The position numbers and the translations under genes are program-made. Under the pieces are notes generated by a model. That model saw nothing but the letters and a program-made list of their open reading frames with translations. It searched no databases and was not told where the DNA came from. From positions 1 through 64,000 of the IMG/VR virus record IMGVR_UViG_3300020156_000028: a stretch of DNA of 64,000 nucleotides; one strand, 5' to 3'. Below are positions 1 through 64,000 of this stretch, one piece after another (the first letter of the stretch is position 1; each line of letters opens with the position of its first letter). The stretch is from a virus.

Positions 1-176
1 GGATGCGCAGAGCCTCGGTTCTCCAGAGTTTTTGACGTTTACGTCAACGTTAATTACGGCCACGGGGGTCTCGCCGACACGGGATCGCGGACTTTATCTG
101 GGTAAACGATGGGATTTTGCTCGATCTCCACGGTTTCCCGGATTTAGGATTTTTTTCCCCCTCATAGGACGCCTAA

Positions 177-192
177 TTACCCGTGTGGGTAA
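177..192. promoter_or_regulatory. palindrome TTACCC-GTGT-GGGTAA
   Basis: Perfect 6-bp inverted repeat with a 4-bp spacer. Related GGGTAA words recur at 100-105, 513-518, 550-555 and 594-599, and a second palindrome, ACCCATATGGGT, lies at 542-553. The recurrence in one non-coding stretch suggests a protein binding site. Its role is unknown. Confidence 0.4.
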
Positions 193-216
193 ATGTTCAA
201 TGAAATCAATGGTCGG

Positions 217-479
217 GGTCACGGGATCACGGGTAGGTCACGGGTAGGTCACACCCAAAACGCCAAATTTCTCAATAAAATCAATGCTTGAGGTCACAGG
301 TGTCACACTTTTAGCTTTTTTATAACAATAAGTCTCAGATAAGGGTAGGATTTTTGGTGAATCGTACTGTAGTACCCCCGGTTTGTCCTCCTAGAGAGGG
401 TGTGACCTCTGTGACCCCGAGGGGTCTTCGACGGCCCGCAACGTCGAGATTTCCAGTGGTTTGCGGCGAGGTCACACCC
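217..479. repeat. cluster of GGTCAC repeats (iteron-like)
   Basis: GGTCAC occurs on the plus strand at 217, 236, 247, 292 and 470, and on the minus strand at 402 and 411. Two copies form an 11-bp tandem repeat, GGGTAGGTCAC (231-241 and 242-252). The longer form GGTCACACCC is present at 247-256 and 470-479 and inverted at 398-407. The flanks of the copies at 217 and 292 are also duplicated: an imperfect direct repeat of about 30 bp, 75 bp apart. Such clusters are typical of initiator or partition protein sites. Confidence 0.55.
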
Positions 480-553
480 CCCGAGGCCAAAAACGACCAT
501 TTTTACGGCTGTGGGTAATCGAAACGAGCACGGGTCGAACGACCCATATGGGT

Positions 554-581
554 AAAAAAAAGCCCGGCTCGATTGCCGGGC
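554..581 (-). terminator. rho-independent terminator after vapE-like gene
   Basis: On the minus strand a perfect GCCCGGC/GCCGGGC stem with a 6-nt loop is followed by eight U residues. It lies about 50 bp past the stop codon of the leftward primase/helicase gene. The same stem sequence is reused in the terminator at 59989-60015. Confidence 0.85.
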
Positions 582-630
582 GATTACGGGTGTGGGTAAG
601 TCAATCTTCATCGACAGGATAAAAGTCCCA

Positions 631-3414
631 TCATACGTAATCCTCCGCGTTGAAATCGTCATATTCGGTGTATCCTTCGGCTCCATAGGGGCCTTCCCGG
701 TCGAACCAGATGCCCTTTATGCCGAACCGGGTCCGTCGGTTCGTTCGCTCTCCGGCCTTCCTCCAGCCGAAATTCGGCAGGCTGTGGAAGACTTGCTGGA
801 GCGCTGCGTCGGTCTGCGGGTTGAAGGATGCCTTGTCCTGCTTAAACAGGATTTCCCGAACATCCTTTTCCCGGAAACTGGTGCGGAGGACCATCTGGTC
901 GGCCGATGCTTCGAACGCCTCTTCGACATCACCGAGACCCATCTCCTGCCGCAGCGCGTGAAGGGTGATCGGCGTATCGGCCCAGTCCAACACCTCGCGG
1001 ACAAGCCGCTCCGTCAAGGATTCGAGCCGTGCCCCGTTCTGGCGCATCACGGCCTCGGTAATTGCTTCTTCCGACCGGAACTCCAGCGGCAGGTCGCCTT
1101 CGGGCGTAGCGGCCCGCATGGCGGCGTGCCATGTCATGGCCTCGGCCCATATCTGGTCGCGCTCGCGCTCCAGCTTGTCGGTGTCTATGCGGTTGACGTG
1201 TACACGCAGCATCAGATAGGTGCGGTTTCCGGTGTCGTCCTTGAGCACCTTGTCCTGATTGGTGGTGCCGACGAGCGCGAACTGGCGGGGAAGCTCGGCG
1301 ATATGCTGCATGTAGGCCATGCGCCAGTTGTCCTTGACCTTGCGCGAGAAGGATTTGAGATGGTTCGCATCGGTCTTGGTGAAGCCCGCGAGTTCGGGCA
1401 TTTCGAGGAGCCACGCGCCGCCGATCTGTTCCGCGATCCGGCCGAAGTCGTCCAGCCGGGCGTGCAGTTCGCCGAACCACGCCCGACCCGCGAGCCGGTT
1501 GACGAAGGTGGATTTGCGCGTGCCCTGCCCGCCCTGAATGATCAGCATGTTGTCCCATTTGAAGCCGGGGGTCATGACCCGGTAACAGGCGGCCGTCAGG
1601 AACATCCGCGCGACCTCGCGCGCGTAGGGTGTGTCGGCCTCGCCGAGATAGTCGATGAACAGCCGCTCGGCCCTTGGCACGCCATCCCATTTGAGGCTGG
1701 TCAGGTACTCCCGGATCGGATGGAAGCCGTTGGTGCGGGCCACGTTGTCCACGGCCATGCGAATGTCGCCGACGGCCACGCGGACGCCGTATCCGGGGAT
1801 TTCGTCACCGCGCGGTGACTCGAAGACGACATGCAGGGCGTTGTCCATGTGGTCCTGCCACGGATCGCCGTTGATCGGGTCCTTGCAAACGAGGGGCTTC
1901 ATGCCCTTGAGCCCGAAATCGATGGTGCCGAGAAGCACGGTGCGCTGCGTGAACTCGTTGAAGCCGATCTTGCCCCAGAAACGCTTGTCGAACTGGAGGA
2001 TCAGCTTGATGTTGGACAGCGAGGCCACGAGGTTGCCGTCCTGATTGGTCTCCAGCAGCTTCGTGAACCAGCCTTTCGGCGGCTTGATGAACTTCCGCTT
2101 CGGCGCTACCCGCTCTTTTTCGGGCTCTTCGTCGGCGGGCTCTTCGGGTTCGATGCCGTCGAAGGCCGCTTCCCATTCAGCGCGTCCATCAGGTTCTCCA
2201 GTTGCGTCGGGCTGATCCCCTTCTTCAACCGGATCGTCATGGTCGTCGGTTTCTTCTTCATCGCTCTCGTCCTCTTCGATGTCGGCAAAGCTCTCCAGCC
2301 CGGCGTATTTCCGGGCCGCGACCGCTTTGCGATAACCGGGATCATCCTTGATGAACTCGATCATTTTCTTGTAGCTCGGCCGGTCGCTGACCTTCTCGAA
2401 ATCCTTGTCCTTGTCCTCCTCGCCGAAGAGGTGGATTCGGATCAGGTCGAAGGCGTTGACCAGTTGTTCGGCGCAGGGGTCCGTACCGTGGAACGAATAG
2501 AGGAACTTGCCCTCGTAGATGATCGCGCCGTTCGAAGAGGTGGCGTCCCGATACGAATAGCGCGGGTTGCCGGAGTGCTCGTCACCGGGCGTGTAGAAGC
2601 CCGGAATGAACTTCTCCATTGCGACTTCGATATCAGGATAGGCCCGGCAGAAATCGCCGACGGGGCCGCGTTTCTCCAGCGGGTCTTCGGCTTTCTCGGC
2701 GCGCTGGCGGAACTCGCTATCGCCTTCGTCGGGGTGGTGCGGCAGCTTGGAAATGTCTTTCCAGCTTCCGTGGACCTCTTCGATCTCGTCAAGGAAGGCG
2801 TCAACGTCGAGGACTTCGGTCCCGGCACCGTCCTGAACGTGGTAGTAGTAGTGCGGCCGGTCGTCCTTGGAACAGGTCGGCAGGAACATCATCTGGACCG
2901 GCCGGAACGTGACCTTATCGACCGTCCGCATGGTCTTGTCGATCAGATAGGCGAAGTGCCGGGTGATCGCCACGTACTCGTCAGCGGTGACGGCGCGACT
3001 CAGCGGGAAAAAGCCACGGATACGCGGCTTGTCCGGGGTGTGCCGCCGCGACGAGTGCCAAAGGCCGACGAAGTGCGAGACCGGGAAGACGCCCGCGTCG
3101 ATCATTTCGATGATCCCGTCGAAGGGATAGTCGATATCGAGCGTCATCAGGTCGCGGTCGCGGAGGTTCTTCTTGTTGCGCCAGTGGCCGTCGAAGGTCG
3201 CGCCGCTGATCCAGCCCGCCATCTTCTTGAGGTCGTCCTGCGCCTCTTTCGAGAGCTTGTCGAAGGCTTTACGCTTCTCGGGGGTGACGAGCGGCGAGGC
3301 GAACTTCTTTTTGAAGGTCGCCCAGTGGCCCGCGTAGTTCTTGTTCTTGGCGAGGTTCCGGCCGCTGCCTTCGGACCAGTGCAGCGTCAGGAGATCGTGT
3401 TTAGAGGAGGGCAT
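631..3414 (-). CDS. primase/helicase, VapE (virulence-associated E) type
   Basis: Large replication protein of 927 residues. The C-terminal half has the VapE/DUF3987-type helicase-like ATPase: Walker A GGQGTRKST near residue 630, a Walker-B-like WLLEMPEL, and the downstream GTTNQDKVLKDDTGNR motif usual for the family. The N-terminal part has LDID (about residues 90-96) and a basic RRHTPDKPRIRGF segment that resemble an archaeo-eukaryotic primase (prim-pol) fold; this part is less certain. An acidic linker (residues about 385-435) separates the two. It probably primes and unwinds DNA for the phage polymerase encoded divergently. The start overlaps the upstream HTH gene by 14 bp, so translation is probably coupled. 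The protein ends in AEDYV, one of the shared C-terminal motifs noted in the findings. Confidence 0.88.
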   Translation of the reverse strand: MPSSKHDLLTLHWSEGSGRNLAKNKNYAGHWATFKKKFASPLVTPEKRKAFDKLSKEAQDDLKKMAGWISGATFDGHWRNKKNLRDRDLMTLDIDYPFDGIIEMIDAGVFPVSHFVGLWHSSRRHTPDKPRIRGFFPLSRAVTADEYVAITRHFAYLIDKTMRTVDKVTFRPVQMMFLPTCSKDDRPHYYYHVQDGAGTEVLDVDAFLDEIEEVHGSWKDISKLPHHPDEGDSEFRQRAEKAEDPLEKRGPVGDFCRAYPDIEVAMEKFIPGFYTPGDEHSGNPRYSYRDATSSNGAIIYEGKFLYSFHGTDPCAEQLVNAFDLIRIHLFGEEDKDKDFEKVSDRPSYKKMIEFIKDDPGYRKAVAARKYAGLESFADIEEDESDEEETDDHDDPVEEGDQPDATGEPDGRAEWEAAFDGIEPEEPADEEPEKERVAPKRKFIKPPKGWFTKLLETNQDGNLVASLSNIKLILQFDKRFWGKIGFNEFTQRTVLLGTIDFGLKGMKPLVCKDPINGDPWQDHMDNALHVVFESPRGDEIPGYGVRVAVGDIRMAVDNVARTNGFHPIREYLTSLKWDGVPRAERLFIDYLGEADTPYAREVARMFLTAACYRVMTPGFKWDNMLIIQGGQGTRKSTFVNRLAGRAWFGELHARLDDFGRIAEQIGGAWLLEMPELAGFTKTDANHLKSFSRKVKDNWRMAYMQHIAELPRQFALVGTTNQDKVLKDDTGNRTYLMLRVHVNRIDTDKLERERDQIWAEAMTWHAAMRAATPEGDLPLEFRSEEAITEAVMRQNGARLESLTERLVREVLDWADTPITLHALRQEMGLGDVEEAFEASADQMVLRTSFREKDVREILFKQDKASFNPQTDAALQQVFHSLPNFGWRKAGERTNRRTRFGIKGIWFDREGPYGAEGYTEYDDFNAEDYV

Positions 3415-3640
3415 TGCGACCCCCGACGGCGAGTTCCAGAATCAAGAGACGCAGGGCGGTCGTTGGGATCGCGATATGACGCCCGGAGCGCCATTGGCGA
3501 ACGGTATCTACGGATCGCCCCGTCAGAGTGGCAATTTCGGCAGAGGTGAGTCGGTGATCGGCAATCGTAGCCAGTAGGGTTTCTGTTCGCCACGAGGCGT
3601 CATTCCAGCGCGGATCGCGCCGGTCCACAACTACAGTCAT
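3401..3640 (-). CDS. small helix-turn-helix protein
   Basis: A 79-residue protein. I chose the start MTVVVD because AGGA lies 9 nt upstream of it; a longer frame upstream lacks a site. Residues about 25-55 (TSAEIATLTGRSVDTVRQWRS) read as a helix-turn-helix. The second helix, SVDTVRQWRSG, is typical of a DNA recognition helix. The gene sits between another HTH gene and the primase/helicase and overlaps the latter. It is a candidate for the regulator that binds the CCAAC-N5-GTTGG operators, or a replication accessory factor. No specific family was recognised. Confidence 0.7.
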   Translation of the reverse strand: MTVVVDRRDPRWNDASWRTETLLATIADHRLTSAEIATLTGRSVDTVRQWRSGRHIAIPTTALRLLILELAVGGRNALL

Positions 3641-3681
3641 GATGCCGAATCCTGTCAGGAATACAAAAATGTCAGCGGCCG

Positions 3682-3710
3682 AAGCTACGTGATGTTGGTA
3701 GTTTTGGCAA
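3682..3710 (-). promoter_or_regulatory. probable promoter with degenerate CCAAC operator
   Basis: On the minus strand TTGCCA (3705-3710) and TAGCTT (3682-3687) are 17 bp apart. The spacer holds CCAAC-ATCAC-GTAGC, that is one full and one degenerate half of the operator seen elsewhere. It lies just upstream of the HTH gene ending at 3401. Confidence 0.45.
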
Positions 3711-3714
3711 CCCG

Positions 3715-4011
3715 TCACATGTAGACGAAGGGGCCGAAATCGGCAAGGGAAACTTCGTCCGGGTTGTTATCCACCATCTCGCGCGCCCGCTTCGGCGGCA
3801 CGCGGCCGTCCTTGCACCATTTCTGGACGCCCCACGCCGACATGTTGAGGGTGTGAGCGAGGATGGCGATGGACTTGGTGCCGCTCGGGTCCGGCACGTA
3901 GATTCGCTCGTTGTTCTCGCCCTTCACGCGGCTATGGGGCGGGCAGGCGCGGAGGAGCAGGTCGTGCAGCGGGCCGCAGTCCTTGATTTTCCTGATCTTG
4001 GGCTCTTTCAT
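3715..4011 (-). CDS. helix-turn-helix regulator (Cro/YdaS-like)
   Basis: A 98-residue protein starting MKEPKIRK. Its GGAG ribosome binding site is 7 nt upstream. The C-terminal half, SIAILAHTLNMSAWGVQKWC followed by KDGRVPPKRAREM, has the layout of small Cro/YdaS-type phage regulators, in which the recognition helix carries VQKWCKDGRVP. It is the first gene of the leftward unit and is divergent from the replication operon, where phages often keep a switch regulator. It probably acts on the shared promoter region 4034-4119, and may autoregulate. It could equally be a transcriptional activator. Confidence 0.72.
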   Translation of the reverse strand: MKEPKIRKIKDCGPLHDLLLRACPPHSRVKGENNERIYVPDPSGTKSIAILAHTLNMSAWGVQKWCKDGRVPPKRAREMVDNNPDEVSLADFGPFVYM

Positions 4012-4033
4012 TCCGTACTCCGAAGTTTCATCC

Positions 4034-4062
4034 CATATAAACTCCCAACGGATAGTTGACAA
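4034..4062 (-). promoter_or_regulatory. leftward promoter of divergent pair
   Basis: TTGTCA (4057-4062, read on minus) and TATATG (4034-4039) with a 17-bp spacer. It drives the HTH-HTH-vapE unit. Its -35 box overlaps that of the rightward promoter, so the two compete for polymerase. The CCAAC-GGATA-GTTGA operator at 4045-4059 lies in its spacer. Confidence 0.75.
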
Positions 4063-4085
4063 GTGTATTTCATCGGTCCTATATC
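4056..4085 (+). promoter_or_regulatory. rightward early promoter of the replication operon
   Basis: Consensus TTGACA (4056-4061), then a 17-18 bp spacer and CTATAT/TATATC (4079-4085). It is the best sigma70-like promoter in the window and faces the replication genes. The operator at 4045-4059 overlaps its -35 box. Confidence 0.8.
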
Positions 4086-4090
4086 GGCGA

Positions 4091-4119
4091 CGGTCGCTTG
4101 ACCGAAGATCACCGTGATC
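4091..4119. promoter_or_regulatory. two inverted repeats downstream of the rightward promoter
   Basis: CGGTC-GCTT-GACCG at 4091-4104 and GATCAC-C-GTGATC at 4107-4119 lie between the promoter and the first rightward gene. They could be operators or a structured leader. Both are perfect palindromes. Confidence 0.45.
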
Positions 4120-4132
4120 ATATGGAGAACAC

Positions 4133-4561
4133 ATGTCCATCGAGAAAACCCTCGCAGAGCTTACCGAGGCTCTGAACAACCATACCGCCGCCCTGACGGC
4201 TTTCGTCAAGTCCTCCAAGGGCGGCACGACGGCCGGTGCTTCGGCTTCGACCAAGGCCGATACCAAGGCGGAAACCACCGCAAGCAAGCCCCGCAAGCCG
4301 AAGGGCATCACGCTCGAAGCCGTGCAGGAGAAGTTCGGCGGATATCTCAAGGTCGCCGACAAGGAAGAGCGCGCCGCGCGTCTGGCGAACGTCGTCGCCA
4401 TCAACAAGCATTTCGGCGTTGCGAAGATGACCGAGGCCGATCCTTCGATCTGGCCGGAAGCCTTCGAAATCCTTGACCGCGTGATCGCTGGCGAAGACGT
4501 TGACGACGTGCTCGGCGGCGGCGACGAAGGCGATGAAGACGACGGCGGCAGCGTGGTCTGA
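4133..4561 (+). CDS. early protein with acidic C-terminal tail, unknown function
   Basis: A 142-residue protein; first gene after the strong rightward promoter, with a GGAG site. The N-terminus (residues 1-25) is a predicted helix or coiled coil, and residues 28-55 are a low-complexity Ala/Thr/Lys linker. Residues 58-120 are a compact conserved-looking domain (ITLEAVQEKFGGYLKVADKE). The last 25 residues are almost all acidic or glycine and end SVV. The acidic tail recalls ssDNA-binding proteins, where such tails dock partner proteins, but no OB-fold is apparent. Its place ahead of the polymerase genes suggests an abundant early DNA-associated or regulatory protein. Family not recognised. Confidence 0.75.
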   Translation: MSIEKTLAELTEALNNHTAALTAFVKSSKGGTTAGASASTKADTKAETTASKPRKPKGITLEAVQEKFGGYLKVADKEERAARLANVVAINKHFGVAKMTEADPSIWPEAFEILDRVIAGEDVDDVLGGGDEGDEDDGGSVV

Positions 4562-4575
4562 TCGGGGCTGACGGC

Positions 4576-5820
4576 GTGACCGAAGAAATCCAAGAGCACG
4601 CTACGAGATCGCCGTCTGGAGCCCACGGATGGCGGCGTTGTCCCGGAAAGATCAACGCCGAACGCGGTCGGCCCGATAGGGTCGGCCGTGAGGCCGCCGA
4701 AGGGACGGTGTTTCACGACGCGGCGGAAATCTGCCTGTTGACAGGGATCGATCCGCAGTTCTTGCCCCAAGGGGAAGAGGTCGTGGTATCGGGCCATACC
4801 GTCTCTTTTAACCAAGAGATGGTCGATCACATGCTAGGCGGCCTCGATCTTATCGAAGAGTTGATGGAGCCGGGATGTATAATCAGGGTCGAGGAGCAGG
4901 TCTCTATTGAGTCCTATACGCTGGAGCCCGGTGGGTTCGGCACCTCGGACGTGATTATCATCTACCCGCATCGGCGGAAAATCATCGTGTTCGACTGGAA
5001 ATACGGCAAGGTGGCCGTCTCTCCCATCGAGAACGATCAGGCTATACTTTACGGCCTCGGTGCGTGGGATACCGTAGCCGGGGAACTGTTCGACTGGAAC
5101 CCGGAGGGGATCGAGGTCGAACTGATCATCTATCAGCCTCGCATCCCGGACGGCGGCGGCCGGTGGGAGACGACCATGGAATGGTTGCTCGAAGAGGGCG
5201 ACCGGATCAGGATCGACGCGGCGGCCACCTACGACCCGAACGCGCCTCGCGTGGCCGGGGAGAAGCAATGCAAGTATTGCCGGGCGCGCGCGGACTGTGC
5301 CACGCATGCTGCTTATAATCTCGGCATGGTGGGGCTCCGGTTCGAAGATATTGATGAAGGGATTCAGTTCGACGTGACGCCGCCGCTGGTTGAAGATTTC
5401 GAGGGTTGGACGCCCGAACGCATGTCCTATGTCTGGCTGCACCGCAAGGCCATAAAACGCTGGCTGGACGCGCTCCATGACCACATGATGGCCCGATATG
5501 CGGCTGGCGAGGAACTGCCGTTCCTCAAGGTCGTGAAAGGCCGGGGCGGCAATCGCTTCTGGCAAGACCCGAAGGCGGTCGAGCGCTATCTGGTGGCGCA
5601 GGTCGGCGAGGAGAAGGCATATCAGCCTAAGACGCTGATCACGCCGCCGGTCGCCGAGGAGTTGCTGGGCAAGAAAAAGGTCAAGGAAGACTTGGCCCTG
5701 TATATCGGCCAGCCGGAAGGCAAGCCGACGCTGGTGCCGATCACGGCATCCGGCGACCCCCTTCCGTCGAAGATGGTTCAGTTCGACGGGATCGAAGCAG
5801 ACGAAGATGGAGAAGAGTGA
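4576..5820 (+). CDS. DUF2800 protein, RecB/Cas4-like nuclease fold
   Basis: A 414-residue protein with a GTG start, probably a PD-(D/E)XK exonuclease of the DUF2800 family. Visible features are the N-terminal HGWRRCPGKINAE segment, AAEGTVFHDAAEICL, the core GTSDVIII...IIVFDWKYGKV (D, then DWK as the D-x-K equivalent), and a C-terminal cysteine motif CKYCRARADC (residues about 235-245). In related proteins such cysteines hold an iron-sulfur cluster or zinc. The gene is followed without a gap by the DUF2815 gene, its usual partner in phage replication modules that contain VapE and a family A polymerase. It probably processes DNA ends during replication or recombination. Confidence 0.85.
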   Translation: MTEEIQEHATRSPSGAHGWRRCPGKINAERGRPDRVGREAAEGTVFHDAAEICLLTGIDPQFLPQGEEVVVSGHTVSFNQEMVDHMLGGLDLIEELMEPGCIIRVEEQVSIESYTLEPGGFGTSDVIIIYPHRRKIIVFDWKYGKVAVSPIENDQAILYGLGAWDTVAGELFDWNPEGIEVELIIYQPRIPDGGGRWETTMEWLLEEGDRIRIDAAATYDPNAPRVAGEKQCKYCRARADCATHAAYNLGMVGLRFEDIDEGIQFDVTPPLVEDFEGWTPERMSYVWLHRKAIKRWLDALHDHMMARYAAGEELPFLKVVKGRGGNRFWQDPKAVERYLVAQVGEEKAYQPKTLITPPVAEELLGKKKVKEDLALYIGQPEGKPTLVPITASGDPLPSKMVQFDGIEADEDGEE

Positions 5821-6458
5821 TGGCAGAAACACCCGTTGGGGAAGTCTTGCTAACGAACGTGCGGCTTAGTTTCGCCGACCTCGATAAGCCGGGCAAGCCC
5901 CAGAAAAACGACAACGGCGAGATGGTGCCGGGAAAGTACAAGGCCAACGGTCTGATTTCTAAGACCACCGCCGAGGGCAAGGCCAATATGGCGAAGCTCA
6001 AGCGCGCGGCCGAGGACGTGAAAAAGAAGAAATGGGGTGACAAAATCCCCAAGCTCAAGGCCGACCGCGTTTGCGTGCGCGACGGCGACGAAGAGGACTG
6101 GGAAGGCTATGCCGGGCACTACTACGTGTCGGCGAACAACCCCGATAAGCCGGTCCTGATCACCAAGCAGAAGGACAGCAAGGGGAAGTGGATTCCGGCC
6201 AAGCCGGGTCAGCTTTATTCCGGCTGCTACGTCAACATGCTGGTGCGTCTTTGGGCGCAGGACCATCCCGACTATGGCAAGCGTTTGAACGCCTCGGTCG
6301 AAGCCGTGCAGTTCTCCAAGCATGGAACCGCTTTCTCCGGTGGCGGGCCTATCGACGCGGACGAAAAGTTCGCGGAGATCGAAGCCGAGGAAGGCGAGGA
6401 CATGGACGGCGGCGGCTACGATGACGAGGAAGACGAAGACATCGACAGTGTTGTTTGA
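5820..6458 (+). CDS. DUF2815 ssDNA-binding-like protein
   Basis: A 212-residue protein. Its ATG overlaps the stop of the DUF2800 gene (TGATG), so translation is coupled; a GTG three bases earlier is less likely. The opening GEVLLTNVRLSFADLDKP, the central basic region and the C-terminal SKHGTAFSGGGPIDADEKF are typical of DUF2815, a family thought to be phage single-stranded DNA-binding proteins akin to T7 gp2.5. The tail is strongly acidic and ends DIDSVV. It probably coats ssDNA for the polymerase and helicase in this operon. Confidence 0.85.
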   Translation: MAETPVGEVLLTNVRLSFADLDKPGKPQKNDNGEMVPGKYKANGLISKTTAEGKANMAKLKRAAEDVKKKKWGDKIPKLKADRVCVRDGDEEDWEGYAGHYYVSANNPDKPVLITKQKDSKGKWIPAKPGQLYSGCYVNMLVRLWAQDHPDYGKRLNASVEAVQFSKHGTAFSGGGPIDADEKFAEIEAEEGEDMDGGGYDDEEDEDIDSVV

Positions 6459-6515
6459 TGTCATCGTCGCGGCTCCCGGAACGAGGCCGGGGGCCGCCCA
6501 TTCGCAGGGTGTGGT

Positions 6516-8807
6516 ATGTCCGACGAGATTATCCAGTTCTACATGGAACGGCTGGCGAGCGGCACCGAGCAATGGGGCCTGCCGCGCGATGTAATCGAAG
6601 CTGCCGCGCGCGCGGCGAACGACGTTATCCGCTCACGCGGGAAGCACTACCGCCTTCACCATGACTTCGAAACATTCTGCGACGTGTCCGTGATGGACGT
6701 TGGCTCTGACGTGTACGCGCGACGGGACGCGGCCGAGGTGCTTATGTGCGCCTACGCCTGCAACGATGAAGCGGTGCTCCAGTGGGTTCCGGCCGAGGGG
6801 CAGGAAATGCCGCGCGATCTGGACGAGATGATCCGTGATCCGAACGCCATCAAGTTCGCGTGGAACAAGCCCTTCGAATGGGCGATCTGGAAGCACGTTC
6901 TCGACATCTACGTGCCGCACGAGCACTGGCGCGACCCGATGGTTCTGGCCTATTCGCTCTCGCTTCCGGGCTCGCTGGAGAAGGCGGGCAAGGTGGTCGA
7001 ACTGGCCGAGGACCAGCAGAAGATGAAGCGCGGCAAGACGCTGATCAAGAAATTCTGCATGCCGCGCAAGCCGACCAAGCACAACCCTTCGACCCGATGG
7101 ATGCCGCATGACGCGCCCGAGGACTGGGAGGAGTTCAAGCTCTACAATCGGACGGACGTGGAAGCCGAGCGCGGCATTTACCGGAAGCTCAAGAACTTCG
7201 ACATGCCGAAGGAAGAGTGGGATTTGTGGGTGATTGATCAGGAGATCAATCAGGCCGGGATTCCCATCAACATGCCGATGGTCAAGAACGCCATCTCCAT
7301 CTACGAGGACCTGATGGTCGATACGATGGAGGAAATGAAGACCCTGACCGGGCTCGACAACCCCGGCTCGACCAAACAGCTTTTGCCGTGGCTCCGGGAT
7401 CGCGGCTATCCATTCGAAGACTTGAAGGCTGGCCACGTCAAGCGCGGCGAGGAGAAGGCGACCGCGCAGCTTGCCGAGGAGGGCGTCAGCGAGGAGCAGG
7501 CCGAGGCGTTGGTCGAGATCGTTCTGGACACGCTGCGGGCCGGGCAGGACTATATCTGGCAGGCCGAATGGGAAGAGATCGCGGTGATCCGGCGCGTGCT
7601 CTGGCACCGCATCCGGGCCGCCAAAGCTTCGCCGAAAAAGTATTACGCGCTGGTCGAGGCGTGCGACCAGACGGAAGAAGAGGTCGTGATCCGAAACGCT
7701 TTCCAATTCGCCGGGGCCGGTCGGACGTGGCGCTGGAGCGGTCGTTTGTTCCAAGCCCAGAACTTGCCGCGCCCGGCGACCAAGCTGATCGAGAAGAACA
7801 TCGCCGTCGCGGCGCAGCATGTCGCCACGCTCTACGCGCCCGCGCTCAAGCTCCTCTGGCCCGACGCCTTCGACGTGCTGACATCCTGCATCCGGCCCTG
7901 CGCGCAAGCGCCGGACGGCTACATGCTGATCGACGCCGACTTGAACGCCATCGAGAATCGGGTGCTCGGCTGGATCGCTAAATGCCGGAAAATCCTGCGG
8001 GTCTTCGAACTCAATCGCGACCCCTATATCGATTTCGCGACATACCTGTTCGGCGGCACCTATGACCAGCGGTGGGCGGAATACAAGGGCGGCGACTCCG
8101 GCAAGCGCACGATCTCGAAGCCCGGCGTGTTGGGCTGCGGCTACATGCTCGGCGCGGGCGAGAAACGGTTCAACCGGGAGACCGGCGAGATGGAGGCGAC
8201 CGGCCTCCTCGGCTACGCATGGAACATGGGGATTACGGAGTTCACGTCCGAGCAGGCAAAACTCTCGGTCGATACCTTCCGGCGCGAGTTCGAAGAGGTC
8301 AAGGATTTCTGGTATGCCATCGAACGGTGCGCGCGGAAGTGCATCAGGACCGGCCTGCCGCAGCGCCATCACATGATCCGGTTCGACATGAAGGCTCCCT
8401 TCATGCGGATGATCCTGCCGAGCGGCCGGGCGCTGCACTATTGCCGTCCGCGTATCGAGATGATTAAGGCCCCGTGGGGCGAGATGAAGGAAACGATCAC
8501 CTACGAGGGCCTGAACGACAAGAAGCAATGGGTGCGCCAGCCGACGCATCCCGGCAAGATCACCGAGAACGCGGACCAAGCGATTGCCCGCGACATCCTC
8601 GCCAATGGTATGCGGATCGCCAAACGCGAGTACAAGATCGATATCAGGATTCACGTCCATGACCAGCTTGTGGGGTTGGTGCCGGAAGCCGAAGCGGAGG
8701 AGCGGCTGGAGCAGTTGCAGGAAGCCATGTCGCGGCCGATTCCGTGGGCTCCGGGTTTGCCGCTCGGCTCGGCCGGGTTCGTCAGCAAGATTTTCGTGAA
8801 GGATTGA
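6516..8807 (+). CDS. DNA polymerase, family A, with proofreading domain
   Basis: A 763-residue replicative polymerase. The exonuclease domain has D50-F-E52 (HHDFETF), WNKPFEW, and YNRTDVEAE as the third motif, so proofreading looks intact. The polymerase domain has motif A with D473/D475 (LIDADLNAIENR), motif B KRTISKPGVLGCGYMLGAG, and motif C HVHDQ with D716, where most family members have HDE. The form is the one found in phages with VapE, DUF2800 and DUF2815. There is no 5'-nuclease domain. It is co-transcribed with the ssDNA-binding protein upstream and with nuclease and helicase genes downstream. Confidence 0.93.
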   Translation: MSDEIIQFYMERLASGTEQWGLPRDVIEAAARAANDVIRSRGKHYRLHHDFETFCDVSVMDVGSDVYARRDAAEVLMCAYACNDEAVLQWVPAEGQEMPRDLDEMIRDPNAIKFAWNKPFEWAIWKHVLDIYVPHEHWRDPMVLAYSLSLPGSLEKAGKVVELAEDQQKMKRGKTLIKKFCMPRKPTKHNPSTRWMPHDAPEDWEEFKLYNRTDVEAERGIYRKLKNFDMPKEEWDLWVIDQEINQAGIPINMPMVKNAISIYEDLMVDTMEEMKTLTGLDNPGSTKQLLPWLRDRGYPFEDLKAGHVKRGEEKATAQLAEEGVSEEQAEALVEIVLDTLRAGQDYIWQAEWEEIAVIRRVLWHRIRAAKASPKKYYALVEACDQTEEEVVIRNAFQFAGAGRTWRWSGRLFQAQNLPRPATKLIEKNIAVAAQHVATLYAPALKLLWPDAFDVLTSCIRPCAQAPDGYMLIDADLNAIENRVLGWIAKCRKILRVFELNRDPYIDFATYLFGGTYDQRWAEYKGGDSGKRTISKPGVLGCGYMLGAGEKRFNRETGEMEATGLLGYAWNMGITEFTSEQAKLSVDTFRREFEEVKDFWYAIERCARKCIRTGLPQRHHMIRFDMKAPFMRMILPSGRALHYCRPRIEMIKAPWGEMKETITYEGLNDKKQWVRQPTHPGKITENADQAIARDILANGMRIAKREYKIDIRIHVHDQLVGLVPEAEAEERLEQLQEAMSRPIPWAPGLPLGSAGFVSKIFVKD

Positions 8808-8810
8808 GTA

Positions 8811-9071
8811 ATGGGTAGACCGGAAGAAATTCGACTGATGATGTTCGTAGGCCCGGATCAGCATATGCAGACCCGGACCTGCCACTATCAGGTAACGAAC
8901 CACGAGCGCAGCGTGACCTTCGGCCACTGGTACGAAGGACGGATGATCTACGGGTTCTCCAGCATCGCGGACAGCCGCATGGCGTTCCGGGAAGCGGTTG
9001 AGGGCGGGGTCCACGACAAGACATGGGTGGATGAAGACAACGAAGAGTGGAGTATCGAAGATGTCGTCTGA
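8811..9071 (+). CDS. small hypothetical protein in replication operon
   Basis: An 86-residue protein starting 3 bp after the polymerase stop. It is hydrophilic, with no membrane segment and no recognised family. The last 16 residues are acidic and end SIEDVV, fitting the shared C-terminal motif. The next gene starts inside its final codons, which indicates translational coupling. Confidence 0.7.
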   Translation: MGRPEEIRLMMFVGPDQHMQTRTCHYQVTNHERSVTFGHWYEGRMIYGFSSIADSRMAFREAVEGGVHDKTWVDEDNEEWSIEDVV

Positions 9072-9585
9072 AAGAGAGTTCCAGAAGGTTGTTTGGAAGC
9101 ACGTCAAGAGCGGCGACCATTACCAGATTGTCGAGTTCGCCGTCCGCGAGTTCGACTTGTGCCCGATGGTGGCTTACACTGGGTATGACAAGGATACGGC
9201 TGTTTTTATTCGGGAGGCGGCCGAGTTCTTCGACGGCAGGTTCCGGCAGGACATCGAGATAGACCTCGAAACGCCGGACAAGCCCGAGATCGAGCAGAGG
9301 ATCGCCATGGACTTCGACAAACGCAGCCTCGTGCCCCGCGACATGGTTCGCCTGCGTTTATCGGCGACCGATACTGAACGCGCGGAGTGGGGGCCGCAGG
9401 AGATTCGCGTGGTAAAGGCCATCGGACGTAGCAATAATGTTATGCTGCACGATTGGCCCGGAGATTTGCGCAGGGCTCGGTGGCCCGGAGAACTCCTCCA
9501 GTATGTTCGCCCGGCCACCGATGAGGATATATTGAGGGCGAAGGTCGGCCCCGCGAAGAAAGGGGATGCCGGAAGGTACGCATGA
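9061..9585 (+). CDS. hypothetical protein, N-terminus DUF1653-like
   Basis: A 174-residue protein. I chose ATG at 9061, overlapping the previous gene, over an upstream in-frame start inside it. Residues 8-60 (WKHVKSGDHYQIVEFAVREF, then AEFFDGRF) resemble the small DUF1653 fold, which is of unknown function. The remainder is unrecognised. It is coupled to the VRR-NUC gene, whose ATG overlaps its stop. A replication accessory role is inferred from position only. Confidence 0.65.
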   Translation: MSSEREFQKVVWKHVKSGDHYQIVEFAVREFDLCPMVAYTGYDKDTAVFIREAAEFFDGRFRQDIEIDLETPDKPEIEQRIAMDFDKRSLVPRDMVRLRLSATDTERAEWGPQEIRVVKAIGRSNNVMLHDWPGDLRRARWPGELLQYVRPATDEDILRAKVGPAKKGDAGRYA

Positions 9586-9926
9586 TCGAAGCGAACGTCG
9601 AAGGCCCGGTATGCCAGTGGGCGAAAGACGCTGGATGGTTCGTCAGGAAGCTCCAGTGGGTGGGGCGCGTGGGCGCGCCTGACCGGCTGTTCGCCAAGGA
9701 CGGCCGCGTGGTCTTCATCGAGTTCAAGCGCCCGGCCAAGAACAGCCGGGTGCCGGAGGATCGCCGGACGGTGATGCAGGTTCGCGAGGCGGATCGTCTG
9801 ATCGCTGCGGGCTGCGAATACCATCTGGTCAATGACATCACCGACGCCTGCCGAATTTTAGGAATAGAGAATCGTGCCGCAACTGCATATCCCAAAGGCT
9901 CTTCGGGACGACCCCGCCGCCTGTGA
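9582..9926 (+). CDS. VRR-NUC domain nuclease
   Basis: A 114-residue stand-alone VRR-NUC (virus-type replication-repair nuclease). It shows the N-terminal E near EGPVCQWAKDAGW, the GAPDRLF motif with the catalytic D, and FIEFKRP with the E-x-K pair. The family is a PD-(D/E)XK branch that cuts branched or structured DNA. Phage versions sit next to SNF2 helicases, as here, where the SNF2 gene starts 52 bp before this one stops. It probably resolves replication or recombination intermediates. Confidence 0.9.
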   Translation: MIEANVEGPVCQWAKDAGWFVRKLQWVGRVGAPDRLFAKDGRVVFIEFKRPAKNSRVPEDRRTVMQVREADRLIAAGCEYHLVNDITDACRILGIENRAATAYPKGSSGRPRRL

Positions 9927-11433
9927 GATCATCTACGGAGCGTTCTGGCGCAAACCCAAGCTTCTCTGCGGTGTTGCGGAGGTGGAGGCCATCTACGGCC
10001 GCGCGCCGAAGATACTGACGCAATTCGATTTCCGGCCCTACCAGAAATGGATGGCCGAGTGCATGATCGAGAAGCCCGGCGTCTACATCGGCGCGGAAAT
10101 GGGCCTCGGCAAGACTGCGGCCAGCCTGTTCGCGGCGGTCGCGCTCCTCCAGTCCTATGTTGTGACTAAAATCCTAGTGGTTGCGCCGATCAATGTCGCC
10201 GAGAACACATGGCCGGAAGAGATCGCCAAATGGTCGTTCGCCCGCAACCTGACCTACACGGTGATCACGGGCGACGAAGACGAACGGATCGCGGCGCTCC
10301 AGTATGGCGGCGACGTGCATATCATCAACCGTGAAAATCTGGTCTGGCTCAAGGACCGCCTCGGCGTCCGGGGTTGGACCTACGACATGCTGATCTATGA
10401 CGAAGCCCGGCGGCTTGCGGGCGGCATGAAGCGGACCAAGCCCACGACGCGCAAGGACGGCACGAAGGGCGTCAAGAAGGTCTCGGGATTCGGCGTGCTT
10501 GCGAAAATGCGGTTCAAGTTCAAGCGGGTCGTCCTGCTATCGGGAACGCCGTCGCCGGAGGGGCTGGAAGACCTCTGGGGGCCGATCTTCATCATCGACA
10601 AGGGCCAGCGCCTCGGCACGTCCAAGACCGCGTTCCTCAAGCGGTGGTTCTCCTACGACAACTGGACCCGGAAATGGACGCCACGCGACCATTCGGAAAA
10701 GCAGGTCATGCGTCGGGTCCGGGACGTGTTCTACAGTCTCAAGGAAGAGGACTACCTGACGCTCCCACCGCTGATCCAGAAGGATCACCGGATCATCCTG
10801 CCGCCGAAGGCCCGCGAGCAGTACGACCGCTTTGCCCGTGACATGGTGCTGGAGGAGTTCGATCTGGAGGCGGTCAACGGCGGCGTGCTGACGAACAAGC
10901 TTCTCCAGTTCGCCAACGGATCGCTCTACATGGACGACGGCACGACCAAGCACGTCCACGACGCCAAGCTCGACGTGCTGGAGCAGATCATGGAGGAGAG
11001 TCTGGGGAAGCAGGTCTTGGTCGCCTACTCGTTCCAGTTCGATATGGATCGGATCAAGAAACGCTTCCCCTACGTCCGCATTTTCGGCGAGACCAAGAAC
11101 GATCTCCGCGATTGGAACGCCGGGAAGATCCGGATGCTCTTGACGCATCCGGCCAGCGCCGGGCACGGCATGAATTTCCAGTATGGCGGTCATATCGGGG
11201 TTTGGTATGGCATGACGTGGAGCCTTGAGCTTTACCTCCAGTTCAGAAAGCGGCTACATAGGTCGGGCCAAGAGGCGGCGGCCGTGGTGCTGCACAGAAT
11301 CCTTGCCAAGTACACGGCAGACGAAGCAGTCGCGGCGGCCCTCGATATCAAGGGCGCGCGGCAGGACAGGATCACGAACGCGGTTCGGGTCGATCTGGCG
11401 AAACGGTATCACAGTGAAAGGATGGCAGCATGA
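9874..11433 (+). CDS. SNF2-family DNA helicase/translocase
   Basis: A 519-residue protein with a GTG start. Motif I is GAEMGLGKT (K80), motif II is DEAR near residue 176, motif III is LLSGTPSPEGLEDLW, and motifs V/VI are seen in THPASAGHGMNFQ and LQFRKRLHRSGQ. All are diagnostic of a phage-type SNF2 helicase. It is an ATP-driven double-strand DNA translocase that likely works with the VRR-NUC nuclease encoded just before it. The 53-bp overlap with that gene and the 4-bp overlap with the small terminase gene show that the replication and packaging genes form one transcription unit. Confidence 0.93.
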   Translation: MPQLHIPKALRDDPAACEIIYGAFWRKPKLLCGVAEVEAIYGRAPKILTQFDFRPYQKWMAECMIEKPGVYIGAEMGLGKTAASLFAAVALLQSYVVTKILVVAPINVAENTWPEEIAKWSFARNLTYTVITGDEDERIAALQYGGDVHIINRENLVWLKDRLGVRGWTYDMLIYDEARRLAGGMKRTKPTTRKDGTKGVKKVSGFGVLAKMRFKFKRVVLLSGTPSPEGLEDLWGPIFIIDKGQRLGTSKTAFLKRWFSYDNWTRKWTPRDHSEKQVMRRVRDVFYSLKEEDYLTLPPLIQKDHRIILPPKAREQYDRFARDMVLEEFDLEAVNGGVLTNKLLQFANGSLYMDDGTTKHVHDAKLDVLEQIMEESLGKQVLVAYSFQFDMDRIKKRFPYVRIFGETKNDLRDWNAGKIRMLLTHPASAGHGMNFQYGGHIGVWYGMTWSLELYLQFRKRLHRSGQEAAAVVLHRILAKYTADEAVAAALDIKGARQDRITNAVRVDLAKRYHSERMAA

Positions 11434-12161
11434 GTGCCGCTGCAAAGCTACAGGACCGGGCCGCTAAGGCTCTCGATATGCTGACGACCCGGAGTCGCGA
11501 GGAGAATACGTTCGCGACCGGCCGGGCCAATGCCGACCACCACCTCGGGCCGCATATGGGTATCGATGCCGTGACGAAGGGCGTCACGGTGGGCTGGCTG
11601 GCCCAAGCTATGGACATGAACCACGATCAGGTGAAAAAGAAGCTGGCGAACTGCCCGCCGCTGCGGAAGTACAAGAACGGCTTCGTCTATGATTTCAAGA
11701 TCGCGGTCGCCTATCTGATCAAGCCGAAGTTCGATATTGACAGCTACATTAAGCAGGCCCGGATCGAAGACTTGCCGCTGCGGCTCCAGACGGAGTTCTG
11801 GCAGGCGAAGAACCGCCGTCGGGAGTATGAGGAGCAGGCAGGTCGTCTCTGGCGTTCTGAACAGGTTTTCGAAGTGCTCGGCGAGGTGTTCCAGACCATC
11901 AAGTATTCGACGCAGCTTTGGTCGGCTAATCTGGAGCGCACGGTCGGTTTGAGCGACGTGCAGCGCAAGCTCTTGCAGGGTATGATCGATAATCTCCAGT
12001 CCGATCTTCACGCCAAGCTGGTCGGGCTGGCGGCCAATAAGAAGACGAAATCGTTGCTCGCCGAGGAACTGGAGGACGAAGCGCGCGAGGAAGCCGAGCG
12101 GGCTGCGGCCGAGGCTGCGCACGATCAGGAAGAGGAGTTCGACGTTGCTGAATACGTTTGA
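11430..12161 (+). CDS. terminase small subunit, Nu1/DUF1441-like
   Basis: A 243-residue protein directly before the large terminase. Residues 45-80 (VTKGVTVGWLAQAMDMNHDQ onward) form the winged helix-turn-helix expected for packaging-site recognition. The middle contains a long helical segment (ARIEDLPLRLQTEFWQAKNR) that probably mediates oligomerisation. The C-terminus is an acidic coiled region ending DVAEYV, one of the shared C-termini. By analogy with lambda Nu1 it binds cos/pac DNA and recruits the large subunit through its C-terminus. Confidence 0.8.
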   Translation: MSAAAKLQDRAAKALDMLTTRSREENTFATGRANADHHLGPHMGIDAVTKGVTVGWLAQAMDMNHDQVKKKLANCPPLRKYKNGFVYDFKIAVAYLIKPKFDIDSYIKQARIEDLPLRLQTEFWQAKNRRREYEEQAGRLWRSEQVFEVLGEVFQTIKYSTQLWSANLERTVGLSDVQRKLLQGMIDNLQSDLHAKLVGLAANKKTKSLLAEELEDEAREEAERAAAEAAHDQEEEFDVAEYV

Positions 12162-14274
12162 ATCCATCGAAGACATGGTGGTCGCGGCGGCCGAGGGCGT
12201 CCGGCCCTCCGAACGCCTGACTGTCAGCGAAGCCACGGCCAAGTATCGCATGCTGCGGAACGTCGGCTCCTACGAAGGTCCGTGGCTGAACGAGACCACG
12301 CCGTACCTCGTGGAGCCCATGGACGAGACCACGAACGACCTCTACTCGACGGTGTGCTTTGTCGGCCCGGCTCAGTGCGGCAAGACCGACATGTTCCTGA
12401 ACTACCTGACCTACAAGGTGATCTGCGATCCCGGCGACATCATGCTCGTGCAGACGGCGCAGAGCACGGCGCGCGACTTTTCGATCAGCCGCGTGGACCG
12501 CCTTCATCGCGCGACCGAGGCCGTCGGATCGCGGGTCATCAACGATAACGTCTATGACAAGCGGTATCGCAACGGCATGCTCCTGCGCATGGTCTGGCCT
12601 TCGATCAACGAACTGTCTGGCCGCCCGGTCCCGGTGGTCTGGGAGACCGACTACGACCGCATGCCGATGGACGTTGACGGCGAAGGCACACCATTCAGGC
12701 TTGGCGCGGCGCGCACCACCTCGTTCGGCCGCAACGGCAAGGTGATCGTGGAATCATCGCCGGGCTTTATCGTGGACAACCCGCAATGGATTCCCGCGAC
12801 GAACCACGAGGCCCCGCCGTGCGAGGGCATCTTGTCGATCTACAACTCCGGCGACCGGCGGCGCTGGTATTGGCAATGCGTGTCCTGCCGTAATTCCTTT
12901 GAGCCCCACCGCTCGCTCTTGTCTTGGGAGAACTCGGAAGACCCTATCGAGTGCGGCGAGACGGCCCGGATTACCTGTCCGCATTGCGAGCAGCGCTACT
13001 ACGAGACCGATACCGACGTGCCGGGCAAGGCGGGCATGAACCAGTTGGTGGAGTGGGGCGGGCAGGCCCGGTGGGTGAAGGATGGCATGCTCTGGACCAA
13101 GGAAGGGCTGATCGGAAAGCCGTTCCGGTCCAAGGTCGCGTCGTTCTGGCTTATGGGGGTCGCCGCGACCTTCGCCAACTGGAGCGGGTTGGTGCAGGAC
13201 TATCTTGCGGCCGAGAAGGAATATGCCGAGACCAGTTCCGAGAACACCCTCAAGGCGGTGATCAACACCAAGTTCGGCGAGCCCTACAAGCCCAAGGCCC
13301 AGACGTTCGCGCGCCTGCCGGAGATGCTTCGCTCGCGCGCTCGCGACTACGGCATCCGGGTCGTCCCGCACGGTGTCCGGTTCCTCGTCGCGACTATCGA
13401 CGTGCAGAAAAACCGTTTCGTGGTGCAGGTCCACGGCGTCGGGACGGAGGATGTCTGGGTGGTGGACCGCTACGAGATCAAGTATTCGAAGCGCGAACAG
13501 CCGGACAACCCCGGCCAGCTTCAATATGTCAACGCAGCGGCCTTCCCGGAAGACTGGCGGCTGATCGCGACCGAGGTCATGCGCAAGTCCTACCCGCTGG
13601 CCGACGATCCCGACCGGCACATGGCGATCTGGCAGACCTTCTCGGATTCCGGTGGTGCCGAGGGCGTGACTTCGAACGCCTACGACTTCGTGCGGTGGCT
13701 GCGCTACGGTTACGAGGGTTCCGAGGAGTCGGTCGAGATGCAGGAGAAGTATCCGTGGTTCCCGCATCTGGCGGCACGTTTCCATCTCCTCAAGGGCGAA
13801 CCCAAACTGGATGCCCCGCGCATCCGGGTCGGCTTCCCTGACAGCGAGCGCAAGGACCGGCACGCGGGCGCGCGCGGCGAAATCCCGGTCATGTTCATCA
13901 ATTCGAACATGATGAAAGATACCGTGGACGGCATCTTGGACCGCACGGAGCCCGGCGGCCGGGTGAATTTCCCGGATTGGCTTCCGATCAATTTCTACAA
14001 GGAATTGACAGTCGAGAGCAAAGACCCCAAAACGATGAAGTGGGCTAACCCTCACAAGTATCGCAACGAATCATGGGATTTGTTGGTATATCTCTATGCC
14101 GGGCTCTTGCATCGGACAATCAGTTGGGAGCATATCTCGTGGGATAACCCGCCCACATGGGCGGCCGAGTGGGATCGGAACGATATGATCTTCACGGTCA
14201 ATGAGGCAATGCCCATGGATCAGGAGACCGACACCGGCCCCGATCTTGCGGCTCTTGGCGAACTGCTTGGGTGA
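12145..14274 (+). CDS. terminase large subunit, GpA family
   Basis: A 709-residue packaging motor. The N-terminal ATPase has Walker A GPAQCGKT (K80) and a Walker-B region PVPVVWETDYDRM. A zinc-ribbon-like insert carries CVSCRNSF and CPHCEQRYY. The C-terminal nuclease domain starts with FLVATIDVQKNRF (catalytic D). This layout is that of lambda gpA, so the phage probably cuts at a specific cos-type site. The N-terminus overlaps the small subunit gene by 17 bp. Confidence 0.95.
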   Translation: MLNTFESIEDMVVAAAEGVRPSERLTVSEATAKYRMLRNVGSYEGPWLNETTPYLVEPMDETTNDLYSTVCFVGPAQCGKTDMFLNYLTYKVICDPGDIMLVQTAQSTARDFSISRVDRLHRATEAVGSRVINDNVYDKRYRNGMLLRMVWPSINELSGRPVPVVWETDYDRMPMDVDGEGTPFRLGAARTTSFGRNGKVIVESSPGFIVDNPQWIPATNHEAPPCEGILSIYNSGDRRRWYWQCVSCRNSFEPHRSLLSWENSEDPIECGETARITCPHCEQRYYETDTDVPGKAGMNQLVEWGGQARWVKDGMLWTKEGLIGKPFRSKVASFWLMGVAATFANWSGLVQDYLAAEKEYAETSSENTLKAVINTKFGEPYKPKAQTFARLPEMLRSRARDYGIRVVPHGVRFLVATIDVQKNRFVVQVHGVGTEDVWVVDRYEIKYSKREQPDNPGQLQYVNAAAFPEDWRLIATEVMRKSYPLADDPDRHMAIWQTFSDSGGAEGVTSNAYDFVRWLRYGYEGSEESVEMQEKYPWFPHLAARFHLLKGEPKLDAPRIRVGFPDSERKDRHAGARGEIPVMFINSNMMKDTVDGILDRTEPGGRVNFPDWLPINFYKELTVESKDPKTMKWANPHKYRNESWDLLVYLYAGLLHRTISWEHISWDNPPTWAAEWDRNDMIFTVNEAMPMDQETDTGPDLAALGELLG

Positions 14275-14277
14275 TTG

Positions 14278-14496
14278 ATGGCGACGAAAGAACAATTGAC
14301 CGCATGGCTGGCCGACGCAGAAGAGCAGTACCACATGCTCTCGACCGGCCGAGCCGTGCGGGTCTTCGTTGACCAGAACGGCGAGCGTATCGAGTATGGA
14401 ACCGGGTCGCTCCTCCAGCTTTCGAAGTACATCGCCGAACTGAAACGCCAGCTTGGGCTTGTCACCGTGAGCGGCCCTCTGAATGTGTGGATGTAA
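14278..14496 (+). CDS. head-tail joining protein, gpW-like
   Basis: A 72-residue protein. The ATG at 14278 is preferred to a TTG three bases before it. Size, position between large terminase and portal, and the sequence (AWLADAEEQYHMLSTGRAVR, then LLQLSKYIAELKRQLG) match lambda gpW, a small protein that plugs the portal ring after DNA packaging and is needed for tail attachment. The stop overlaps the portal start (TAATG). Confidence 0.85.
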   Translation: MATKEQLTAWLADAEEQYHMLSTGRAVRVFVDQNGERIEYGTGSLLQLSKYIAELKRQLGLVTVSGPLNVWM

Positions 14497-16145
14497 TGGA
14501 TCAGCTTAGTGCAGAAATCGTCCGCGACATCGAAGCCGTAGTCGGCCCGGTCGGCAAGGACATGGCTATCGGCGGGGCCTACGAAGGCACCGACCGTTTC
14601 GACCGTAGCATGGCGACATGGGCTCCTCCTATCCAGTCAGTGGACGCCGACATCATCCCGATCAAACAGACCGCCGACGCGCGTGTCAACGATCTGGCCC
14701 GCAATGACGGCTACGTGCAGTCGGGCATGGAGATCAACAAGAACTCCATCGTCGGCTCCATGTACCTCCTCAATTCGAAGCCCGAGCTTCGGGTTCTCGG
14801 TCTGGACGACCAGTGGGCCACGGAGTTTCAGGAGGAGGTCGAGGCCAAATTCACCCTCGGCGCGGAGAGCGTAAATTGCTGGCTGGACGCCGCCCGCAAG
14901 CAGACTTTCACAAGCCTGATCCGTATGGCAATCGGATCGGTCGCTGCGACCGGCGAAATGCTGGCGACGGCCGAATGGCTCCGGGCAACGGAGCGGCCGT
15001 TCCGCACGGCGGTTCAGATGATCGACCCGGCCCGGCTCCACACCCCGTTCCACCGCCTGCCGGACAAGAACATCCGGGGCGGCGTGCAGATGGACCGCTA
15101 CGGCGCGCCTATCGGATACTGGATCAAGGACAACCCGGCGCAAGGTCTAACATTCCCGATGACTGGCGGCATGGACGAAGCGAAGTTCATCCCGGCCCGA
15201 AAGCCGTGGGGCCGCCGTCAGGTGATCCATATCGTGGAGCAACGCCGTCCGCATCAGACGCGCGGGATCGCCGATATGGTGGCCGGTCTGATGGAGACCA
15301 AGATCGCCAAGCAGTTTCGCAAGGTGACGCTCCAGAACGCGGTCACGGGGGCCATGTTCGCCGCGACCATCGAGTCCGAGCTTCCGGCGGAAGCCGTCTA
15401 CGCGCAGCTTGGCTCCGGCAACGTGTCTCCGGGCGCGGCCGCCGGAACCTTCGGCGCGGACTATCTCAAGGCGGTCGCCCAGTACGCCGCCTCGGCCAAG
15501 GGCCTCCAGATCGACGGCGTGAAAATCCCGCACCTCTTCCCCGGCACGAAGTTTCAGCTTCGCCCCGTCGGCACGCCCGGCGGCGTCGGACAGGAGTTCG
15601 AACAGTCCTTGATCCGTTACACGGCGGCGCTCCTCGGTATCAGCTACGAGCAGCTTTCCAAGGATTACTCCAAGACCAACTATTCGAGCATGAAGGGCGG
15701 CATCAACGAAACCTTCAAGTTCATGATGTCGCGCAAGAAGGCGGTCGCCGATATGTTCGCGACCATCGTCTTCATGCTTTGGTTCGAAGAGATGATCGGC
15801 CGTGGCGAGATCGAAGCCATGAAGTACAGCCGCGCGCCGAACTATTACGAGCCGTTGATGGCGGAAGCCTATTGCCAGTGTGATTGGATTGGTGCCTCGC
15901 GCGGCCAGATTGACGAACTCAAGGAAACGCAGGCCGCGATCCTGCGCATCCGCTCCGGCCTGTCTACGTGGGAAGACGAGCTTGGCCGTCTCGGCAAGGA
16001 CTGGCGCAAGGTGTTCCAGCAGCTTGAGCGCGAGCAGAAAGAGATCAAGGATCGCGAGATCATGCTCGCCGACGATCCGGGGGCTATCGCCGCCGAGCGC
16101 GAGGCCAATGAAGAGAACGTAGGAACGGCAGGGTCCAATGGCTAA
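14496..16145 (+). CDS. portal protein, lambda gpB family
   Basis: A 549-residue protein; ATG at 14496 overlaps the gpW stop. It forms the dodecameric ring at one capsid vertex through which DNA passes. Family hallmarks include ARNDGYVQSGMEINKNSIVG near the N-terminus, the RRQVIHIVEQRRPHQTRGI motif in the middle, and the long helical C-terminal region with YEQLSKDYSKTNYSSMKGG. The C-terminal clip region is followed by acidic residues. It lies between gpW and the S49 protease exactly as in lambda. Confidence 0.93.
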   Translation: MDQLSAEIVRDIEAVVGPVGKDMAIGGAYEGTDRFDRSMATWAPPIQSVDADIIPIKQTADARVNDLARNDGYVQSGMEINKNSIVGSMYLLNSKPELRVLGLDDQWATEFQEEVEAKFTLGAESVNCWLDAARKQTFTSLIRMAIGSVAATGEMLATAEWLRATERPFRTAVQMIDPARLHTPFHRLPDKNIRGGVQMDRYGAPIGYWIKDNPAQGLTFPMTGGMDEAKFIPARKPWGRRQVIHIVEQRRPHQTRGIADMVAGLMETKIAKQFRKVTLQNAVTGAMFAATIESELPAEAVYAQLGSGNVSPGAAAGTFGADYLKAVAQYAASAKGLQIDGVKIPHLFPGTKFQLRPVGTPGGVGQEFEQSLIRYTAALLGISYEQLSKDYSKTNYSSMKGGINETFKFMMSRKKAVADMFATIVFMLWFEEMIGRGEIEAMKYSRAPNYYEPLMAEAYCQCDWIGASRGQIDELKETQAAILRIRSGLSTWEDELGRLGKDWRKVFQQLEREQKEIKDREIMLADDPGAIAAEREANEENVGTAGSNG

Positions 16146-17547
16146 GATCACCGCATCCCCTCTGGCGGCGCAGCTTTCCATGGAGCCCTTGCTGGTCGAC
16201 TCCAACTCGGCCGAGTTTTTCCAGTCGTGCCTCCTGCATGTCATGACGCACGAGCATGCGAGCGAGATGGTGGACTCGCGCATGGCGACGAACGATGACG
16301 ACTTCTGGGGCAACCCGGATGATCCCGACGACTGGCTGCACTACTACCGCCCCTACAACGTGATCGACGGGGTGCTGCAAATCCCCGTGATGGGGGTCTT
16401 GCTTTCGCAGTTTCCGTGGCAGCTTGGCCGGTGGGCCACGGGCTACAAGTATATCGAGATGGCCTTCCGGCGCGGGCTGGAAGACCCGGAGGTCATGGGA
16501 TTCGCGCTCGTTATCAACTCGCCCGGCGGCGAGGTGACAGAGTGCTTCGAACTTTCGGACAAAATCTACGAGTGGCGCGACGAAAAGCCGGTGCGGGCCT
16601 TCTGTGCCAACTACGCCTATTCCGCCGCCTACAATCTGGCCGCCGCCGCCGGGCCGGACAATGTGATCATCACGCGCTCGGGCGGCGCGGGTTCTGTGGG
16701 TGTCGTCACCGCGCATGTCGAATATTCGAAGATGCTTGACGATATCGGTATCAAGGTCACGTACATCTTCGCCGGGTCGCACAAGGTTGACGGAAATCCT
16801 TACGAAGCTTTGTCTCCCGCAGCAAAAAAGCGGACGCAGGCACGTATCGACAAGATTTACGGCGTCTTCACCTCGACGGTTGCTCGCAATCGTGGCATGG
16901 AGGAGGAAGATGTTCGTGCGACCGAAGCGTTGACATATGATGCCGAGGAAGCGATTGAGATCGGGTTCGCTGATCGCATCGGCGCTCTTGATGAAGAACT
17001 GGTCGTGTATGCGACCGAATTGGCCGACAATGTAGGAGACACGTACATGGCTATTCAGGGAAATGCGACCGGCAAGAAGCCCGTCGGTCAGGACGACAAT
17101 GCGCAGGGCTACACGCAGGAGCAGGTTGATGCCATGGTGGCGGAAGCCAAGGCCGAAGGTCTCGCCGAAGGCGCTACCGCCGAGCGCGCCCGTTATACCG
17201 AGATCATGGGGCTCGAAGAGGCCGCGACCCGGCCTGCCGCCGCTTCCATGCTGGTAGAACTCGGCGTGGACGCCGCGACCGCCAAGGCCAAGCTGGCGAA
17301 GATGCCGGAAGAGACCAAGGCCGCCGTCGAGGAAAAGACCGACGACAAGGCTACCGAAAAGGCCAAGAACAAGGACGGTCTCCGCAATCATTTCACCGAA
17401 GCCATGGACAAGACCAAGAACCCGGACATCTCGGCCACGGGCGGCGACGATGACGAGACCGAGGGCGACAAGAGCGCCGCCAACACCAATTCTATTCTGG
17501 CGTCCTTCGCAGCCACGACGGGCATCCAGAAGAAGAAGACCGCGTAA
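16138..17547 (+). CDS. S49 capsid maturation protease with C-terminal scaffold
   Basis: A 469-residue homologue of lambda gpC. The protease domain has the oxyanion segment NSPGGEVTE, catalytic Ser162 in NYAYSAAYN and general-base Lys216 in GSHKVDGNP. Residues from about 304 on are a helical, charged, low-complexity scaffold region. It probably directs capsid assembly and then trims scaffold. An internal start inside the gene likely makes the scaffold alone (see 17047-17547). Confidence 0.92.
   Translation: MAKITASPLAAQLSMEPLLVDSNSAEFFQSCLLHVMTHEHASEMVDSRMATNDDDFWGNPDDPDDWLHYYRPYNVIDGVLQIPVMGVLLSQFPWQLGRWATGYKYIEMAFRRGLEDPEVMGFALVINSPGGEVTECFELSDKIYEWRDEKPVRAFCANYAYSAAYNLAAAAGPDNVIITRSGGAGSVGVVTAHVEYSKMLDDIGIKVTYIFAGSHKVDGNPYEALSPAAKKRTQARIDKIYGVFTSTVARNRGMEEEDVRATEALTYDAEEAIEIGFADRIGALDEELVVYATELADNVGDTYMAIQGNATGKKPVGQDDNAQGYTQEQVDAMVAEAKAEGLAEGATAERARYTEIMGLEEAATRPAAASMLVELGVDAATAKAKLAKMPEETKAAVEEKTDDKATEKAKNKDGLRNHFTEAMDKTKNPDISATGGDDDETEGDKSAANTNSILASFAATTGIQKKKTA
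17047..17547 (+). CDS. nested scaffold protein (Nu3-like), same frame as the S49 gene
   Basis: An in-frame ATG at 17047 is preceded by AGGAG (17034-17038) at an 8-nt spacing, a better site than most in this genome. It would yield a 166-residue protein that starts after the protease domain and contains only the helical charged scaffold region. Lambda makes Nu3 from the end of gene C in the same way. It probably supplies the bulk of the internal scaffold. Confidence 0.72.
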   Translation: MAIQGNATGKKPVGQDDNAQGYTQEQVDAMVAEAKAEGLAEGATAERARYTEIMGLEEAATRPAAASMLVELGVDAATAKAKLAKMPEETKAAVEEKTDDKATEKAKNKDGLRNHFTEAMDKTKNPDISATGGDDDETEGDKSAANTNSILASFAATTGIQKKKTA

Positions 17548-17589
17548 CCCGACTTCGCCGGGATGTTTCAACTCTAGCAGGAGAGAACA

Positions 17590-18033
17590 ATGCCTCCGAT
17601 TGATAATAAAATCCCGTTGAATGATCCCGGTATCGCGGGCTTCGCAACGGAATCGTGGGAAAGCGCGCAGGAGCCTCGCTACGGCGAGGGCGTGCCGACC
17701 ACCACCCACCGCACGGTCAAGTCCACGGCGGGCATTACGCTCGGCCTGTACTCGGTCGTCTCCGTCGCCGCTGACGGTGAGATCGCACTGGCCGAGCACG
17801 ACGCCACCGAGGGGTCCAATGCCTACGGCATCCTCGCGATGCCGATTGCACTGACCGCCGGGCAGTCCATGTCGGCCGCGTTCTACCGCGAAGGGCACTG
17901 GAATCAGGAGTCCATGGTCTGGGATGCTTCGTTCGACACGGACGCCAAGAAGCAGGCTGCTTTCGAAGGCGGCGTGTCGCCGAACATTTTCATCAGCAAG
18001 AAAAACTTCCCGAACAGCGCCATCAACATCTGA
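17590..18033 (+). CDS. head decoration protein, gpD-like
   Basis: A 147-residue protein with AGGAG upstream. The sequence (TTHRTVKSTAGITLGLYSVV, then GILAMPIALTAGQSMSAAFY) and its place between protease/scaffold and major capsid protein match lambda gpD. That protein binds as trimers at capsid threefold sites and stabilises the expanded head. It is somewhat longer than lambda gpD (110 residues). Confidence 0.88.
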   Translation: MPPIDNKIPLNDPGIAGFATESWESAQEPRYGEGVPTTTHRTVKSTAGITLGLYSVVSVAADGEIALAEHDATEGSNAYGILAMPIALTAGQSMSAAFYREGHWNQESMVWDASFDTDAKKQAAFEGGVSPNIFISKKNFPNSAINI

Positions 18034-18074
18034 TGTTGGTGGCCTAGCTCGCCCAAGAAAAGGAAACCCTAACT

Positions 18075-19124
18075 ATGGAACCCACAATCTACGACAGCCG
18101 GACGCTCTTGGGCGTGTTTTGGGATAACACGTACATGGAGCCGCCGGAAAATTACTGGCTGTCTTTCTTCCCGACGACGCTCAACTTCACGACTGAAACC
18201 ATCGATTTCAGCCAGTTGAACGACGTTCGCAAGCTGGCTCCTCTGGTCGTGCCGACCGCGCAAGGTGTGCCGATCTACTCGGCCGCCGAGCGTCTGGTGC
18301 AGGTCAAGCCCGCCTACGTCAAGCCCAAGGACCCCGTGACTGCGACCCGCATGATCCGCCGGGCCGCCGGTCTCGGCGAACTCGGGCAGCTTGTCCCGCT
18401 GACGCCGCAGCAGCGCTATCAGGCCATCGTCGCCGACATCATCCGCCAGCATCGCTTCGCTATCGAGCGCCGTTGGGAATGGCTGGCGGCCGGTGCGATC
18501 ATCGACGCCAAGAACATTCTGGAAGACGAGCGCTACCCCCGGACGGTGGTGGATTTCCAGCGCAACGCGGCGCAGACCGTCGTCCTTGGTGCGGGAGCCC
18601 GTTGGGGCGATGCCGGGGTTTCGATCCTCGACAACGTAGCCGCGTGGCGCTCCACGGCCCGCAGGGCACGGTTCGGCGGCGTCACCAACCGCCTGACCAT
18701 CGGCACCGATGTCTGGGATGTCATGCGCCACGACCCGGAAATCAAGGAACTGCTTAACACGCAGTACCGCTCCGGGGCGAACGTCAACCTGTCCCTCGGC
18801 ATGCTCGAAGGTCTGGAAGTCGAGCGCGTCGGCAATATCGAGACGCTGGAAGTCTACGTCTACTCGGACTACTACCAGCAGCCCGACGGGACCGTGGTTC
18901 CTTACATGTCGCCCAAGGACATCGTGCTGACCGGCCCGAACGTTCGCGGCGTGCGCTGCTACGGCGCGATTCAGGACATCGGGGCGAACCTCCAGCCGCT
19001 CTCCGTGTTCTCGAAAATGTGGAACGAAGAGGACCCGTCGGCGACGTTCATCATGACGCAATCGGCCCCTCTGATGGTTCCCATCAACCCGAACGCGACC
19101 TTCAAGGCGACCGTCGTCGCCTGA
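18075..19124 (+). CDS. major capsid protein, gpE family
   Basis: A 349-residue HK97-fold capsid subunit; length and order match lambda gpE (341 residues). Recognisable segments are VVPTAQGVPIYSAAERLVQV, the E-loop/spine region with YQAIVADIIRQHRFAIERRWE, and the C-terminal QSAPLMVPINPNATFKATVV. It is followed by a terminator-like hairpin, which may set its high expression relative to downstream genes. Confidence 0.94.
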   Translation: MEPTIYDSRTLLGVFWDNTYMEPPENYWLSFFPTTLNFTTETIDFSQLNDVRKLAPLVVPTAQGVPIYSAAERLVQVKPAYVKPKDPVTATRMIRRAAGLGELGQLVPLTPQQRYQAIVADIIRQHRFAIERRWEWLAAGAIIDAKNILEDERYPRTVVDFQRNAAQTVVLGAGARWGDAGVSILDNVAAWRSTARRARFGGVTNRLTIGTDVWDVMRHDPEIKELLNTQYRSGANVNLSLGMLEGLEVERVGNIETLEVYVYSDYYQQPDGTVVPYMSPKDIVLTGPNVRGVRCYGAIQDIGANLQPLSVFSKMWNEEDPSATFIMTQSAPLMVPINPNATFKATVVA

Positions 19125-19139
19125 TCGGTAGCAATAGTG

Positions 19140-19160
19140 GGCGGCCCTCGGGCCGCCTTT
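19140..19160 (+). terminator. terminator-like hairpin after the capsid gene
   Basis: GGCGGCCC-TC-GGGCCGCC followed by TTTC. The U-run is short, so it may act as a partial terminator or an mRNA 3'-end stabiliser between the abundant capsid message and the tail genes. Confidence 0.6.
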
Positions 19161-19187
19161 CACACAGTTCCATGACGGAGAAATATC

Positions 19188-19616
19188 ATGGCAAAGGAAT
19201 CCAACGAAAAGGGCACCAAGCTGATCGCCATGGGCCAAATCATCCGTGTCACCGAACCCGGTGAGCACGGCGACCGCGCCAAGGGCGTCCCGGCGAAGAA
19301 GCCGAAGGTCCAGACCATCATGCCGGGCACCGTGTTCATGTCCTCGGGCGAAGAACTCAAGGCCCTGCGCGAAGCCAACGCCGTGCGCGACTGGTCGGAA
19401 GAAGACGAGAAGGCGTTCAGCCGCATGAGCAATGTCGTCGGCGGTGGCGAGTTCGATGAAGCGATCAACCAGAACGCCGACCGGAACGACACTTCGGGCT
19501 CCACGGCTTCGATGAAAGCCACCAGCACGAAGTCCGGCGGCACGGCCGGGCAGGCTGGCAGCAAGTCGGGGCAGGCGGCTTCGAAGTCCACGCCGACCAA
19601 TACCGACGTGGTGTGA
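19188..19616 (+). CDS. hypothetical head protein (gpFI-like position)
   Basis: A 142-residue protein with GGAG upstream. Residues 1-90 are a charged domain (LIAMGQIIRVTEPGEHGDRA). The last 45 residues are Ser/Thr/Gly/Lys-rich, low complexity, ending NTDVV. Lambda has FI, a packaging accessory factor with no clear structure, at the equivalent position. No sequence similarity to FI is apparent to me, so the role is positional inference only. The C-terminus fits the shared tripeptide motif. Confidence 0.65.
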   Translation: MAKESNEKGTKLIAMGQIIRVTEPGEHGDRAKGVPAKKPKVQTIMPGTVFMSSGEELKALREANAVRDWSEEDEKAFSRMSNVVGGGEFDEAINQNADRNDTSGSTASMKATSTKSGGTAGQAGSKSGQAASKSTPTNTDVV

Positions 19617-20050
19617 TGATCAGCGCGCATCGCCAGATCAAGCTACAGGCGCGCCGTGACCTGCATCGAGCATTGCAGGACACGGCGTACTGCTACTTGG
19701 GCGGCGGTCGCGTCTTCAAGGTCGTCCACGTCCGGTCCTTGACCGAATGGGGCGCTCTTGGCGACGTGAAGGGCACGAGCTTCGTCTATGCGGAGCGGAA
19801 CGATACGCGCAAATCCCAGATCATCTTCCTCGTGGAAGAGCACACCCCGCAGCGTGGGGATGTCGTTATTCTGGCCGAAGACGACGGCTGGCGTGTGGAT
19901 AACACGGAGCCGGTCTACAATGTGACTCAGGCCGCCAACGTATCGCGACTACCGGCGAAGGAACTGGCGCTATTCGTGGCCCCTCCTGCGATTGCCGTGT
20001 ACTCGGCAATGACTGGATTCCTGCCCATGATCTCGGGAGAGCTTGGGTGA
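19616..20050 (+). CDS. putative head-tail connector protein
   Basis: A 144-residue protein; the ATG overlaps the previous stop. The sequence (FKVVHVRSLTEWGALGDVKG, later RKSQIIFLVEEHTPQRGDVV) looks like a small beta-rich domain as in connector or stopper proteins. It occupies the slot of lambda gpFII, between capsid and gpZ-like genes. Assignment is by position and general character, not by a recognised motif. Confidence 0.6.
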   Translation: MISAHRQIKLQARRDLHRALQDTAYCYLGGGRVFKVVHVRSLTEWGALGDVKGTSFVYAERNDTRKSQIIFLVEEHTPQRGDVVILAEDDGWRVDNTEPVYNVTQAANVSRLPAKELALFVAPPAIAVYSAMTGFLPMISGELG

Positions 20051-20676
20051 ACAGGTGGGCCGTCTATGTCGAGGGGCTGGAGTCTATCCAAGACATTGAC
20101 CGCATGCGCCCGGAAATCCAGTTCAAGATGGTGCAGACGATCAACACGACTACGACCCGGTTTCGGACCCGCGCGGCCGAGATGATCCGGGCGCAGGTCA
20201 ACTTCCCTGCCCGATACCTCAATCCAGCGCAGAAGCGGCTCTATGTGACGCAGAAGGCGACACGCGGCAAGCCCGAGGGCGTCATCTCGGCTCGGTCGCG
20301 GCCGACCTCGCTGGCCCGCTTCGTGACCAACTACACGCCGGGCAAGGAAGGCGTCAACGTCGAGGTCGAGCCCGGCAACAGCACGTTCCTCAAGAGGGCC
20401 TTCCTCGTGAAGCTTCCGGCCGGAACCGGCCCGGTGGACACCCAGTACAATCTCGGCCTCGCGATCCGGCTCGGCAAGGGCCAGACCATGCGCAACAAAC
20501 GCACGGCGATCCGGCTCGACCGGGGCCTCTACCTTCTCTATGGCCCGAGCATCGATCAGGTTTTCCTCAACGCAACCGGCGCGCGGGCAGGTGAGGGGGT
20601 TGCAACGGAGATGACACCGGATATGCTGGACTTCATGCAGAGGGAGTTCCTTCGCCTCTGGGATTTGGATTTCTGA
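20047..20676 (+). CDS. minor tail protein Z-like tail completion protein
   Basis: A 209-residue protein with a GTG start overlapping the previous stop. Features of the lambda gpZ family are the helical N-terminus with MVQTINTTTTRFRTRAAEMI, the central RYLNPAQKRLYVTQKATRGK and the C-terminal helix. gpZ proteins complete the tail end that joins the head. It is followed directly by the tail terminator candidate. Confidence 0.82.
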   Translation: MNRWAVYVEGLESIQDIDRMRPEIQFKMVQTINTTTTRFRTRAAEMIRAQVNFPARYLNPAQKRLYVTQKATRGKPEGVISARSRPTSLARFVTNYTPGKEGVNVEVEPGNSTFLKRAFLVKLPAGTGPVDTQYNLGLAIRLGKGQTMRNKRTAIRLDRGLYLLYGPSIDQVFLNATGARAGEGVATEMTPDMLDFMQREFLRLWDLDF

Positions 20677-20677
20677 T

Positions 20678-21244
20678 ATGGCCCCGCTTCCTGACCCTTT
20701 TCGACTGGTGATCCTCAAGCGGATCACGGCCGCGCTCGGCGAGATCAACGGCGAAGACGGTGGCTACCATAACGACATGCGGCCGTTCCCCGCCACCAAA
20801 CCAGACGGCACGGAGTTCATGCAGGATCGCGTCTTCCGGGGCCGGGTGATCTTCGGCGAGGACGATCCCTTGCCCATGATATCCTTGCTGGAGGTGGTGC
20901 TGCCGCCAGACCAATATCCGAGCAGCGCGCCGAACCCGAACCGGCACGGCCCGTGGGATTTGATGATCCAAGGATTCGTGTATGACGATCCGGAAAATCC
21001 TACCGATCCGGCGCAATACCTGTTAGCGGATGTAACGAAGCGACTCGCGCAAGAAATGCCGAAAGTGTATGACGATGATGGCGGCATCTTCGGGTTCCGG
21101 GCCATCACCAAGCTGACGCTCGGCGTGGGTGTGGTTCGGCCGCCGGACGAAATATCGGCTAAAGCGTATTTCTGGCTTCCGATCACATTGGACTTAGTAG
21201 AGGACTTGTCGAACCCCTACGACTACGGCAACTCGGTAATATAA
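20678..21244 (+). CDS. putative tail terminator protein (gpU-like)
   Basis: A 188-residue protein located between the gpZ-like and tail tube genes. It has the alpha/beta pattern of tail terminators: a leading helix (LVILKRITAALGEI), strands around RVFRGRVIFGEDDPLPMISL, and a last strand near KAYFWLPITLDLVED. The family caps the growing tail tube and sets its length together with the tape measure. Assignment is from order and pattern. Confidence 0.7.
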   Translation: MAPLPDPFRLVILKRITAALGEINGEDGGYHNDMRPFPATKPDGTEFMQDRVFRGRVIFGEDDPLPMISLLEVVLPPDQYPSSAPNPNRHGPWDLMIQGFVYDDPENPTDPAQYLLADVTKRLAQEMPKVYDDDGGIFGFRAITKLTLGVGVVRPPDEISAKAYFWLPITLDLVEDLSNPYDYGNSVI

Positions 21245-21256
21245 GGAACCGATCAC

Positions 21257-22039
21257 ATGATGGACATCAAGAATTATACGCTCGGTCGCGGCAAGATTTC
21301 TTTCGCACGCTTCGCTCCGGGCACGCAGCGCCCCGACGGCTTCGCCTATTTCGGCAACACGCCCGAGTTCAACCTGACCATCGAATCCGAAGTGCTCGAC
21401 CACTTCTCGTCCGATGAAGGTATCCGGGAAAAGGACGACTCCATCCCGTTGCAGGTCAACCGTACCGGCTCGCTGACGACCGACAATATCGCGGCCCGGA
21501 ACATCGCCTTGTTCTTCTTCGGCGATGACTCGCTGGTGACGCAGGTCGCGGCGACGGCTCAGTCCGAAACGCTGGAAGGCATCAAGCTCGGTCACTCCTA
21601 CCGGCTAGGCATGACCACGGCCAACCCGACCGGGTTCTTCGGCATTGACACGGCCGATCTGACTCTGACGACCGGCGCAGTTCCTCTGGTGGTGGACGTG
21701 GACTATACGATCAAGCCCGAGTTTGGCACGATCACCTTCCTCGAAAGCTCGACGGTCGTCACCGACGGCGACGACGTGGACGTGGACTACTCGATCAAGG
21801 CGTCCACGCGCGAGCGCATCATCTCCGGCACGCAGCCGGTTGAAGGCGCGCTGATGTACGAGGCGACCAATCCGAAGGGCAAGCTGTTCCACTACTACAT
21901 GCCCTACGTGAAGATCAGCCCGAACGGCGACTATGCTCTCAAGAGCGACGAGTGGCAGGCGATCCCGTTCACGCTGGATATCCAGAAGCCGAACGTCGGC
22001 GAGGCGATCTACGTTGACGGGGCTCCGGCCTTCTCGTAA
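21257..22039 (+). CDS. major tail tube protein
   Basis: A 260-residue protein. The gene position (before the tail chaperone and tape measure) and the beta-rich sequence with FGNTPEFNLTIESEVLDHFS and KGKLFHYYMPYVKISPNGDY match siphovirus tail tube subunits. A two-part structure is suggested: a core tube fold and an inserted or terminal beta domain around residues 125-190 (YTIKPEFGTITFLESSTVVT). Either of two consecutive ATG codons could be the start. AGGAA lies upstream. Confidence 0.85.
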   Translation: MMDIKNYTLGRGKISFARFAPGTQRPDGFAYFGNTPEFNLTIESEVLDHFSSDEGIREKDDSIPLQVNRTGSLTTDNIAARNIALFFFGDDSLVTQVAATAQSETLEGIKLGHSYRLGMTTANPTGFFGIDTADLTLTTGAVPLVVDVDYTIKPEFGTITFLESSTVVTDGDDVDVDYSIKASTRERIISGTQPVEGALMYEATNPKGKLFHYYMPYVKISPNGDYALKSDEWQAIPFTLDIQKPNVGEAIYVDGAPAFS

Positions 22040-22081
22040 GACTGACGGCGCGACCAACGCTTGACCTGACAGGAGTACACA

Positions 22082-22609
22082 ATGGGTAAAGTAAGTTTGC
22101 GCGATGTCGTGGTGACACGCGCGCCGGTCTACGTGACCGAGGAAGATTATTTCGAGGTTCGCGGAGTATCCCTCGCCGACATCATCCGGCTCTTCAACAA
22201 ATATACAGCCGAGATGCTTGAACTGTTCGATGATTTCATGGCCGCGCGTGAGGCCAACGGCGGCGAAATCTCGACTGGCTTCGTGGCTACTTTCTTGCAG
22301 AACGCAATGATCAAGGCCCCGGACATCGTGTTCGAACTGATTGTCATGGCGTCCGAAGACGATGACCCGCAGGCGCGGGCGAACGTGGAAAACCTGCGGT
22401 TCGGCGTGCAGGTCGAAGCCCTGAATCAGATCATGTTGCTCTCCATCAGTTCGGAGGCCGAGCTAAAAAAGCTGGTGGAGGTCGCCACGAAAGCGATTAC
22501 TTTCGTGACCGGCCTCGTACTCCGCTTGAGGAAGAACATGAATCAGCCGAGCGGCTTTCGCTTCCCGGATGGATTTGGGGACTCCGCAAACGGGTCAACC
22601 AACTCGTAG
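22082..22609 (+). CDS. tail assembly chaperone, short form (gpG-like)
   Basis: A 175-residue protein, AGGAG upstream. Size, helical character (RLFNKYTAEMLELFDDFMAA) and position between tail tube and tape measure fit the gpG class of chaperones that bind the tape measure protein. The reading frame contains A-AAA-AAG at 22465-22471 in phase for -1 slippage. The short form is produced when ribosomes do not slip. Confidence 0.85.
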   Translation: MGKVSLRDVVVTRAPVYVTEEDYFEVRGVSLADIIRLFNKYTAEMLELFDDFMAAREANGGEISTGFVATFLQNAMIKAPDIVFELIVMASEDDDPQARANVENLRFGVQVEALNQIMLLSISSEAELKKLVEVATKAITFVTGLVLRLRKNMNQPSGFRFPDGFGDSANGSTNS

Positions 22610-22845
22610 CGGCGGGCTACGGAGAAGACGCTTGGTTCTATCCGGTCGGTTGGGTATATGATGAATCGAATATCATCATTGCACGGGAAAACGCTCGGAT
22701 TCACACCGAAGTCAGCTTGATCCAGTCGGCCATTACGACGATATTCAGCAACAAGGGGCAACAGGCTTTCCAGAAGGCCATGGGCTCCTTGCACACCGAT
22801 GTCGGGCCGCCTACCAAGCCGTCGCCGAGCCCCTACGAGGAATAG
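22082..22845 (+). CDS. tail assembly chaperone, -1 frameshift product (gpGT-like)
   Basis: Slippage at A-AAA-AAG (22465-22471; codons CTA AAA AAG in frame zero) moves ribosomes to a frame that stays open to TAG at 22843-22845. The fusion is about 254 residues: 130 from the short form and 124 new, including RLSLPGWIWGLRKRVNQLVA and AWFYPVGWVYDESN, and ending SPSPYEE. The stop lies 4 bp before the tape measure ATG. Lambda and most siphoviruses make gpGT in this way, so the otherwise empty gap 22610-22849 is coding. The exact slippage site is inferred from the canonical heptamer. Confidence 0.85.
22465..22471 (+). promoter_or_regulatory. programmed -1 ribosomal frameshift site A-AAA-AAG
   Basis: Canonical slippery heptamer, the same as in E. 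coli dnaX, positioned in the correct codon phase of the tail chaperone gene. No in-frame stop occurs in the -1 frame for 124 codons after it. Confidence 0.85.
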
Positions 22846-22849
22846 GTAA

Positions 22850-25800
22850 ATGGCCCCGAACCGCCGCGAAGTCGATCTCATTGTAAGGGCGAAAGACGAC
22901 GCGGTAACGGTGGTCAATGCTGTCACCGCCGCCCTCAATTCGATGGTCGGCGCGCAGGAAAAAGTCACCAAGGCGGCCAAGGACACAGACGGCGGTTTCG
23001 GCGGCCTCGTGGCGGCCGTCACGGAACTCGACAAGGCCCTCAAGGGGGCCTCCGGCGCGGACAAGCTGGCGGGCGATCTGGAGAAAGCCCAGAAGTCGCT
23101 CTCCAGCCTGCGCACGGAACTGGAGCGCGCCGAGACCGGACTGGAGAAAGTTCAGCGGGAGGCCACGGAAGCCGCCGCTGCCACGGCCAAGCTGCGCGAT
23201 CAGTCGGCCGCCCTTGAAAAACAGCTATCGGACCAGAACGCCCGGATGACGAAATCCGTGGCCGAAGCCGACAAGCTCAAGACCGCCCTCAACGAAAACA
23301 ATACCACGGTCAATAAGCTAACGAAGTCGATCCCGAACCTGACCAAGCAGATCGCGGATCAGGAAGCCAAAGTCACCGAGACGGCGGCAAAGTTCGAACG
23401 CTACTCCGAAGGCGTGCGGCAGGCCGAGAAGCCGAGCCGCACGTTGCAGGAACGGCTCGCCAATACCGAGACCCGACTGACCAAGCAGACGGCGCGGCTG
23501 GAGGAGCTTCGCGCCAAGCTCACGGAGTCCAAGACGACACTGGAGGGCGCGGCGGCGGCCGTCGTCCAGTTCAAGGCCGGGCTGGAATCGGCCGAGGCCA
23601 GTATCAAAGAACAGACGGCGGCGATTGCCGGGACGAGCGCCCAGATCAAGAACCTCAAGGGTTCGATCAAGGAAGCGGCGGCGCACGAGCGCGAACTGGA
23701 CAAGGAAGCGAACAAGGCGTCCGTAACACTGGAGCGCCAGAAGGGCTCGCTCGCAGGGGCCGAGAAGAATTTTGAGACCTTGAGCACGGCCGTTGGCAAG
23801 GCCGGAGCCGCGATGTCGGAAGTGGCCGCCAAGGCGCGCGGCCCGCTCCGGGAAGCGATCTCGGCGCAGCAGTCGGCGGTCTCCCGGATCAACAATGAGT
23901 TCCAGCGCGTCCGTAGCGAGCTTGCGCAGGTTGGCGCGGCGATGGGCCGGGCCGGGGTGCCGACCAAAGAGATGTCGGAAACCTACGCCCGACTGACCGT
24001 GGCGCTGCGGGAAATCAGCCAGTCGTTCAACGATCAGAAGGCCACGCTCGCGTCCATGCGCGGCGAGTATGCGAACCTGTCTGGCGATACGGCGGAACTG
24101 GCGGCAGTCACGGGCCGGTTCGAACAGGCGCTTGAAGAGTCGGCAGCGGCCCTCCAGCGGTCGCAGCAGATCGCGGCCAAGGCGGAAGGGTCGAACGCAC
24201 GTCTGGCGACCTCGACGCAGCGAGCGGCCGTTGCACAAGGCACCGTGGTCCGTGAGACGCGACAAGCAGCCACGACCACCAATCAGGCCGCCGTCGCCAC
24301 GAACCGCCTCAGTGACGCTTACAGGCGGCTTTACGGCGAAAGCCGTCAGGCCATGTCCTATACGCAGCGGTTGCGCGGCGAGGTGCTGTCCCTGATTTCG
24401 GCCTACGGCGGTATCTTCGGCGTGATCCAGATGCTCGGCGATGTCGTCAATGCCACGACCAAGCTGGAGGGCGCGCAGTCTCGTCTTAACGCCCTGTACG
24501 GCGGCGACCAGATGCAGGCCGCGCAGGAATACGAGTTCATCCAGCGGCAGGCGAACCGGCTCGGTATCGATATCGGCGACCTCGCCGACCAGTACACGAA
24601 GTTCACGGCCGCGACCAAGGGAACGGTCATTGCTGGTGAAGAGTCACGCCGCATCTTCCTCCGGGTCGCCGAGGCGGGCCGGGTCAACGGCCTGTCAATG
24701 GATGACATGTCGGGTATTTTCCGAGCACTCGTTCAAATTGCGAGTAAGGGGAAGGTACAACTAGAAGAGTTGTCCGGCCAGCTTGGCGACCGTCTGCCGG
24801 GCGCGCTACAGATCATGGCCGACGGCCTCGGCATCACGGTCGAAGAACTCCTCAAGATGACCAAAGAAGGCGAGGTGTCGAGCAGCGCACTCTCGGCCTT
24901 CGCTGACAATTTGGAAGAGCGGTACGGTGACGCGCTGCCGGACGCCCTCAAGAACACCAGTGCGGTTCTCGGCCGATTCCGAAACGCGGTCACGGAGGCG
25001 TTGCTGGCGTTCGGCCAAGGCGGCTTTATCGAGGGGTTCAACGAACTCCTGATCTCCATGACCGAGACTCTTCGGTCGGCGGATTTCCGGGCCTTCGCGG
25101 AGAATGTGTCGTCGGCATTTGGTCTTATCGCGAAGGCGATGGCCTTTCTCGCCGAAAACTTCAAGCTGGTCGTGTTCGCCGCGAACGCCTTCCTCGCGAT
25201 CAAGCTTGTTCCGTTCCTCGGTTCGCTGGCGCTCGGGTTCCAGCGGTACGGCCAATCGATCAATCAGGCGGCCATTCAGGCGCGCGTGTTCAATCGCGAG
25301 CAGCAGATGCTCGCGGCGCAGAGCGGCGTGGCGGCCAGCCGTATTGGCATGCTCGGCGTGGCCGCACGCGGGATCGGCGGCGGGCTGGCGGGCGTCGGCA
25401 TCAGTGTGATTGTCGGCATCCTGACGAATTGGATCACGTCGGCGGATGCCGTCAACGTGGCGATGACCGAGCATGAAGAAATCATGCAGAAGGTCAAAAG
25501 CGCCTATGACACGACTAAGAAGTCGGTCGAGGAATGGCGCAAGGAATTGGCGCTCGTTTCGACCAAACAACTCCTCGACAATATCAAGCAGGTCGAGGCC
25601 GCCGTGGAAACACTGGTGGGAGAACGGTTGTCGCCGTTCGAATTGATCGATCCCGACATGTACCCCGAACTGGGGAAGATCGCGCAGCAGGTGACGAAGG
25701 TCATGACTGCCTTCTTCGCCGGGGAAAAATCGGCGGCCGATTATGTCAAGGAACTGAACGCTCTTTCGCAGGAGGCGGCCAAGCTCGGCGTTAACGGCGG

Positions 25801-27874
25801 GCCGATGTCGAACGCCATTGAAGGCGCGATCAAACTGGCCGAAGCGGACGAAAAGGTTGTTCTTGCCGCTCGCGATGCCAAGGACGCCTTGATCGTTCAG
25901 ACCGGAGAGACGGATAAAGCCACCGAGGCGATGGACCGCATCATGCGGAAAACCGAGGAAGCCTCGGACGCCACGGCTCGTATTACGGCATCGTCCAGCA
26001 AGTTCAACACCGCACTCGAAGAAATGAAGGCTCTGATCCCCGAGATCAACAAGGGCCTTGACGAGATGAAGGACAAGGCGAAGCTGGACGAAGCGTTCCA
26101 GTCAGCCGCCCGTGCCGCGCAGACCATCAGTGAATTGGCCGGGGCCGTCAATACATACAATTCCGCCCTTAACGGCATGCTCGCCAATGCCGCAGCGAAG
26201 AACCTGTCAGGGATCACCAGCGGCGTAGAGGCGGCGGCTACGATTCTTCGGGACCGTGAGGATTTCCGGTCCACCCCGTACTGGGATGTCAACGCGAATC
26301 GGATCGGGTTCGGTTCGGATACCGTCACCTTGGACGACGGCTCCGTGCAGAAGGTCGTCAAGGGCATGCGTATCTCGGTCGAGGACGCGAACCGAGACCT
26401 GTACCGGCGCATCGGTGAGTTCAATGAGACGATCAAGGGGCAGATCGGTTCGGACACCTTCTCCGGGTTCTCCCCGGCGCAGCAGGGCGTGCTCACGTCC
26501 ATCGCCTACAATTATGGTTCGCTGCCGCAGAGGATCGTGGACGCGATCAAGAATGGCGGCACGGACGCGCAGATCGCGGAAGCCATCCGAGGGCTCCAGA
26601 ATGACAACGCTGGTGTCAACCGGGAACGGCGACTCTACGAGGCGGCTGCGTTCCAGCACGGGACCGATGTAGAAGGCGGCACCAAAGCGTATCTGGACGA
26701 ACAGAAAAAGATCACCGAGGAGAAAGAAAAACAGGTCGAGAAGACCAAGGAACTGCAACAGTCCGAAGCTCTCGCGCTCCAGACGGCCGAGCTTGAGGCC
26801 AGCCTGAAAAACGCCGATGTCGTCAAGCGCCAGACCGAGCTTGAGCTTGCGAAGGAACGTGCCAAGTATGAGCGGGAAGGTATCGAGTTCACAAAGGAAG
26901 CGGAAGAATCGATACGCCGCCGCGTTGAACTCCAGTATCGAGAGCAGGCCACGCAGGACGCGATCAACGCCAAGAAAAAGGTGGCCGAGGACGCGGAGAA
27001 CCGGGTCAACGCGCTGATCACGCAGCGCGAACAATTGCTCAAGCAGTCGGCGCTCTTCCGGGCGCAGGGCAACACTGGCGCGGCCGAACAGGCGACCACG
27101 CAGGCCAACGCCCTGACGGCCGAGATCGACAAGGCCACGGCCGCAGCTATCCGCATGTGGGAGGCTGTAGGCGGGACCGACGCGCAGGCCAAAATCCAGT
27201 CGCTCCGCACGGCGGCCATGGAGGCGAAAAACCTCGCCAACACCGGCAATGCTGTGCAGGCCATGTGGACGGAAGTCGGTCGCTCCCTCGGCGAGAACTT
27301 GGTCAACGCTTTCGACCAGTTCGCGCAGGCGGTTGCCAACGGCGAGAACGCATGGAAGGCGCTCGGCCGGGCGATGCAGCAGGCCGCCGCGCAATTCCTT
27401 ATCGACATCGGCAAGATGATCGTCCGGCAGATGATCTTCAACGCGATCTCGGGCTTCTTCCCCGGCATCACGCCCGGAGCCAACGGGCTGTTCCACTCCG
27501 GCACCGGCAACGGCACCTTCGGGTCCAATCTGCCCAACAGAAGCCGCAGCGTCGATCCGCGTGTATTCGCCAACGCACCGCGCTTCCACAAAGGCTACAA
27601 CGCCGGGCTCAAGCATGGAGAGATGGCGGCCATCGTGGAGCGCACGGAGGCCATCATGACGGAGGATTCGCCGTTCCATCCGAACAATCAGGCCAAGACC
27701 CTCGGCGCGGCCGCAGCAGCCGGGGCCGGTTCCGGCGGCCCGAACATCAAGATCGTCAACGCCATTGACGCGGGCGATTTCGTGAGCGAAGGCTTGAACA
27801 CGGCGGTCGGCGAGCAGGCCATGTTGAACTTCATCCGCAAGAACAAGAGCAGCTTCAAAGAGGTCGTGTCGTAA
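22850..27874 (+). CDS. tape measure protein with internal GH24-type muramidase
   Basis: A 1674-residue protein, the longest in the window. Residues about 20-470 are coiled coil. Residues about 495-700 form the conserved tape-measure domain (SAYGGIFGVIQMLGDVVNAT, then GLSMDDMSGIFRALVQIASK). Residues about 780-870 contain hydrophobic segments with glycine-rich turns (GIGGGLAGVGISVIVGILTN), likely membrane-active. Residues about 1122-1268 are a lysozyme domain with Glu1137 and Asp1146 spaced nine apart as in T4 lysozyme, followed by RIGFGSDT. A charged coil follows. The protein sets tail length and probably opens the peptidoglycan locally during DNA entry. Confidence 0.95.
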   Translation: MAPNRREVDLIVRAKDDAVTVVNAVTAALNSMVGAQEKVTKAAKDTDGGFGGLVAAVTELDKALKGASGADKLAGDLEKAQKSLSSLRTELERAETGLEKVQREATEAAAATAKLRDQSAALEKQLSDQNARMTKSVAEADKLKTALNENNTTVNKLTKSIPNLTKQIADQEAKVTETAAKFERYSEGVRQAEKPSRTLQERLANTETRLTKQTARLEELRAKLTESKTTLEGAAAAVVQFKAGLESAEASIKEQTAAIAGTSAQIKNLKGSIKEAAAHERELDKEANKASVTLERQKGSLAGAEKNFETLSTAVGKAGAAMSEVAAKARGPLREAISAQQSAVSRINNEFQRVRSELAQVGAAMGRAGVPTKEMSETYARLTVALREISQSFNDQKATLASMRGEYANLSGDTAELAAVTGRFEQALEESAAALQRSQQIAAKAEGSNARLATSTQRAAVAQGTVVRETRQAATTTNQAAVATNRLSDAYRRLYGESRQAMSYTQRLRGEVLSLISAYGGIFGVIQMLGDVVNATTKLEGAQSRLNALYGGDQMQAAQEYEFIQRQANRLGIDIGDLADQYTKFTAATKGTVIAGEESRRIFLRVAEAGRVNGLSMDDMSGIFRALVQIASKGKVQLEELSGQLGDRLPGALQIMADGLGITVEELLKMTKEGEVSSSALSAFADNLEERYGDALPDALKNTSAVLGRFRNAVTEALLAFGQGGFIEGFNELLISMTETLRSADFRAFAENVSSAFGLIAKAMAFLAENFKLVVFAANAFLAIKLVPFLGSLALGFQRYGQSINQAAIQARVFNREQQMLAAQSGVAASRIGMLGVAARGIGGGLAGVGISVIVGILTNWITSADAVNVAMTEHEEIMQKVKSAYDTTKKSVEEWRKELALVSTKQLLDNIKQVEAAVETLVGERLSPFELIDPDMYPELGKIAQQVTKVMTAFFAGEKSAADYVKELNALSQEAAKLGVNGGPMSNAIEGAIKLAEADEKVVLAARDAKDALIVQTGETDKATEAMDRIMRKTEEASDATARITASSSKFNTALEEMKALIPEINKGLDEMKDKAKLDEAFQSAARAAQTISELAGAVNTYNSALNGMLANAAAKNLSGITSGVEAAATILRDREDFRSTPYWDVNANRIGFGSDTVTLDDGSVQKVVKGMRISVEDANRDLYRRIGEFNETIKGQIGSDTFSGFSPAQQGVLTSIAYNYGSLPQRIVDAIKNGGTDAQIAEAIRGLQNDNAGVNRERRLYEAAAFQHGTDVEGGTKAYLDEQKKITEEKEKQVEKTKELQQSEALALQTAELEASLKNADVVKRQTELELAKERAKYEREGIEFTKEAEESIRRRVELQYREQATQDAINAKKKVAEDAENRVNALITQREQLLKQSALFRAQGNTGAAEQATTQANALTAEIDKATAAAIRMWEAVGGTDAQAKIQSLRTAAMEAKNLANTGNAVQAMWTEVGRSLGENLVNAFDQFAQAVANGENAWKALGRAMQQAAAQFLIDIGKMIVRQMIFNAISGFFPGITPGANGLFHSGTGNGTFGSNLPNRSRSVDPRVFANAPRFHKGYNAGLKHGEMAAIVERTEAIMTEDSPFHPNNQAKTLGAAAAAGAGSGGPNIKIVNAIDAGDFVSEGLNTAVGEQAMLNFIRKNKSSFKEVVS

Positions 27875-29109
27875 TGGCAGTCCTGACCGAGAACCCGGCC
27901 GATACCGACCCGTTTCGGATCATGCCGCTGGCGCACAATTGGTCGTCACCGTACCGCTATTCCGTAGAGTTCAAGACCGATATCATCACCTCGGTAAACG
28001 GCCGCGAGCAGCGCCGGGCCGTGCGCCACAAGCCGCGCCACTTCGCCGAGATGTCCGCGAACATGAACGGCCGCTCGCGCGTCAACATGGACCTCCTGAT
28101 GACGGGGTGGCACACAAAGCCGGTTCTTGTAGGGTTGGAGCAGTTCGCCGTCCGAACGGCCGGACCCATGGCCCCCGAGCAAGACAACATCGTGTTCCTC
28201 GCACCTCCGGGCGGTCAATTCTGGTTCCAGCCGGGCCAGACTGTAGTGATCGTGCATGCCGACGATCCCGCGATCCGGGAGAGCCGGGTCGTCGCCTCGG
28301 CCAACCCGACATCTCTCGGTTTCGTAGACTCCACGGAATCGGAGTTCCCTATGCGGTCTCGGATTATGCCCGCCTATCTGGCGTATCTGGAGCCCGAGCA
28401 GGCGATCTCTCGGCTGACGAACCGGGTCGCCACGGCAGGCCAACGTATCGTCTTCATGCCCGAAAGCACGCCACCGTTGTTCCCGGCCGATCCTGTTTAT
28501 GAAGGCCCCTACGAGATTTTTCAGTGGAAGCCGAACTGGGGCGGCGCGCAGGACATGACCTATTCGTGGCCTCGATCCATGATCGATTACGGCTACGGCC
28601 GAGTGAAGAGTGAAAGCCCCATCGCTTTCCCGACGCGCATCTACAAGCACGATTATGTCGGCCGCAGTCACGCCGAGACCTACGCCATCATGGCGTTCTT
28701 CCAGCGGCATTTCGGGATGCAGCGGGAGTTCTTCATGCCGACATGGGAGGACGACATTCCCTTCACGTCGCTGGCGGGCGGCGGGCAGTCGATTCTCGTG
28801 GATGGCCCGGCCTTCGGTACGATCTACGAGGACTCGTCGGTCTTCCGCCGGATCATGCTGCGCTACCCTGACGGCTCGGTCAGCTACCATCAGGTCGAAT
28901 ACATCCAGCCGTTGCCCGATACGAACTCCTCGGTCGTGCGCGTAACCGAACCCCTGCCGGTGACGGAATTGACGCCGCAGACGGTCCTCGGTATCTCTTG
29001 GCTCCTCGTCGCCCGGTTCGCCATCGACCGGATGGATGTAGATTTCCTGACCAACAGCGTCTCGCAATTCAGCCTGACGATGCAAACGCTAGAGAATTTC
29101 GAGCTATGA
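27874..29109 (+). CDS. distal tail protein of the tail tip
   Basis: A 411-residue protein whose ATG overlaps the tape measure stop. It follows the tape measure and precedes the DUF2163-type hub, the slot of the distal tail protein in gene transfer agents and related siphoviruses. The sequence is beta-rich with many aromatic residues (SPYRYSVEFKTDIITSVNGR, PEQDNIVFLAPPGGQFWFQP). Family assignment is positional, since I do not see a decisive motif. Confidence 0.7.
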   Translation: MAVLTENPADTDPFRIMPLAHNWSSPYRYSVEFKTDIITSVNGREQRRAVRHKPRHFAEMSANMNGRSRVNMDLLMTGWHTKPVLVGLEQFAVRTAGPMAPEQDNIVFLAPPGGQFWFQPGQTVVIVHADDPAIRESRVVASANPTSLGFVDSTESEFPMRSRIMPAYLAYLEPEQAISRLTNRVATAGQRIVFMPESTPPLFPADPVYEGPYEIFQWKPNWGGAQDMTYSWPRSMIDYGYGRVKSESPIAFPTRIYKHDYVGRSHAETYAIMAFFQRHFGMQREFFMPTWEDDIPFTSLAGGGQSILVDGPAFGTIYEDSSVFRRIMLRYPDGSVSYHQVEYIQPLPDTNSSVVRVTEPLPVTELTPQTVLGISWLLVARFAIDRMDVDFLTNSVSQFSLTMQTLENFEL

Positions 29110-29930
29110 CCTACATCGAAGCCGAGCAGTCAAAAGAACGCGCGGTCCCGTATGAGCTTTACACCTTCACCTTCGGGCCGAACCCGGAGAATGTCTACCG
29201 CTATACCAACGCGGTCGAGGCGATTGACGACTACGAGCCTATCCCGATCCAGCGCGACCAGTACAAGACGACCGGCAAGGCCGAGCGTGACCAAATGAAC
29301 ATCCGCGTTCCGATCTCGGCCGGGATCGCGCAGATGATCTTGCCCTACCCGCCGCCGCACGAGGTCTCGGTGGAAATCCGCCAAGGCCACTTCGACCAAG
29401 GCGATGCCATGGTGGTCTGGGTTGGCCGGTTGCTCTCCAATGCCTACGAGGACGGCGGCGCGGTCGTGCTGACCTGCGAATCTACGCTGATCTCGCTCAA
29501 GAGGCAGGGGGTTCGCCGTCGCTGGCAGGTCGGGTGCCCGTTGCTTCTCTACTCGGAAGGCGTCGGTCAATGCAATGCGAACCGGGACGACTTCACGGTG
29601 GAAGCGGTCGTGGTGGATTTCGAGGACAGCATGCCGGTCTTCAATCCCGGTTGGAATGGACCTTGGCCGATCAAGCAGTTCATAACCGGCATGCTACAGT
29701 GGACTTCGCAGTACGGCACGGAGTATCGTTCGATCCGGCAAACCACCGAGACCAAGGTGATCTTCAACGGGCCATTGCGGGGAGTCGAGATCGGGATGAC
29801 AGTCAAGCTGATCCTCGGCTGCAATCACCGTCAGAAAGATTGCCGTGAGGTATTCGACAATATTCTGAATTATGGCGGCGATCCGTGGATGCCTCTGCAA
29901 AATCCCGTTCGCAATCCGAATTTCTGGTGA
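29106..29930 (+). CDS. tail hub protein, DUF2163/BR0599-like (gpL analogue)
   Basis: A 274-residue protein starting at an ATG that overlaps the previous stop. The N-terminal beta domain (PYELYTFTFGPNPENVYRYT) and the C-terminal signature with GCNHRQKDCREVF followed by NILNYGGDPW match the BR0599 domain of gene transfer agent hub proteins. Four cysteines, C144, C156, C239 and C246, are placed as in the family. Lambda gpL, its functional counterpart, carries a 4Fe-4S cluster on its C-terminal cysteines, so a cluster is plausible here. It probably forms the baseplate ring below the tube. Confidence 0.85.
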   Translation: MTYIEAEQSKERAVPYELYTFTFGPNPENVYRYTNAVEAIDDYEPIPIQRDQYKTTGKAERDQMNIRVPISAGIAQMILPYPPPHEVSVEIRQGHFDQGDAMVVWVGRLLSNAYEDGGAVVLTCESTLISLKRQGVRRRWQVGCPLLLYSEGVGQCNANRDDFTVEAVVVDFEDSMPVFNPGWNGPWPIKQFITGMLQWTSQYGTEYRSIRQTTETKVIFNGPLRGVEIGMTVKLILGCNHRQKDCREVFDNILNYGGDPWMPLQNPVRNPNFW

Positions 29931-29936
29931 TCGCGT

Positions 29937-30167
29937 ATGTTGCTTCAACTCCTCGCGGGCGTGGCCCTGATGATCCTTGGATACCTCCTGATGCCCCGGC
30001 CACCGCAGGAGAAGCAGGAGATCACCGAAATGGAAGGCCCGACGGCCGAGAGCCGGGAGATTCCGTGGTTGTTTGGCGAAATGACGATCAAGGCCCCGAA
30101 CTTTCTCGGCTGGTGGGACAAACAGTACAAGAACAAGGAAGATGACAGCGGGAGCAAGAAGAAATGA
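29937..30167 (+). CDS. small tail-tip protein with N-terminal hydrophobic segment
   Basis: A 76-residue protein. Residues 1-20 (MLLQLLAGVALMILGYLLMP) are a hydrophobic helix, followed by a proline turn and a hydrophilic part with IPWLFGEMTIKAPNFLGWWD. Small proteins of this kind sit between hub and central fibre genes in related tails. It may be inserted in the host membrane at DNA entry or help assembly. Function unknown. Confidence 0.68.
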   Translation: MLLQLLAGVALMILGYLLMPRPPQEKQEITEMEGPTAESREIPWLFGEMTIKAPNFLGWWDKQYKNKEDDSGSKKK

Positions 30168-30370
30168 ACGAGCCCCCGATCACCATGTCCGAAGCCAATC
30201 AAGCCGGTTATTGCGCTCGCGGTCAGCGCAGGTTTCTTCGCGAGCGCGTGCCCGACTGGCGCGACTATGTGAAGAACGGCCTGCCTATCGAGCTTGCTCG
30301 TGAGATCAACCCCGCCATGACCGAGCATATCCTCAAGCTTCGGGAGGCGCGCCGTGGGAAAGAAACCTGA
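30164..30370 (+). CDS. small hypothetical tail-region protein
   Basis: A 68-residue basic protein whose start overlaps the previous stop and whose end overlaps the next start. Contains YCARGQRRFLRERVPDWRDY and a C-terminal helix. No family recognised. Its tight packing argues it is translated with the tail-tip genes. Confidence 0.65.
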   Translation: MNEPPITMSEANQAGYCARGQRRFLRERVPDWRDYVKNGLPIELAREINPAMTEHILKLREARRGKET

Positions 30371-32783
30371 TGGCGTCCCGTATGTCGATTACTATATTTC
30401 GATGCACTTGTCCTACTGCCGTGGGCCGGTAGATCAATGGACCGGATTGGAGATCAAGGACAAAGAGTTATTCGAAGACGATGAACGTTATTTCAACAAT
30501 GTAACGCTCTCCGTCAACAAACCCGATCTATTCGGCGGCAACCTCCGGGAAGGCGGGCTGGTAGGCGACATCTATTTTATGAATGGCGGCGCGGCGCAGA
30601 AAAGCCCGCAGGCGCTTGCGAAGCGCGTCGATTCCGACCCCGATGACATGCCGGGCTATCGGGGCGTCGTGAGTCTGTTCCTTTGCGGAAACGACAATAC
30701 CGGCGCGAAGGGGTTCAAAGTCGGCTCCAACATGCCGAACGTGCCGCCGATCTATGGCCGCTTCCGGCGCGGTTCAAGGCAGTTGGACAATAACGTTCAG
30801 GTGATCCCGACGCCGAACGGAAACTGGCACAACTCCAATCCAGCCAACCTGATTTTCGAGTGTCTCGTTCACAAGGACTTGATGCACGGCCCGCGCGCGC
30901 AGATCAACGAAGCGTCTTTCAACGAGGCGGCCCAAACGCTGTTCGATGAAGAGTTCGGAATCTCTTTGCTCTGGTCCGGGCAGAACAGCATCGAGTCCTT
31001 CGTGCAGGAAGTGCTCGACCATATCAACGCGCTCCTGTTCTTCAACCCTTACACCGGCAAGCTCAATCTCAAGCTTCTGCGCGATGACTACGACCCGGCC
31101 AGCCTGCCCGAACTTGGGCCGGATACGTGCCGGGTGAAGACCTTCCGACGGCCGCTCTGGGGCGAGACGATCAACGAGATCGTGCTGACCTACACGGACC
31201 CGCGCAACGAAGAACAGGTCTCGGTCACATATCAGGACCTTGGCAATATCGCCATGCAGGGTGCGGTCGTGTCAGAGACGCGCGAGATGCCCGGCATCCG
31301 GGACCGGCAACTGGCGAACCGGACATGCGCCCGCGAGCTTCGGCAGGCGTCGGCCCCGCTCGCTTCGGCCACCATCGAAATGAACCGGCAGAACCGGAAG
31401 CCCGACGGCTCGCCCTATCTGCCGGGCGACGTGTTCCGATTGGTCTATCCGCTCCATAATATCGCGGGGGTGATCTTCCGAGTGCTGGAGATCGACTGGG
31501 GCACGGTGGACGACGCCAAGATCACGATGAAGTGCGTCGAGGATATCTTCGGCTTGCCTTACGCCATGTGGGAAGAGCCTGACGATACCTCTTGGGAGCC
31601 GCCGGAGAAGGACCCGAATGACGACTTGTTCGATATGGTCGGCTATCTGTTCCGGGCGACTCCCCTGTCCATCATCAACCGTCGCGCGCCGACAGGCATC
31701 ACGGGTTTCGAGATCACCGACGATCTCTACAACCAGATCGCCATCAACACCTATGTCATGCCCACGGACGCGCAAACGGACCTGAACTACTACATCCCCT
31801 ACCGGCCCTCCGTGGACACGCTCGGCGAGGAAATTTGGGCTCCTCTCGGCGAGAAAACAGTGGTCGGTCATACGGTCTTGGTCGGGAATATCGATCAGGC
31901 CGTTCGATCTGAAATCGTGGTCGAGGAAACCATCGGGCCGGGCGACTGGCCGAAGAAAGGCTACCTCGGGATGTTCATCGGCGCGGACGAGTTCTCGGAC
32001 GAGCTTTTCACTTTCGAGGAACGCCTTGCACCTAACACATGGCGCATCCGGCGCGGAGTGCTCGATACGGTTCCGGCCAAATGGAACAGCGGCGCGAAGA
32101 TCATCATCCACGCGAACAACTACAACGGCTTCGATTGGAGCCCCCGGTTCGCGGACACGGAAGAACGCTACAGATTCCAGATCAGGACTTCGCTCGGCCT
32201 GTCCGACCTTTCCAACGAGGTGACGACCGTCAGACCCGACCGTCCCTATCGCCCGTATCGCCCGGCCAACGTGCGGATCGAGGCGGTGCGGTTCGGCACC
32301 GAGGATCAGAGTCAGATGCTCAATCCTCCGGTCTTCGACATCTACGACATGGAGCATGTGCCGCGCGACTGGGAAATCGATTGTACATGGTCGAGGCGCA
32401 ATAGGTGGGCCGAGGACCAGACATGGCTTGCGTGGAGCGACCCTGACGTGCCGCCGGAAGACGGCCAGACCACGGAAATCATTTTGTTGCGTGGGTCCGA
32501 GGAGATCAACCGTTTCACTGGGTTGACGGGAACCAGCTTCACGTTGAACATAATCGAGACGACGGCCCAGATGCTCGATATGAAGCTCCGGTTCATCTCC
32601 CGGCGAGACGGCTTCGAATCCTTGCAAGGCGTCGAGATCGCGCTCAAACTCTACATCAAGGGCTATGGTTCGGACTGGGGATACCTTTGGGGCGGTTGGC
32701 CGGAAGACCCGTTCTTGACAGGCATCGAGTCTGACATGACTGGCCTCCTGCCGGGCACCAAGGGGCTTGTGTGGCCGGACTGA
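30354..32783 (+). CDS. central tail tip/fibre protein (gpJ/GTA baseplate-type)
   Basis: An 809-residue protein with a GTG start overlapping the preceding gene. The N-terminal half (about residues 1-430) resembles the tail-tip domain of gpJ and the large gene transfer agent baseplate protein: YYISMHLSYCRGPVDQWTGL, NPANLIFECLVHKDLMHGP and the later DGSPYLPGDVFRLVYP. The C-terminal half looks beta-sandwich or fibronectin-like (RYRFQIRTSLGLSDLSNEVT). It probably closes the tip and carries receptor-binding proteins encoded downstream. It is shorter than lambda gpJ (1132 residues), with the remaining host-range function perhaps moved to the next genes. Confidence 0.82.
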   Translation: MGKKPDGVPYVDYYISMHLSYCRGPVDQWTGLEIKDKELFEDDERYFNNVTLSVNKPDLFGGNLREGGLVGDIYFMNGGAAQKSPQALAKRVDSDPDDMPGYRGVVSLFLCGNDNTGAKGFKVGSNMPNVPPIYGRFRRGSRQLDNNVQVIPTPNGNWHNSNPANLIFECLVHKDLMHGPRAQINEASFNEAAQTLFDEEFGISLLWSGQNSIESFVQEVLDHINALLFFNPYTGKLNLKLLRDDYDPASLPELGPDTCRVKTFRRPLWGETINEIVLTYTDPRNEEQVSVTYQDLGNIAMQGAVVSETREMPGIRDRQLANRTCARELRQASAPLASATIEMNRQNRKPDGSPYLPGDVFRLVYPLHNIAGVIFRVLEIDWGTVDDAKITMKCVEDIFGLPYAMWEEPDDTSWEPPEKDPNDDLFDMVGYLFRATPLSIINRRAPTGITGFEITDDLYNQIAINTYVMPTDAQTDLNYYIPYRPSVDTLGEEIWAPLGEKTVVGHTVLVGNIDQAVRSEIVVEETIGPGDWPKKGYLGMFIGADEFSDELFTFEERLAPNTWRIRRGVLDTVPAKWNSGAKIIIHANNYNGFDWSPRFADTEERYRFQIRTSLGLSDLSNEVTTVRPDRPYRPYRPANVRIEAVRFGTEDQSQMLNPPVFDIYDMEHVPRDWEIDCTWSRRNRWAEDQTWLAWSDPDVPPEDGQTTEIILLRGSEEINRFTGLTGTSFTLNIIETTAQMLDMKLRFISRRDGFESLQGVEIALKLYIKGYGSDWGYLWGGWPEDPFLTGIESDMTGLLPGTKGLVWPD

Positions 32784-32796
32784 AAGGATATTGGAC

Positions 32797-33537
32797 GTGG
32801 TGAAGAATATCGGCACAACGGCGAACTGGACTCAAATCCCCAAGCGGTCGAACGACTGGGGGCCGCGCATGAATGAGCAACTGGTGAAGATGGCCGCCAT
32901 GCTTCACGGTTCCGTGAAGAGCCGGACCACGGTGTTGCCTGCGAACCCGGCGGTCGATGACATGTATATCGATCCCGAGACGAAAAGGATCAACATCTGG
33001 GTCGGGGCGTTCACCGACGACGGCGTGACTCAGCCCGCCGAGTGGTATGAAATCGTGCCAACCCTCGGCGTCAAAATGTTCGTGGAGGACGAGTTCAAAT
33101 GGGTCCTCTTCAATCCGAATGGCAACTGGCAAGTCATCTGGGATATGAACAAGAGCCACCGGGCCATCGAACGGGAGTTCTCGTGGTATGCTCCGGGCAA
33201 CATCAGGAAGAACGCGGTCATCTTCGCCTACGTCGCCGCGCAGGAGTTTGTCATTGAAGCGGGCGCGCCGGGCTCGGGCGCGTCTTGCGAGGTGGCCCCG
33301 ACTTCCGATGTCGTGTTCAACGTCCGCAAGAACAACGCCTCCGTCGGCAACATCACCTTTCTGGCCGGGCAGACCGAGGGGGTTGTCAACATCCCGAATG
33401 AGGTCGCCGTCTTGCCTGCGGGGCAGGAAAGCCTTTATGTGCAAGCGAACTCGCTGTCCATCATTTCGCCCGCCGATACTCACGGCATGATAGGGCTCAA
33501 TGCGACGATCAGGGGGAAGATCAGGAGTATCGATTGA
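32797..33537 (+). CDS. tail-associated protein with DUF2793-like segment
   Basis: A 246-residue protein. I chose the first GTG of a GTG-GTG pair at 32797, 8 nt after AAAGGA; upstream codons overlap the previous gene. Residues about 40-110 (TVLPANPAVDDMYIDPETKR, then KWVLFNPNGNWQ) resemble DUF2793, found in phage tail proteins. The C-terminal half has a beta-rich domain ending in KIRSID. It is probably part of the distal fibre complex. Confidence 0.68.
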   Translation: MVKNIGTTANWTQIPKRSNDWGPRMNEQLVKMAAMLHGSVKSRTTVLPANPAVDDMYIDPETKRINIWVGAFTDDGVTQPAEWYEIVPTLGVKMFVEDEFKWVLFNPNGNWQVIWDMNKSHRAIEREFSWYAPGNIRKNAVIFAYVAAQEFVIEAGAPGSGASCEVAPTSDVVFNVRKNNASVGNITFLAGQTEGVVNIPNEVAVLPAGQESLYVQANSLSIISPADTHGMIGLNATIRGKIRSID

Positions 33538-34334
33538 TGGCTGACGGCGAGATCACCTACTACTATCCGGCCGAGACCTACCATCAATTGAACTCGGTCG
33601 CCTTCCCGGATCATTCGCGCAAACTGGCGGGGGCCGACGGCGTGATCCGAGCGTTCTGGCGGTCGGGCGAGCAAATGTGGGATGAAGCCCTTAACAACGC
33701 CATCGAATGGATTAGTCGCTGGATTCCCATGTACACCGTCTGGCGATCCGAACCGTATTACCCTTGGTATTCCCCGGTCATGAAACCGTTTCTTGCCGAG
33801 CCGGATCATAGCACCGCAGAACCGTGGATCACGCAAGTTCCGAGGGGGATTGTGTTCAACAGCACCTCGACGCCTAACGACAAGGATAAGGTCTACAAGC
33901 CGTGGGCGGGCGTCACGATTCCGGTTTTCGCTGATCGGATCATCGTGGGCTATGGCGGCGGTGACGGATTTAGCTGGCGCGGCATTGCGGCATATCAGGA
34001 GTATGAGGACGCTATCGAGATCGCCTTTTTCATCTCGGAAACGCGACCGGGGGAGATCGTGGCTTCGCATAAGGTATCCGAACCTTTCCGCCTGCGCACC
34101 AACTCCTACAGCACCCGTGTACGCGGCTATCCCTACGACCGGCCGCAGTTGCAGGTCTTGAAGAATGGCGTCCCGGTGGGCACGGCACGCAAATACATGT
34201 ACACGAGCGGCTTGCTGATGGACGCCGATACCGACTTTGAAACCGGCGATTTGCTGCAAATTTTCGCGCCCGTCGGAAAGTATGTCGGCATCTTCCACGG
34301 CGTCTGCATCTCGCTCTACGGGGAGCTTCTGTAA
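33537..34334 (+). CDS. hypothetical tail fibre-region protein
   Basis: A 265-residue protein; the ATG overlaps the previous stop. Rich in Trp and Tyr (WISRWIPMYTVWRSEPYYPW), with a beta-strand pattern in the second half. It lies between the DUF2793-like and beta-propeller genes and is likely a structural adaptor in the fibre network. No family recognised. Confidence 0.65.
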   Translation: MADGEITYYYPAETYHQLNSVAFPDHSRKLAGADGVIRAFWRSGEQMWDEALNNAIEWISRWIPMYTVWRSEPYYPWYSPVMKPFLAEPDHSTAEPWITQVPRGIVFNSTSTPNDKDKVYKPWAGVTIPVFADRIIVGYGGGDGFSWRGIAAYQEYEDAIEIAFFISETRPGEIVASHKVSEPFRLRTNSYSTRVRGYPYDRPQLQVLKNGVPVGTARKYMYTSGLLMDADTDFETGDLLQIFAPVGKYVGIFHGVCISLYGELL

Positions 34335-37300
34335 TGGCCAAGTCTCTCGCCGCGATCACTACGCTCGCAGCGCCCTACCTCGAATTGCGTGAACGTGACG
34401 GCCCCGGCGATCAAGGGTCTATCATCGCGGTCTATCCGAAGGTGATCAAGGCCCCGAGGAAACTCAAAGCAAGCCGTGACCTGTCTTTGCTGGCGATGGT
34501 ATCCGATCTTCGAATTGAAGACCTCCCGGCTATCGGCAATCCCGCAGAAGGCGTGCCGACGACGGGCTTGCGTCTGATTCACTGGAATGACAGGTGGGTT
34601 CTGTTCGGTGGTTCGGCGGGCGTTCCTCCCCGGCTTTACGAGCGGGCGGGGCCTGTCTTCGCCCAGACGCGCGCTTACGATCTCGCGGATTGGCCGACTG
34701 GCACTTATTTTTCGAGCGCCGCGTTCTCCATGAACGGTCGGTTTCTGTTCGCCGTTCGCGCCGACGATGCCGACACCGTGCAAGTCTACCAGTGGACTTC
34801 CGATGATCCCGAAGACCCGAGGGCTGTCTGGGAACTCAAGGACCCGCTGGAGATCGGCGTGTCCATCGTGGGGCTGGAAATCTCCCCCTTGAATAATTTC
34901 CTAATTGCCAAATTGAGCGACCTGACGTTCCGGTTGTTCGACATCCAAAATCTCCTAGCCCCTATCTCGCCGGTTCCTGCGGGCGAGTTCCTGACCATGA
35001 CCCCGGACGAGACCGAGTGGGTCCTCGCCCCGAGTGGTGGCGAAGCGGAGGTCTATTCGCAGGCGGCCGGGGCGTTCGCCCTGATCTCGTCGCTCGGCAA
35101 TTCCAACGGTACGGATCGCAAGGCGGCGTATGCTCCCGATGGGTTGGTGCTGGCGATCAACGGTCGCCCGTCATCCGGCACGGCCATGCCGCAGTTCTAC
35201 GCGCGCGGTGACGAGGGCGAGTGGATCGCGATCACCAGCCACGCGCACGCCGGGGCCGCGACATGGGAGACCTCCGGGTTCGCCTTCAAGAGCGACTCGC
35301 AGCAGATGATCTTCACGCACAATGACGGCGGCCAGCGTGCCGAGGTCTATGAGCGGGCGATCATCACGCCGGACGAGTTCACGGCCGCAGCCAGCCCGTT
35401 CACCGGCACCACGCACGCGCCGACGACCGGACCCCGCCCCGAGCGGTCGCATGACGGGTCGGTGGTCGCCACGTCGTCCGGCGTCTATCTCTGGGATGGT
35501 GAGGCGCTGGCCGATATCACGCCCTCGGGATATGCTTCGTCAGCGAACGATCTTTCGGTCTCCGGTGACGGCCAGTTCATTGCCCGCACGGGGGGAACTT
35601 CTGTCTCGGTTTGGAAACGCTCTGGCGACACCTTCGTCCCGGCACCGGGCATCACCGCCACGACCGGACTCTACCTGAAAGCCATGTCGCTTTCTCGCGA
35701 TGGCCGGTTCGCGGTGATCAACGCCAGCACGGCACCATTCGGCAACGGCACGTTGGAACTCCGTGTCATGGAGCGCGACGAAGGCGACGATACGTGGTCG
35801 CAGACTTCATCGACCGTCACTCTCTGGACGGTGGATTCGGTTATCATGCTCCGGGCGAAGTCGCTCTGGCATCCGAACCGGGACGACCTGTTCGTGATCC
35901 CCGGCTACGCCACCGGGGGCCAAACCTTCGGCATGCACCCGCTGGTGTACCTTCTCGCGGGCGGCGCGTGGACCTTGCAAGCCGCGCTCCCGGCCCCGGC
36001 GGGCTACAATGTCTATTACGGATTCAATGCATGGTCGCCGAACGGCAAGTTCCTCGCCGGGATCAACCGCAATAATCTCGCCAACGGCTTCTTGCTGGTC
36101 GTTTATGAATTGACTGGCGATACGTTCACGCTTCACCACACGGCTCCGCTCTTCGTGGCGACGGCTGGCGCGCCGCAGCAATTGGCGTGGTCGCCTGACG
36201 GCCGGTACATCATCTACGGCCGCACGACCGGCACGCGCACGACGGATTTCTTTTTCAACGAAGGGACCGATGATGACCCGGCTTTTGTCGCCGTGGAGGG
36301 GCCGTCCGATCTGGCGGCGACGGCGGCCGTAACCGGGGTCTTGTGGACCTCCGGGAGCTTGACGCTCTTCGGTAGCAGCGCCATCTGGAATCACTGGAAC
36401 TATCAGGTTCCCGAAGGCCATCCGTCCTACCTCCTGCTTCATACTTTCGTCGGCCCGGCCGGTGGCTTGCCGCCGCTCGACGGCTATTCTTTTGACGAAA
36501 GCGTGATCCATTTCGGCGGCGAGACGTGGGCGCAGCATCCCTATTCCGAAGATATCGAAACTCCCACATATCCAACAGAATTGTCCTTTGCGCCGCAATA
36601 TGCCGTGGACGATATCTGGGGCGTCCTGATGTCGAAATCGGGCAAGACCGTACTCTATGAAACGGCCGCCGGGATCGGTCTGGCGCAACGTCGCAACACA
36701 GGTTCGAACTTCCTCAATTCGGAAACCCTGCGTGGCTGTTTCGTCAATCTTTATGACCGGGAAGGGGATCAGTACACCGAGCGCGGCTACTCGATCTACG
36801 ACTACGGCACCATTATCAAAGACCTGACTTTCGCCCCGAACGGCGAGGTGCTGGCGTATCACGTCGATCCCATTGCCGAGGCCGCCGTGGACGCGCCGAG
36901 GGGCCGCCTGATCTACGACATCTCCGGCGACCGCTTCGAGTTTAGAGGGCAGGTCTGGGAAGCGGAGATGACCAACTCGCTGATGGCGTTCTCGGCCGAC
37001 ACGACCGCCTTCGTGGTGACGCACGAACATCTGGTCGCCAACACACCGTTTATCTCATTGCACGAGTTCGGCGCGGACTATGTTTTTACCCAGACGGATT
37101 CCGAGCCGGTCGCGTTCGGACCTCCTGATTTTTCGCTTTGCGATGATGTCGTGGTCGCCCATGGCGGGTCGCCCCAGATGACATTCTTCACATACGCCTC
37201 GCCCGATCTGATCCCAAATCCGAAGGCGATCAACTGGGATTACGAGGGCGTGATCCTCGCCATCGGCTTCCGCGAAAACTGCGACGGGATCGTGATTGTC

Positions 37301-37612
37301 ACGCCGGACGAGATCGTGATCATGGAGCCGGATATCGAAGACCCGGAGACACTGGAGCCCGAAGTCGAGGAGCCGCTTGAAGAAGAAATCGAAGAACCCG
37401 AAGACGATGACGGCGAGTATCCAGACATTGAGGTGGACGGCAACGACAGCGACGGTTCGACCATCACGATCCGGCCGAACCCGGTTAGAAATCCGTGGTA
37501 TCCCGGAGACTACGACTATACGCCGGGCACGCCCAAGCCGGTCAATAACATCAGCTTTGTGCCTTACGTGTCCGTCACCGTGACGTTCCGCGTTATGTCC
37601 ATTCCGCAGTAA
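34334..37612 (+). CDS. large beta-propeller (WD40-like) tail protein
   Basis: A 1092-residue protein. It contains many blade-like repeats of the WD40/TolB kind, each with a hydrophobic strand, a turn such as SPDGRYIIYG, SRDGRFAVIN, SVSGDGQFIAR or APNGEVLAYH, and a partner strand naming an exterior parameter. Enough blades are present for two propellers. Near the C-terminus an acidic, proline-rich stalk of about 50 residues (EPEVEEPLEEEIEEPEDDD) is followed by a short beta domain. Phage propellers of this sort are unusual; receptor binding to host surface sugars is a reasonable inference. The two other propeller genes at 39036 and 40491 share its style. Confidence 0.78.
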   Translation: MAKSLAAITTLAAPYLELRERDGPGDQGSIIAVYPKVIKAPRKLKASRDLSLLAMVSDLRIEDLPAIGNPAEGVPTTGLRLIHWNDRWVLFGGSAGVPPRLYERAGPVFAQTRAYDLADWPTGTYFSSAAFSMNGRFLFAVRADDADTVQVYQWTSDDPEDPRAVWELKDPLEIGVSIVGLEISPLNNFLIAKLSDLTFRLFDIQNLLAPISPVPAGEFLTMTPDETEWVLAPSGGEAEVYSQAAGAFALISSLGNSNGTDRKAAYAPDGLVLAINGRPSSGTAMPQFYARGDEGEWIAITSHAHAGAATWETSGFAFKSDSQQMIFTHNDGGQRAEVYERAIITPDEFTAAASPFTGTTHAPTTGPRPERSHDGSVVATSSGVYLWDGEALADITPSGYASSANDLSVSGDGQFIARTGGTSVSVWKRSGDTFVPAPGITATTGLYLKAMSLSRDGRFAVINASTAPFGNGTLELRVMERDEGDDTWSQTSSTVTLWTVDSVIMLRAKSLWHPNRDDLFVIPGYATGGQTFGMHPLVYLLAGGAWTLQAALPAPAGYNVYYGFNAWSPNGKFLAGINRNNLANGFLLVVYELTGDTFTLHHTAPLFVATAGAPQQLAWSPDGRYIIYGRTTGTRTTDFFFNEGTDDDPAFVAVEGPSDLAATAAVTGVLWTSGSLTLFGSSAIWNHWNYQVPEGHPSYLLLHTFVGPAGGLPPLDGYSFDESVIHFGGETWAQHPYSEDIETPTYPTELSFAPQYAVDDIWGVLMSKSGKTVLYETAAGIGLAQRRNTGSNFLNSETLRGCFVNLYDREGDQYTERGYSIYDYGTIIKDLTFAPNGEVLAYHVDPIAEAAVDAPRGRLIYDISGDRFEFRGQVWEAEMTNSLMAFSADTTAFVVTHEHLVANTPFISLHEFGADYVFTQTDSEPVAFGPPDFSLCDDVVVAHGGSPQMTFFTYASPDLIPNPKAINWDYEGVILAIGFRENCDGIVIVTPDEIVIMEPDIEDPETLEPEVEEPLEEEIEEPEDDDGEYPDIEVDGNDSDGSTITIRPNPVRNPWYPGDYDYTPGTPKPVNNISFVPYVSVTVTFRVMSIPQ

Positions 37613-37624
37613 CAGGAGAATCCC

Positions 37625-38050
37625 ATGGCCCTTCGTTTTGCTCCCGGTGCTGCGATTGCCGCCTGCAACGCCATTGTTGATCTTGTGGACGTGGGCGCGG
37701 GCAATGGCCGCCTCGACATCTTCACCAGTCCACGGCCGCCGACCCCGGATTCCGATGTCACGACGCAAATCCTGCTTGTGTCCTTCCCGTTGGCAAAGCC
37801 TGCCTTCGGGGATGCAGAGGAAGTTTTAACTGGGGGTGGTGCGACCCTCAATACAGTTCCGGCGGCCGAGCCGGTCGGAAGCGGCGAAGCGAACTGGTTT
37901 CGGGTCTATGACGGCGACGGGAACGCGGTGTTCGATGGCGGGGTTTTCACCCATCCAGCGGCCGATCTGGAGGTTTCGACCCTTGATATCGAGATCGGGA
38001 CACCTGTCACGATAGTCAATTTGTCGTTCATTCAACCGCACGGTTACTAG
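37625..38050 (+). CDS. tail accessory protein, paralogue 1 of 3
   Basis: A 141-residue protein starting MALRFAPGAAIAACNAIVDL. The family pattern is a helical N-terminus, a strand such as LDIFTSPRPPTPDSDVTTQI, a motif FPLAKPAFGDA, then NWFRVYDGDGNAVFDGGV, and a final strand IVNLSFIQPHGY. It is one of three tandem paralogues (with 38103 and 38609). Similar proteins occur as small virion structural components near fibre genes. Likely a decoration or fibre module; function unknown. Confidence 0.72.
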   Translation: MALRFAPGAAIAACNAIVDLVDVGAGNGRLDIFTSPRPPTPDSDVTTQILLVSFPLAKPAFGDAEEVLTGGGATLNTVPAAEPVGSGEANWFRVYDGDGNAVFDGGVFTHPAADLEVSTLDIEIGTPVTIVNLSFIQPHGY

Positions 38051-38102
38051 CGGGATCGCGCAATTTCGCCTATAGCGGATTGACCAACAGACGGAGCGCC
38101 AG

Positions 38103-38531
38103 ATGGCCCTTAGAATTTCCAACGCGCTTGCGATCCTCGCTTGCAATGCTTTCGTGGACGCTCTGGACAGCGGCGCGTCTGCCGCCAGTCTCGAAGTATT
38201 CTCGGGCGCACAGCCCGCAAATCCGCAAATCGACGTGACGACGCAGACATTGCTCGTCCGTTTCGACTTGCCGGAGCCCGCTTTCGGGGAAGCGGTTTCC
38301 GTCAGTGGCGGCGCGCGCGCGGAGGCCGCGCCAGTCGATCCGGTTCTCGCCTTGGCCTCGGGAACCGCGACATGGTTTCGCGCGTATGATGGTGACGGCA
38401 ACGCAACGCTCGACGGTTCGGTGTCCGAAAGCGATGGCGACGGAGAACTTCTGGTCGCTTCCGCCAATATCGTCGCAGGCACGGAAGTTTCGATCATCAG
38501 TTTCACTTTCACGCAACCTAAAGGATACTAG
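38103..38531 (+). CDS. tail accessory protein, paralogue 2 of 3
   Basis: A 142-residue protein aligned end to end with its neighbours: MALRISNALAILACNAFVDA, LEVFSGAQPANPQ, FDLPEPAFGEA, TWFRAYDGDGNATLDGSV, SFTFTQPKGY. The intergenic leaders before copies 2 and 3 also share CTAGCGG near the preceding stop, which supports tandem duplication of gene plus leader. GGAGCG upstream is its ribosome binding site. Confidence 0.72.
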   Translation: MALRISNALAILACNAFVDALDSGASAASLEVFSGAQPANPQIDVTTQTLLVRFDLPEPAFGEAVSVSGGARAEAAPVDPVLALASGTATWFRAYDGDGNATLDGSVSESDGDGELLVASANIVAGTEVSIISFTFTQPKGY

Positions 38532-38608
38532 CGGTTCGCGGGGAAGGTGGTAGTCGAGTAAGATAATTTCAAATATAGCGGGGGAGAAGCCCCTATAGGA
38601 GACCCACC

Positions 38609-39034
38609 ATGGCCGTCAAATTCGCCGCAGCAGTCGCAATGTCCCTCGCCAATCATCTCGCTTCCCTCGTGGACGCGGCGGCGACTCCCGGAACCCTGAT
38701 CATCTACGACGGCGCGGAGCCTGCCAACCCGGATACTGCCATCGGTTCGCAGGTTGCTCTTGTTACCTTTCCGCTCGGCGACCCGTCGTTCGGCGCGGCC
38801 GTTGACACGGGCGGCGGCGGCCAGATCACGGCGGAAGCCATCGCCCCGGTGGACGCGGACGAGGGCGGCACGGCCGCGTGGTTCCGCATCCTTGACGGTG
38901 ACGGCGACGTGATCCTGCAAGGTTCCGTCACCGATACGACCGGCAACGGCGACCTCAAGGTCTCCTCGACTACGGTCGTCGCCGGTATCGAAGTCTCGGT
39001 CGTCTCGCTGACCTTCACGCAGCGGAAGGTCTGA
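38609..39034 (+). CDS. tail accessory protein, paralogue 3 of 3
   Basis: A 141-residue protein with AGGAG upstream. It keeps the family marks (LIIYDGAEPANPDTA, FPLGDPSFGAA, AWFRILDGDGDVILQGSV, SLTFTQRKV) but differs more at the N-terminus (MAVKFAAAVAMSLANHLASL). It abuts the second propeller gene by one base pair, so the paralogue set and the propellers are expressed together. Confidence 0.72.
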   Translation: MAVKFAAAVAMSLANHLASLVDAAATPGTLIIYDGAEPANPDTAIGSQVALVTFPLGDPSFGAAVDTGGGGQITAEAIAPVDADEGGTAAWFRILDGDGDVILQGSVTDTTGNGDLKVSSTTVVAGIEVSVVSLTFTQRKV

Positions 39035-39035
39035 T

Positions 39036-40481
39036 ATGGCCCTCGGCAACCCCCTTCTCGCGGCCTATGATTCCACGGGCACGCTCCGCACGTTTGAGTA
39101 CGCGGCGGGAGTGTTCGTCCAGATGGGCTCGCTCGGGGGGTTGGCCCATGTCGTTACGTCGGACCAGATCGCGCACGGGGCCATGACCCGGCCCCTGATC
39201 TATTGGACCGAGGACGATTCCAATCTCGGAGTCTGGCGCACCAAGACCAGCACGACCTTTGCGCACGATTATCTGAACGCGGACACCTCGCGCGTCGTCG
39301 CGGAGACGACCTATCCCGGCAGCGCGGAAAGCGGCGTCTTCCGGGGCGAGCGGATTGATCCGAACCTGTTCGCGATCATGCTAGTCGATCCGGGGTTTGT
39401 CGCAGCGAACGCCACGCTGTACTTCGTCGGCGGGACCGCCCCGGCCTTCTCGATTGACGGAAGTCTCGACCAGACGCCCCTCTTCGTCATGGCGGCGCGG
39501 CCCGACCGTCAGTACCTTGTCATGGCAGGCGGCGGTACGATCAAGACCCATAAGCGCACCTCGGCCGCGAACGTGCGCCCTGCGACGTGGACTCCCGTGA
39601 CAGGTCTCGCGCCGACAATCGACGTGGACCTTGCCGCGTGGTCATTCAACAATCGCAGTTTGATCGTGGTAGACAAGACGCAGAACCGGGCGCAGGTCTG
39701 GATGCTCGACGCGGATGTCTGGACAATGATGCACGATCTTTCTCTTCCGGCCGGGACCCCGGCCCGGATCGCGTCTTCGCCGGATGGCCGCTTCATGGCG
39801 ATCTCCTGCGACAACGCGGGCGAGTTCACGACGCGCGTCTTCCGCCGCACGGGCGACTACTTCATGATCCACCAGACGCTCGCCGGGATCGGGGCGCTCC
39901 TCGACTTTTCGGCCGACGGCGTACTCCTGATCGATTGCGCGGAGCAAGTCTGCTACGAGCGCGGCAGCGACGACCTGTTCGCGGTCAAGAACGGGGCGAT
40001 GGCGAACATCCCGGCGCTTGTCGTGCAGCAAGCCATCTCGTTCGGCCGCACGGATGCCTATGGCGTGCCCCGGCTTTACGACGCGGCCGTGGAAGACTTC
40101 GCGAGCGGCGCGGTTGACCTCGAAAACCTCAAGGTAACACTTCTTTCCTCGGCCGCTGTCTTCGATCCTTCCGACGCGACCTTGGCCGACGCCACCAGCA
40201 ACGGGTCGTGGGAGCCCGCTGGTGGCGGCTGGCCTGCGGGGGGTGTGGACCTCGGCGACGTGGCGGGTGTTCCGGGAGACAACGGCTACGACCTGACACT
40301 CGGCGAGTTCTCGCGCGTAATCGTGGATTCCGGCATCACTTTCCGCTACCTCCTGATCTACGACGCGACTTCGGGCGTGCCGCTGATCAATGTCGATCTG
40401 ATCGAAGATCGGGTCGTCGCCAAGAACCGCGAGCTTGTGATCAATTTCCGTGGTGCTTTTCTCCTGAATTTCCGCAGCTAA
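39036..40481 (+). CDS. beta-propeller tail protein with C-terminal fibre domain
   Basis: A 481-residue protein. Residues about 1-330 have propeller-like blades (ARPDRQYLVMAGGGTIKTHK, ASSPDGRFMAISCDNAGEFT). The C-terminal 130 residues (LENLKVTLLSSAAVFDPSDA, then FRYLLIYDATSGVPLINVDL) resemble a beta domain found in many phage fibre or appendage proteins. The combination suggests a receptor-binding head on a virion-attachment domain. Confidence 0.72.
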   Translation: MALGNPLLAAYDSTGTLRTFEYAAGVFVQMGSLGGLAHVVTSDQIAHGAMTRPLIYWTEDDSNLGVWRTKTSTTFAHDYLNADTSRVVAETTYPGSAESGVFRGERIDPNLFAIMLVDPGFVAANATLYFVGGTAPAFSIDGSLDQTPLFVMAARPDRQYLVMAGGGTIKTHKRTSAANVRPATWTPVTGLAPTIDVDLAAWSFNNRSLIVVDKTQNRAQVWMLDADVWTMMHDLSLPAGTPARIASSPDGRFMAISCDNAGEFTTRVFRRTGDYFMIHQTLAGIGALLDFSADGVLLIDCAEQVCYERGSDDLFAVKNGAMANIPALVVQQAISFGRTDAYGVPRLYDAAVEDFASGAVDLENLKVTLLSSAAVFDPSDATLADATSNGSWEPAGGGWPAGGVDLGDVAGVPGDNGYDLTLGEFSRVIVDSGITFRYLLIYDATSGVPLINVDLIEDRVVAKNRELVINFRGAFLLNFRS

Positions 40482-40490
40482 GGGGCTGGC

Positions 40491-42587
40491 ATGCTTTCGT
40501 TTACAGAGCGCACCGTTGCCAGCCCGCAGGTCGCGATGTTCGACATCCTGATCAGCCACAACGGCAAGCATGTCGTCGCGGCCGTGTCGAACCTCCCCAT
40601 GGCGATCCGCTCTCGGGACGCAAACGATGCTTTCGTGGCGGGCGCTGCGGCCGGTTGGGGCACAGTCAACTCCGGCGGCGGCGCGTTCTCTCGGGACAAT
40701 CAGTATCTCTTCCTGTCAAGCGGAACCTACCTCATGCGCGGCACGCGCGTCGGGGAAGCCTATGATTACGACGGCTGGAACATCAATTCCGGCGGCCCGC
40801 GCGGGGTGGATGTCAATGCCGACGGGTCCATGGTGGCGGCCGGTATCGGCAACGCCTGCGTGGTCTACCGGGTCTCGGACAAGGCGGTCCTTCTGAACTA
40901 CAACTGCGCCGATCTGGTCGAGGATGTTCGGTTCTCCCCTGACGGCCAGTACCTTGTGGCAGGTGCCCGGACCACGGGGCCTTTCCTGTTTTCTATTGCC
41001 GGTGGAGTGATCACGGCGCGCGGTGCTCTGGGGGCAGGCTACGGCAACTGGAACTTCACATGGCATCCCGATAGTGACCATTTCGCCGCCTCGCAATATC
41101 TGAATGGCGTACAAGGGCTCCACATATACAAGAAGGCGAGCGCGACTTCGTTCACTCGGCTGGCCGCCCCTTTCAGTGACGGAGGACCCGGCGGCGCGGT
41201 GATCGGTGCAGCCTATCTTGGTGGAGCCGGAGAAGGCTACCTTCTGACGGCGCGGCTCGGGGCGTATCCGGCGAAGCTCTATAGGCGCGACGGGGATTCC
41301 TACATCCTCGATACCGTCGAAGGCTTGCCGACTTTTACCAGTCTGGAGGCGTTGAAGGCTGCCAAGGACGCCAACACCATCACCTACTTCAACTCCGGCG
41401 GCCCGATCAAGGTTTTCGATTTCATCCCGCCGCCAATCTCCTCGGAAGGCGCATTGGTCGGCCCGTTCGCCGATCTGGCCGCCGAGGTCGGCTTGGGTTT
41501 CGAGGCGAACGGCGACCTGACTGGTCCTTTCTCAGAGATGACCGGAGACATCCAGATCGCGTCCGGCGGATCGGGCGACCTGATCGGCCCCTTCGCCGAG
41601 ACCGGCGGGCTTGTGGCGTTTGGTGATCCGGGTGTTGCCGTCGAGATCGAGGTTCGGGTGTTCCCGGCTCAAATCCAGTTGACCCCCTCGGGATCGGTCA
41701 TCAGCGACCGGGCTCCGGGGTGGTTCTCTTACGGCGAACTGGTCGGCCCGTTCGCGGATGCCTCGGGCGAAGCGCTCCTGCCGCTGGAGCTTTCCGGCGA
41801 CCTGATCGGGCCGTTCGTGTCCAGCAGCGGAACCGGCGAGGTCGAGATCGAAGGAACGGCCGCTCTTGTCGGCCCCTATGCGGATTTCGCGGCCGAGGTG
41901 GTCTTGGTCCTGCCGACCGTGCAAGGCGACCTGACAGGCCCCTACGCCGATCTGGCGGGCGAGGTCGTCGTGCCTATCGCGGTCATGGCCGATCTGGTCG
42001 GCCCCTATGTCTCCAGCAGCGGAACCGGAGAGGTCGAAGTCGAGGGCAACGGCGCGCTGGTCGGCCCGTTCGCCACGTTCGCGGCCGTGGTCGGCATGCT
42101 CAATGAGGCGGAAGGCGAACTGACCGGCCCGTTCATCGACGTGTCGGGTCTGGTCGAGGTCCCGCATGTGGATGTCAGCGCCGCGCTGGTCGGCCCGTTC
42201 GCGGATGTCTCGGGCGAAGCGAATGTGCCGTTCGGGGTCTTGGCCGAATTGACCGGGCCGTTCGCCGATGTCGCGGCAGAGGCCGAAGTTCCGCAGGCCG
42301 CCTATGGCGATCTGGTCGGCCCGTTCGCCGATGTCGCCGGGGAGATGGGCACGGAGTTTCGGATCGACGCCAATCTGCGCGGACCCTATGTTGCAGTCGA
42401 AGGGACCTTGCTCTATCGAAACAGTGCCGACATCGCCTTGACCGGGTTCCTGCCTCGCGTGAGGATCATGACCTACGAGCAAGAAGATGGCCCCGGCTAC
42501 GATAACGCGCCGTCCTTGGGCAAAGGCAGCGGCTTGCGGGTCGGGGGCGGTCCTTCGTTCGGCATGAACAAGTCATTCGGGAGATAA
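40491..42587 (+). CDS. propeller plus 14-repeat fibre protein
   Basis: A 698-residue protein. Residues about 1-310 have propeller blades (SPDGQYLVAGARTTGPFLFS). Residues about 319-645 hold 14 repeats of about 21 residues whose core is [GA]-x-L-[VTI]-G-P-[FY], usually followed by A-D-[VLF]-[AS]-x-E and a short beta strand. One non-repeat insert of about 35 residues separates repeats 3 and 4. Such short-period repeats suggest a beta-spiral or beta-solenoid stalk. The last 45 residues are glycine-rich (GKGSGLRVGGGPSFGMNKSF), perhaps a trimer cap. It is a probable long tail fibre. Confidence 0.75.
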   Translation: MLSFTERTVASPQVAMFDILISHNGKHVVAAVSNLPMAIRSRDANDAFVAGAAAGWGTVNSGGGAFSRDNQYLFLSSGTYLMRGTRVGEAYDYDGWNINSGGPRGVDVNADGSMVAAGIGNACVVYRVSDKAVLLNYNCADLVEDVRFSPDGQYLVAGARTTGPFLFSIAGGVITARGALGAGYGNWNFTWHPDSDHFAASQYLNGVQGLHIYKKASATSFTRLAAPFSDGGPGGAVIGAAYLGGAGEGYLLTARLGAYPAKLYRRDGDSYILDTVEGLPTFTSLEALKAAKDANTITYFNSGGPIKVFDFIPPPISSEGALVGPFADLAAEVGLGFEANGDLTGPFSEMTGDIQIASGGSGDLIGPFAETGGLVAFGDPGVAVEIEVRVFPAQIQLTPSGSVISDRAPGWFSYGELVGPFADASGEALLPLELSGDLIGPFVSSSGTGEVEIEGTAALVGPYADFAAEVVLVLPTVQGDLTGPYADLAGEVVVPIAVMADLVGPYVSSSGTGEVEVEGNGALVGPFATFAAVVGMLNEAEGELTGPFIDVSGLVEVPHVDVSAALVGPFADVSGEANVPFGVLAELTGPFADVAAEAEVPQAAYGDLVGPFADVAGEMGTEFRIDANLRGPYVAVEGTLLYRNSADIALTGFLPRVRIMTYEQEDGPGYDNAPSLGKGSGLRVGGGPSFGMNKSFGR
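41447..42427 (+). repeat. 63-bp-period coding repeats in fibre gene
   Basis: Fourteen degenerate in-frame copies encode the [GA]xL[VTI]GP[FY] unit. Copies 5 and 8 (VSSSGTGEVEIEG and VSSSGTGEVEVEG) are near-identical and copies 11-13 are also close, indicating recent internal duplication. Copy number could change by recombination or slippage. Confidence 0.8.
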
Positions 42588-42590
42588 CAG

Positions 42591-42872
42591 ATGGCCGCCA
42601 CGACTCTCTACCATACGATCACCCCGGACGAGTGGACGCAGGTCGCCAGCGGCTTCTCGTTCATCCTCGTGCAGCTTCGCTCGCATGGCGTGGTCCGCAT
42701 GCACGTTGGCGACAGTGAGGCCGTCGTGGATGACGACTCGGCCGACATCGTGCTGGCGCGCGGCATGTCTGGTGCGGAATCCTCGTTCTCGGCGGGCGGC
42801 GTCCCGGACGGAACGGCGGTGTGGCTCCGCTCCGTCAACGGGTCCGAACAGGTCAGCGTGCTTTCCTACTGA
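42591..42872 (+). CDS. small virion protein at end of fibre cluster
   Basis: A 93-residue beta-rich protein (FSFILVQLRSHGVVRMHVGD, then PDGTAVWLRSVNGSEQVSVL) starting 3 bp after the fibre gene stop. Small proteins of this pattern occur next to fibre genes in other phages and are probably capping or adhesion modules. Its last 20 bp overlap the end of the convergent zinc-finger-like gene. Confidence 0.68.
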   Translation: MAATTLYHTITPDEWTQVASGFSFILVQLRSHGVVRMHVGDSEAVVDDDSADIVLARGMSGAESSFSAGGVPDGTAVWLRSVNGSEQVSVLSY

Positions 42873-43173
42873 TGTTGTGCTTGACGGCGACGTGCTGAAC
42901 GTGCCGCTCCAGAACCTTCCGGGCCGGGGAAAAGCTCTTCCGGCCCGCTTCCATGTCGTCTTCGTTCCAATCCTGCGCCATCCGGCACATGACGGCCCAG
43001 ACGCCCTTTGCGTTCTTGCGGTCGTAGCGCATGGTCATGAACAGGTCGTAGAGATCGGCCCCGCGCTGCTTGCGGCGGTTATTGTGGGCCGTGCGGCACT
43101 CGCTGGCGCAGAAAATCTGTTCGTGGGCGCGAACGGTCTTGAATTGCTTGCCGCACTCTAGGCACTTGCACAT
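42853..43173 (-). CDS. small zinc-binding protein on the opposite strand
   Basis: A 106-residue protein starting MCKCLECGKQFKTVRAHEQI, with GGAG 7 nt upstream. Cysteines in CKCLECGKQF and IFCASECRTAHNNRRKQRG form a C2C2 zinc-finger pattern. The rest is basic. It lies between the fibre and lysis genes yet points the other way, and its convergent end overlaps the fibre-side gene. A nucleic-acid-binding or regulatory role is likely. Short length, good codon pattern and an RBS support it as real. Confidence 0.7.
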   Translation of the reverse strand: MCKCLECGKQFKTVRAHEQIFCASECRTAHNNRRKQRGADLYDLFMTMRYDRKNAKGVWAVMCRMAQDWNEDDMEAGRKSFSPARKVLERHVQHVAVKHNISRKAR

Positions 43174-43221
43174 GTCGTATCTCCGTCTGTTTCTGATCTG
43201 ACGTGTACACGGCAAAGGCCC

Positions 43222-43250
43222 TTTCTGCAAACAAAAAGTTGGGATATAAG
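43222..43250 (+). promoter_or_regulatory. probable lysis promoter with CAAAC-N5-GTTGG operator
   Basis: TTTCTG (43222-43227), 17 bp, TATAAG (43245-43250). The spacer contains CAAAC-AAAAA-GTTGG, one base off the phage operator. It lies 28 bp before the endolysin start. The -35 box is poor, so it may need an activator. A CGTGTACACG palindrome lies just upstream (43202-43211). Confidence 0.55.
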
Positions 43251-43277
43251 GGCTATGGTTAACACGGAGGGAATCCC

Positions 43278-44000
43278 ATGAACGAACATGTGCAGCGCGT
43301 CCAGAAAGCCTTGCTCTTGGCAGGCTACGATCTCGGGCGCTTCGGGGCCGATGGCGACTTCGGCCCGAAAACCGCCGACGCCGTGATGACGGCCATCAAC
43401 CTCTCCCGCATGATCGGCACGCACGAAGCCGTGGTCAAGGAAGGGGCACAAATCGAGGCTCCGGCCCTCAACGGCCGCGACGATCCGATCCCGGCGCTTT
43501 GGCTACCAATGGCCAAGATGAAGCGGATTATCATGCACTGGACCGCCGGGTCTTATACGGCCTCGGAAGAGGACAAAGAGCACTACCATTTCCTGATCGA
43601 CGGGTCGGCCAAGATCATCAAGGGAGTCCATTCGGTCTCGAATAACGAGGTGATCCGGGGAAGCAATTATGCCGCTCACACCTTGAACTGCAACACGGGC
43701 TCCATCGGTATCTCGATTTGCTGCATGGCCGGTGCCACGGAATCGCCATTCAATCCCGGCAACTACCCGATGAAAGCCGAACAGTTCGGGGTCCTGATCG
43801 AAGCCGTGGCGCAGCTTTGCGAGGTCTACGACATCCCGGTCACGCCGCAGACCGTTTTGTCGCATGCCGAGGTGCAGGGCAATTTGGGTATTCAGCAGCG
43901 CGGCAAATGGGATTATACTCGCCTTCCGTTCGACCCCCAAATCAAGGGCGCGCGCGCCGTGGGCGACCATATCCGCGAACGTGTCTCCCTGTTCGTCTAG
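43278..44000 (+). CDS. endolysin: peptidoglycan-binding domain + N-acetylmuramoyl-L-alanine amidase
   Basis: A 240-residue protein, GGAGG upstream. Residues 1-45 form a PG-binding domain (VQRVQKALLLAGYDLGRFGA, then FGPKTADAV). Residues about 75-235 are an amidase_2 domain with zinc ligand H87 (IIMHWTAG), H196 (LSHAEV) and D212 (KWDYTRL). It has no signal peptide, so it needs a holin or related pore to reach the cell wall. It starts the lysis cassette. Confidence 0.92.
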   Translation: MNEHVQRVQKALLLAGYDLGRFGADGDFGPKTADAVMTAINLSRMIGTHEAVVKEGAQIEAPALNGRDDPIPALWLPMAKMKRIIMHWTAGSYTASEEDKEHYHFLIDGSAKIIKGVHSVSNNEVIRGSNYAAHTLNCNTGSIGISICCMAGATESPFNPGNYPMKAEQFGVLIEAVAQLCEVYDIPVTPQTVLSHAEVQGNLGIQQRGKWDYTRLPFDPQIKGARAVGDHIRERVSLFV

Positions 44001-44010
44001 GAGAATACCG

Positions 44011-44334
44011 ATGATGAAGACCTTCGCCATGCTCGCCGCCGTTTCCATGCTGGCGGCGAGTTGCCAGACAGGCGGTGTGGACGCCACGATCCAGAGCAAC
44101 CTCCCGAGGACGTGCGCCCTGATCGAGACCTCGCACCTCGCCTTCACGGTGCTGGCCGCAGCGGGTCAGGTGAGCAAGAGGACGGCGCGCGCCGAGCTTG
44201 CCGCCTACACCAGCACGCGGACCATCTGTGCCAATCCCGAGACCGCCACGGCGACCGACGCACTGGTCACGGCCGCCACGGCATATGCAACGATCTCCTC
44301 GGCGCTCGCCACGGAAAGAAAGAGGAAGAAATAA
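44011..44334 (+). CDS. small lipoprotein of the lysis cassette (possible spanin component)
   Basis: A 107-residue protein with AGGAG upstream. The signal MMKTFAMLAAVSMLAASC ends in a lipobox-like AASC, so Cys18 is probably lipidated. The mature part is Ala/Thr-rich and helical, ending in basic KRKK. Outer-membrane spanins are lipoproteins in this position, but no partner inner-membrane spanin with a coiled coil is obvious. The assignment to outer-membrane disruption is tentative. Confidence 0.6.
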   Translation: MMKTFAMLAAVSMLAASCQTGGVDATIQSNLPRTCALIETSHLAFTVLAAAGQVSKRTARAELAAYTSTRTICANPETATATDALVTAATAYATISSALATERKRKK

Positions 44335-44717
44335 TGGACGACATCCTCGAAATCACGAGGCCGCTTCTGGAGCTTCTGGTGACACTGGTGGGGCCTATCC
44401 TGATCGGGTGGCTCGCGACCCGACTCGCCACGGCGCTCAATGTCAAGACCGAGAAAGACCGGATCGCCTTGGAGGTCGCGTTGCGCAATGCGCTCCATTC
44501 CTCCGCGTCGAACGCATGGCTTTTCGCCTTGAAAAAGTTCGGGATTTCCTTTAGCGAGATCAAGGGGCTAGGCCCGGCCGATCTCCCGAAGGTGATGGCC
44601 TTTGCGAAGGAATACGTGCAGGATAAAAATCCAGATGCTCTCGCCAAGCTAGGGGTGTCGAGCAAGCAGTTGGAAGAAATTTTGCTGACGAAGTTGCCTG
44701 CGGTGAGAATGGAATGA
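44334..44717 (+). CDS. LLH-type holin-like membrane protein
   Basis: A 127-residue protein, start overlapping the previous stop (TAATG). Residues 8-33 (RPLLELLVTLVGPILIGWLA) are a transmembrane helix, followed by a charged helical cytoplasmic part (EKDRIALEVALRNALHSSAS). This layout resembles the LLH holin family (one N-terminal membrane segment and a long soluble tail). It probably forms or triggers the membrane lesion for the amidase. Confidence 0.65.
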   Translation: MDDILEITRPLLELLVTLVGPILIGWLATRLATALNVKTEKDRIALEVALRNALHSSASNAWLFALKKFGISFSEIKGLGPADLPKVMAFAKEYVQDKNPDALAKLGVSSKQLEEILLTKLPAVRME

Positions 44718-44744
44718 TTCCAAGGCTTTGTGGCTGAAAAGGAT

Positions 44745-44774
44745 AACGCCGGTCCTTCGCGGGATCGGCGTTTT
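44745..44774 (+). terminator. rho-independent terminator inside the lysis cassette
   Basis: AACGCCGGTCC-TTCGC-GGGATCGGCGTT followed by TT. The strong 11-bp stem with a UUCG-type loop lies 28 bp after the holin-like gene. Downstream genes may have their own promoter near 44806-44838. Confidence 0.72.
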
Positions 44775-44884
44775 CCATGTGTACCTGCAAGATATTGTAC
44801 TTTTGGAGCGCGAACGGACCCGGTACAATCAGGGTCATCATGGAAATGGTCACGACTCAATCAGTCGGAGAAAGGAAGCCCAAC

Positions 44885-45166
44885 ATGTTTTGGGGCATTG
44901 GCGATTCCTCAAAGCTGTCCACGGAGGAGAAGCAGACTCTTGACGCTCTCCGGCGGCTTGGGGAAACCGGGCATATCGTGGGATTGACGCCGGACCAAAC
45001 CAAGGTGGCTATCGCGGCCATCACCTTCTATTCGAACGTCACGGCCACGACAGGCATCATCGCCGGAGCGCGGAACGTGCTCTTGTTTCTCGGCTCGCTT
45101 TGCGTCATGTGGTGGGCCGTGAAAGATGTTGTCGTGCAGTTCATCAGGTCATCCGCAGGAGTGTAA
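44885..45166 (+). CDS. small membrane protein, holin candidate
   Basis: A 93-residue protein; GGA lies about 9 nt before the chosen ATG (44885). An alternative start 45 bp upstream is possible. A single strong hydrophobic segment near the C-terminus (ARNVLLFLGSLCVMWWAVKD) suggests an inner-membrane protein, and the N-terminal half is soluble. Location next to the endolysin cassette makes it a second holin or pinholin candidate. Confidence 0.6.
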   Translation: MFWGIGDSSKLSTEEKQTLDALRRLGETGHIVGLTPDQTKVAIAAITFYSNVTATTGIIAGARNVLLFLGSLCVMWWAVKDVVVQFIRSSAGV

Positions 45167-45169
45167 AGC

Positions 45170-45658
45170 GTGCCGTATCGTAAACTGTCATGGTGGCGTT
45201 TTCGCGCTATCGAACTTGCCGTCGCCGGAGGGATCATGGCGTCGGCAATCTATCTGTCCGACTACTTCCAGCAGCGGTATCGGGCGGATGTCCCGGCGGC
45301 CAACTGGTTCACGGTCAATGACATTTACGTGCCGGATTTCCGGGTCGGGGAGAACCCGACCTTGGTCTATGACCGGACGATCAAGGAACCGTTTCGCGGC
45401 TTCTGGGTGATCGAAATCGAGCGGTTCCTGCAAGATGGAAAGACGGTGCTGGCCTGCACCGGCTCCGGGGTCAATGATTACGAGGTGACGGATTATATTC
45501 CCAAGAACGAGGTCGCGTTCGAATGGCTGATCGGACGCGAGTGCGATGATCTGGAGCCCGGTTCCTATCGCATGCGCGGCTCGTGGTTGATGAAGCGCTA
45601 CGGCTGGCCGGACAAGCAGGTCGTGAAGTATTCGAACGTGTTCCAGATAAAGCCCTAG
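45170..45658 (+). CDS. membrane-anchored protein of unknown function
   Basis: A 162-residue protein with a GTG start 9 nt after AGGAG. Residues 13-32 (AIELAVAGGIMASAIYLSDY) are a membrane anchor, followed by an extracytoplasmic-type domain rich in Tyr/Phe with two cysteines (LACTGSG and GRECDDL) that could pair. It ends the rightward transcript and its stop overlaps the stop of the first leftward gene. It might be a lysis inhibitor, superinfection-exclusion factor or spanin partner. None is supported directly. Confidence 0.62.
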   Translation: MPYRKLSWWRFRAIELAVAGGIMASAIYLSDYFQQRYRADVPAANWFTVNDIYVPDFRVGENPTLVYDRTIKEPFRGFWVIEIERFLQDGKTVLACTGSGVNDYEVTDYIPKNEVAFEWLIGRECDDLEPGSYRMRGSWLMKRYGWPDKQVVKYSNVFQIKP

Positions 45659-46128
45659 ATCGGCGGCTCGGCGGTTGCCCGCCGGGCGCGCTTGATGATC
45701 ATCTTTGCATATCGAACCTGTCTTGCAGAAAGCTCGTAGTCGAACTGATACTCGTAGGGCACGGTTCGGGCAAAGTCGAGGTCTTGGAAATCGAGAGTAT
45801 CGGCCGCCTCTTCTCCGGCTTTCTTGAGGGCGTCGAGGAGTTCTCGACTCTCTGTTTGGCCTCCATCATCGCGCTCCTCAAATCGCGATGAATAGTCCCG
45901 GTAGCGCCCATAGTAGTCCCTCCTGTAAGGTTGTTGGGGCTTGTCTCGATAGACGATCTTGTCCACATAGACGATACGTTCCCTGCCCGACAGCAGAAGC
46001 TCGGCCAAGGTCTTCTTTTCCTCGGCCGCGATCCGCTTGATGAAGCGCAGGGCGTTAAGCTGTTCGCCCTCGTGATCGCTGCCGAGCATGCCAATGAATT
46101 TCTCCAGCTTTGAGCGGTTGTCAGCCAA
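45655..46128 (-). CDS. hypothetical early protein, DUF2786-like N-terminus
   Basis: A 157-residue protein with a TTG start; an internal ATG at about 46089 is an alternative. The N-terminal KFIGMLGSDHEGEQLNALRF segment looks like the DUF2786 helical domain. The C-terminal LSARQVRYAKMIIKRARR resembles the short motif often found with it. Tyr/Arg-rich linker between. It is the last gene of the long leftward unit and converges with the lysis operon. Confidence 0.65.
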   Translation of the reverse strand: MADNRSKLEKFIGMLGSDHEGEQLNALRFIKRIAAEEKKTLAELLLSGRERIVYVDKIVYRDKPQQPYRRDYYGRYRDYSSRFEERDDGGQTESRELLDALKKAGEEAADTLDFQDLDFARTVPYEYQFDYELSARQVRYAKMIIKRARRATAEPPI

Positions 46129-46141
46129 TGTCAGGAACTCT

Positions 46142-46159
46142 TTTAATCAGTTGATTAAA
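46142..46159. promoter_or_regulatory. 18-bp palindrome TTTAATCA-GT-TGATTAAA
   Basis: Perfect inverted repeat between the methyltransferase stop and the downstream TTG start. It is strikingly AT-rich against its surroundings. It could be an operator, or a hairpin that protects the 3' end of the methyltransferase message. Confidence 0.5.
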
Positions 46160-46820
46160 CCACGCTGGCTATCTCGGTCTCGTAGGCCGCAACATCCAGC
46201 GGGTCGTCAAAGAGGGTGTTCTGGTTGCCCCAGACCGTCCAGCCAGCGCGGGACTGACGGCCGAAAAGCTCCAAATACGGCCCGTGGGTGAGCTTCACGA
46301 TGCTTTCCGGTACTTCATCCGGTTTGCGGCTATGTTCGCGCCGTGGGGCCAGAATGAGCCGCCTGACGCTCTTGCTGACGCGCTTCGGACTCCGGTAGGT
46401 CGCGAGGAACGACCGCTCGCACTCCTGTTCGTCCTCGCCGAAGTCGCACTCGTAGGCGTGTTCCGGGTTGGCGCGCGTCCAGAACCCCGTGCCGATGGGG
46501 AAGGTGCCGGGCTCTTTCCCGGTCTTGGCCCAGTAGAAGCCGACCGTTTTGTACTTGAAGCCCCAAGCTCGGATCACGTCGAGCGCGATCTCGGCATGGC
46601 TATCGATCACCCAGAAGTGCATGATCGCGCCCTCGGGATGGCAAAGGTCGCGCACGGGCAGGGCCTTGATCTGGTCCAGAGTCATCGTCTCGTAGTGATT
46701 GTCCGGGCTCTTGCCGAGGCCCTTGCCGGACCATGTGACGTATTTCCACGGCACGTCAACATACAACGTCCGGTAGTGTTTCTTGCGGAGACCCGCGAAC
46801 GGCCCTTCGGTGATCAGCAT
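46155..46820 (-). CDS. MT-A70 family adenine methyltransferase
   Basis: A 221-residue protein; the chosen ATG (46820) lies 6 nt after AGGA. The catalytic motif DVPW (LYVDVPWKYVTW) stands for the usual D-P-P-W. Other family marks are HYETMTLDQIKALPV, FKYKTVGFYWAKTG, the RSPKRVSKSVRR region, and the C-terminal GPYLELFGRQSRAGWTVWGN. It probably methylates adenine N6 in phage DNA to block host restriction or to regulate expression. It ends in EIASVV, one of the shared C-termini. Confidence 0.9.
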   Translation of the reverse strand: MLITEGPFAGLRKKHYRTLYVDVPWKYVTWSGKGLGKSPDNHYETMTLDQIKALPVRDLCHPEGAIMHFWVIDSHAEIALDVIRAWGFKYKTVGFYWAKTGKEPGTFPIGTGFWTRANPEHAYECDFGEDEQECERSFLATYRSPKRVSKSVRRLILAPRREHSRKPDEVPESIVKLTHGPYLELFGRQSRAGWTVWGNQNTLFDDPLDVAAYETEIASVV

Positions 46821-46830
46821 CCCATTTCCT

Positions 46831-47019
46831 TCACACAAAGTCGGCTATGTCGAAATCGTCTTCCGGGACCGCAGCCTCCATGGCCTGTTCAAGCGTGTCC
46901 GCGATGAAGACCCGGAACGAGCCGTCGTCATTCCGGGTCGATACTTGCCAGCGACGATCCGCCGTGGGGAAGATCGTCAGGCCGTTGGTGGCTTCAATGC
47001 GATGAAGCCAATCGATCAT
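46831..47019 (-). CDS. small hypothetical acidic protein
   Basis: A 62-residue protein ([20 protein letters not shown]). Acidic C-terminus ending DDFDIADFV, fitting the shared tripeptide motif. The start overlaps the stop of the GapR-like gene, so the two are translated together. No family recognised. Confidence 0.68.
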
Positions 47020-47333
47020 ACGACGGTATCTCCGTCGTCATCGGGCGGCAGCATGCCGAGGGCGGCCCGGTAGGTGTCGAGGATGGCTTCGAACACCATC
47101 CTCTCGTCCCGGTCCTGCTTCCGTTCGGCGATGATCTTGCGGATGGCCTTGGCCTCGAAGCCCCTCGCCTTGGCCTCGCCGTAGACATCCTTGATGTCAC
47201 CAGCGATGGTCTTCTTCTCCTCTTCCAGCCGTTCGATCCGTTCGATGAACGAACGTAGCTCGTCGCGGGCGACCCCGTGGGCGTCTGCTTGGTTCGGCCG
47301 GGGCTTGCCGTCGGATGTATGAGCGCGCGCCAT
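47016..47333 (-). CDS. GapR/DUF2312 nucleoid-associated protein
   Basis: A 105-residue protein. Residues about 23-92 are the DUF2312 domain in full: [60 protein letters not shown]. Cellular GapR is an alphaproteobacterial protein that clamps around overtwisted DNA ahead of replication and transcription. The phage copy might help phage replication or compete with host GapR. It has an added acidic tail ending GDTVV. Its presence is the strongest host hint in the window. Confidence 0.93.
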
Positions 47334-47926
47334 CAGACGACATCCGAGAAGTCGTCTTCCTCGGCCTCCGGCTGTTCATCCTGTTCGTCCGGCTCCTGCA
47401 CAACACCATGGTGCGGGTCGATCACCGACGCGCCATCCCGCTTGAGCTTGGCCCATTCGTCGCGCTTGACCTTCACGACGCGCGGGTCCGACGGATAGAC
47501 CTGCTCGCCTTCGATCTCGAAGATCACGTTGGCGGTCGGCCAGTGCCAGAAGCTCTTGGTCTTGTAGGACTGCTCGCCGAAATGCAGCGGCCGCAGATCG
47601 GGCTTTCCGTCGGGCTGGACCGGCACGTCCTTGGGGAGCGGTTTCTCCATCCGGGGCTCGGCCGGGTGCTGTTCCATGAAGTCTGCGACGTGCGCGCGGG
47701 CGTCCGTCCAGTCCTCCAGAACCGTGCCGCTGGAGGGGTGCGACCACATGCCGTCCGGGATGTAGATCAGACTGCCGGGGCCAACGGAGCGGTTGCCGAC
47801 CGGGAAGATCGGGAACGCCATGTTGCCGCTGATATGCTGCCACGCCAGAATCGGCGTGTCGGTGTAATCACCATCGGCGTCGAACTGCCGAAGGTACGTA
47901 CCGGGCGAGGCCGGGAAAGTGTTCAT
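47333..47926 (-). CDS. hypothetical protein with acidic tail
   Basis: A 197-residue protein overlapping GapR by one base. The body is Trp/Pro-rich ([20 protein letters not shown]). The last 25 residues are highly acidic and end DFSDVV. No family recognised. Its end style matches the early proteins GapR, MT-A70 and VapE. Confidence 0.68.
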
Positions 47927-48351
47927 GCTCCTACTCCATAGCGGTTGATAAGGATGTCTTCGATCCGGTTCCAGAGGAGCACATGGTACGGCCCGTCAGG
48001 GAGCGGTTTCGGGTCTGTCACCCAGAGCGACAGGGTGAGGCAGGCGGCGGTTTCGAGGTCGCCGAGATCGTTGACCCGGCAATACTCGTTCATCGTGTAC
48101 ATCGGGCTCGGGTTGAGGATCGAGAAGAGGTTGTTCTGCCGGATCGCCGCCTGCCGGATTTCGATGATATGCAGGGCTTTCTTCAACGACTCAATCGCCT
48201 TCTCGCGCTCGATACTGTGGTGCCGCGAGATGTATTTCAGGATGGTGTGCGAGGCCGAGTCCCATCCGTTCGCGAGCGTGAACTGGAACGGCTGGAGCTT
48301 GAGCTTGACATAGTGGTCGCCGCCGATCTGGCGGGTATGGGGGTTATTCAT
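47923..48351 (-). CDS. DUF3310 family protein
   Basis: A 142-residue protein. The N-terminal IGGDHYVKLKLQPFQF, then ILKYISRHHS and SLKKALHIIEI, follow the DUF3310 pattern (GG-x-HY ... QP ... KY-x-R). That family is common in phages and sometimes called a nucleotide-kinase-like or SaV protein; its function is unproven. The C-terminal 70 residues are not part of the usual domain. The stop overlaps the start of the next gene. Confidence 0.8.
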   Translation of the reverse strand: MNNPHTRQIGGDHYVKLKLQPFQFTLANGWDSASHTILKYISRHHSIEREKAIESLKKALHIIEIRQAAIRQNNLFSILNPSPMYTMNEYCRVNDLGDLETAACLTLSLWVTDPKPLPDGPYHVLLWNRIEDILINRYGVGA

Positions 48352-48352
48352 T

Positions 48353-48913
48353 TCAGGTGGAAACCTCTATTTGTTCAACACGGTCCATGTATTCCTGATC
48401 ATCGAAATCGTCAGGGCAATCCGGGTCGTCTTCGCCTTCATGCGCCTTGCGCCACTCGTCGGGGTCGTTCTGGAACTCGACGTAGGTCTCGACCAGCCCC
48501 GTATGCTCGTTCAGCGCGGACTCCCATTCGGTTGCGATGTCTTCCAACTCGGACGCCGCCTCGTCGCACGCATCGGCGCGCTGTTCAAGCATCTGGCCCG
48601 TGTCTCCCTGTTGAAGACCCTCCGGCATGTTGTCGAACTTGCCGCGTTCTTCCTCGCCGATCTCGCGGATGGCGTCGGCCAGCGCGCTCACGTCCTCGTG
48701 GGAACCGATCTCGGCCTTGGAGTCCTCCCAGTCATAGAGCGCGGAAAGGAACGCGCTGTTGGTCAACTGGGAGCGTTTGAACGGGGTCTTCTGGCGAAGC
48801 TCCCGGCTGGAGCGCGGCCCAGTCTTCATCTTCGTGTAGTAGTGAACGTCGCCTTTCTTGATACCGAACTGGGGGTAGTCCTTGGCGGCCTTCACTTGCT
48901 TTACGCGGGGCAT
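48353..48913 (-). CDS. hypothetical phage protein, first gene behind an operator promoter
   Basis: A 186-residue protein. The N-terminus is a basic domain (MPRVKQVKAAKDYPQFGIKK, GDVHYYTKMKTGPRSSRELR) that may bind nucleic acid. The rest is an acidic coiled coil (about residues 75-140). AGGAAGGA precedes the ATG. It is the first gene after promoter 48949-48977. The family is seen in other phages without a known role, as far as I can tell from sequence style. Confidence 0.7.
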   Translation of the reverse strand: MPRVKQVKAAKDYPQFGIKKGDVHYYTKMKTGPRSSRELRQKTPFKRSQLTNSAFLSALYDWEDSKAEIGSHEDVSALADAIREIGEEERGKFDNMPEGLQQGDTGQMLEQRADACDEAASELEDIATEWESALNEHTGLVETYVEFQNDPDEWRKAHEGEDDPDCPDDFDDQEYMDRVEQIEVST

Positions 48914-48948
48914 CGGTCATCCTTCCTCTCTGTCTGGGATTCGGGATG

Positions 48949-48977
48949 ACCGTAACCAACATTCAGTTGGCAGTCAA
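48949..48977 (-). promoter_or_regulatory. promoter with CCAAC-ATTCA-GTTGG operator in the spacer
   Basis: Minus-strand TTGACT (48972-48977), 17 bp, TACGGT (48949-48954). The perfect operator at 48956-48970 fills the spacer. It drives the leftward unit from 48913. Confidence 0.75.
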
Positions 48978-49546
48978 CCCGCCACGGGTGTCGTAATATC
49001 GAGGTAGACCGGGAGCCCGACCTTGGCCGAGGTGGCGTTGAACTTGTTGCTGACCAGAGCCCGGAGGTCACTGGTGGAATTTTTCACGGCGATGGCGTGG
49101 GCGATATCCAGAACCCCGGCCAGCGCCTCGGCAAGTATCTCCTCGAAGCCTTCCATCGGCTCGTTCCAGTGATGCTCGTCCACGAGGAAGCAGACATAGC
49201 CGACGCGCGCGTCCAACCGGATTCCGAAGTCTTCGGCCCCCAGTCCCTTGCAGGTGTCGCAGAGCGCCCCAGAGCCGAACGGGATCGGGTTGATACCTGC
49301 GGTCATGGCGACCAGATCGGTGCAGATCACCACGTCGGCCAGTTCGTCGGCGAGATCGTTGTCGCCCACGCGCGAGCCCTTGAGCCCCTTTGCGGCCCGG
49401 ACGAGCTTCTTGAGCACGTTGCAGAGTTCGCCCGCTTCTCCGGCAAGCTCGTTGACCCGCCATTTCAGATCGATCTTGTTCTCGGGGTCCCAGATTTTCT
49501 GCCGGGCTTCATTGGCCGTGCGAAGGGTCGTAAAAACCGTGTTCAT
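48974..49546 (-). CDS. MazG-like nucleotide pyrophosphohydrolase
   Basis: A 190-residue protein. It contains the MazG metal-binding signature, ELAGEAGELCNVLKKL followed by DELADVVICTDLVA, and the closing KFNATSAKVGLPVY. An insert of about 55 residues (GINPIPFGSGALCDTCKGLG onward) lies between helices. Phage MazG proteins hydrolyse nucleotides such as dNTPs or the alarmone (p)ppGpp and may tune host metabolism. The start overlaps the HNH gene stop. Confidence 0.85.
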   Translation of the reverse strand: MNTVFTTLRTANEARQKIWDPENKIDLKWRVNELAGEAGELCNVLKKLVRAAKGLKGSRVGDNDLADELADVVICTDLVAMTAGINPIPFGSGALCDTCKGLGAEDFGIRLDARVGYVCFLVDEHHWNEPMEGFEEILAEALAGVLDIAHAIAVKNSTSDLRALVSNKFNATSAKVGLPVYLDITTPVAG

Positions 49547-50052
49547 TGGTCGTCTCCAAACCGTGGGATATCAGGAAGGCTCATAGGATAGTCCTCCGGG
49601 AAGTTGAGCCATGCGAACTCCCCGAAGAGTTCAAACGCCGCCGCGTCGTATGCCTTGGCCGCCTCTATAGCGGTAGCGAAGCCGCCTAGTGAGCGGGTCT
49701 TCTCTTCGAATGTGATCCTCGCCCGGAACCGGGTCTTCTCCCTCGTGACGCCCTTGTAGCCCGAGAGCCCGAAGCCGCAGCGATTGAGGTTGTTCTGGTC
49801 GTGCGTCGTGACCCGCAGGTTCGGCCGCATGTTATTCAGGGTGTCCGTGTCCTTGTGATCAACCCGCATGGTGGGCGGGCATCCCGTGAGCATGCGATGC
49901 AGGTAGATCGTCTTGCCGTGTACATACGTGCGGATATAGGGCTTCCCGCTGGCGTTGGCGGTGTGGGCGGTCCAGCGGTGCCGGGAAATCCTCTCCGCGT
50001 CTATGTCCGACACGGAGAACTGGAAACCGTTGTTCGTCCAGAAGCGCTGCAT
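49543..50052 (-). CDS. HNH endonuclease with AP2 DNA-binding domain
   Basis: A 169-residue protein. The ATG at 50052 lies one base after the upstream stop; a start 30 bp earlier would overlap that gene. The HNH part includes YLHRMLTGCPPTMRVDHKDT, DTLNNMRPNLRVTTHDQNNL. The C-terminal AP2 domain is GYKGVTREKTRFRARITFEE and GGFATAIEAAKAYDAAAFEL. This pair is typical of free-standing homing endonucleases in phages. It may be a mobile element within the accessory region. Confidence 0.92.
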   Translation of the reverse strand: MQRFWTNNGFQFSVSDIDAERISRHRWTAHTANASGKPYIRTYVHGKTIYLHRMLTGCPPTMRVDHKDTDTLNNMRPNLRVTTHDQNNLNRCGFGLSGYKGVTREKTRFRARITFEEKTRSLGGFATAIEAAKAYDAAAFELFGEFAWLNFPEDYPMSLPDIPRFGDDQ

Positions 50053-50053
50053 G

Positions 50054-50602
50054 TCATTCGCACGGTGCGTGCTTGCCGCCACCGAACACGTATTCCCGCC
50101 ATGCGATCCAGCACCATCGGCCGTCCCGATGCTTGAGAAAGCCCCACGGCCTCTTCTTGCCGGATCGCCAGACGATGGTCACGACGCGACCGGGGCCGGA
50201 GTCGGTGTGCTTGCCGTACCATTTTCCGAGGACGCGATGACAATGCTCGGCCGGGCGGAAGCTCAAGCGCCAAGCCGGGACGACGTTTCTGGAACATGCC
50301 GGGTTCTTCTCGTCGGCGAGGAAGACGACGGTCTGCTCTCGCCCTAAGAACGCGAGATCGGGGTTGGCCACCTCTTCGACATAGGCCGTCAGCGGGAACG
50401 TCCAGAAATCCCACGGGTGGTCATGGCAGTCCGGGTCCTGATCGCCCCGGTAGAAGATATGCAGGCGCAGGCGGCCGATCCAGTAGCGCGTCATGTAGGG
50501 GGTCGCGTGCTCGTCTTCCTTGCCGTAGACGACGCTGCGGCCCCAGAGCCGGTCGCTGCTTGTGGTCTGTTTCTTCGCCGATTCCTCGAAAGCCGTCTTC
50601 AT
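50054..50602 (-). CDS. hypothetical cupin-like protein
   Basis: A 182-residue protein with a beta-barrel-like pattern and clustered histidines and acids (LRLHIFYRGDQDPDCHDHPW, then SFRPAEHCHRVLG) at places expected for a cupin metal site. Similar proteins are widespread in phages, where their function is unknown. The stop is followed at once by the HNH gene. Confidence 0.65.
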   Translation of the reverse strand: MKTAFEESAKKQTTSSDRLWGRSVVYGKEDEHATPYMTRYWIGRLRLHIFYRGDQDPDCHDHPWDFWTFPLTAYVEEVANPDLAFLGREQTVVFLADEKNPACSRNVVPAWRLSFRPAEHCHRVLGKWYGKHTDSGPGRVVTIVWRSGKKRPWGFLKHRDGRWCWIAWREYVFGGGKHAPCE

Positions 50603-50603
50603 G

Positions 50604-50810
50604 TCAGTGCTCCGCGTACTGGGGCCGGTTCCTCCGCATGGCGCGCTCCCGCTTCTTTTGCAGGAGGGTCATGGCGGATTCAGCCGACCGGGCGATGATG
50701 AAGGCCGGGCGTCGGCGCAGGCTTTCGGGCGTGTCCTTGTCGAACTTTGCCCGAACCTTCCAGCGCATGACGCCCTTGTAGGGCTCGTAGGAAATGTGGA
50801 ACTTTTTCAT
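50604..50810 (-). CDS. small basic hypothetical protein
   Basis: A 68-residue protein (MKKFHISYEPYKGVMRWKVR), strongly basic in its second half (QKKRERAMRRNRPQYAEH). It could bind nucleic acid. The chosen ATG overlaps the stop of the upstream gene. The longer frame upstream of it lacks support. Confidence 0.6.
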   Translation of the reverse strand: MKKFHISYEPYKGVMRWKVRAKFDKDTPESLRRRPAFIIARSAESAMTLLQKKRERAMRRNRPQYAEH

Positions 50811-51157
50811 ACCGGGCCGTCCTTGGGGTTGGCTTTGCGCGCGTCCATCATCAGGCGGGTCAGTGCTTCCGGGCTCCGGCCGAGTTCGTCGGTCTCCTCC
50901 AGAAAATGTGTCATCAGGCCGATCACTCGTATCGGGCCGATGGAGTTCTCGAAGATCGTAGAAAGTCTGGCCTGCATGACCACGGCGACGGCGAGCGTGA
51001 AGGTCTCGCAATACCGGCCGAGGAGGTCGGCGATGATCTTGTCCACCTCTTCGACGGCTTCCCGGCAGGTCGAGCATCCGCAGATGGTCTTCTCGCCGCG
51101 CGCCGCGATCCGCGCCTCACGGGCGAGGTCTTCGACCTGCTTCTTGATGTCAGCCAT
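50807..51157 (-). CDS. hypothetical protein with CxCxxC motif
   Basis: A 116-residue helical protein starting MADIKKQVEDLAREARIAAR, GGAG 8 nt upstream. It has CGCSTC near residue 30, a possible metal or redox site, and a helix-rich remainder (FLEETDELGRSPEALTRLMM). No family recognised. Confidence 0.62.
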   Translation of the reverse strand: MADIKKQVEDLAREARIAARGEKTICGCSTCREAVEEVDKIIADLLGRYCETFTLAVAVVMQARLSTIFENSIGPIRVIGLMTHFLEETDELGRSPEALTRLMMDARKANPKDGPV

Positions 51158-51377
51158 CGGTGGGCTCCGTTCTAAGGATGGAGTGGGCACGGCACTCGAT
51201 ATAGCGCCAGTCGCCCTTCTTATCGGTCTCGCCCGAGCGCTTGAAGAACCGCGATCCCCAGATCAGGACATCAGGTTCCAAACCGTCGGCCATCTTCGGC
51301 ACGATGGCCCGCACGACCAGATTCTCGGGCTTGGTCGAACGGGTGTAAAGCTCGAAGGTCTTGTACATCGGGATCAT
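51150..51377 (-). CDS. small hypothetical protein
   Basis: A 75-residue protein (MIPMYKTFELYTRSTKPENL), mixed alpha/beta in appearance. The start sits in an ATGA overlap with the upstream gene stop, and the end overlaps the next start by 8 bp. No recognised family. Confidence 0.62.
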   Translation of the reverse strand: MIPMYKTFELYTRSTKPENLVVRAIVPKMADGLEPDVLIWGSRFFKRSGETDKKGDWRYIECRAHSILRTEPTDG

Positions 51378-51673
51378 TGCGGGAGCGCTCCTGTCTCGCG
51401 CCATGTGTTCTGCCCGCTCTTGTCGCGGCACATGTCGGTCGCCGGGTCGTAGATCACCACGTTGTCCGGCAGATGGTCAAGGCAAACCCAGTGCGCGTTG
51501 CCGTCGCTGGAATCGATGGGGGAGCACATGAACACCTCGCCGTGGCCGTAGGTGGCGCTGGCGCGCTCGGTGCCGACGCAGGAGATGCAGCCGACCCGCG
51601 TGTTCTCGGGCAGACAATCGTAGGCTTCGGGGCGGCCATCGGGCCGGGTGACGACAACGCGCGGGTCTTTCAT
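51374..51673 (-). CDS. cysteine-rich hypothetical protein
   Basis: A 99-residue protein. Cysteines in YDCLPENTRVGCISCVGTER, VFMCSPIDSS, HWVCLDHLPDN and DMCRD may bind zinc. It is in the tight leftward operon, with start and stop overlapping its neighbours. Function unknown. Confidence 0.62.
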   Translation of the reverse strand: MKDPRVVVTRPDGRPEAYDCLPENTRVGCISCVGTERASATYGHGEVFMCSPIDSSDGNAHWVCLDHLPDNVVIYDPATDMCRDKSGQNTWRETGALPQ

Positions 51674-51933
51674 AGCGGCTTGAACTTCCTGTTTGCTTTC
51701 TTCGTGGCGGCGTCCAGTTGCGCCTTGAGGTGTGGGTGCATCAACGCCAGCAGTCCCGGCGTGTTCATCACTTCGACGGGCGCGGTCGCGGCCGGGCCGT
51801 CGTAGAGAACTCGCCCATCTGCAATCGCGATGACGATGCCGGGTCGGACGTTCTGAGTCGCGACGATGGTGATCGGGTTGCCCCCGTCGGCGCGGATTTC
51901 AACGCCTCGAAACGCTGCATCTTTCTGTTCCAT
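51670..51933 (-). CDS. small hypothetical protein overlapping its upstream neighbour
   Basis: An 87-residue protein starting MEQKDAAFRGVEIRADGGNP, AGGGA about 6 nt upstream. It has a beta-rich core (ITIVATQNVRPGIVIAIADG) and a basic end. It overlaps the 3' part of the gene 51768-52172 by 166 bp in another frame. Its own RBS and composition favour it as real. Confidence 0.6.
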   Translation of the reverse strand: MEQKDAAFRGVEIRADGGNPITIVATQNVRPGIVIAIADGRVLYDGPAATAPVEVMNTPGLLALMHPHLKAQLDAATKKANRKFKPL

Positions 51934-52172
51934 TGGATGTCCCTGAAACTGACGTATTCGATTTCCTTGTAGCCGGAGGGGCTGGAAGGCCCCGCCAGCG
52001 CCAGCATGATCTCGTAGCCACCGCGCACCTCTCGGGGCTGGAGGGTTTCGAGATGCCCGGTGAAGAAGTCCTCCCGGCCCGCCTCCTCGTAGTCCCGGTA
52101 GAGCGTGATCGGGATGTTCCGATACTGCCAACGGATCAGGAAGAGGGCGAGCCGTAGGAGGAGCTTTTTCAT
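51768..52172 (-). CDS. membrane-anchored hypothetical protein, 3' part overlaps next gene
   Basis: A 134-residue frame. Residues 1-16 (MKKLLLRLALFLIRWQ) are a hydrophobic or amphipathic anchor, and residues 20-90 look well formed (TLYRDYEEAGREDFFTGHLE). The last 45 residues are Ser/Arg/Pro-rich and look like an out-of-frame reading of the next gene. Either the overlap is real, or a frameshift has destroyed an earlier stop. Starts in an ATGA overlap. Confidence 0.58.
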   Translation of the reverse strand: MKKLLLRLALFLIRWQYRNIPITLYRDYEEAGREDFFTGHLETLQPREVRGGYEIMLALAGPSSPSGYKEIEYVSFRDIQWNRKMQRFEALKSAPTGATRSPSSRLRTSDPASSSRLQMGEFSTTARPRPRPSK

Positions 52173-52696
52173 GCCCGGAGAGCCTTCTCGACCTCGGCCG
52201 CCATATCTTCGTCAACGGCCTCCATGGCGTCCTTGAGCGAGTTCGCAGAGGCCGAACCGAGGATGTCCTTGGCCCGGCGCTCCATTGAATCGAGGCGTTC
52301 CTGTGCCTCCGGGGTGATCGGCTTGCGCGCGTAGGGCATCATGCGGGCTTCGGCCAGCTTCACAGGATCGCCCTCGGGGTGGATCGGTTCGCCAAACGAT
52401 CCGGTCGTAAGGCGGTTGGTCGAGATGCCTGCCGACATGCGCTCGACCGGGGCCAGCGACTCGGCCATGACCGCGCCGACGTGCTTGCCGGTCATCAGCA
52501 GGAACTCGGTCAGCAGCGGCTTGTCCAGCCGGGCGAACTGCGGGTTCGCCTTGACGGCCGCGTTGATGGCGGCCTCCAGCATGCTCCTGCGGGTGTGGTC
52601 CTGCGCGTCCGGCAGGTCGTGGAATTTCGATCCGTCGGCGGCCTCGTAAGCCGGGACGGTCTTGATCTGGAACTGTTCCTTGAGGGTCAAAGCCAT
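52169..52696 (-). CDS. hypothetical phage protein behind an operator promoter
   Basis: A 175-residue, mostly helical protein starting MALTLKEQFQIKTVPAYEAA; AGGA lies 8 nt before the ATG. A 33-bp longer start would lie almost at the transcription start and is unlikely. Contains LLTEFLLMTGKHVGAVMAES. No family recognised. It is the first gene of the leftward transcript from 52725-52753. Confidence 0.68.
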   Translation of the reverse strand: MALTLKEQFQIKTVPAYEAADGSKFHDLPDAQDHTRRSMLEAAINAAVKANPQFARLDKPLLTEFLLMTGKHVGAVMAESLAPVERMSAGISTNRLTTGSFGEPIHPEGDPVKLAEARMMPYARKPITPEAQERLDSMERRAKDILGSASANSLKDAMEAVDEDMAAEVEKALRA

Positions 52697-52724
52697 TTCT
52701 CGTTTCCTTGTGTCAGGGAGGTTA

Positions 52725-52753
52725 TTCATAGCCAACGAAATGTTGGTAGTCAA
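52725..52753 (-). promoter_or_regulatory. promoter with CCAAC-GAAAT-GTTGG operator in the spacer
   Basis: Minus-strand TTGACT (52748-52753), 17 bp, TATGAA (52725-52730). The perfect operator (52732-52746) lies in the spacer, in the same arrangement as at 48.96 and 58.15 kb. Confidence 0.8.
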
Positions 52754-52944
52754 TCGTCTTCCTCGATCCGGTAGCCCTGCCTCGGGTTGCCGTACTTTTC
52801 GGAATACCATCGGCAAGGGCGATTGCAGTCGCCCACGCCTTTCATGTTCCAGCGGGTCTCCATGATCCGCTTGGCCTCGGCCGCGAGGGCACGAGGGTCT
52901 TTCTCCGGGCTGTACATTTCCAGCATGGCCTCCGGCTCTACCAT
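52750..52944 (-). CDS. small hypothetical protein
   Basis: A 64-residue protein (MVEPEAMLEMYSPEKDPRAL) with two cysteines in GDCNRPCRWYSEKYG. The ATG lies inside the last codons of the 26-residue membrane peptide gene. The end overlaps the -35 box of the next promoter. Function unknown. Confidence 0.6.
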   Translation of the reverse strand: MVEPEAMLEMYSPEKDPRALAAEAKRIMETRWNMKGVGDCNRPCRWYSEKYGNPRQGYRIEEDD

Positions 52945-53018
52945 GGCGCAAGCACCAGTAGGGCCAGAAAGATCACGGTGGCGACGGCCAGCAGAATCCG
53001 GGCTTGATTACTCGTCAT
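52938..53018 (-). CDS. 26-residue membrane peptide
   Basis: Encodes MTSNQARILLAVATVIFLAL followed by LVLAPW. A short hydrophilic start precedes one transmembrane helix. Its ATG lies in the final codons of the TopoVI-A-like gene and its stop overlaps the next ATG, so it fills an otherwise empty gap with translational coupling on both sides. Small single-span peptides of this kind act in phages as inhibitors, holins or accessory subunits. No specific role can be given. Confidence 0.6.
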   Translation of the reverse strand: MTSNQARILLAVATVIFLALLVLAPW

Positions 53019-53931
53019 CCTCGTTGTCCAGCGTATCGAGATAGCGCTTCACGGCATCCCAGTTTTCATAGGCAGCGACCAGCGATTCCCGGTTCTCCTG
53101 TTCCTCGTCCATGGAGGCTTCCCAAGCGTCTTCGTCCCGGACGTTGATAAGCTCCTCTTGGATCAAGTCCTGCAACACCTCGGGGTCGAGCGCGTCAAGC
53201 TCCCACGATTCCGAGCCGAACTCTTCCTCGTAGCGCGTGAAACGGCTGTCCGTGTCCTTGGCCGGGTTCGGGGGCGGGTTGTACTCTTCGATCTGATCCA
53301 TGTTCAAGGCCAAGCGCCGAACTTCCACGAAGCCCCGACTAAAAAGCTCCAACCGGGTCGCGGCGTCGTTCGGCATGTGGATGCCCGACGGGTCGTGGTC
53401 GCCCAGATAGAACACGACTGGCCGGAACCCGGCCCGGCGTTGCGCCTGAAAGCGCTTTCCGGCGGCATAGATTTCAGACTGGCTGGCGTATCCCCGGCAG
53501 GCGAAGTAGGGCACGCGAAGGTCTTCGCAGATGGATTCGATCACGCCCATCAGAGCGTCCTTTTCGATCCACACCTCGGGCCGGTATCTCTGTTTCAGCC
53601 ACGGGTTTTCCTTGTACTGGTCAGCTACGACGCGCAAGATTTCCGCCGGGCTTGACCATGCACTCGGGTATTTGACATTGCGGGTGCGATCCTCAATCGT
53701 GCTCCAGTCGATAAGACCCGCCTGCCGGGCTTCGTCAATTATGGTCCCGAGCCGCTTGTACTCGGACTGCTTGTTCGGCAGGATGTCGCGCGCCACGAAC
53801 TGGTAGTAAAGCTGGCGCAGGGTCAGGGTGAAGCCGCGCCGCTGGTAGTCCGTGGTGATTTCGACCGCATGCTGGATGATGTCGAGCGTCTTTTGCTGAA
53901 AATTCTTGTCGATGAATTTCTCGATAGCCAT
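53008..53931 (-). CDS. Spo11/TopoVI-A-like protein (stand-alone TOPRIM protein)
   Basis: A 307-residue protein. The N-terminal winged-helix region has FTLTLRQLYYQFVARDI; Tyr42-Tyr43 lie where Spo11/TopoVI-A keeps its catalytic tyrosine (R-x-x-YY). The C-terminal TOPRIM domain has Glu123 (VWIEKDAL) and Asp178-x-Asp180 (YLGDHDPSG), the metal-binding set. The protein is shorter than topoisomerase VI-A, and I see no TopoVI-B (ATPase) gene in the window. Orphan TopoVI-A-like proteins (Mini-A type) are known from mobile elements. It may make DNA breaks in the host or phage genome, or help recombination. A catalytic role is inference. Confidence 0.8.
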   Translation of the reverse strand: MAIEKFIDKNFQQKTLDIIQHAVEITTDYQRRGFTLTLRQLYYQFVARDILPNKQSEYKRLGTIIDEARQAGLIDWSTIEDRTRNVKYPSAWSSPAEILRVVADQYKENPWLKQRYRPEVWIEKDALMGVIESICEDLRVPYFACRGYASQSEIYAAGKRFQAQRRAGFRPVVFYLGDHDPSGIHMPNDAATRLELFSRGFVEVRRLALNMDQIEEYNPPPNPAKDTDSRFTRYEEEFGSESWELDALDPEVLQDLIQEELINVRDEDAWEASMDEEQENRESLVAAYENWDAVKRYLDTLDNEDDE

Positions 53932-53942
53932 TGAGGGCTCCG

Positions 53943-54038
53943 TTACGTCAGGAAGTAGAAGGCCGCGCCGAGGACGATCCCGAGGGCGGCGAGTGTGAGG
54001 ATGATGGCGTTGGCTTTGATCACGATTTCTGTCTCCAT
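53943..54038 (-). CDS. 31-residue membrane peptide
   Basis: Encodes METEIVIKANAIILTLAALG followed by IVLGAAFYFLT: one transmembrane helix with a short acidic N-terminus. The start overlaps the end of the upstream gene and no clear ribosome binding site precedes it. It is the second tiny membrane peptide flanking the TopoVI-A-like gene. Confidence 0.5.
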   Translation of the reverse strand: METEIVIKANAIILTLAALGIVLGAAFYFLT

Positions 54039-54250
54039 TGGAAGGTGTGCCAGTTCGCGGCCAGCCAGTCGCCGACATGCCGGATCGCGTCTTGTTCGGT
54101 GTAATGCGCGCCGCCTATCCGCTGGCCGAGACATCCGGCATACCACGGGCCGCCTTCGTGCAGTTGGATCACATAGGCGATCTCCAGCCTTCGGACGGTG
54201 CGATCCTTGCGGCGCTTCCGGCGGCCCCAGAACTCGGCTATGGCGTGCAT
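54020..54250 (-). CDS. small hypothetical protein
   Basis: A 76-residue protein starting MHAIAEFWGRRKRRKDRTVR, GGAG 7 nt upstream. Basic N-terminus and a second part (IQLHEGGPWYAGCLGQRIGG) resembling a small beta domain. The longer open frame upstream is Arg/Pro-rich and looks non-coding. No family recognised. Confidence 0.6.
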   Translation of the reverse strand: MHAIAEFWGRRKRRKDRTVRRLEIAYVIQLHEGGPWYAGCLGQRIGGAHYTEQDAIRHVGDWLAANWHTFQWRQKS

Positions 54251-54266
54251 CTCGATTCTCCAGTTG

Positions 54267-54319
54267 GGCGGCGGCCGGGGCTGCGGAATCGCTCCCGCCG
54301 GGGTAGCCCGGCCGCCGCC
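54267..54319 (-). other. strong GC-rich intergenic hairpin
   Basis: GGCGGCGGCCGGG and its exact complement CCCGGCCGCCGCC are separated by 27 nt. It lies between the gene ending at 54337 and the one starting at 54250 and has no U-tract, so it is not a standard terminator. It may shield mRNA or uncouple expression. Confidence 0.55.
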
Positions 54320-54336
54320 ATCCCTGACAGGGATTC

Positions 54337-54588
54337 CTATCTCCTCGGGGGCCTTGCGGGCTTTCCGCTTGATTCTCCCGGCTTTACGGTTTGTGGGTAG
54401 GCGTTGGGCGCTTTTGCGGGTCCGAGGGCGATGTCGATGTAATCCACCGCCGTGCAGCCCGGTTGAATGTGGGCGGGCATCCAGAGGGTGTCGGTTATCG
54501 CGATTTCGTCGGTCATGATGCATTCTCTGACGGCGAGAAGCGCCTTTTCGAGCGCTTCGATACGTTCTTTGTCGGTCATTTCAGTCAT
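54337..54588 (-). CDS. small hypothetical protein with N-terminal coiled coil
   Basis: An 83-residue protein (MTEMTDKERIEALEKALLAV), a coiled-coil start followed by DTLWMPAHIQPGCTAVDYID and a basic tail. Modest ribosome binding site. No known family. Confidence 0.6.
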   Translation of the reverse strand: MTEMTDKERIEALEKALLAVRECIMTDEIAITDTLWMPAHIQPGCTAVDYIDIALGPAKAPNAYPQTVKPGESSGKPARPPRR

Positions 54589-54595
54589 GGTTCCC

Positions 54596-55804
54596 TCACT
54601 CTATTCGGGAGATGGCTTCCTGCATCTCCATAATCTTCTTTTCCATGGTCTCGAATTTGAAGGCCAGATCGAGCGCGCTCGCCTGCAATCGGGCGGCCTC
54701 GGCGCGCATGTTCTTGGCCTCACCGACCAGCTTGTCGAGGTCTTCGTTGCGCTGCGTCTTTCCGAAGTTTTCTTCCCGGACATCCTTGATCCATGCGCGC
54801 GGGACATTCAAGGTGTCGGCGAGGTGCTGGTCGGACGCGGAGCCGATATACCGGCCCTTGGATTCATCCCAGTTCTCGTCAATAGCTCGGAAGACGCGGC
54901 GCTTGTCGGCCGCCGTCATCTGGCGCGGGGGTTCGATGGCGACTGGTGCTTGGGGCATGGAGATAACCTTGGCTTCGATTTTCGGGGGGTTGAGGCATGT
55001 GGGGCAGACGCACTTCTTGCCGACCTGCCAGCCCTTCTGCTTGAACTTCTTGGTCAAGACCGTCTGGGGCAGGGAGCCGGTGTGGCCGCTGGCGATGATC
55101 TCGTCTCGGGCCTTGCAGCGTGAGCACTCGATGACGTAGCCGGAGCGGTCTCGGCCGTCTTCGGCGCGTAAGGTGGTTCGGGCGAAAGCGTGGCCCATCC
55201 TTGTGATCTCCTCTCGGTTGGATTTGACCCGCACGGCGATCCCGGTCAGGGTGGGCACGTCGTCGGGGATGTGGTAGACCGTCGCGGCCGGGACCGGCAG
55301 GCGGCGGCCGTGGTAGAGCGTGGAATCGGCGTCTCGCTGCTCAATAAGATCGGCGTCGGGGTTCCAGCGCATGGCCTCGACCAGCAGCCACATGAACATC
55401 ATGTAGCGTGCGTCATTGTCGGCGAGGTCTTCGTCTACCACACCCGTCTGGTCGCAGACGAAGGCGAGATCGCGAAGCCGGAAGACCGCGCGGCCCTTGA
55501 GCATGGCGAACGCGGACCACTGGTAGAAGTGCAGAAGCGCGCCATCCCAGACCGTGAAATGGAGGATGTCGGATTCCTTGCCGATCTGGGTAACAGAGGG
55601 CTCCGGCGGGTGATCCCAGAGGTCGCCGAGGGCCGGGGCCATGACCCCGGACCACGATTTGTCGAGCCGTTTGATGTTGGAAAGCGCGATCCGTGCCCGA
55701 GAAGCCGTGAAGAGATCGCGGTGCGGGAAGTCGATTGCGTCCACCGTAAAGCGGCCGTTTTTCATCACGGCCTGCAATAGCCGTATCTCTTCGAAGGTCT
55801 TCAT
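54596..55804 (-). CDS. hypothetical protein with zinc-ribbon and HTH regions
   Basis: A 402-residue protein in an ATGA overlap with the upstream gene. Residues about 50-180 hold an alpha/beta domain (ILHFTVWDGALLHFYQWSAF). CSRCKARDEI and CVCPTCLNPPK (residues about 225-275) form a possible zinc ribbon. Residues about 315-345 (SASDQHLADTLNVPRAWIKD) read as HTH, and the last 60 residues are a coiled coil. It is probably a nucleic-acid-binding protein, perhaps a transcription regulator. No family recognised. Confidence 0.68.
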   Translation of the reverse strand: MKTFEEIRLLQAVMKNGRFTVDAIDFPHRDLFTASRARIALSNIKRLDKSWSGVMAPALGDLWDHPPEPSVTQIGKESDILHFTVWDGALLHFYQWSAFAMLKGRAVFRLRDLAFVCDQTGVVDEDLADNDARYMMFMWLLVEAMRWNPDADLIEQRDADSTLYHGRRLPVPAATVYHIPDDVPTLTGIAVRVKSNREEITRMGHAFARTTLRAEDGRDRSGYVIECSRCKARDEIIASGHTGSLPQTVLTKKFKQKGWQVGKKCVCPTCLNPPKIEAKVISMPQAPVAIEPPRQMTAADKRRVFRAIDENWDESKGRYIGSASDQHLADTLNVPRAWIKDVREENFGKTQRNEDLDKLVGEAKNMRAEAARLQASALDLAFKFETMEKKIMEMQEAISRIE

Positions 55805-56301
55805 AGCGGGTAGCTCGGGTCGGTGAAGTAGCGGGCGCAAATCTCGTCATACTTAGCGAGGACGTGGGTATAATCGACTTCGACGGCCCGGAGCCCAAGC
55901 CTACGCTTGGTCATACCACTACGGGGTTCTCGCACCTCGTATTCCACCACGGCCAGCCGGGCATGGATTCTGTGGAACAGCCAGTCGCGCTTGATGTTGG
56001 CCGCGTCGGAAAATCGGAAGATGTCGGCGACTTGCCGCATCGGGTTCCGGTTGTCGCCAGCCGTGACGATCTGAGGCGGGTGTTTCGCCGTGAGACGGAT
56101 CATCTTCGTATTGGCCAGATCGGGCGAGTCGCCCGTTTTGGCGGGATCGATTAGTCGCCAATCCACCCATCGAAGCTCCTCGGGAAGATCATCCCAAAGG
56201 ATGGAAACACCGTACAGGCGGGTGTTTGATGGCTCGAAATTGTAGCTCTCGTAGAAGCTCGGCCAGTACAGGCGGCTCGCGGTGATGATCCTATCGTCCA
56301 T
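55801..56301 (-). CDS. hypothetical protein
   Basis: A 166-residue protein starting MDDRIITASRLYWPSFYESY. Mixed alpha/beta with many aromatic and charged residues. A proline- and arginine-rich loop (REPRSGMTKRRLGLR) lies near residue 135. The start overlaps the end of the upstream gene. No family recognised. Confidence 0.62.
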   Translation of the reverse strand: MDDRIITASRLYWPSFYESYNFEPSNTRLYGVSILWDDLPEELRWVDWRLIDPAKTGDSPDLANTKMIRLTAKHPPQIVTAGDNRNPMRQVADIFRFSDAANIKRDWLFHRIHARLAVVEYEVREPRSGMTKRRLGLRAVEVDYTHVLAKYDEICARYFTDPSYPL

Positions 56302-56557
56302 CGTTCTTCCCCGTGTAGTCGTTCTCCCGCAGAACATGCAGCAGGGCTTCTTGGATGAAGGGCTCCAATGCGATCTCGGCCTCGTTCCGCTCGCCCTTGA
56401 TCCGCCAGACGAACGGGTTGTTGGTCCGCTGGATTTCCAGTCGTTCGCCCGTGGCCGAGGTCGTGGTGGCGATGGTTTCGGTAAGCCAGAGATGGGTCGG
56501 TTTCTCGGGGATCGGGGTGACGGTGACGCGCGGCGCGTTGATGTTGATGTCAGTCAT
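56291..56557 (-). CDS. small hypothetical protein
   Basis: An 88-residue protein starting MTDININAPRVTVTPIPEKP; beta-rich first half and a helical C-terminus (EAEIALEPFIQEALLHVLRE). The start overlaps the small zinc-protein gene upstream by 8 bp. Unknown function. Confidence 0.62.
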   Translation of the reverse strand: MTDININAPRVTVTPIPEKPTHLWLTETIATTTSATGERLEIQRTNNPFVWRIKGERNEAEIALEPFIQEALLHVLRENDYTGKNDGR

Positions 56558-56723
56558 GATGCCAGTGTCCACATTTGGTGCAAACCATGATCGGGCCGGA
56601 GAAGCCCCAACTGCTCTCGTAAGCGTGTTGGCAGGGCGGTGTTTGCGGCGTTCTGACCTCGCGGTACATCTCACGGATCGGGGTGTCCTTATGAACTATG
56701 GGCTTGTTCCAGATGTCAGGCAT
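56550..56723 (-). CDS. 57-residue putative zinc-binding protein
   Basis: Encodes MPDIWNKPIVHKDTPIREMY and so on, with CQHAYESSWGFSGPIMVCTK followed by CGHWHHD at the C-terminus. Three cysteines plus histidines make a small zinc site likely. GGAG precedes the ATG. It is the first protein gene after the tRNA-like cluster and was missed by length filters. Confidence 0.65.
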   Translation of the reverse strand: MPDIWNKPIVHKDTPIREMYREVRTPQTPPCQHAYESSWGFSGPIMVCTKCGHWHHD

Positions 56724-56738
56724 GGCGGTTCTCCGGTT

Positions 56739-56854
56739 AAAAAAAAGGCGTCCTACCAGTTAGACGACGGGCCGAGACCCGGCAGGATTCGAACCTGCAT
56801 TTCCTTGTCGGGGTGTCCTGACCGTTAGACGACAAAGGCCGGATTCGAACCGGC
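56739..56854 (-). tRNA. tRNA-like fragments (T-arms and D-arms) in tandem
   Basis: Read on the minus strand: a T-arm GCCGG-TTCGAAT-CCGGC (56838-56854), a D-arm GTCT-AACGGTCA-GGAC (56815-56830), a T-arm GCAGG-TTCGAAT-CCTGC (56782-56798), and a D-arm GTCT-AACTGGTA-GGAC (56750-56765) ending near eight U residues (56739-56746). Only 16 nt separate the second T-arm from the D-arm before it, too few for a full anticodon arm. An anticodon-stem-like segment precedes the first T-arm. No complete cloverleaf could be drawn. They may be degenerate tRNAs or tRNA mimics. Confidence 0.5.
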
Positions 56855-56872
56855 GTTTCCCCATTAGAAGTT

Positions 56873-56935
56873 GGAGGGGCGTAGCAGGCGTTGAACCTAC
56901 CTCTGGCTCGTCCCGAACCACCGGGCCGCCCCTCC
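56873..56935 (-). tRNA. 63-nt tRNA-like element without a normal anticodon arm
   Basis: Perfect 7-bp acceptor-like stem GGAGGGG/CCCCTCC at its ends. A D-arm-like CCCG-GTGGTT-CGGG and a T-arm-like GTAGG-TTCAACG-CCTGC are only 11 nt apart, so no normal anticodon arm fits. It heads the tRNA-like cluster. Confidence 0.45.
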
Positions 56936-56996
56936 CGCCAGACGGCCATCGCGGAAGCGAAGTCCTGCGCCGTCTGGCCCGCGTCAGGAACGCGGT

Positions 56997-58094
56997 TTAC
57001 TTGACCGCCACGAGGTCGAGAAGCTTGCCAGCCTCGCGCTCCAGTTCCACGCGCTCGTCCTGAAACTGGATCGACTTGGCGTGGGCGGTGAGGCCGGTCA
57101 CGACATCCCAGAGGGTTTCGACCGGGCGGTCTTCCTCGCGCTCGTGGGCGGCCTTGATCAGCGTGGACATGCGGCCCGTGAAGCGCTTCTGCATGAAGGC
57201 GTCGAGGTCGTCGCCGAGCTTCTTTTCCTGCGCCGCCTTGATCGTCTCTTCAATCGGCTTGGCGAGCGCGTTCGAATACTCGGTCAGGACCGGCGTGATC
57301 TCCTCCAGCCAGCGGTCGGGCGCGGAGACGGTGTGGCGGATACGGATTTCCTTGAAGTCCTGCGCGCCCCAGACGATCCGGTTGCAGCACGCATAGTCGA
57401 ACAGGAAGAACGCCGCGCCGAGCGACTTGTCGCCGACTTCCGAGTTCCAGATGAAGAAGCCGCGCGCCAGCGTGCCGCTCTCGCCGTTGCGGCGATTGTT
57501 GACCGAGACCCGGTTCTTCTCGTCGGCGAGGAAGACGAACATGTCGCGATCCGAGGCGAACAGCGTCGTGTTGTCCTTGGTGATCGGCACGTCCTTGCCG
57601 AACTCGCCCGGCACCTTCCAGTCGCCGGTCACGCCGTCGCCGAACTTGTCGCGCAGGGCACCGACGATTTCCGAGTTCCAGACGCGGCCGTAGCGCGGGC
57701 CGGTGGCGGCCGTGACCATGGTCTCGGGCTCGTAGGTCAGGATGCCGACTTCCTCGGCGTCACGGTTGAACCGCATGGAGTAGTTCAGGGCATCGCAGGC
57801 GATGGGAGCGGCCAGCGTGCGCAGAAACCCGGCCGGAGCCTTGGCGAGCGCGGCGGCCTGACCGAACGACCAGTGATTCACGTCGTTCACGTCGCCGTTG
57901 ACGGCCACCTTGAGACCCTTGAAGGTCTTGTCGTTCTCGTCCGGCACGAACTCGATCCGGCGCGTCGAGGCGACACGGCCGACCGAATTGTCACGGATAT
58001 GGTGGGTCTTGTCGAAGAGGGCGTCCAGCGAGGTGAAGCGCTCGTCGCTCGGACGAGTGGCCCACTGGTGGGAAGCGTGCATGAGAGTTGCCAT
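56997..58094 (-). CDS. DUF932 phage/plasmid-like protein
   Basis: A 365-residue protein; AGGAG lies 8 nt before the ATG at 58094. It matches the DUF932 family: an N-terminal region with RIEFVPDENDKTFKGLKVAV and HWSFGQAAALAKAPAGFLRT, a middle with MVTAATGPRYGRVWNSEIVG and SDRDMFVFLADEKNRVSVNN, and RGFFIWNSEVGDKSLGAAFF. The family is common in phages and plasmids and expressed early; its function is not established. It is the first gene after promoter 58137-58165. Confidence 0.9.
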   Translation of the reverse strand: MATLMHASHQWATRPSDERFTSLDALFDKTHHIRDNSVGRVASTRRIEFVPDENDKTFKGLKVAVNGDVNDVNHWSFGQAAALAKAPAGFLRTLAAPIACDALNYSMRFNRDAEEVGILTYEPETMVTAATGPRYGRVWNSEIVGALRDKFGDGVTGDWKVPGEFGKDVPITKDNTTLFASDRDMFVFLADEKNRVSVNNRRNGESGTLARGFFIWNSEVGDKSLGAAFFLFDYACCNRIVWGAQDFKEIRIRHTVSAPDRWLEEITPVLTEYSNALAKPIEETIKAAQEKKLGDDLDAFMQKRFTGRMSTLIKAAHEREEDRPVETLWDVVTGLTAHAKSIQFQDERVELEREAGKLLDLVAVK

Positions 58095-58136
58095 TGGTCG
58101 TCTCCTGTCAGGGTTGTCGGGTCTGGCCCGGCCCCT

Positions 58137-58165
58137 TCTATAGTCCCAACTTTCCGTTGGCACAA
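58137..58165 (-). promoter_or_regulatory. promoter with CCAAC-TTTCC-GTTGG operator in the spacer
   Basis: Minus-strand TTGTGC (58160-58165), 17 bp, TATAGA (58137-58142). The perfect operator (58146-58160) fills the spacer. It lies just after the terminator of the preceding transcript and drives the DUF932 gene. Confidence 0.8.
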
Positions 58166-58196
58166 TAGGAAATCGACATTCTGGAAAATATTTTTT

Positions 58197-58227
58197 AAAA
58201 AACCCCCGGAACCGGGGTTCCGAGGGT
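58197..58227 (-). terminator. rho-independent terminator
   Basis: ACCCTCGGAACC pairs with GGTTCCGGGGGT (one mismatch) and is followed by six U residues on the minus strand. It ends the transcript of the gene 58281-58559. Confidence 0.82.
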
Positions 58228-58280
58228 TTCAGTTTCACTGAGGGTCAATTCAAGGAGGTTGCGATGCTCCGATTCCAAGA

Positions 58281-58559
58281 CTAGGCAGAGTCTCCGGGAT
58301 CGTCAACCCACACCTTGAAAGGCGCGCCCGCGTGGCGCACGCCCTCCTCATATGCCGCAATCCGCTCTCCAGCCATCGTGCCGCCGCAGTTGACGCAGGT
58401 CGAGCGCTTGCCGAAGCGGTACTCGGCGGAACGGAACTGATGGCGTGTACACGCCTTCAAGATTTCGTGGTTGTGGCGCACTTCCTCGAAGGTCTTGCGT
58501 ATCTCGTCCTTCGAGAGACCCGTCGCGGCCCCAAGCCGATCTACGAGCTTTTCGGTCAT
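58281..58559 (-). CDS. small hypothetical protein with zinc motif
   Basis: A 92-residue protein starting MTEKLVDRLGAATGLSKDEI, a helical N-terminus followed by HEILKACTRHQFRSAEYRFG and TCVNCGGTMAG, which may bind zinc. It is flanked by terminators on both sides, so it is transcribed as a single gene or by readthrough. No family recognised. Confidence 0.65.
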   Translation of the reverse strand: MTEKLVDRLGAATGLSKDEIRKTFEEVRHNHEILKACTRHQFRSAEYRFGKRSTCVNCGGTMAGERIAAYEEGVRHAGAPFKVWVDDPGDSA

Positions 58560-58560
58560 G

Positions 58561-58626
58561 GCGATTCCGATCTGGAAATTTCGATTGAAAAAGAAAAAGG
58601 GCGATTCCAATCCGAAAATTTCGTTT
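58561..58626. repeat. 26-bp imperfect direct repeat, period 40
   Basis: GCGATTCCGATCTGGAAATT (58561 on) and GCGATTCCAATCCGAAAATT (58601 on) continue as similar AT-rich sequence for 26 bp with about five differences. The second copy lies inside the terminator stem-loop; the first overlaps the leader of the small gene before 58559. Confidence 0.6.
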
Positions 58627-58638
58627 TGAAACCGCCCT
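58594..58638 (-). terminator. probable rho-independent terminator
   Basis: AGGGCG and CGCCCT (58598-58603 and 58633-58638) form a stem with an AT-rich loop, followed on the minus strand by five U residues and a pyrimidine-rich run. It is placed after the gene ending at 58690. Confidence 0.65.
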
Positions 58639-58689
58639 ATTTGAAACGGCGCGACCACGCCATCTCTTCCTGACACTCGTTCTATGCCA

Positions 58690-59256
58690 TCATTCCTTTT
58701 CGGGATCAATAGCCGAGGCCAGCGCAATCGTGCAGACCGGGCTATCCTTCGGGATGGCACCATCACGGGACCAACGTTCACGGCAGACTTGGGTAGCTGC
58801 GAGCTTCAACTCCTGCGCCACCATCTTAGGGGATGGGGACTCTGCTACGTCGGTAGTAAAAACCGCCGGGTTGTCGTTCACTTCGGCGAGGGCCTGATAG
58901 AGCAGCTTGCCGCAGCGGTCGAGCTTGGCTTCGTCGGCGAGCCGGAGTTCTTCGAAACAATCGGCGTTGGCCTTGGCTGTGGGGCCGAGGGCGATCCTGA
59001 TCCGTGCGGCCATATCTGTTTCAGGGGCATGAACATCTTCGCCTCCATCTACGACCTCAAGCGGGGTGCCATAGGGCTTGAAAGCCAGCGCGATATCCGA
59101 GGGTGATGGAGCAAAAGTGACCAAGCCCAGACCCACGACCGCGAGAAGCGGGGCGAGCAGGGTTCCCAAGAAGTCGCGCATTTGAGCCCTCGTATTGAGA
59201 TCGTCAGGGTGATCAGCCGTGCGAATCGTCGGCTGCATTTCCTCCTCATAGCGCAT
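58690..59256 (-). CDS. membrane-anchored hypothetical protein
   Basis: A 188-residue protein. A transmembrane segment (LGTLLAPLLAVVGLGLVTFA) lies at about residues 30-50, followed by a mostly helical extracytoplasmic domain with three cysteines (ADCFEELRLADEAKLDRCGK and QVCRERW). The start may be ATG 59256 (AAGGT upstream) or an internal ATG near AGGAGG. Function unknown. Confidence 0.62.
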   Translation of the reverse strand: MRYEEEMQPTIRTADHPDDLNTRAQMRDFLGTLLAPLLAVVGLGLVTFAPSPSDIALAFKPYGTPLEVVDGGEDVHAPETDMAARIRIALGPTAKANADCFEELRLADEAKLDRCGKLLYQALAEVNDNPAVFTTDVAESPSPKMVAQELKLAATQVCRERWSRDGAIPKDSPVCTIALASAIDPEKE

Positions 59257-59269
59257 TGCAAGTTACCTT

Positions 59270-59485
59270 TCACGTCTTCCAGTCCGAACCGCCAAACATT
59301 TCCAGTACATTAGGCTTTACGAACATGCGCTCGCCTTCATTCGAAACCAGTGTGGCGTGGCCTGATTTCGGGCCGAGGGAACCGGCGAGGTCTCCAAGGT
59401 AGGAGGCGGTCGCCGAACCGGGACCCGGCGAGGTTTCCAAGGTAAGCCGACCCCCTCGAAAGGTCAAACTATATACAGACAGCAA
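59270..59485 (-). CDS. possible small protein
   Basis: A 71-residue frame with a TTG start. The second half (GPKSGHATLVSNEGERMFVK, then PNVLEMFGGSDWKT) looks coding, while the first is shaped by a duplicated GGCGAGGT[CT]TCCAAGGTA motif. A TATATAGT run lies near its start and may be a promoter. It may begin further downstream. Confidence 0.4.
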   Translation of the reverse strand: MLSVYSLTFRGGRLTLETSPGPGSATASYLGDLAGSLGPKSGHATLVSNEGERMFVKPNVLEMFGGSDWKT

Positions 59486-59547
59486 GGTTCCGGGCCGGAT
59501 CGACGGGCCGCCTCGGGGCCGGGTCGCCGAGGGCCGAGGAGTCGGTG

Positions 59548-59638
59548 CCGTTAAGGTTAACCGTTAGGGTTAAGAATTAAGGTTAACGCGGGGTTAACGT
59601 TAAGGCTTTGGTAAGGTTACGAATTAAGGTTAACCCGG
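59548..59638. repeat. GTTAA-rich repeat block
   Basis: Contains GAATTAAGGTTAAC-[GC]-CGG twice (59574-59591 and 59621-59638), plus further AAGGTTAAC, GGGTTAA and CGTTAA words and several GTTAAC palindromes. It is a local AT-rich island in a GC-rich setting, next to the tandem array. Such an arrangement recalls replication origins. Confidence 0.6.
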
Positions 59639-59670
59639 CTTACGGGGCATTTGATTAAAATTTTAGATAT

Positions 59671-59873
59671 CCCGGTCTCCCGGCTGGCGGTTGCCCGGTC
59701 TCCCGGCTCCCGGCTGGCGGTTGCCCGGTCTCCCGGCTGGCGGTTGCCCGGTCTCCCGGTTGCCGGTTGCCCGGTCTCCCGGCTGGCGGTTGCCCGGTCT
59801 CCCGGTTGCCGGTTGCCCGGTCTCCCGGCTGGCGGTTGCCCGGTCTCCCGGTTGCCGGTTGCCCGGTCTCCCG
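59671..59873. repeat. 23-bp tandem repeat array, 8.5 copies
   Basis: Units begin CCCGGTCTCCCGG and continue CTGGCGGTTG (type A) or TTGCCGGTTG (type B). Copies 1-3 are A; copy 2 has a 7-bp insertion. Copies 3-8 alternate A-B-A-B-A-B, so a 46-bp higher-order unit exists. The period is not a multiple of three, and reading frames through it are repetitive artefacts. It is probably a protein-binding array. Confidence 0.85.
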
Positions 59874-59988
59874 ATATTTCCGCCAAAACGGGCCGCCAGC
59901 GCGCGCGGGAGATGGCTAGGCTAGGGCTATGGCCTAAAACACTGAATCGCGTTGTACGGCCGTTTATGAGCGATTGTAGGCATAGGAC
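59874..59988. other. short non-coding stretch
   Basis: Nothing identified apart from GC-rich sequence between the tandem array and the terminator. No supported gene. Confidence 0.5.
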
Positions 59989-60015
59989 AAAAAAAAGCCC
60001 GGCTCAAAGCCGGGC
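59989..60015 (-). terminator. rho-independent terminator of the right-end leftward operon
   Basis: GCCCGGC-TTTGA-GCCGGGC on the minus strand is followed by eight U residues. It lies 6 bp past the stop of the membrane protein gene at 60021. The stem arms are the same as in the terminator at 554-581. Confidence 0.88.
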
Positions 60016-60020
60016 TTGCG

Positions 60021-60233
60021 TTACTTCCTTCCTGTTAGCTTGTCTAATTCATCATCCGGGCTTGGCTTGGCTAGGTGAAAAACCCATGCGCCAAACAATC
60101 CGGCTAATATTGCCGGGAGTCCGTGCCATAGCGCGGCAAGCAATCCCCCGGCCAGACTGGCAATCTGTAGCAACGTCGCCGTGCGATATTGCGTAATATG
60201 GATTGCCAGTCTGGATTCATCTTGCGGCCTCAA
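60021..60233 (-). CDS. small two-helix membrane protein
   Basis: A 70-residue protein with a TTG start in a TTGA overlap with the upstream stop. Two hydrophobic segments (ATLLQIASLAGGLLAALWHG and LPAILAGLFGAWVFHL) meet at a tight turn, with a charged C-terminus. Layout is holin-like, but it belongs to an early-type operon, so superinfection exclusion or host membrane effects are alternatives. Confidence 0.6.
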   Translation of the reverse strand: MRPQDESRLAIHITQYRTATLLQIASLAGGLLAALWHGLPAILAGLFGAWVFHLAKPSPDDELDKLTGRK

Positions 60234-61144
60234 ATGCCCGCGCCTTCATTGAAGGCAGATTGCAACGTTTCATCCCGGTTCCAGAACTGGAGTCCGTCAT
60301 AGTCGCCTTCTTTGAGCGATTCCATTTTAGACAATAGTTCCCGCCGCTCTTCCAATAGCTCTTCAAGGCGTTCCGATAGCATCTCCCGCAAGTTTTCAGG
60401 CAATGCGCGCAACGTTTCGCAATTCCCCTTAATATTGGAGATGGCACGCAAGATAACCTTGCGCAAATCGCGATATTTCTTGCGCGTTTCGCCGTATAGG
60501 TTCCCGGCTTGCCACGCGGTTTGATATTCCCGTTCCTTTTCGGCCGCGCGCGCGGCCATGGAGTCGGCCGCTCTTGCCATATCCCTAGCCGTTTCCATAT
60601 CGGCCGGATTTGTTTCCGTTCCCTGATATACTTTGCCGTCAGGCACTACTTGATATGAGTACCGCGTGGACTCTTCCCGTATGTCTGAAAAATCGATTGT
60701 CGGGCCGCCATCGTGGCCGCCAAACTCATAACCCGCGACAAACCGGCACTGGCCGCCGCGCGCGGGCAATTGGTACACAAGCCCATAGCAAAGCCCGGAA
60801 CCGTCTTTGTATGTTTCTCCGTCGGGATACGTGTACCAGCCGCTGGACTCGCTCCAATAGCCGTTACGCATGCCCGGTTCCGCTTGCACGCGGCCGACAA
60901 GCCGTAAGCCGCAAGACTCCGGGCTTTCCACATAGGCAATGCGGCGGCCGCCATCTTGCCAGCTAACGGCCGGGTACAGCTTGCGCCATGGGCTAGAAGC
61001 GTAGTGCTTCATTCCCTGTTCCATGGCGGCCCGTGCTTCCTTCAAAGCTTCCCATGCCGGACGGATTTGCCCGGCTCTTGAACGCGGAGATGCAAAGGCG
61101 CGATAGCGATTGAAGGCGCGACGTAGTTCGATTGAAATAGCCAT
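60230..61144 (-). CDS. hypothetical phage protein
   Basis: A 304-residue protein, AGGAG upstream. The N-terminus is helical, the middle is Gly/Tyr/Trp-rich (WSESSGWYTYPDGETYKDGS, GLVYQLPARGGQCRFVAGYE), and residues about 185-285 are coiled coil. The Cys in YVESPESCGLRLVG could be functional. No recognised family; probably an early host-interaction protein given the operon. Confidence 0.65.
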   Translation of the reverse strand: MAISIELRRAFNRYRAFASPRSRAGQIRPAWEALKEARAAMEQGMKHYASSPWRKLYPAVSWQDGGRRIAYVESPESCGLRLVGRVQAEPGMRNGYWSESSGWYTYPDGETYKDGSGLCYGLVYQLPARGGQCRFVAGYEFGGHDGGPTIDFSDIREESTRYSYQVVPDGKVYQGTETNPADMETARDMARAADSMAARAAEKEREYQTAWQAGNLYGETRKKYRDLRKVILRAISNIKGNCETLRALPENLREMLSERLEELLEERRELLSKMESLKEGDYDGLQFWNRDETLQSAFNEGAGI

Positions 61145-61155
61145 TTGAGACTCCT

Positions 61156-62538
61156 TTAGTGTGAATCAGTAAGAGCGGCGCGCATTTCAGTTTCGCCGAT
61201 AGTTTCGGCGAATAGACCTAGTGACTCCGCAATGCGGGAGACTTCATTCCAGCCGATATTGTGGCAACCGGCCTTAAAGTTACCTTGCGAGTCGATGGAA
61301 TCTATTTGGAAGTGCCCAACGCGGATTTGCTTTCCATTGCGTTGCCATTCCGCGCCACGTTCCCGGCAATAGCGAATTACATGAAACGCCTTGATTGCAT
61401 GGGAAAGCGGTACTTCCGCGCCATGGCTTGTTTGCAGCACGTCGCCGACAATGCGGAGTAGAGCGCGGCCGTTTTCATCACTCCCCCGCCAGTAGCGATT
61501 GCCGTTCCCGGCAAGCCAATCCGCGCGCGCGGCCTGCTCCCGTTCGAAGCGTTCCCGCTCTTCACTCGCCTTCAATTCATCGTGGCGGGTTTGGAGCTTG
61601 ATTGCCAGTGTCGCGGCCTTAGTAGCATCGACTCCGTGGAACGTTTCGAAAATCCGAATATGTCCTATAGCTTCCTGATAGTAACGCCGTTCCGTTGCGC
61701 CGTCCTGAATAAGTTCAAGCAACTGGCGGAACGCAAGTTTGCGCCTTCGGAATGACATAAGCCTATCAGACAAGGCCGCGTTACGTGCAAAGCGGCGTTT
61801 CTTGGCATTGATATACTTTGTACGGGCTTCAATGTGAGCCGTTACACGCTTGCCACCATACTTTCGGCATGCGGCCAGCATTGCCCGGAAGTCTTTGTAG
61901 ATATCCGAAAGGTTTTCATGCGGCCGGGTTTGCCGCCATCTCTTGTATCTTTCACCATCGTCTTTGACGTAGATAGTATTCTCCCGCATGGAAATGCGTT
62001 CTATCTCCGCTTCAAACTCCGCTTGCGGGACTTCATTCATGTATCGCGTGGCTTTTAGAACAAGATACTTTTCTTGTTCTTTGACTTGTTCGGCCGCAAT
62101 CTTGGCCGCCTTCTTTTCATGCTTTGCCCGGATGGACTCCCATGGGGTTTTACGCTTGGCAAGCGTTATCAGATATTGAGCGGAGTCCGGGCTAATCTCC
62201 CGCCAGTGTTGCGCCAAGTACCGCTCAATGTGAAACCAAAGGTTAGACCGCAACAGGCGGTTTGAATCTGCGAGTTCCGTCAAATCCGGAAACTCCAATG
62301 TAGTGCCACGGGCCGCGCGCCAAGTCTGACTCTTGTGTTTTCCCGTCGAAGTCGAATATCGGGAAGAATTGAGTAGGGTCACGCCGTCCGGCATAACGTA
62401 ACCCAGCATGTAATGCCGTCCATATGAATATATGGCGCGGCCTTCAAAGAAAACGCGGTTATCAGACCGGCGGCCGGATTGTTGGGACTGATTAGCCCAA
62501 ACGTGGAAAACCATATCGCCATTGAAAACTTTTCTCAT
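61156..62538 (-). CDS. large hypothetical phage protein
   Basis: A 460-residue protein. The N-terminal 110 residues are a beta-rich domain (DNRVFFEGRAIYSYGRHYML). The centre is strongly basic and helical (AKRKTPWESIRAKHEKKAAK), suggesting nucleic-acid binding. The C-terminal 80 residues (QIRVGHFQIDSIDSQGNFKA, GCHNIGWNEVSRIAESLGL) look like a small domain shared by many phage proteins. Function unknown. Confidence 0.68.
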   Translation of the reverse strand: MRKVFNGDMVFHVWANQSQQSGRRSDNRVFFEGRAIYSYGRHYMLGYVMPDGVTLLNSSRYSTSTGKHKSQTWRAARGTTLEFPDLTELADSNRLLRSNLWFHIERYLAQHWREISPDSAQYLITLAKRKTPWESIRAKHEKKAAKIAAEQVKEQEKYLVLKATRYMNEVPQAEFEAEIERISMRENTIYVKDDGERYKRWRQTRPHENLSDIYKDFRAMLAACRKYGGKRVTAHIEARTKYINAKKRRFARNAALSDRLMSFRRRKLAFRQLLELIQDGATERRYYQEAIGHIRIFETFHGVDATKAATLAIKLQTRHDELKASEERERFEREQAARADWLAGNGNRYWRGSDENGRALLRIVGDVLQTSHGAEVPLSHAIKAFHVIRYCRERGAEWQRNGKQIRVGHFQIDSIDSQGNFKAGCHNIGWNEVSRIAESLGLFAETIGETEMRAALTDSH

Positions 62539-62549
62539 TGCTTTGTTCC

Positions 62550-63035
62550 TTAGTACACGTTGTTTAGGATTGAATCGCCATGCGCCATATAGTCCACGGC
62601 AAAGGCGCGTTGGTTCTGGATATACCGCTTGTGTAGCTGATAATACTTGGCTTGCCCTATCACCTCCGCGCGGAGTAGAGCGGCAAGCTCTTGCCCGGTG
62701 TCGCCGTCACCATAGCGCGCGAAAATATGCCGCTCTTGTTCCCGGCATGCTCGAGTCTCGCCTTCAAGATTGAATGGCGCGTCTAGGACAAGGTGACACC
62801 AATCATGCCAAGCCCGGAACGCCTGATTTACTTCCCGGCAGTCAAAGACAGTGGAGTCGCTGGACTCGGAGTAGACAGTTATCCGGCCGCGCGCGGCCAT
62901 CTCCGCTTTAAGGCGACGTAGCGAGTCCGGCGCGTCCGGGCTTGTGTCAAAGCCTTGTGGCCAAACGCGGTTGCAGCATGCCAGCACGGCGACATTGAAG
63001 AGCGGCAAGAGCGGCTTGAAAGACAGTGTAGACAT
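62550..63035 (-). CDS. hypothetical protein with HxxxH-type helix
   Basis: A 161-residue protein. Residues about 70-105 (NQAFRAWHDWCHLVLDAPFN, LEGETRACREQERHIFARYG) place His, Cys and Glu as in helical metal-binding proteins. Similar proteins occur in other phages and plasmids with no known role. Its stop is 12 bp before the next ATG. Confidence 0.65.
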   Translation of the reverse strand: MSTLSFKPLLPLFNVAVLACCNRVWPQGFDTSPDAPDSLRRLKAEMAARGRITVYSESSDSTVFDCREVNQAFRAWHDWCHLVLDAPFNLEGETRACREQERHIFARYGDGDTGQELAALLRAEVIGQAKYYQLHKRYIQNQRAFAVDYMAHGDSILNNVY

Positions 63036-63235
63036 TAGGCGACTCCATATCTGAATTGTGCGTAGGCGGCCCGCATGGCCGCTTTCTCGCGTTTTGTGGG
63101 GATGTATGGCGCGGGAGTAGCTTGTTCCCGCTCTTGTGCGCTGGCGGCCTTCCTAAGCTCTTTTTGAGCCGTGGCGCGCATGCCGATAGCGGCGTAATAT
63201 TGAGCCGCGCGGAGATGGCTTGCGGCGGTTTTCAT
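63035..63235 (-). CDS. small basic helical protein
   Basis: A 66-residue protein (MKTAASHLRAAQYYAAIGMR), Ala/Arg-rich helices. The ATG overlaps the upstream stop. Might bind DNA or RNA. No family recognised. Confidence 0.58.
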   Translation of the reverse strand: MKTAASHLRAAQYYAAIGMRATAQKELRKAASAQEREQATPAPYIPTKREKAAMRAAYAQFRYGVA

Positions 63236-63489
63236 TCGCTTGCTCCCGGCATTTCGACATCATAGCCACGGGCTTTCCATTCCCGCATGGACAGTTGGAA
63301 CATGCCGGGCTTGTCGCCTTGCGGGAACCGCGCGGCAAACTCGGCCGCAACGCGCATTGCCTCTTCTTTGTCGCGGCCCGCATAGACCGCACAAAAATGT
63401 GTCACGTCAAAGCGCGGCTTGTCGGGAGTCGAGTTCCACGCGGCCCGGTTAGTGACGATGGCGACGTTAAGGTGAAAACCGTCATTCAT
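63232..63489 (-). CDS. small hypothetical protein
   Basis: An 85-residue protein (MNDGFHLNVAIVTNRAAWNS) with a mixed alpha/beta look and KPRFDVTHFCAVYAGRDKEE. AAGGAG lies upstream. Unknown function. Confidence 0.6.
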   Translation of the reverse strand: MNDGFHLNVAIVTNRAAWNSTPDKPRFDVTHFCAVYAGRDKEEAMRVAAEFAARFPQGDKPGMFQLSMREWKARGYDVEMPGASE

Positions 63490-63500
63490 GGCTGGACTCC

Positions 63501-63776
63501 TTAAATCAGGTTGATTGCGTAGCAGGTGACAGAGATGGCAATCCCGGCGGCCGCGATGGCAAGCGCCAGAAACTCGCCGTTGGTATTGTCCTCCCGCAAT
63601 TCATCGATAGCGGCGGATATCCGGGCATGAATGGCGGCCGACTCTTCCTTAGTCGGAACGTGGCGGGAGTTAGTTAGAATGTATGCGGCTTGCGCGCGTT
63701 CGATGGTTAGCCAATCGATGGCACGGGCTTTGTTGCCATTGTGGCGGTCTAGGATGGCTTTCGTGTAGGCTTGCAT
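63501..63776 (-). CDS. small protein with C-terminal membrane segment, first gene of right-end operon
   Basis: A 91-residue protein starting MQAYTKAILDRHNGNKARAI; AGGAG is 8 nt before the ATG. The C-terminal helix (FLALAIAAAGIAISVTCYAI) is a probable tail anchor. It is nearest to the operator array and so the first to be expressed from it. Confidence 0.65.
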   Translation of the reverse strand: MQAYTKAILDRHNGNKARAIDWLTIERAQAAYILTNSRHVPTKEESAAIHARISAAIDELREDNTNGEFLALAIAAAGIAISVTCYAINLI

Positions 63777-63852
63777 TGGTAGACTCCTTGCGTCCGGGCA
63801 AAAGCGCCCGTGCCTCTTTATGGCATGCCCGGCGGCCGCTAACAAGCAAATA

Positions 63853-63868
63853 GTGTAGTTTTCTACAC
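63853..63868. promoter_or_regulatory. operator 1, GTGTA-N6-TACAC
   Basis: GTGTA-GTTTTC-TACAC, extended to a perfect AGTGTAG-TTTT-CTACACT at 63852-63869. It lies 77 bp upstream of the first leftward gene. One of three related sites. Confidence 0.7.
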
Positions 63869-63911
63869 TTTACCCTCTTGACTATCGGAAATAGGGCATG
63901 CGTTAGGCCAA

Positions 63912-63927
63912 GTGTAGCTTCATACAC
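63912..63927. promoter_or_regulatory. operator 2, GTGTA-N6-TACAC
   Basis: GTGTA-GCTTCA-TACAC. On the minus strand it abuts TTGGCC, a possible -35 box, with CCGATA 17 bp further on. It is 59 bp from operator 1. Confidence 0.65.
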
Positions 63928-63961
63928 GTCTAATCGGCCATAGCGGGCCGTAGGCGCGCAA

Positions 63962-63977
63962 GTGTAGCTTTATACAC
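63962..63977. promoter_or_regulatory. operator 3, GTGTA-N6-TACAC
   Basis: GTGTA-GCTTTA-TACAC, 50 bp from operator 2. On the minus strand it abuts TTGCGC. The three sites share the core and the leftward-facing arrangement. Confidence 0.65.
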
Positions 63978-64000
63978 AATCACCCATGACACCCCCGGAA

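What the first reader, a model, noticed from the sequence alone, without database searches (positions are those of the whole stretch)
40491..42587. Fibre protein with a propeller head and 14 short GP[FY] repeats
The 21-residue repeats, core [GA]xL[VTI]GP[FY], are very regular and near-identical copies occur (5 and 8; 11-13). I do not recognise this repeat from a known fibre family. Joined to a beta-propeller-like N-terminus and a glycine-rich end, it may be an unusual elongated adhesin whose length varies by recombination.
Basis: partly seen in the sequence, partly recalled or inferred. Interest (0 to 1): 0.62.

Follow-up and report, generated by a model that had tools for sequence, protein, structure and literature searches.

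The report
Phage adhesin with a 21-residue repeat
A bacterial virus carries a long attachment protein made of a propeller-like head and fourteen short repeats; the same design, with different repeat letters, is shared by otherwise unrelated viruses of soil bacteria, some of which ride on flagella.

Summary
In detail: ORF 40491-42587 (698 aa) has 14 L-x-G-P-[FY] repeats (10 of 13 spacings are 21, two 22, one 53). No Pfam, NCBIfam, PHROGs or PDB entry convincingly matches the repeat. The window is a Casjensviridae-like siphophage, and the ORF ends an adhesin cassette between tail-fibre genes and the endolysin: a propeller-like protein, three 'garland' proteins, a 481-aa virion protein, this fibre. 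Versions of the cassette occur in myophages 7-7-1 and Milano, jumbo phage Atu_ph07, ~193-kb Rhizobium phages and a metagenomic phage. Their fibres keep the 21-residue period with other motifs and, in 8 of 8 arrays measured, one 52-53-residue interruption early in the array. In 7-7-1 the repeat protein was found in virions by mass spectrometry; I saw it assigned nowhere in the cryo-EM paper. Best reading: a distal tail adhesin of an exchangeable receptor-binding cassette, the array being its shaft. 'Length varies by recombination' is not supported: DNA copies are diverged and four Rhizobium homologues show no repeat gain or loss. Structure prediction failed, so shaft, fold and oligomer remain inferred.

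The parts
40491..42587 (+). the fibre gene: propeller-like head, 14 repeats, glycine-rich end
   Evidence: open frame of 698 aa with codon-position G+C 0.66/0.49/0.77, like its neighbours
40491..41426 (+). propeller-like N-terminal region (aa 1-312)
   Evidence: weak WD40/propeller matches within aa 13-203; homologous to the N-terminus of RHEph12 and L011 proteins
41448..41636 (+). repeats 1-3 (aa 320-382)
41637..41732 (+). interruption (aa 383-414) between repeats 3 and 4, giving a spacing of 53
   Evidence: same 52-53 spacing in 8 of 8 arrays measured
41733..42431 (+). repeats 4-14 (aa 415-647)
42432..42587 (+). C-terminal tail, glycine-rich (aa 648-698 and stop)
   Evidence: last 20 residues have 3 K/R and no D/E
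39036..40481 (+). 481-aa virion protein of phrog_24741, homologous to 7-7-1 gp011, Milano gp1, Atu_ph07 gp576, RHEph12 QXV74257
   Evidence: PHROG E 4e-44; tblastn to 8 phage records; alignment A2
38609..39034 (+). garland-type protein, copy 3 (phrog_3758)
   Evidence: E 2.8e-34
38103..38531 (+). garland-type protein, copy 2
   Evidence: E 1.6e-34; PDB 9rkv_A E 1.7e-21, entry 9RKV being the 7-7-1 tail-fibre model
37625..38050 (+). garland-type protein, copy 1
   Evidence: E 4.9e-24
34334..37612 (+). 1092-aa propeller-like protein that opens the cassette; no 21-residue period
   Evidence: Pfam PD40 23.4 bits, above its cut-off of 20.9; period 21 not among the leading periods above shuffles
42591..42872 (+). 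93-aa protein behind the fibre (phrog_4772, unknown)
   Evidence: E 8.9e-5

Best explanation
It is a virion adhesin of a Casjensviridae-like siphophage: a fibre with an N-terminal propeller-like head and a beta-stranded shaft of fourteen 21-residue repeats. It belongs to an exchangeable receptor-binding cassette (garland-type proteins, a 481-aa virion protein, one or more 21-residue-repeat fibres) that siphophages, myophages and jumbo phages of Rhizobium/Agrobacterium-type hosts share. Likely working: garland proteins and the 481-aa protein bind the distal tail; the repeat fibre extends from them and its head touches the host surface or an appendage such as the flagellum. Shown: repeats, period, shared interruption, shared neighbours, homology to proteins annotated as virion structural. 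Inferred: shaft-like shape, tail-tip position, which end is anchored, the receptor.
For: Homologues with the same build: RHEph12 699 aa (tblastn 2e-6; BLASTP 2e-13), L011 656 aa (9e-9), Atu_ph07 gp575 (1.6e-4). Reversed controls gave 0.046 or worse in 8 of 8. Period 21 ranks first in 8 of 10 proteins tested, second in one (Milano gp2), not in one (window 1092 aa). One interruption of 52-53 in 8 of 8 arrays. Profile-profile: window-L011 probability 93, window-RHEph12 93, 7-7-1/Milano-RHEph12 62, Atu-RHEph12 26, in register; of 200 column-permuted controls all but two (53 and 42, both window/L011) were at or below 1.3. Neighbours: garland proteins and the 481-aa family next to the fibre in RHEph12, Atu_ph07, 7-7-1 and Milano, L011. 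Garland proteins surround the distal tail fibres of 7-7-1 and Milano. 7-7-1 gp107 and gp108 (equated by gene order and mass with RefSeq gp011 and gp010) were found in virions by MS. Window: homologues of the tail protein and tail fibre of Loktanella phage pCB2051-A lie directly upstream, the endolysin downstream.
Against: No usable structure. Direct window-Atu (2.5) and window-7-7-1 (0.1) repeat profiles do not match; the link runs through RHEph12. 7-7-1 gp109 (RefSeq gp009, propeller plus repeats), the closest in domain order, is not in the MS list, and gp108 rests on 3 spectra. I saw neither gp010 nor gp011 assigned in the parts read of the 7-7-1 cryo-EM paper. PHROGs files phrog_3758 and phrog_24741 under 'head and packaging'. 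The basic C-tail of relatives is weak in the window.
Confidence: 0.68

Rival explanations
1. Head (capsid) fibre: the cassette makes long thin fibres on the capsid that catch the flagellum, as the eleven capsid fibres of 7-7-1 do.
For: 7-7-1 has 11 flexible protein fibres on capsid vertices that wrap the flagellum, of unknown protein. Atu_ph07, with the cassette, has mostly capsid-associated whiskers. In 7-7-1 the cassette lies just before terminase, portal and capsid genes. 7-7-1 gp107 (52 kDa) peaked in the first gel slice, ahead of an 82-kDa protein in slice 5, as an SDS-resistant assembly might. The PHROGs category is head.
Against: Milano encodes the same proteins but no thread-like fibres were seen on it. 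Garland neighbours are at the tail tip. In the window the cassette follows tail-fibre genes, far from the major head protein gene at 18075-19124.
Confidence: 0.2
2. Independent origins: period 21 is a common solution for beta-rich shafts, so the resemblance between phages is convergence, not a family.
For: Motifs differ between phages; similar but 22-residue arrays occur in L013 and L014 behind other N-termini; Aeromonas phage BUCT551 has a DLTxPY repeat of period 14 on a different protein.
Against: Same interruption of 52-53 early in the array in 8 of 8, same neighbours, in-register profile matches, homologous propeller ends.
Confidence: 0.1
3. Globular multi-domain virion protein (baseplate or decoration), not an extended shaft.
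For: No extended structure was predicted; the MS-detected 7-7-1 repeat-only protein is small (37.5 kDa).
Against: Fourteen near-equal units with fixed turn residues; two short strands per repeat in the only usable model (low confidence).
Confidence: 0.12

Closest known systems
Rhizobium phage RHEph12 QXV74258.1 ('WD40/YVTN repeat-like', 699 aa) and QXV74259.1 (two-propeller paralogue)
   Same: propeller head, 3 repeats, 53-residue interruption, further repeats, same upstream neighbours
   Different: repeat core xYPKFxVxG instead of LxGPF; basic C-tail; ~193-kb phage of another lineage
Agrobacterium phages 7-7-1 gp010/gp009 and Milano gp2/gp3 (Schmittlotzvirus)
   Same: 21-residue period; 52-residue interruption in gp010/gp2; garland and 481-family neighbours; gp010 is a virion protein by MS
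   Different: head and long array are on separate proteins; motifs GDWxYPxY and APMADA; contractile tail
Agrobacterium phage Atu_ph07 gp575 and gp573 ('Hat/HatR', 'autotransporter adhesin')
   Same: propellers plus GDVLIPSIxTxG repeats of period 21, interruption 52, next to a 481-family protein
   Different: 1383-1438 aa with large N-terminal propeller regions; 490-kb jumbo phage
IMG/VR contig IMGVR_UViG_3300010218_000008 (L011)
   Same: FVGPKG/FVGKKG repeats in register with the window, propeller head, garland and 481 neighbours
   Different: repeat lacks the aromatic at position 7; contig encodes two such cassettes; unnamed host
Aeromonas phage BUCT551 tail protein
   Same: ADLTGPY-like repeats
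   Different: period 14, attached to a homologue of window ORF 30354-32783, not to a propeller; probably convergent

Membership tests
Cassette fibre family (unnamed; RHEph12, Atu_ph07, 7-7-1, Milano, L011) | period of 21 residues in the C-terminal part | tested here: met
Cassette fibre family (unnamed; RHEph12, Atu_ph07, 7-7-1, Milano, L011) | single interruption with 52-53 spacing early in the array | tested here: met
   53 after the third repeat; 8 of 8 arrays measured. Short arrays of 7-7-1 gp009 and Milano gp3 have no interruption, and L011 276-aa shows a 49-residue gap
Cassette fibre family (unnamed; RHEph12, Atu_ph07, 7-7-1, Milano, L011) | sits behind garland (phrog_3758) and 481-aa (phrog_24741) genes | tested here: met
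Cassette fibre family (unnamed; RHEph12, Atu_ph07, 7-7-1, Milano, L011) | basic hydrophobic C-terminal end (RRxxxMVV type) | tested here: inconclusive
   window end has 3 K/R, no D/E, without an arginine run
WD40 / PD40 beta-propeller (Pfam) | score above the curated cut-off | tested here: not met
   20.1 of 305 bits and 15.8 of 27 bits; propeller-like only
WD40 / PD40 beta-propeller (Pfam) | propeller fold | tested here: inconclusive
   AlphaFold model unusable
Garland proteins (window ORFs 37625, 38103, 38609) | sequence homology to the solved 7-7-1 garland protein | tested here: met
   9rkv_A E 1.7e-21 for ORF 38103; alignment A3 of all three
Casjensviridae (host phage) | terminase, portal and tail genes of that family | tested here: met
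   TerL up to 53.5% identity to S-ESS1; PHROG tail set; formal taxonomy not run
Trimeric beta-spiral or beta-helix fibre shaft | trimer with repeating strand-turn units | not testable with these tools
   no multimer prediction; six-repeat monomer model pLDDT 50.5

The most novel reading that the evidence does not exclude
The 21-residue-repeat proteins are the missing appendage of flagellum-riding and hairy phages: gp010/gp011 of 7-7-1 would build its capsid fibres or the unassigned density on the Milano garland, and the window phage has captured the same appliance for a non-contractile tail, making it a flagellum- or surface-grabbing module that crosses tail types.
Probability: 0.15. Interest if true: 0.8.

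Novelty: new variant of a known kind. Interest (0 to 1): 0.5.

Why it matters
It ties proteins carrying scattered labels (WD40 protein, 'Hat/HatR', 'autotransporter adhesin', hypothetical) into one fibre family with a testable architecture, and shows a receptor-binding cassette shared by siphophages, myophages and jumbo phages. It also supplies candidate genes for structures that the 2024-2025 cryo-EM papers on Milano and 7-7-1 left unassigned.

Tried and rejected
AlphaFold2 on the single 698-aa sequence: pLDDT 31.9, no use. AlphaFold2 on a 6-repeat stretch with 6 rows (A5): pLDDT 50.5 for the best model, the other four 30-34; two strands per repeat. Foldseek with that model: nothing at E <= 0.001 in PDB or BFVD. 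The second viral hit (Gordonia phage GodonK minor tail protein, E 0.018, TM 0.66) is only a lead because the model is weak. A first repeat alignment (A4) was out of phase and not used.

Searches that found no relative: viral contigs with the window protein, with its 481-aa neighbour and with A1 (77 candidates, none confirmed); genome contigs with A6 (62 candidates, none confirmed); megablast of 36000-46000 in 50,697 phage records; L013 repeats and L011 fibre in phages. Viral scans that did: A2 gave 4 loci, A7 gave 2 (one is the L011 contig again, the other, L021, shares only propeller-like motifs). Atu_ph07 repeats hit only Atu_ph07 (2 records); 7-7-1 gp010 only 7-7-1 and Milano (3 records).

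Considered and rejected: recent tandem duplication at DNA level; BUCT551 as a family member (period 14, other protein); homology of the window 1092-aa protein to the repeat fibres (no period 21). Vibrio phages CKB-S1 and VP16T have a garland homologue, but none of the ten of their genes checked has period 21. Whole-window annotation was done only for the structural part and a few other genes.

Full report
What is there. The window is nearly all of an IMG/VR virus record of 64,556 bases. ORF 40491-42587 codes for 698 aa. Its C-terminal half holds 14 units of consensus G-D-L-V-G-P-F-A-D-V-A-G-E-V plus seven looser residues. L3, G5, P6 and F/Y7 are kept in 14 of 14. The spacing is 21 in 10 of 13 intervals, 22 in two and 53 in one. 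The periodicity is far above shuffles. The copies are old: synonymous positions have diverged (57% of identical residue pairs use the same codon).

The host phage. PHROG matches give terminase (12175-14274), portal (14487-16145), head protease, major head protein, tail terminator, major tail protein, tape measure (22850-27874), tail assembly and tail proteins. The terminase is 44-54% identical to the phages in the listed rows, mostly Casjensviridae where a record was opened (383 records match, 30 listed). Flagellotropic phage Chi belongs to this family (recalled). ORF 30354-32783 and ORF 32797-33537 are homologues of Loktanella phage pCB2051-A tail protein (E 9e-92) and tail fibre (E 1e-19). 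In that phage the endolysin follows the tail fibre within about 1.5 kb. In the window about 8.5 kb lie between 34334 and 42872, which suggests that the cassette was acquired.

The cassette. It holds a 1092-aa propeller-like protein, three garland-type proteins, a 481-aa protein and the fibre. The garland assignment rests on PDB 9rkv_A (E 1.7e-21), which is the tail-fibre model of the 7-7-1 cryo-EM paper (PMC12796354, sections 6, 10, 12 and 14 and passages read). There the garland surrounds the distal ends of the tail fibres, as in Milano (PMC10811340, passages read).

Relatives of the fibre. A direct search of 50,697 phage records gave three at E <= 0.01: RHEph12 and two copies of BUCT551. The neighbours led further: to Atu_ph07, 7-7-1, Milano and the Rhizobium phages. 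Their genes next to the 481-aa protein carry the same kind of array, with the motif changed: YPKF in RHEph12, IPSI in Atu_ph07, YPxY in 7-7-1 gp010 and Milano gp2, APMADA in 7-7-1 gp009, VGPKG/VGKKG in the metagenomic contig L011. Period 21 ranked first in 8 of 10 proteins. A scan of all ORFs of at least 150 aa in the same loci flagged period 21 in cassette fibres and in some overlapping antisense or shifted frames. In the five Casjensviridae control loci (L015-L019) the only period-21 flags were one tail ORF of S-ESS1 and an overlapping frame, with low scores of 0.19 and 0.03. Milano gp2, below the threshold of that scan, was missed by it.

The shared interruption. In eight arrays scored with family profiles, one spacing early in the array is 52 or 53 instead of 21. 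It follows repeat 3 in the window, RHEph12 (both proteins) and Atu573. In Atu575 the profile missed the third unit (74 = 21 + 53), and the motif count gives 52. In 7-7-1 gp010 and Milano gp2 the first unit scored too low, so two units were scored before the gap. In L011 the flanking units score weakly (5.6 and 6.1) and the number before the gap is not clear. Six other repeat proteins do not show it or were not measured that way: 7-7-1 gp009, Milano gp3 and OLIVR4 gp114 have short arrays; L011 276-aa has a 49-residue gap; L013 and L014 have period 22.

Homology of repeats. 42-residue profiles align in register: window-L011 probability 93.4, window-RHEph12 92.6, Schmittlotzvirus-RHEph12 62.1, Atu-RHEph12 25.9; the other six of ten pairs are at 2.5 or below. 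Of 200 column-permuted controls, 198 scored 1.3 or less; two window/L011 controls reached 53.2 and 41.9. So the window-L011 number alone is weaker than it looks, but BLASTP (9e-9) and the full alignment support it.

Virion evidence. In the 7-7-1 proteome (PMC3517404, section 9 and passages read), gp107 (52 kDa) has 18 spectra and peaks in gel slice 1; gp108 (37.5 kDa) has 3 spectra; gp109 is absent. By gene order and size these are RefSeq gp011, gp010 and gp009. In the cryo-EM paper a term search found gp010, gp011 and gp009 zero times. It states that the capsid-fibre proteins are unknown. The Milano paper leaves six weak densities at the garland unassigned; the Milano neck paper (PMC10491603, passages) reports no fibres on the collar. 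The receptor-binding screen of 7-7-1 named other genes, gp4, gp102 and gp44 (PMC8310070, passages). In Atu_ph07 the whiskers are mostly capsid-associated (PMC6102473, passages). I could not read its supplementary protein list.

A variable locus. In OLIVR4, a sister of 7-7-1, the two genes at the place of gp011 and gp010 code for a collagen-like fibre (GPQGPQG) and another protein, while the repeat protein gp114 is kept. That is what one expects of a receptor-binding cassette.

How it probably works. Two short strands per repeat with the G-P pair as tight turn would give a stiff beta rod (inferred; one search is low confidence). The head is propeller-like and differs in number between phages (none in 7-7-1 gp010; two tandem propeller-like segments in RHEph12 QXV74259, by its sequence and Pfam matches). 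The repeat end is constant in plan. Which end is bound to the tail is not known.

Novelty. Pfam, NCBIfam and PHROGs have no model that convincingly covers the repeat (phrog_9123 at E 0.024 is the only touch in the window). The PDB has none by sequence. Three paper searches for such a repeat, or for propeller and garland fibres, found no description. The fibre idea is ordinary; the cross-phage family and the shared cassette are the new part.

Noticed in passing
L003:5914-6690 (Aeromonas phage BUCT551 tail protein C-terminus): a 14-residue repeat ADLTxPYxLRPGVI at the end of a tail protein homologous to window ORF 30354-32783; same DLTGPY words, other period
   Followed up: partly
L022:3822-5081 (OLIVR4 gp112): collagen-like GPQGPQG fibre at the place where sister phage 7-7-1 has the 481-family protein: an adhesin swap locus
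   Followed up: partly
L011:3335-12446: two copies of the cassette in one metagenomic phage (garland pairs, 521- and 484-aa proteins, 276- and 656-aa repeat proteins) just before terminase
   Followed up: partly
L013:5824-7701 and L014:1845-4148: 22-residue repeat arrays behind beta-helix-like N-termini, close to a stretch encoding the C-terminal part of the 481-family protein
   Followed up: partly
7-7-1 gp107 (L006:12787-14295): a 52-kDa virion protein most abundant in the top gel slice in the 2012 proteome; possibly an SDS-resistant assembly
   Followed up: no
window 37625-39034: garland proteins are filed by PHROGs (phrog_3758) under head and packaging, whereas cryo-EM of 7-7-1 and Milano puts them at the baseplate
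   Followed up: partly
window 41532-42482, - strand: 316-aa open frame antisense to the repeats with the same period 21; codon-position G+C does not look coding, so probably a mirror effect
   Followed up: partly

What the first reader, a model, noticed from the sequence alone, without database searches (positions are those of the whole stretch)
53008..53931. Stand-alone Spo11/TopoVI-A-like protein with Tyr pair and TOPRIM residues
The R-x-x-YY segment (residues 39-43) and the E123/D178/D180 set match Spo11/TopoVI-A, yet no B subunit is visible in the window. Such orphan A-type proteins (Mini-A class) are known from mobile elements, but their biology is largely open. It is flanked by two tiny membrane peptides (52938-53018 and 53943-54038). 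It could be a nuclease against host DNA or a recombination factor.
Basis: partly seen in the sequence, partly recalled or inferred. Interest (0 to 1): 0.65.

Follow-up and report, generated by a model that had tools for sequence, protein, structure and literature searches.

The report
Phage Mini-A, lone Topo VI-A relative
A bacterial virus carries a compact, stand-alone relative of the DNA-cutting subunit of topoisomerase VI (and of the meiotic break-maker Spo11); it belongs to the described but experimentally uncharacterised 'Mini-A' family, and its complete, invariant active site with no partner subunit makes it a ready test of whether this enzyme type can cut DNA alone.

Summary
Relatives at 42-64% identity occur in at least 76 phage records, several hundred viral contigs and many bacterial genomes. 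The published Mini-A exemplar, Pseudomonas phage NP1, matches at 46.5% over 92%, so this is Mini-A. R39, Y43, E123, D178 and D180 are invariant in 146 members. Y42 is Phe in five, so Y43 is the likely nucleophile. A deep-alignment AlphaFold2 model (pLDDT 95.6) has six PDB matches at E<=0.001, all Topo VI A subunits. Profile alignment places the catalytic residues in register with Topo VI-A. No GHKL/transducer B subunit was found in this record or 30 relatives' records. No partner gene recurs beside Mini-A in 153 loci, and the tiny membrane peptides are not a family feature. An invariant 'WELDAL' glutamate (E244) is a candidate equivalent of the Topo VI cleavage-restraining E342; Mini-A lacks about 55 N-terminal residues of Topo VI-A. 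Most likely it is a homodimeric Tyr/TOPRIM DNA-cleaving enzyme acting without B in phage DNA replication/recombination. Activity and role are untested. A new member of a known kind with open biology.

The parts
53008..53931 (-). Mini-A gene, 307 aa (stand-alone Topo VI-A/Spo11-like protein)
   Evidence: PHROG 6247 E 7e-109; 76 phage records; alignment A3 of 146 members
53692..53895 (-). winged-helix (5Y-CAP-like) region, residues 13-80
   Evidence: AF2 model helix/strand order H13-31, short strand, H38-47, H55-70, strand; Foldseek match to Topo VI-A
53803..53817 (-). R39-Q-L-Y42-Y43 catalytic tyrosine motif; Y43 is the likely nucleophile
   Evidence: R39 and Y43 in 146/146, Y42 in 141/146 with F in 5; in register with the Topo VI-A R-E-x-Y-Y motif
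53308..53586 (-). TOPRIM domain, residues 116-208
   Evidence: beta-alpha order E116-122 / H125-137 / E142-144 / H151-166 / E170-176 / H183-198 / E203-208
53563..53565 (-). E123, TOPRIM glutamate (Topo VI-A E202 equivalent)
   Evidence: 146/146; aligned
53392..53400 (-). D178-H-D180, TOPRIM DxD (Topo VI-A D254/D256 equivalent)
   Evidence: 146/146 each; aligned
53200..53202 (-). E244 of the S-W-E-L-D-A-L motif; candidate equivalent of Topo VI-A E342 (clasp and fourth metal ligand)
   Evidence: 146/146; motif similarity to x-E-x-Q/E-A-L of Topo VI-A. Not placed by profile alignment, so inference
53014..53184 (-). C-terminal helical extension (residues 250-306), longer than in Topo VI-A
   Evidence: median 57 residues after E244 in Mini-A against 29 after the corresponding Glu in Topo VI-A

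Best explanation
The gene encodes a member of the phage Mini-A family, a compact stand-alone version of the Topo VI A subunit. It most likely works as a homodimer. The winged helix of one subunit presents Y43 to the Mg2+-binding TOPRIM pocket (E123/D178/D180, probably with E244) of the other, and the pair attack both DNA strands, leaving 5'-phosphotyrosyl ends with a short stagger, as Topo VI does. Since no B subunit is found in the phage or its relatives, cleavage (and possibly religation) should occur without ATP-driven control, held back by the R39-E244 clasp and released by DNA bending or supercoiling. Its use is probably in the phage's own DNA replication/recombination: Spo11-like breaks that feed the phage exonuclease/annealing machinery, or relief of tangles. 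Shown here: family, fold, invariant catalytic set, absence of a recognisable B and of a fixed partner. Inferred: dimer, chemistry, clasp equivalence, biological role.
For: PHROG and tblastn membership; Mini-A exemplar NP1 named in PMC7614492 and homologous (L033). Catalytic residues invariant in 146 members. Deep AF2 model pLDDT 95.6; the only PDB matches at E<=0.001 are six Topo VI-A chains, 1d3y and 9o0g/9o8p/9o7o. hhalign score 32.8 over 183 columns with the Tyr, Glu and DxD motifs in register, against at most 24.8 in 25 column shuffles and about 18 in reversals. No PF02518/PF09239 in 31 records; 17 of 18 genomes bearing Mini-A lack Topo VI-A and 16 of 17 lack Topo VI-B. Neighbours within 3 genes include RecE-like exonuclease and RecT-like annealing proteins, helicases and regulators. 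The window phage has its own exonuclease, Gp2.5-like ssDNA-binding/annealing protein, DNA polymerase and helicase-primase. Topo VI mechanism: PMC13040014.
Against: No biochemical data. The first, shallow-alignment model gave no Topo VI match. TM-scores of the second are modest (up to 0.39). Pfam Topo VI models match only below cut-off. The E244-E342 equivalence is not placed by the profile alignment. In Topo VI the B subunit drives the tyrosine inward (PMC13040014), so a B-less A may be inert without an unknown partner.
Confidence: 0.72

Rival explanations
1. A true topoisomerase that relaxes or decatenates phage DNA without ATP and without B, like the ATP-independent relaxation reported for one Topo VIII.
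For: All cleavage residues, including the candidate clasp that favours the uncleaved state, are conserved; an ATP-independent Topo VIII is described in PMC7614492.
Against: Strand passage in type IIB enzymes is organised by the B subunit, which is not found here.
Confidence: 0.3
2. A Spo11-like break-maker needing a partner encoded elsewhere: an unrecognised phage protein or a host factor.
For: Spo11 and Topo VI-A work with partners (PMC13040014); several genes beside Mini-A in the window have no family match.
Against: No gene family recurs beside Mini-A: the commonest is in 16 of 153 loci at scattered positions. Hosts span many bacterial phyla plus one archaeal bin, so a host partner would have to be near-universal.
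Confidence: 0.25
3. A nuclease that attacks host DNA.
For: An intact DNA-cleaving active site; lytic phages often degrade host DNA.
Against: Found in many bacterial chromosome contigs and next to repressor/regulator and RecE/RecT-like genes, settings typical of temperate phages, where a host-destroying nuclease is unexpected; no specific evidence.
Confidence: 0.1
4. A counter-defence or decoy protein acting on TOPRIM nucleases such as JetD (Wadjet) or GajA.
For: Weak DUF2399 (JetD-type) similarity in two members.
Against: Complete conservation of catalytic residues implies catalysis rather than mimicry.
Confidence: 0.04

Closest known systems
Mini-A (type IIB topoisomerase-like proteins of viruses; Takahashi et al. 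2020, exemplar Pseudomonas phage NP1)
   Same: Homologous over 92% at 46.5% identity, phage-encoded, no B subunit, catalytic residues conserved
   Different: Nothing that would exclude it; it lies in a clade with alphaproteobacterial and other members, away from the NP1/SPN19 branch
DNA topoisomerase VI, subunit A
   Same: Fold, order and register of R-x-x-x-Y, E, DxD-P-x-G and downstream K/D
   Different: About 55 fewer residues before the catalytic Arg (39 against 94), 25 fewer between DxD and the clasp Glu, about 28 more after it; no B subunit
Spo11
   Same: R-x-x-[FY]-Y tyrosine motif and TOPRIM acids
   Different: Viral, shorter, no Top6B-like partner found; break formation not tested
JetD/MksG (Wadjet/MksBEFG nuclease, DUF2399)
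   Same: TOPRIM domain related to Topo VI-A
   Different: MksG lacks the winged-helix tyrosine (PMC10123090) and works with SMC proteins; Mini-A keeps the tyrosine
Topo VIII
   Same: Type IIB, on mobile elements
   Different: Topo VIII combines A- and B-type parts, usually in one chain that homodimerises; Mini-A has only the A part

Membership tests
Mini-A | Full-length homology to a published Mini-A (Pseudomonas phage NP1) | tested here: met
   46.5% identity over residues 4-284, E 4e-69; same alignment; NP1 named as Mini-A in PMC7614492
Mini-A | Truncated Top6A homologue encoded by a virus with no B subunit | tested here: met
   Virus record; N-terminal shortening; no PF02518/PF09239
Mini-A | Diagnostic short C-terminal motif of the 2020 paper (recalled from its abstract) | not testable with these tools
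   The paper is not held; the invariant S-W-E-L-D-A-L block is a candidate for it
Topo VI | Winged helix with catalytic Tyr plus TOPRIM E/DxD | tested here: met
Topo VI | A2B2 holoenzyme with a GHKL/transducer B subunit | tested here: not met
   No B in own record or 30 related records; controls positive
Topo VI | Score above the Pfam cut-off for TP6A_N | tested here: not met
   12.7 bits against 26
Topo VIII | B-type domains fused to or beside A | tested here: not met
   307-aa A-type protein only; no GHKL match in the record
Spo11 | Conserved Tyr/TOPRIM catalytic set | tested here: met
Spo11 | Programmed double-strand-break activity | not testable with these tools
   needs biochemistry
JetD/MksG (Wadjet) | DUF2399 domain without winged-helix tyrosine, in an SMC operon | tested here: not met
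   Tyr invariant; no PF09664 match for P0001; no recurring neighbour family

The most novel reading that the evidence does not exclude
Mini-A is a self-sufficient, ATP-independent Spo11-type enzyme: a B-less Topo VI-A dimer that makes controlled, protein-linked double-strand breaks in phage DNA to start recombination-dependent replication, using the R39-E244 clasp instead of a B subunit as its only brake.
Probability: 0.3. Interest if true: 0.75.

Novelty: new member of a known kind. Interest (0 to 1): 0.42.

Why it matters
Topo VI-A and Spo11 are thought to need a B-type partner to bring the tyrosine to DNA. Mini-A is a widespread natural family that keeps every catalytic residue, lacks a recognisable B, and is spread over phages of many bacterial phyla. 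It is therefore a compact system for asking what the A subunit can do alone and how a phage uses such an enzyme. I found no functional study of it in the library searched.

Tried and rejected
A first AF2 model from 24 sequences (pLDDT 86) gave no Topo VI match in Foldseek, PDB or viral; it was superseded by the 146-sequence model. phmmer/hmmsearch against PDB sequences found no Topo VI: too distant. Pfam and NCBIfam gave only sub-threshold matches. A search for a conserved partner gene found none. Membrane peptides as partners were rejected. A low-threshold profile alignment did not place E244 opposite the Topo VI-A clasp Glu, so that equivalence stays an inference. A B subunit supplied by the host was rejected for most hosts: 16 of 17 genomes lack it; the exception, a Phycisphaerae bin, has its own Topo VI A and B. 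The original Mini-A paper is not held.

Full report
Observation. window:53008-53931 (-) translates to 307 aa in a 64,556-base virus record. The frame is open further upstream, but homologues start at the ATG at 53931 and a GGAG lies just upstream.

Family. PHROGs places the protein in phrog_6247 'DNA topoisomerase' (E 7.1e-109, residues 4-296). tblastn finds it in 76 phage records, all under 60% identity, annotated as 'DNA topoisomerase', 'DNA topoisomerase VI', 'DNA binding protein' or hypothetical. One of these, Pseudomonas phage NP1 (46.5% over 92%), is the Mini-A example drawn in a topoisomerase review (PMC7614492), which cites Takahashi et al. 2020 for the family. [quoted passage not shown] PMC11302465 mentions Mini-A as an ancient Topo VI-A/Spo11 homologue in viruses. 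I found no functional study in the library searched. In a 79-member tree the window protein groups with alphaproteobacterial and myxococcal members, weakly resolved. An alphaproteobacterial host is plausible but not shown.

Catalytic residues. In 146 diverse members R39, Y43, E123, K124, D178, D180, P181, G183, K225, D228, R230 and E244 never vary. Y42 is Phe in five, giving R-Q-L-F-Y, like the R-D-x-F-Y form seen in several Topo VI-A proteins fetched here. Y43, four residues after the Arg, is thus the likely nucleophile by position and by conservation. No aligned member has lost a catalytic residue, whereas many Topo VIII are reported to be in states of inactivation (PMC7614492).

Kinship with Topo VI-A. 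Pfam models of Topo VI-A match only below cut-off: TP6A_N 12.7 bits on the window protein, Toprim E 0.009 and DUF2399 1.6e-4 in other members. I fetched 36 Topo VI-A sequences from genomes in the phyla of a Phycisphaerae and a Nanoarchaeota bin and compared profiles: score 32.8, E 0.0015, 183 columns, with R39/Y43, E123, D178/D180-P-x-G and the downstream P and K/D block all opposite their Topo VI-A counterparts. Reversed profiles score about 18, and 25 column shuffles score at most 24.8. A restricted 146-row profile gives 29.4. AlphaFold2 with 146 sequences gives pLDDT 95.6 and pTM 0.86, with a winged-helix-like N-terminal part and a beta-alpha TOPRIM order. The only six PDB matches at E<=0.001 are Topo VI A subunits: 1d3y (8.6e-6) and the 2026 M. 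mazei DNA complexes, including the cleavage state. The earlier 24-sequence model had given no Topo VI match. TM-scores stay low (0.28-0.39), which I attribute to different domain angles and lengths; this is not proven.

What differs from Topo VI-A. The catalytic Arg is at residue 39 (median), against 94 in Topo VI-A; 64 residues separate the second TOPRIM Asp from the S-W-E-L-D-A-L Glu, against 89; 57 residues follow it, against 29. The 2026 Top6 study shows that E342 of Top6A pairs with R102, four residues before Y106, as an electrostatic clasp, and is also part of an acidic tetrad; E342Q makes the enzyme cleavage-prone; and an N-terminal loop (44-67) latches the winged helix to TOPRIM (PMC13040014). 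By motif (W-E-L-D-A-L against L-E-L-E-A-L or A-E-Q-Q-A-L) E244 is the likely counterpart, and R39 is the R102 counterpart by alignment. Automatic profile alignment does not place E244 there. By length, the N-terminal latch region is missing in Mini-A.

No B subunit, no fixed partner. HATPase_c and Topo-VIb_trans profiles find nothing in the own record or in 30 related records, with positive controls. Some of those records are fragments, but six are complete annotated phages. Of 18 genomes carrying Mini-A, 17 lack Topo VI-A; of 17 checked, 16 lack Topo VI-B. In 153 loci no neighbour family recurs: the commonest, a helicase by its sequence, is in 16 loci at scattered offsets. Annotated or detected neighbours are DNA-metabolism and regulatory genes: ThyX, ligase, Sak4 and Cas4-type exonuclease in NP1, polymerase in RDJL Phi 2, RecE/RecT-like pairs, helicases and repressors elsewhere. 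The window phage itself encodes helicase-primase, DNA polymerase, exonuclease and a Gp2.5-like annealing protein, but more than 40 kb away in the linear record.

Membrane peptides. Both exist next to the gene, but hydrophobic micro-ORFs are not clearly enriched beside Mini-A in relatives. The downstream one overlaps the end of the gene by 11 bases, so translational coupling in this phage is possible.

Mechanism. The conserved set predicts Tyr/TOPRIM transesterification with 5'-phosphotyrosyl ends, by analogy with Topo VI. Homodimerisation, stagger, need for a partner and religation are inferred. A role in phage replication/recombination is favoured over host-DNA attack because the gene also sits in bacterial chromosome contigs beside recombination and repressor-type genes. 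This is circumstantial.

Verdict. Its value lies in the open question of what a B-less Topo VI-A does, now with concrete residue-level tests (Y43F against Y42F, E244Q).

Noticed in passing
L031:5183-7243 (also L032:8549-10609): A Mini-A gene of 687 aa is interrupted by a LAGLIDADG intein (starts CFLPGTP, ends VTHN before Cys) placed at the TOPRIM active-site motif, between the positions of W121 and E123. Pfam: LAGLIDADG_3 1.5e-12, Intein_splicing 1e-5.
   Followed up: yes
L037:13792-14676 (Salmonella phage SPN19, NC_019417): The annotated 'DNA topoisomerase' starts at 13921, just after the catalytic Tyr motif; the conserved frame starts at 13792, so the public annotation lacks the nucleophile.
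   Followed up: yes
HM151342/NC_015466 (Roseobacter phage RDJL Phi 1), 14385-15250: The Mini-A match falls in two pieces under two annotated genes, suggesting a frameshift, a sequencing error or a split gene.
   Followed up: no
L005:9989-11206: A Mini-A with about 100 extra C-terminal residues, possibly an added domain.
   Followed up: no
window 59548-59587 and 59702-59873: A 13-bp repeat (CCGTTAAGGTTAA, 3.1 copies) next to a 23-bp G+C-rich tandem array (7.5 copies, 92% matches) in a gene-poor stretch; could be an origin or other regulatory repeat.
   Followed up: no
window 56997-58238 (-): DUF932-type protein (phrog_1362) with 76% DNA identity to Synechococcus virus S-ESS1; the only stretch of 40001-64000 with near DNA matches in known phages.
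   Followed up: no
window 50054-50602 (-): Cysteine-dioxygenase-like protein, phrog_4786 E 8e-36, in the same minus-strand gene block.
   Followed up: no
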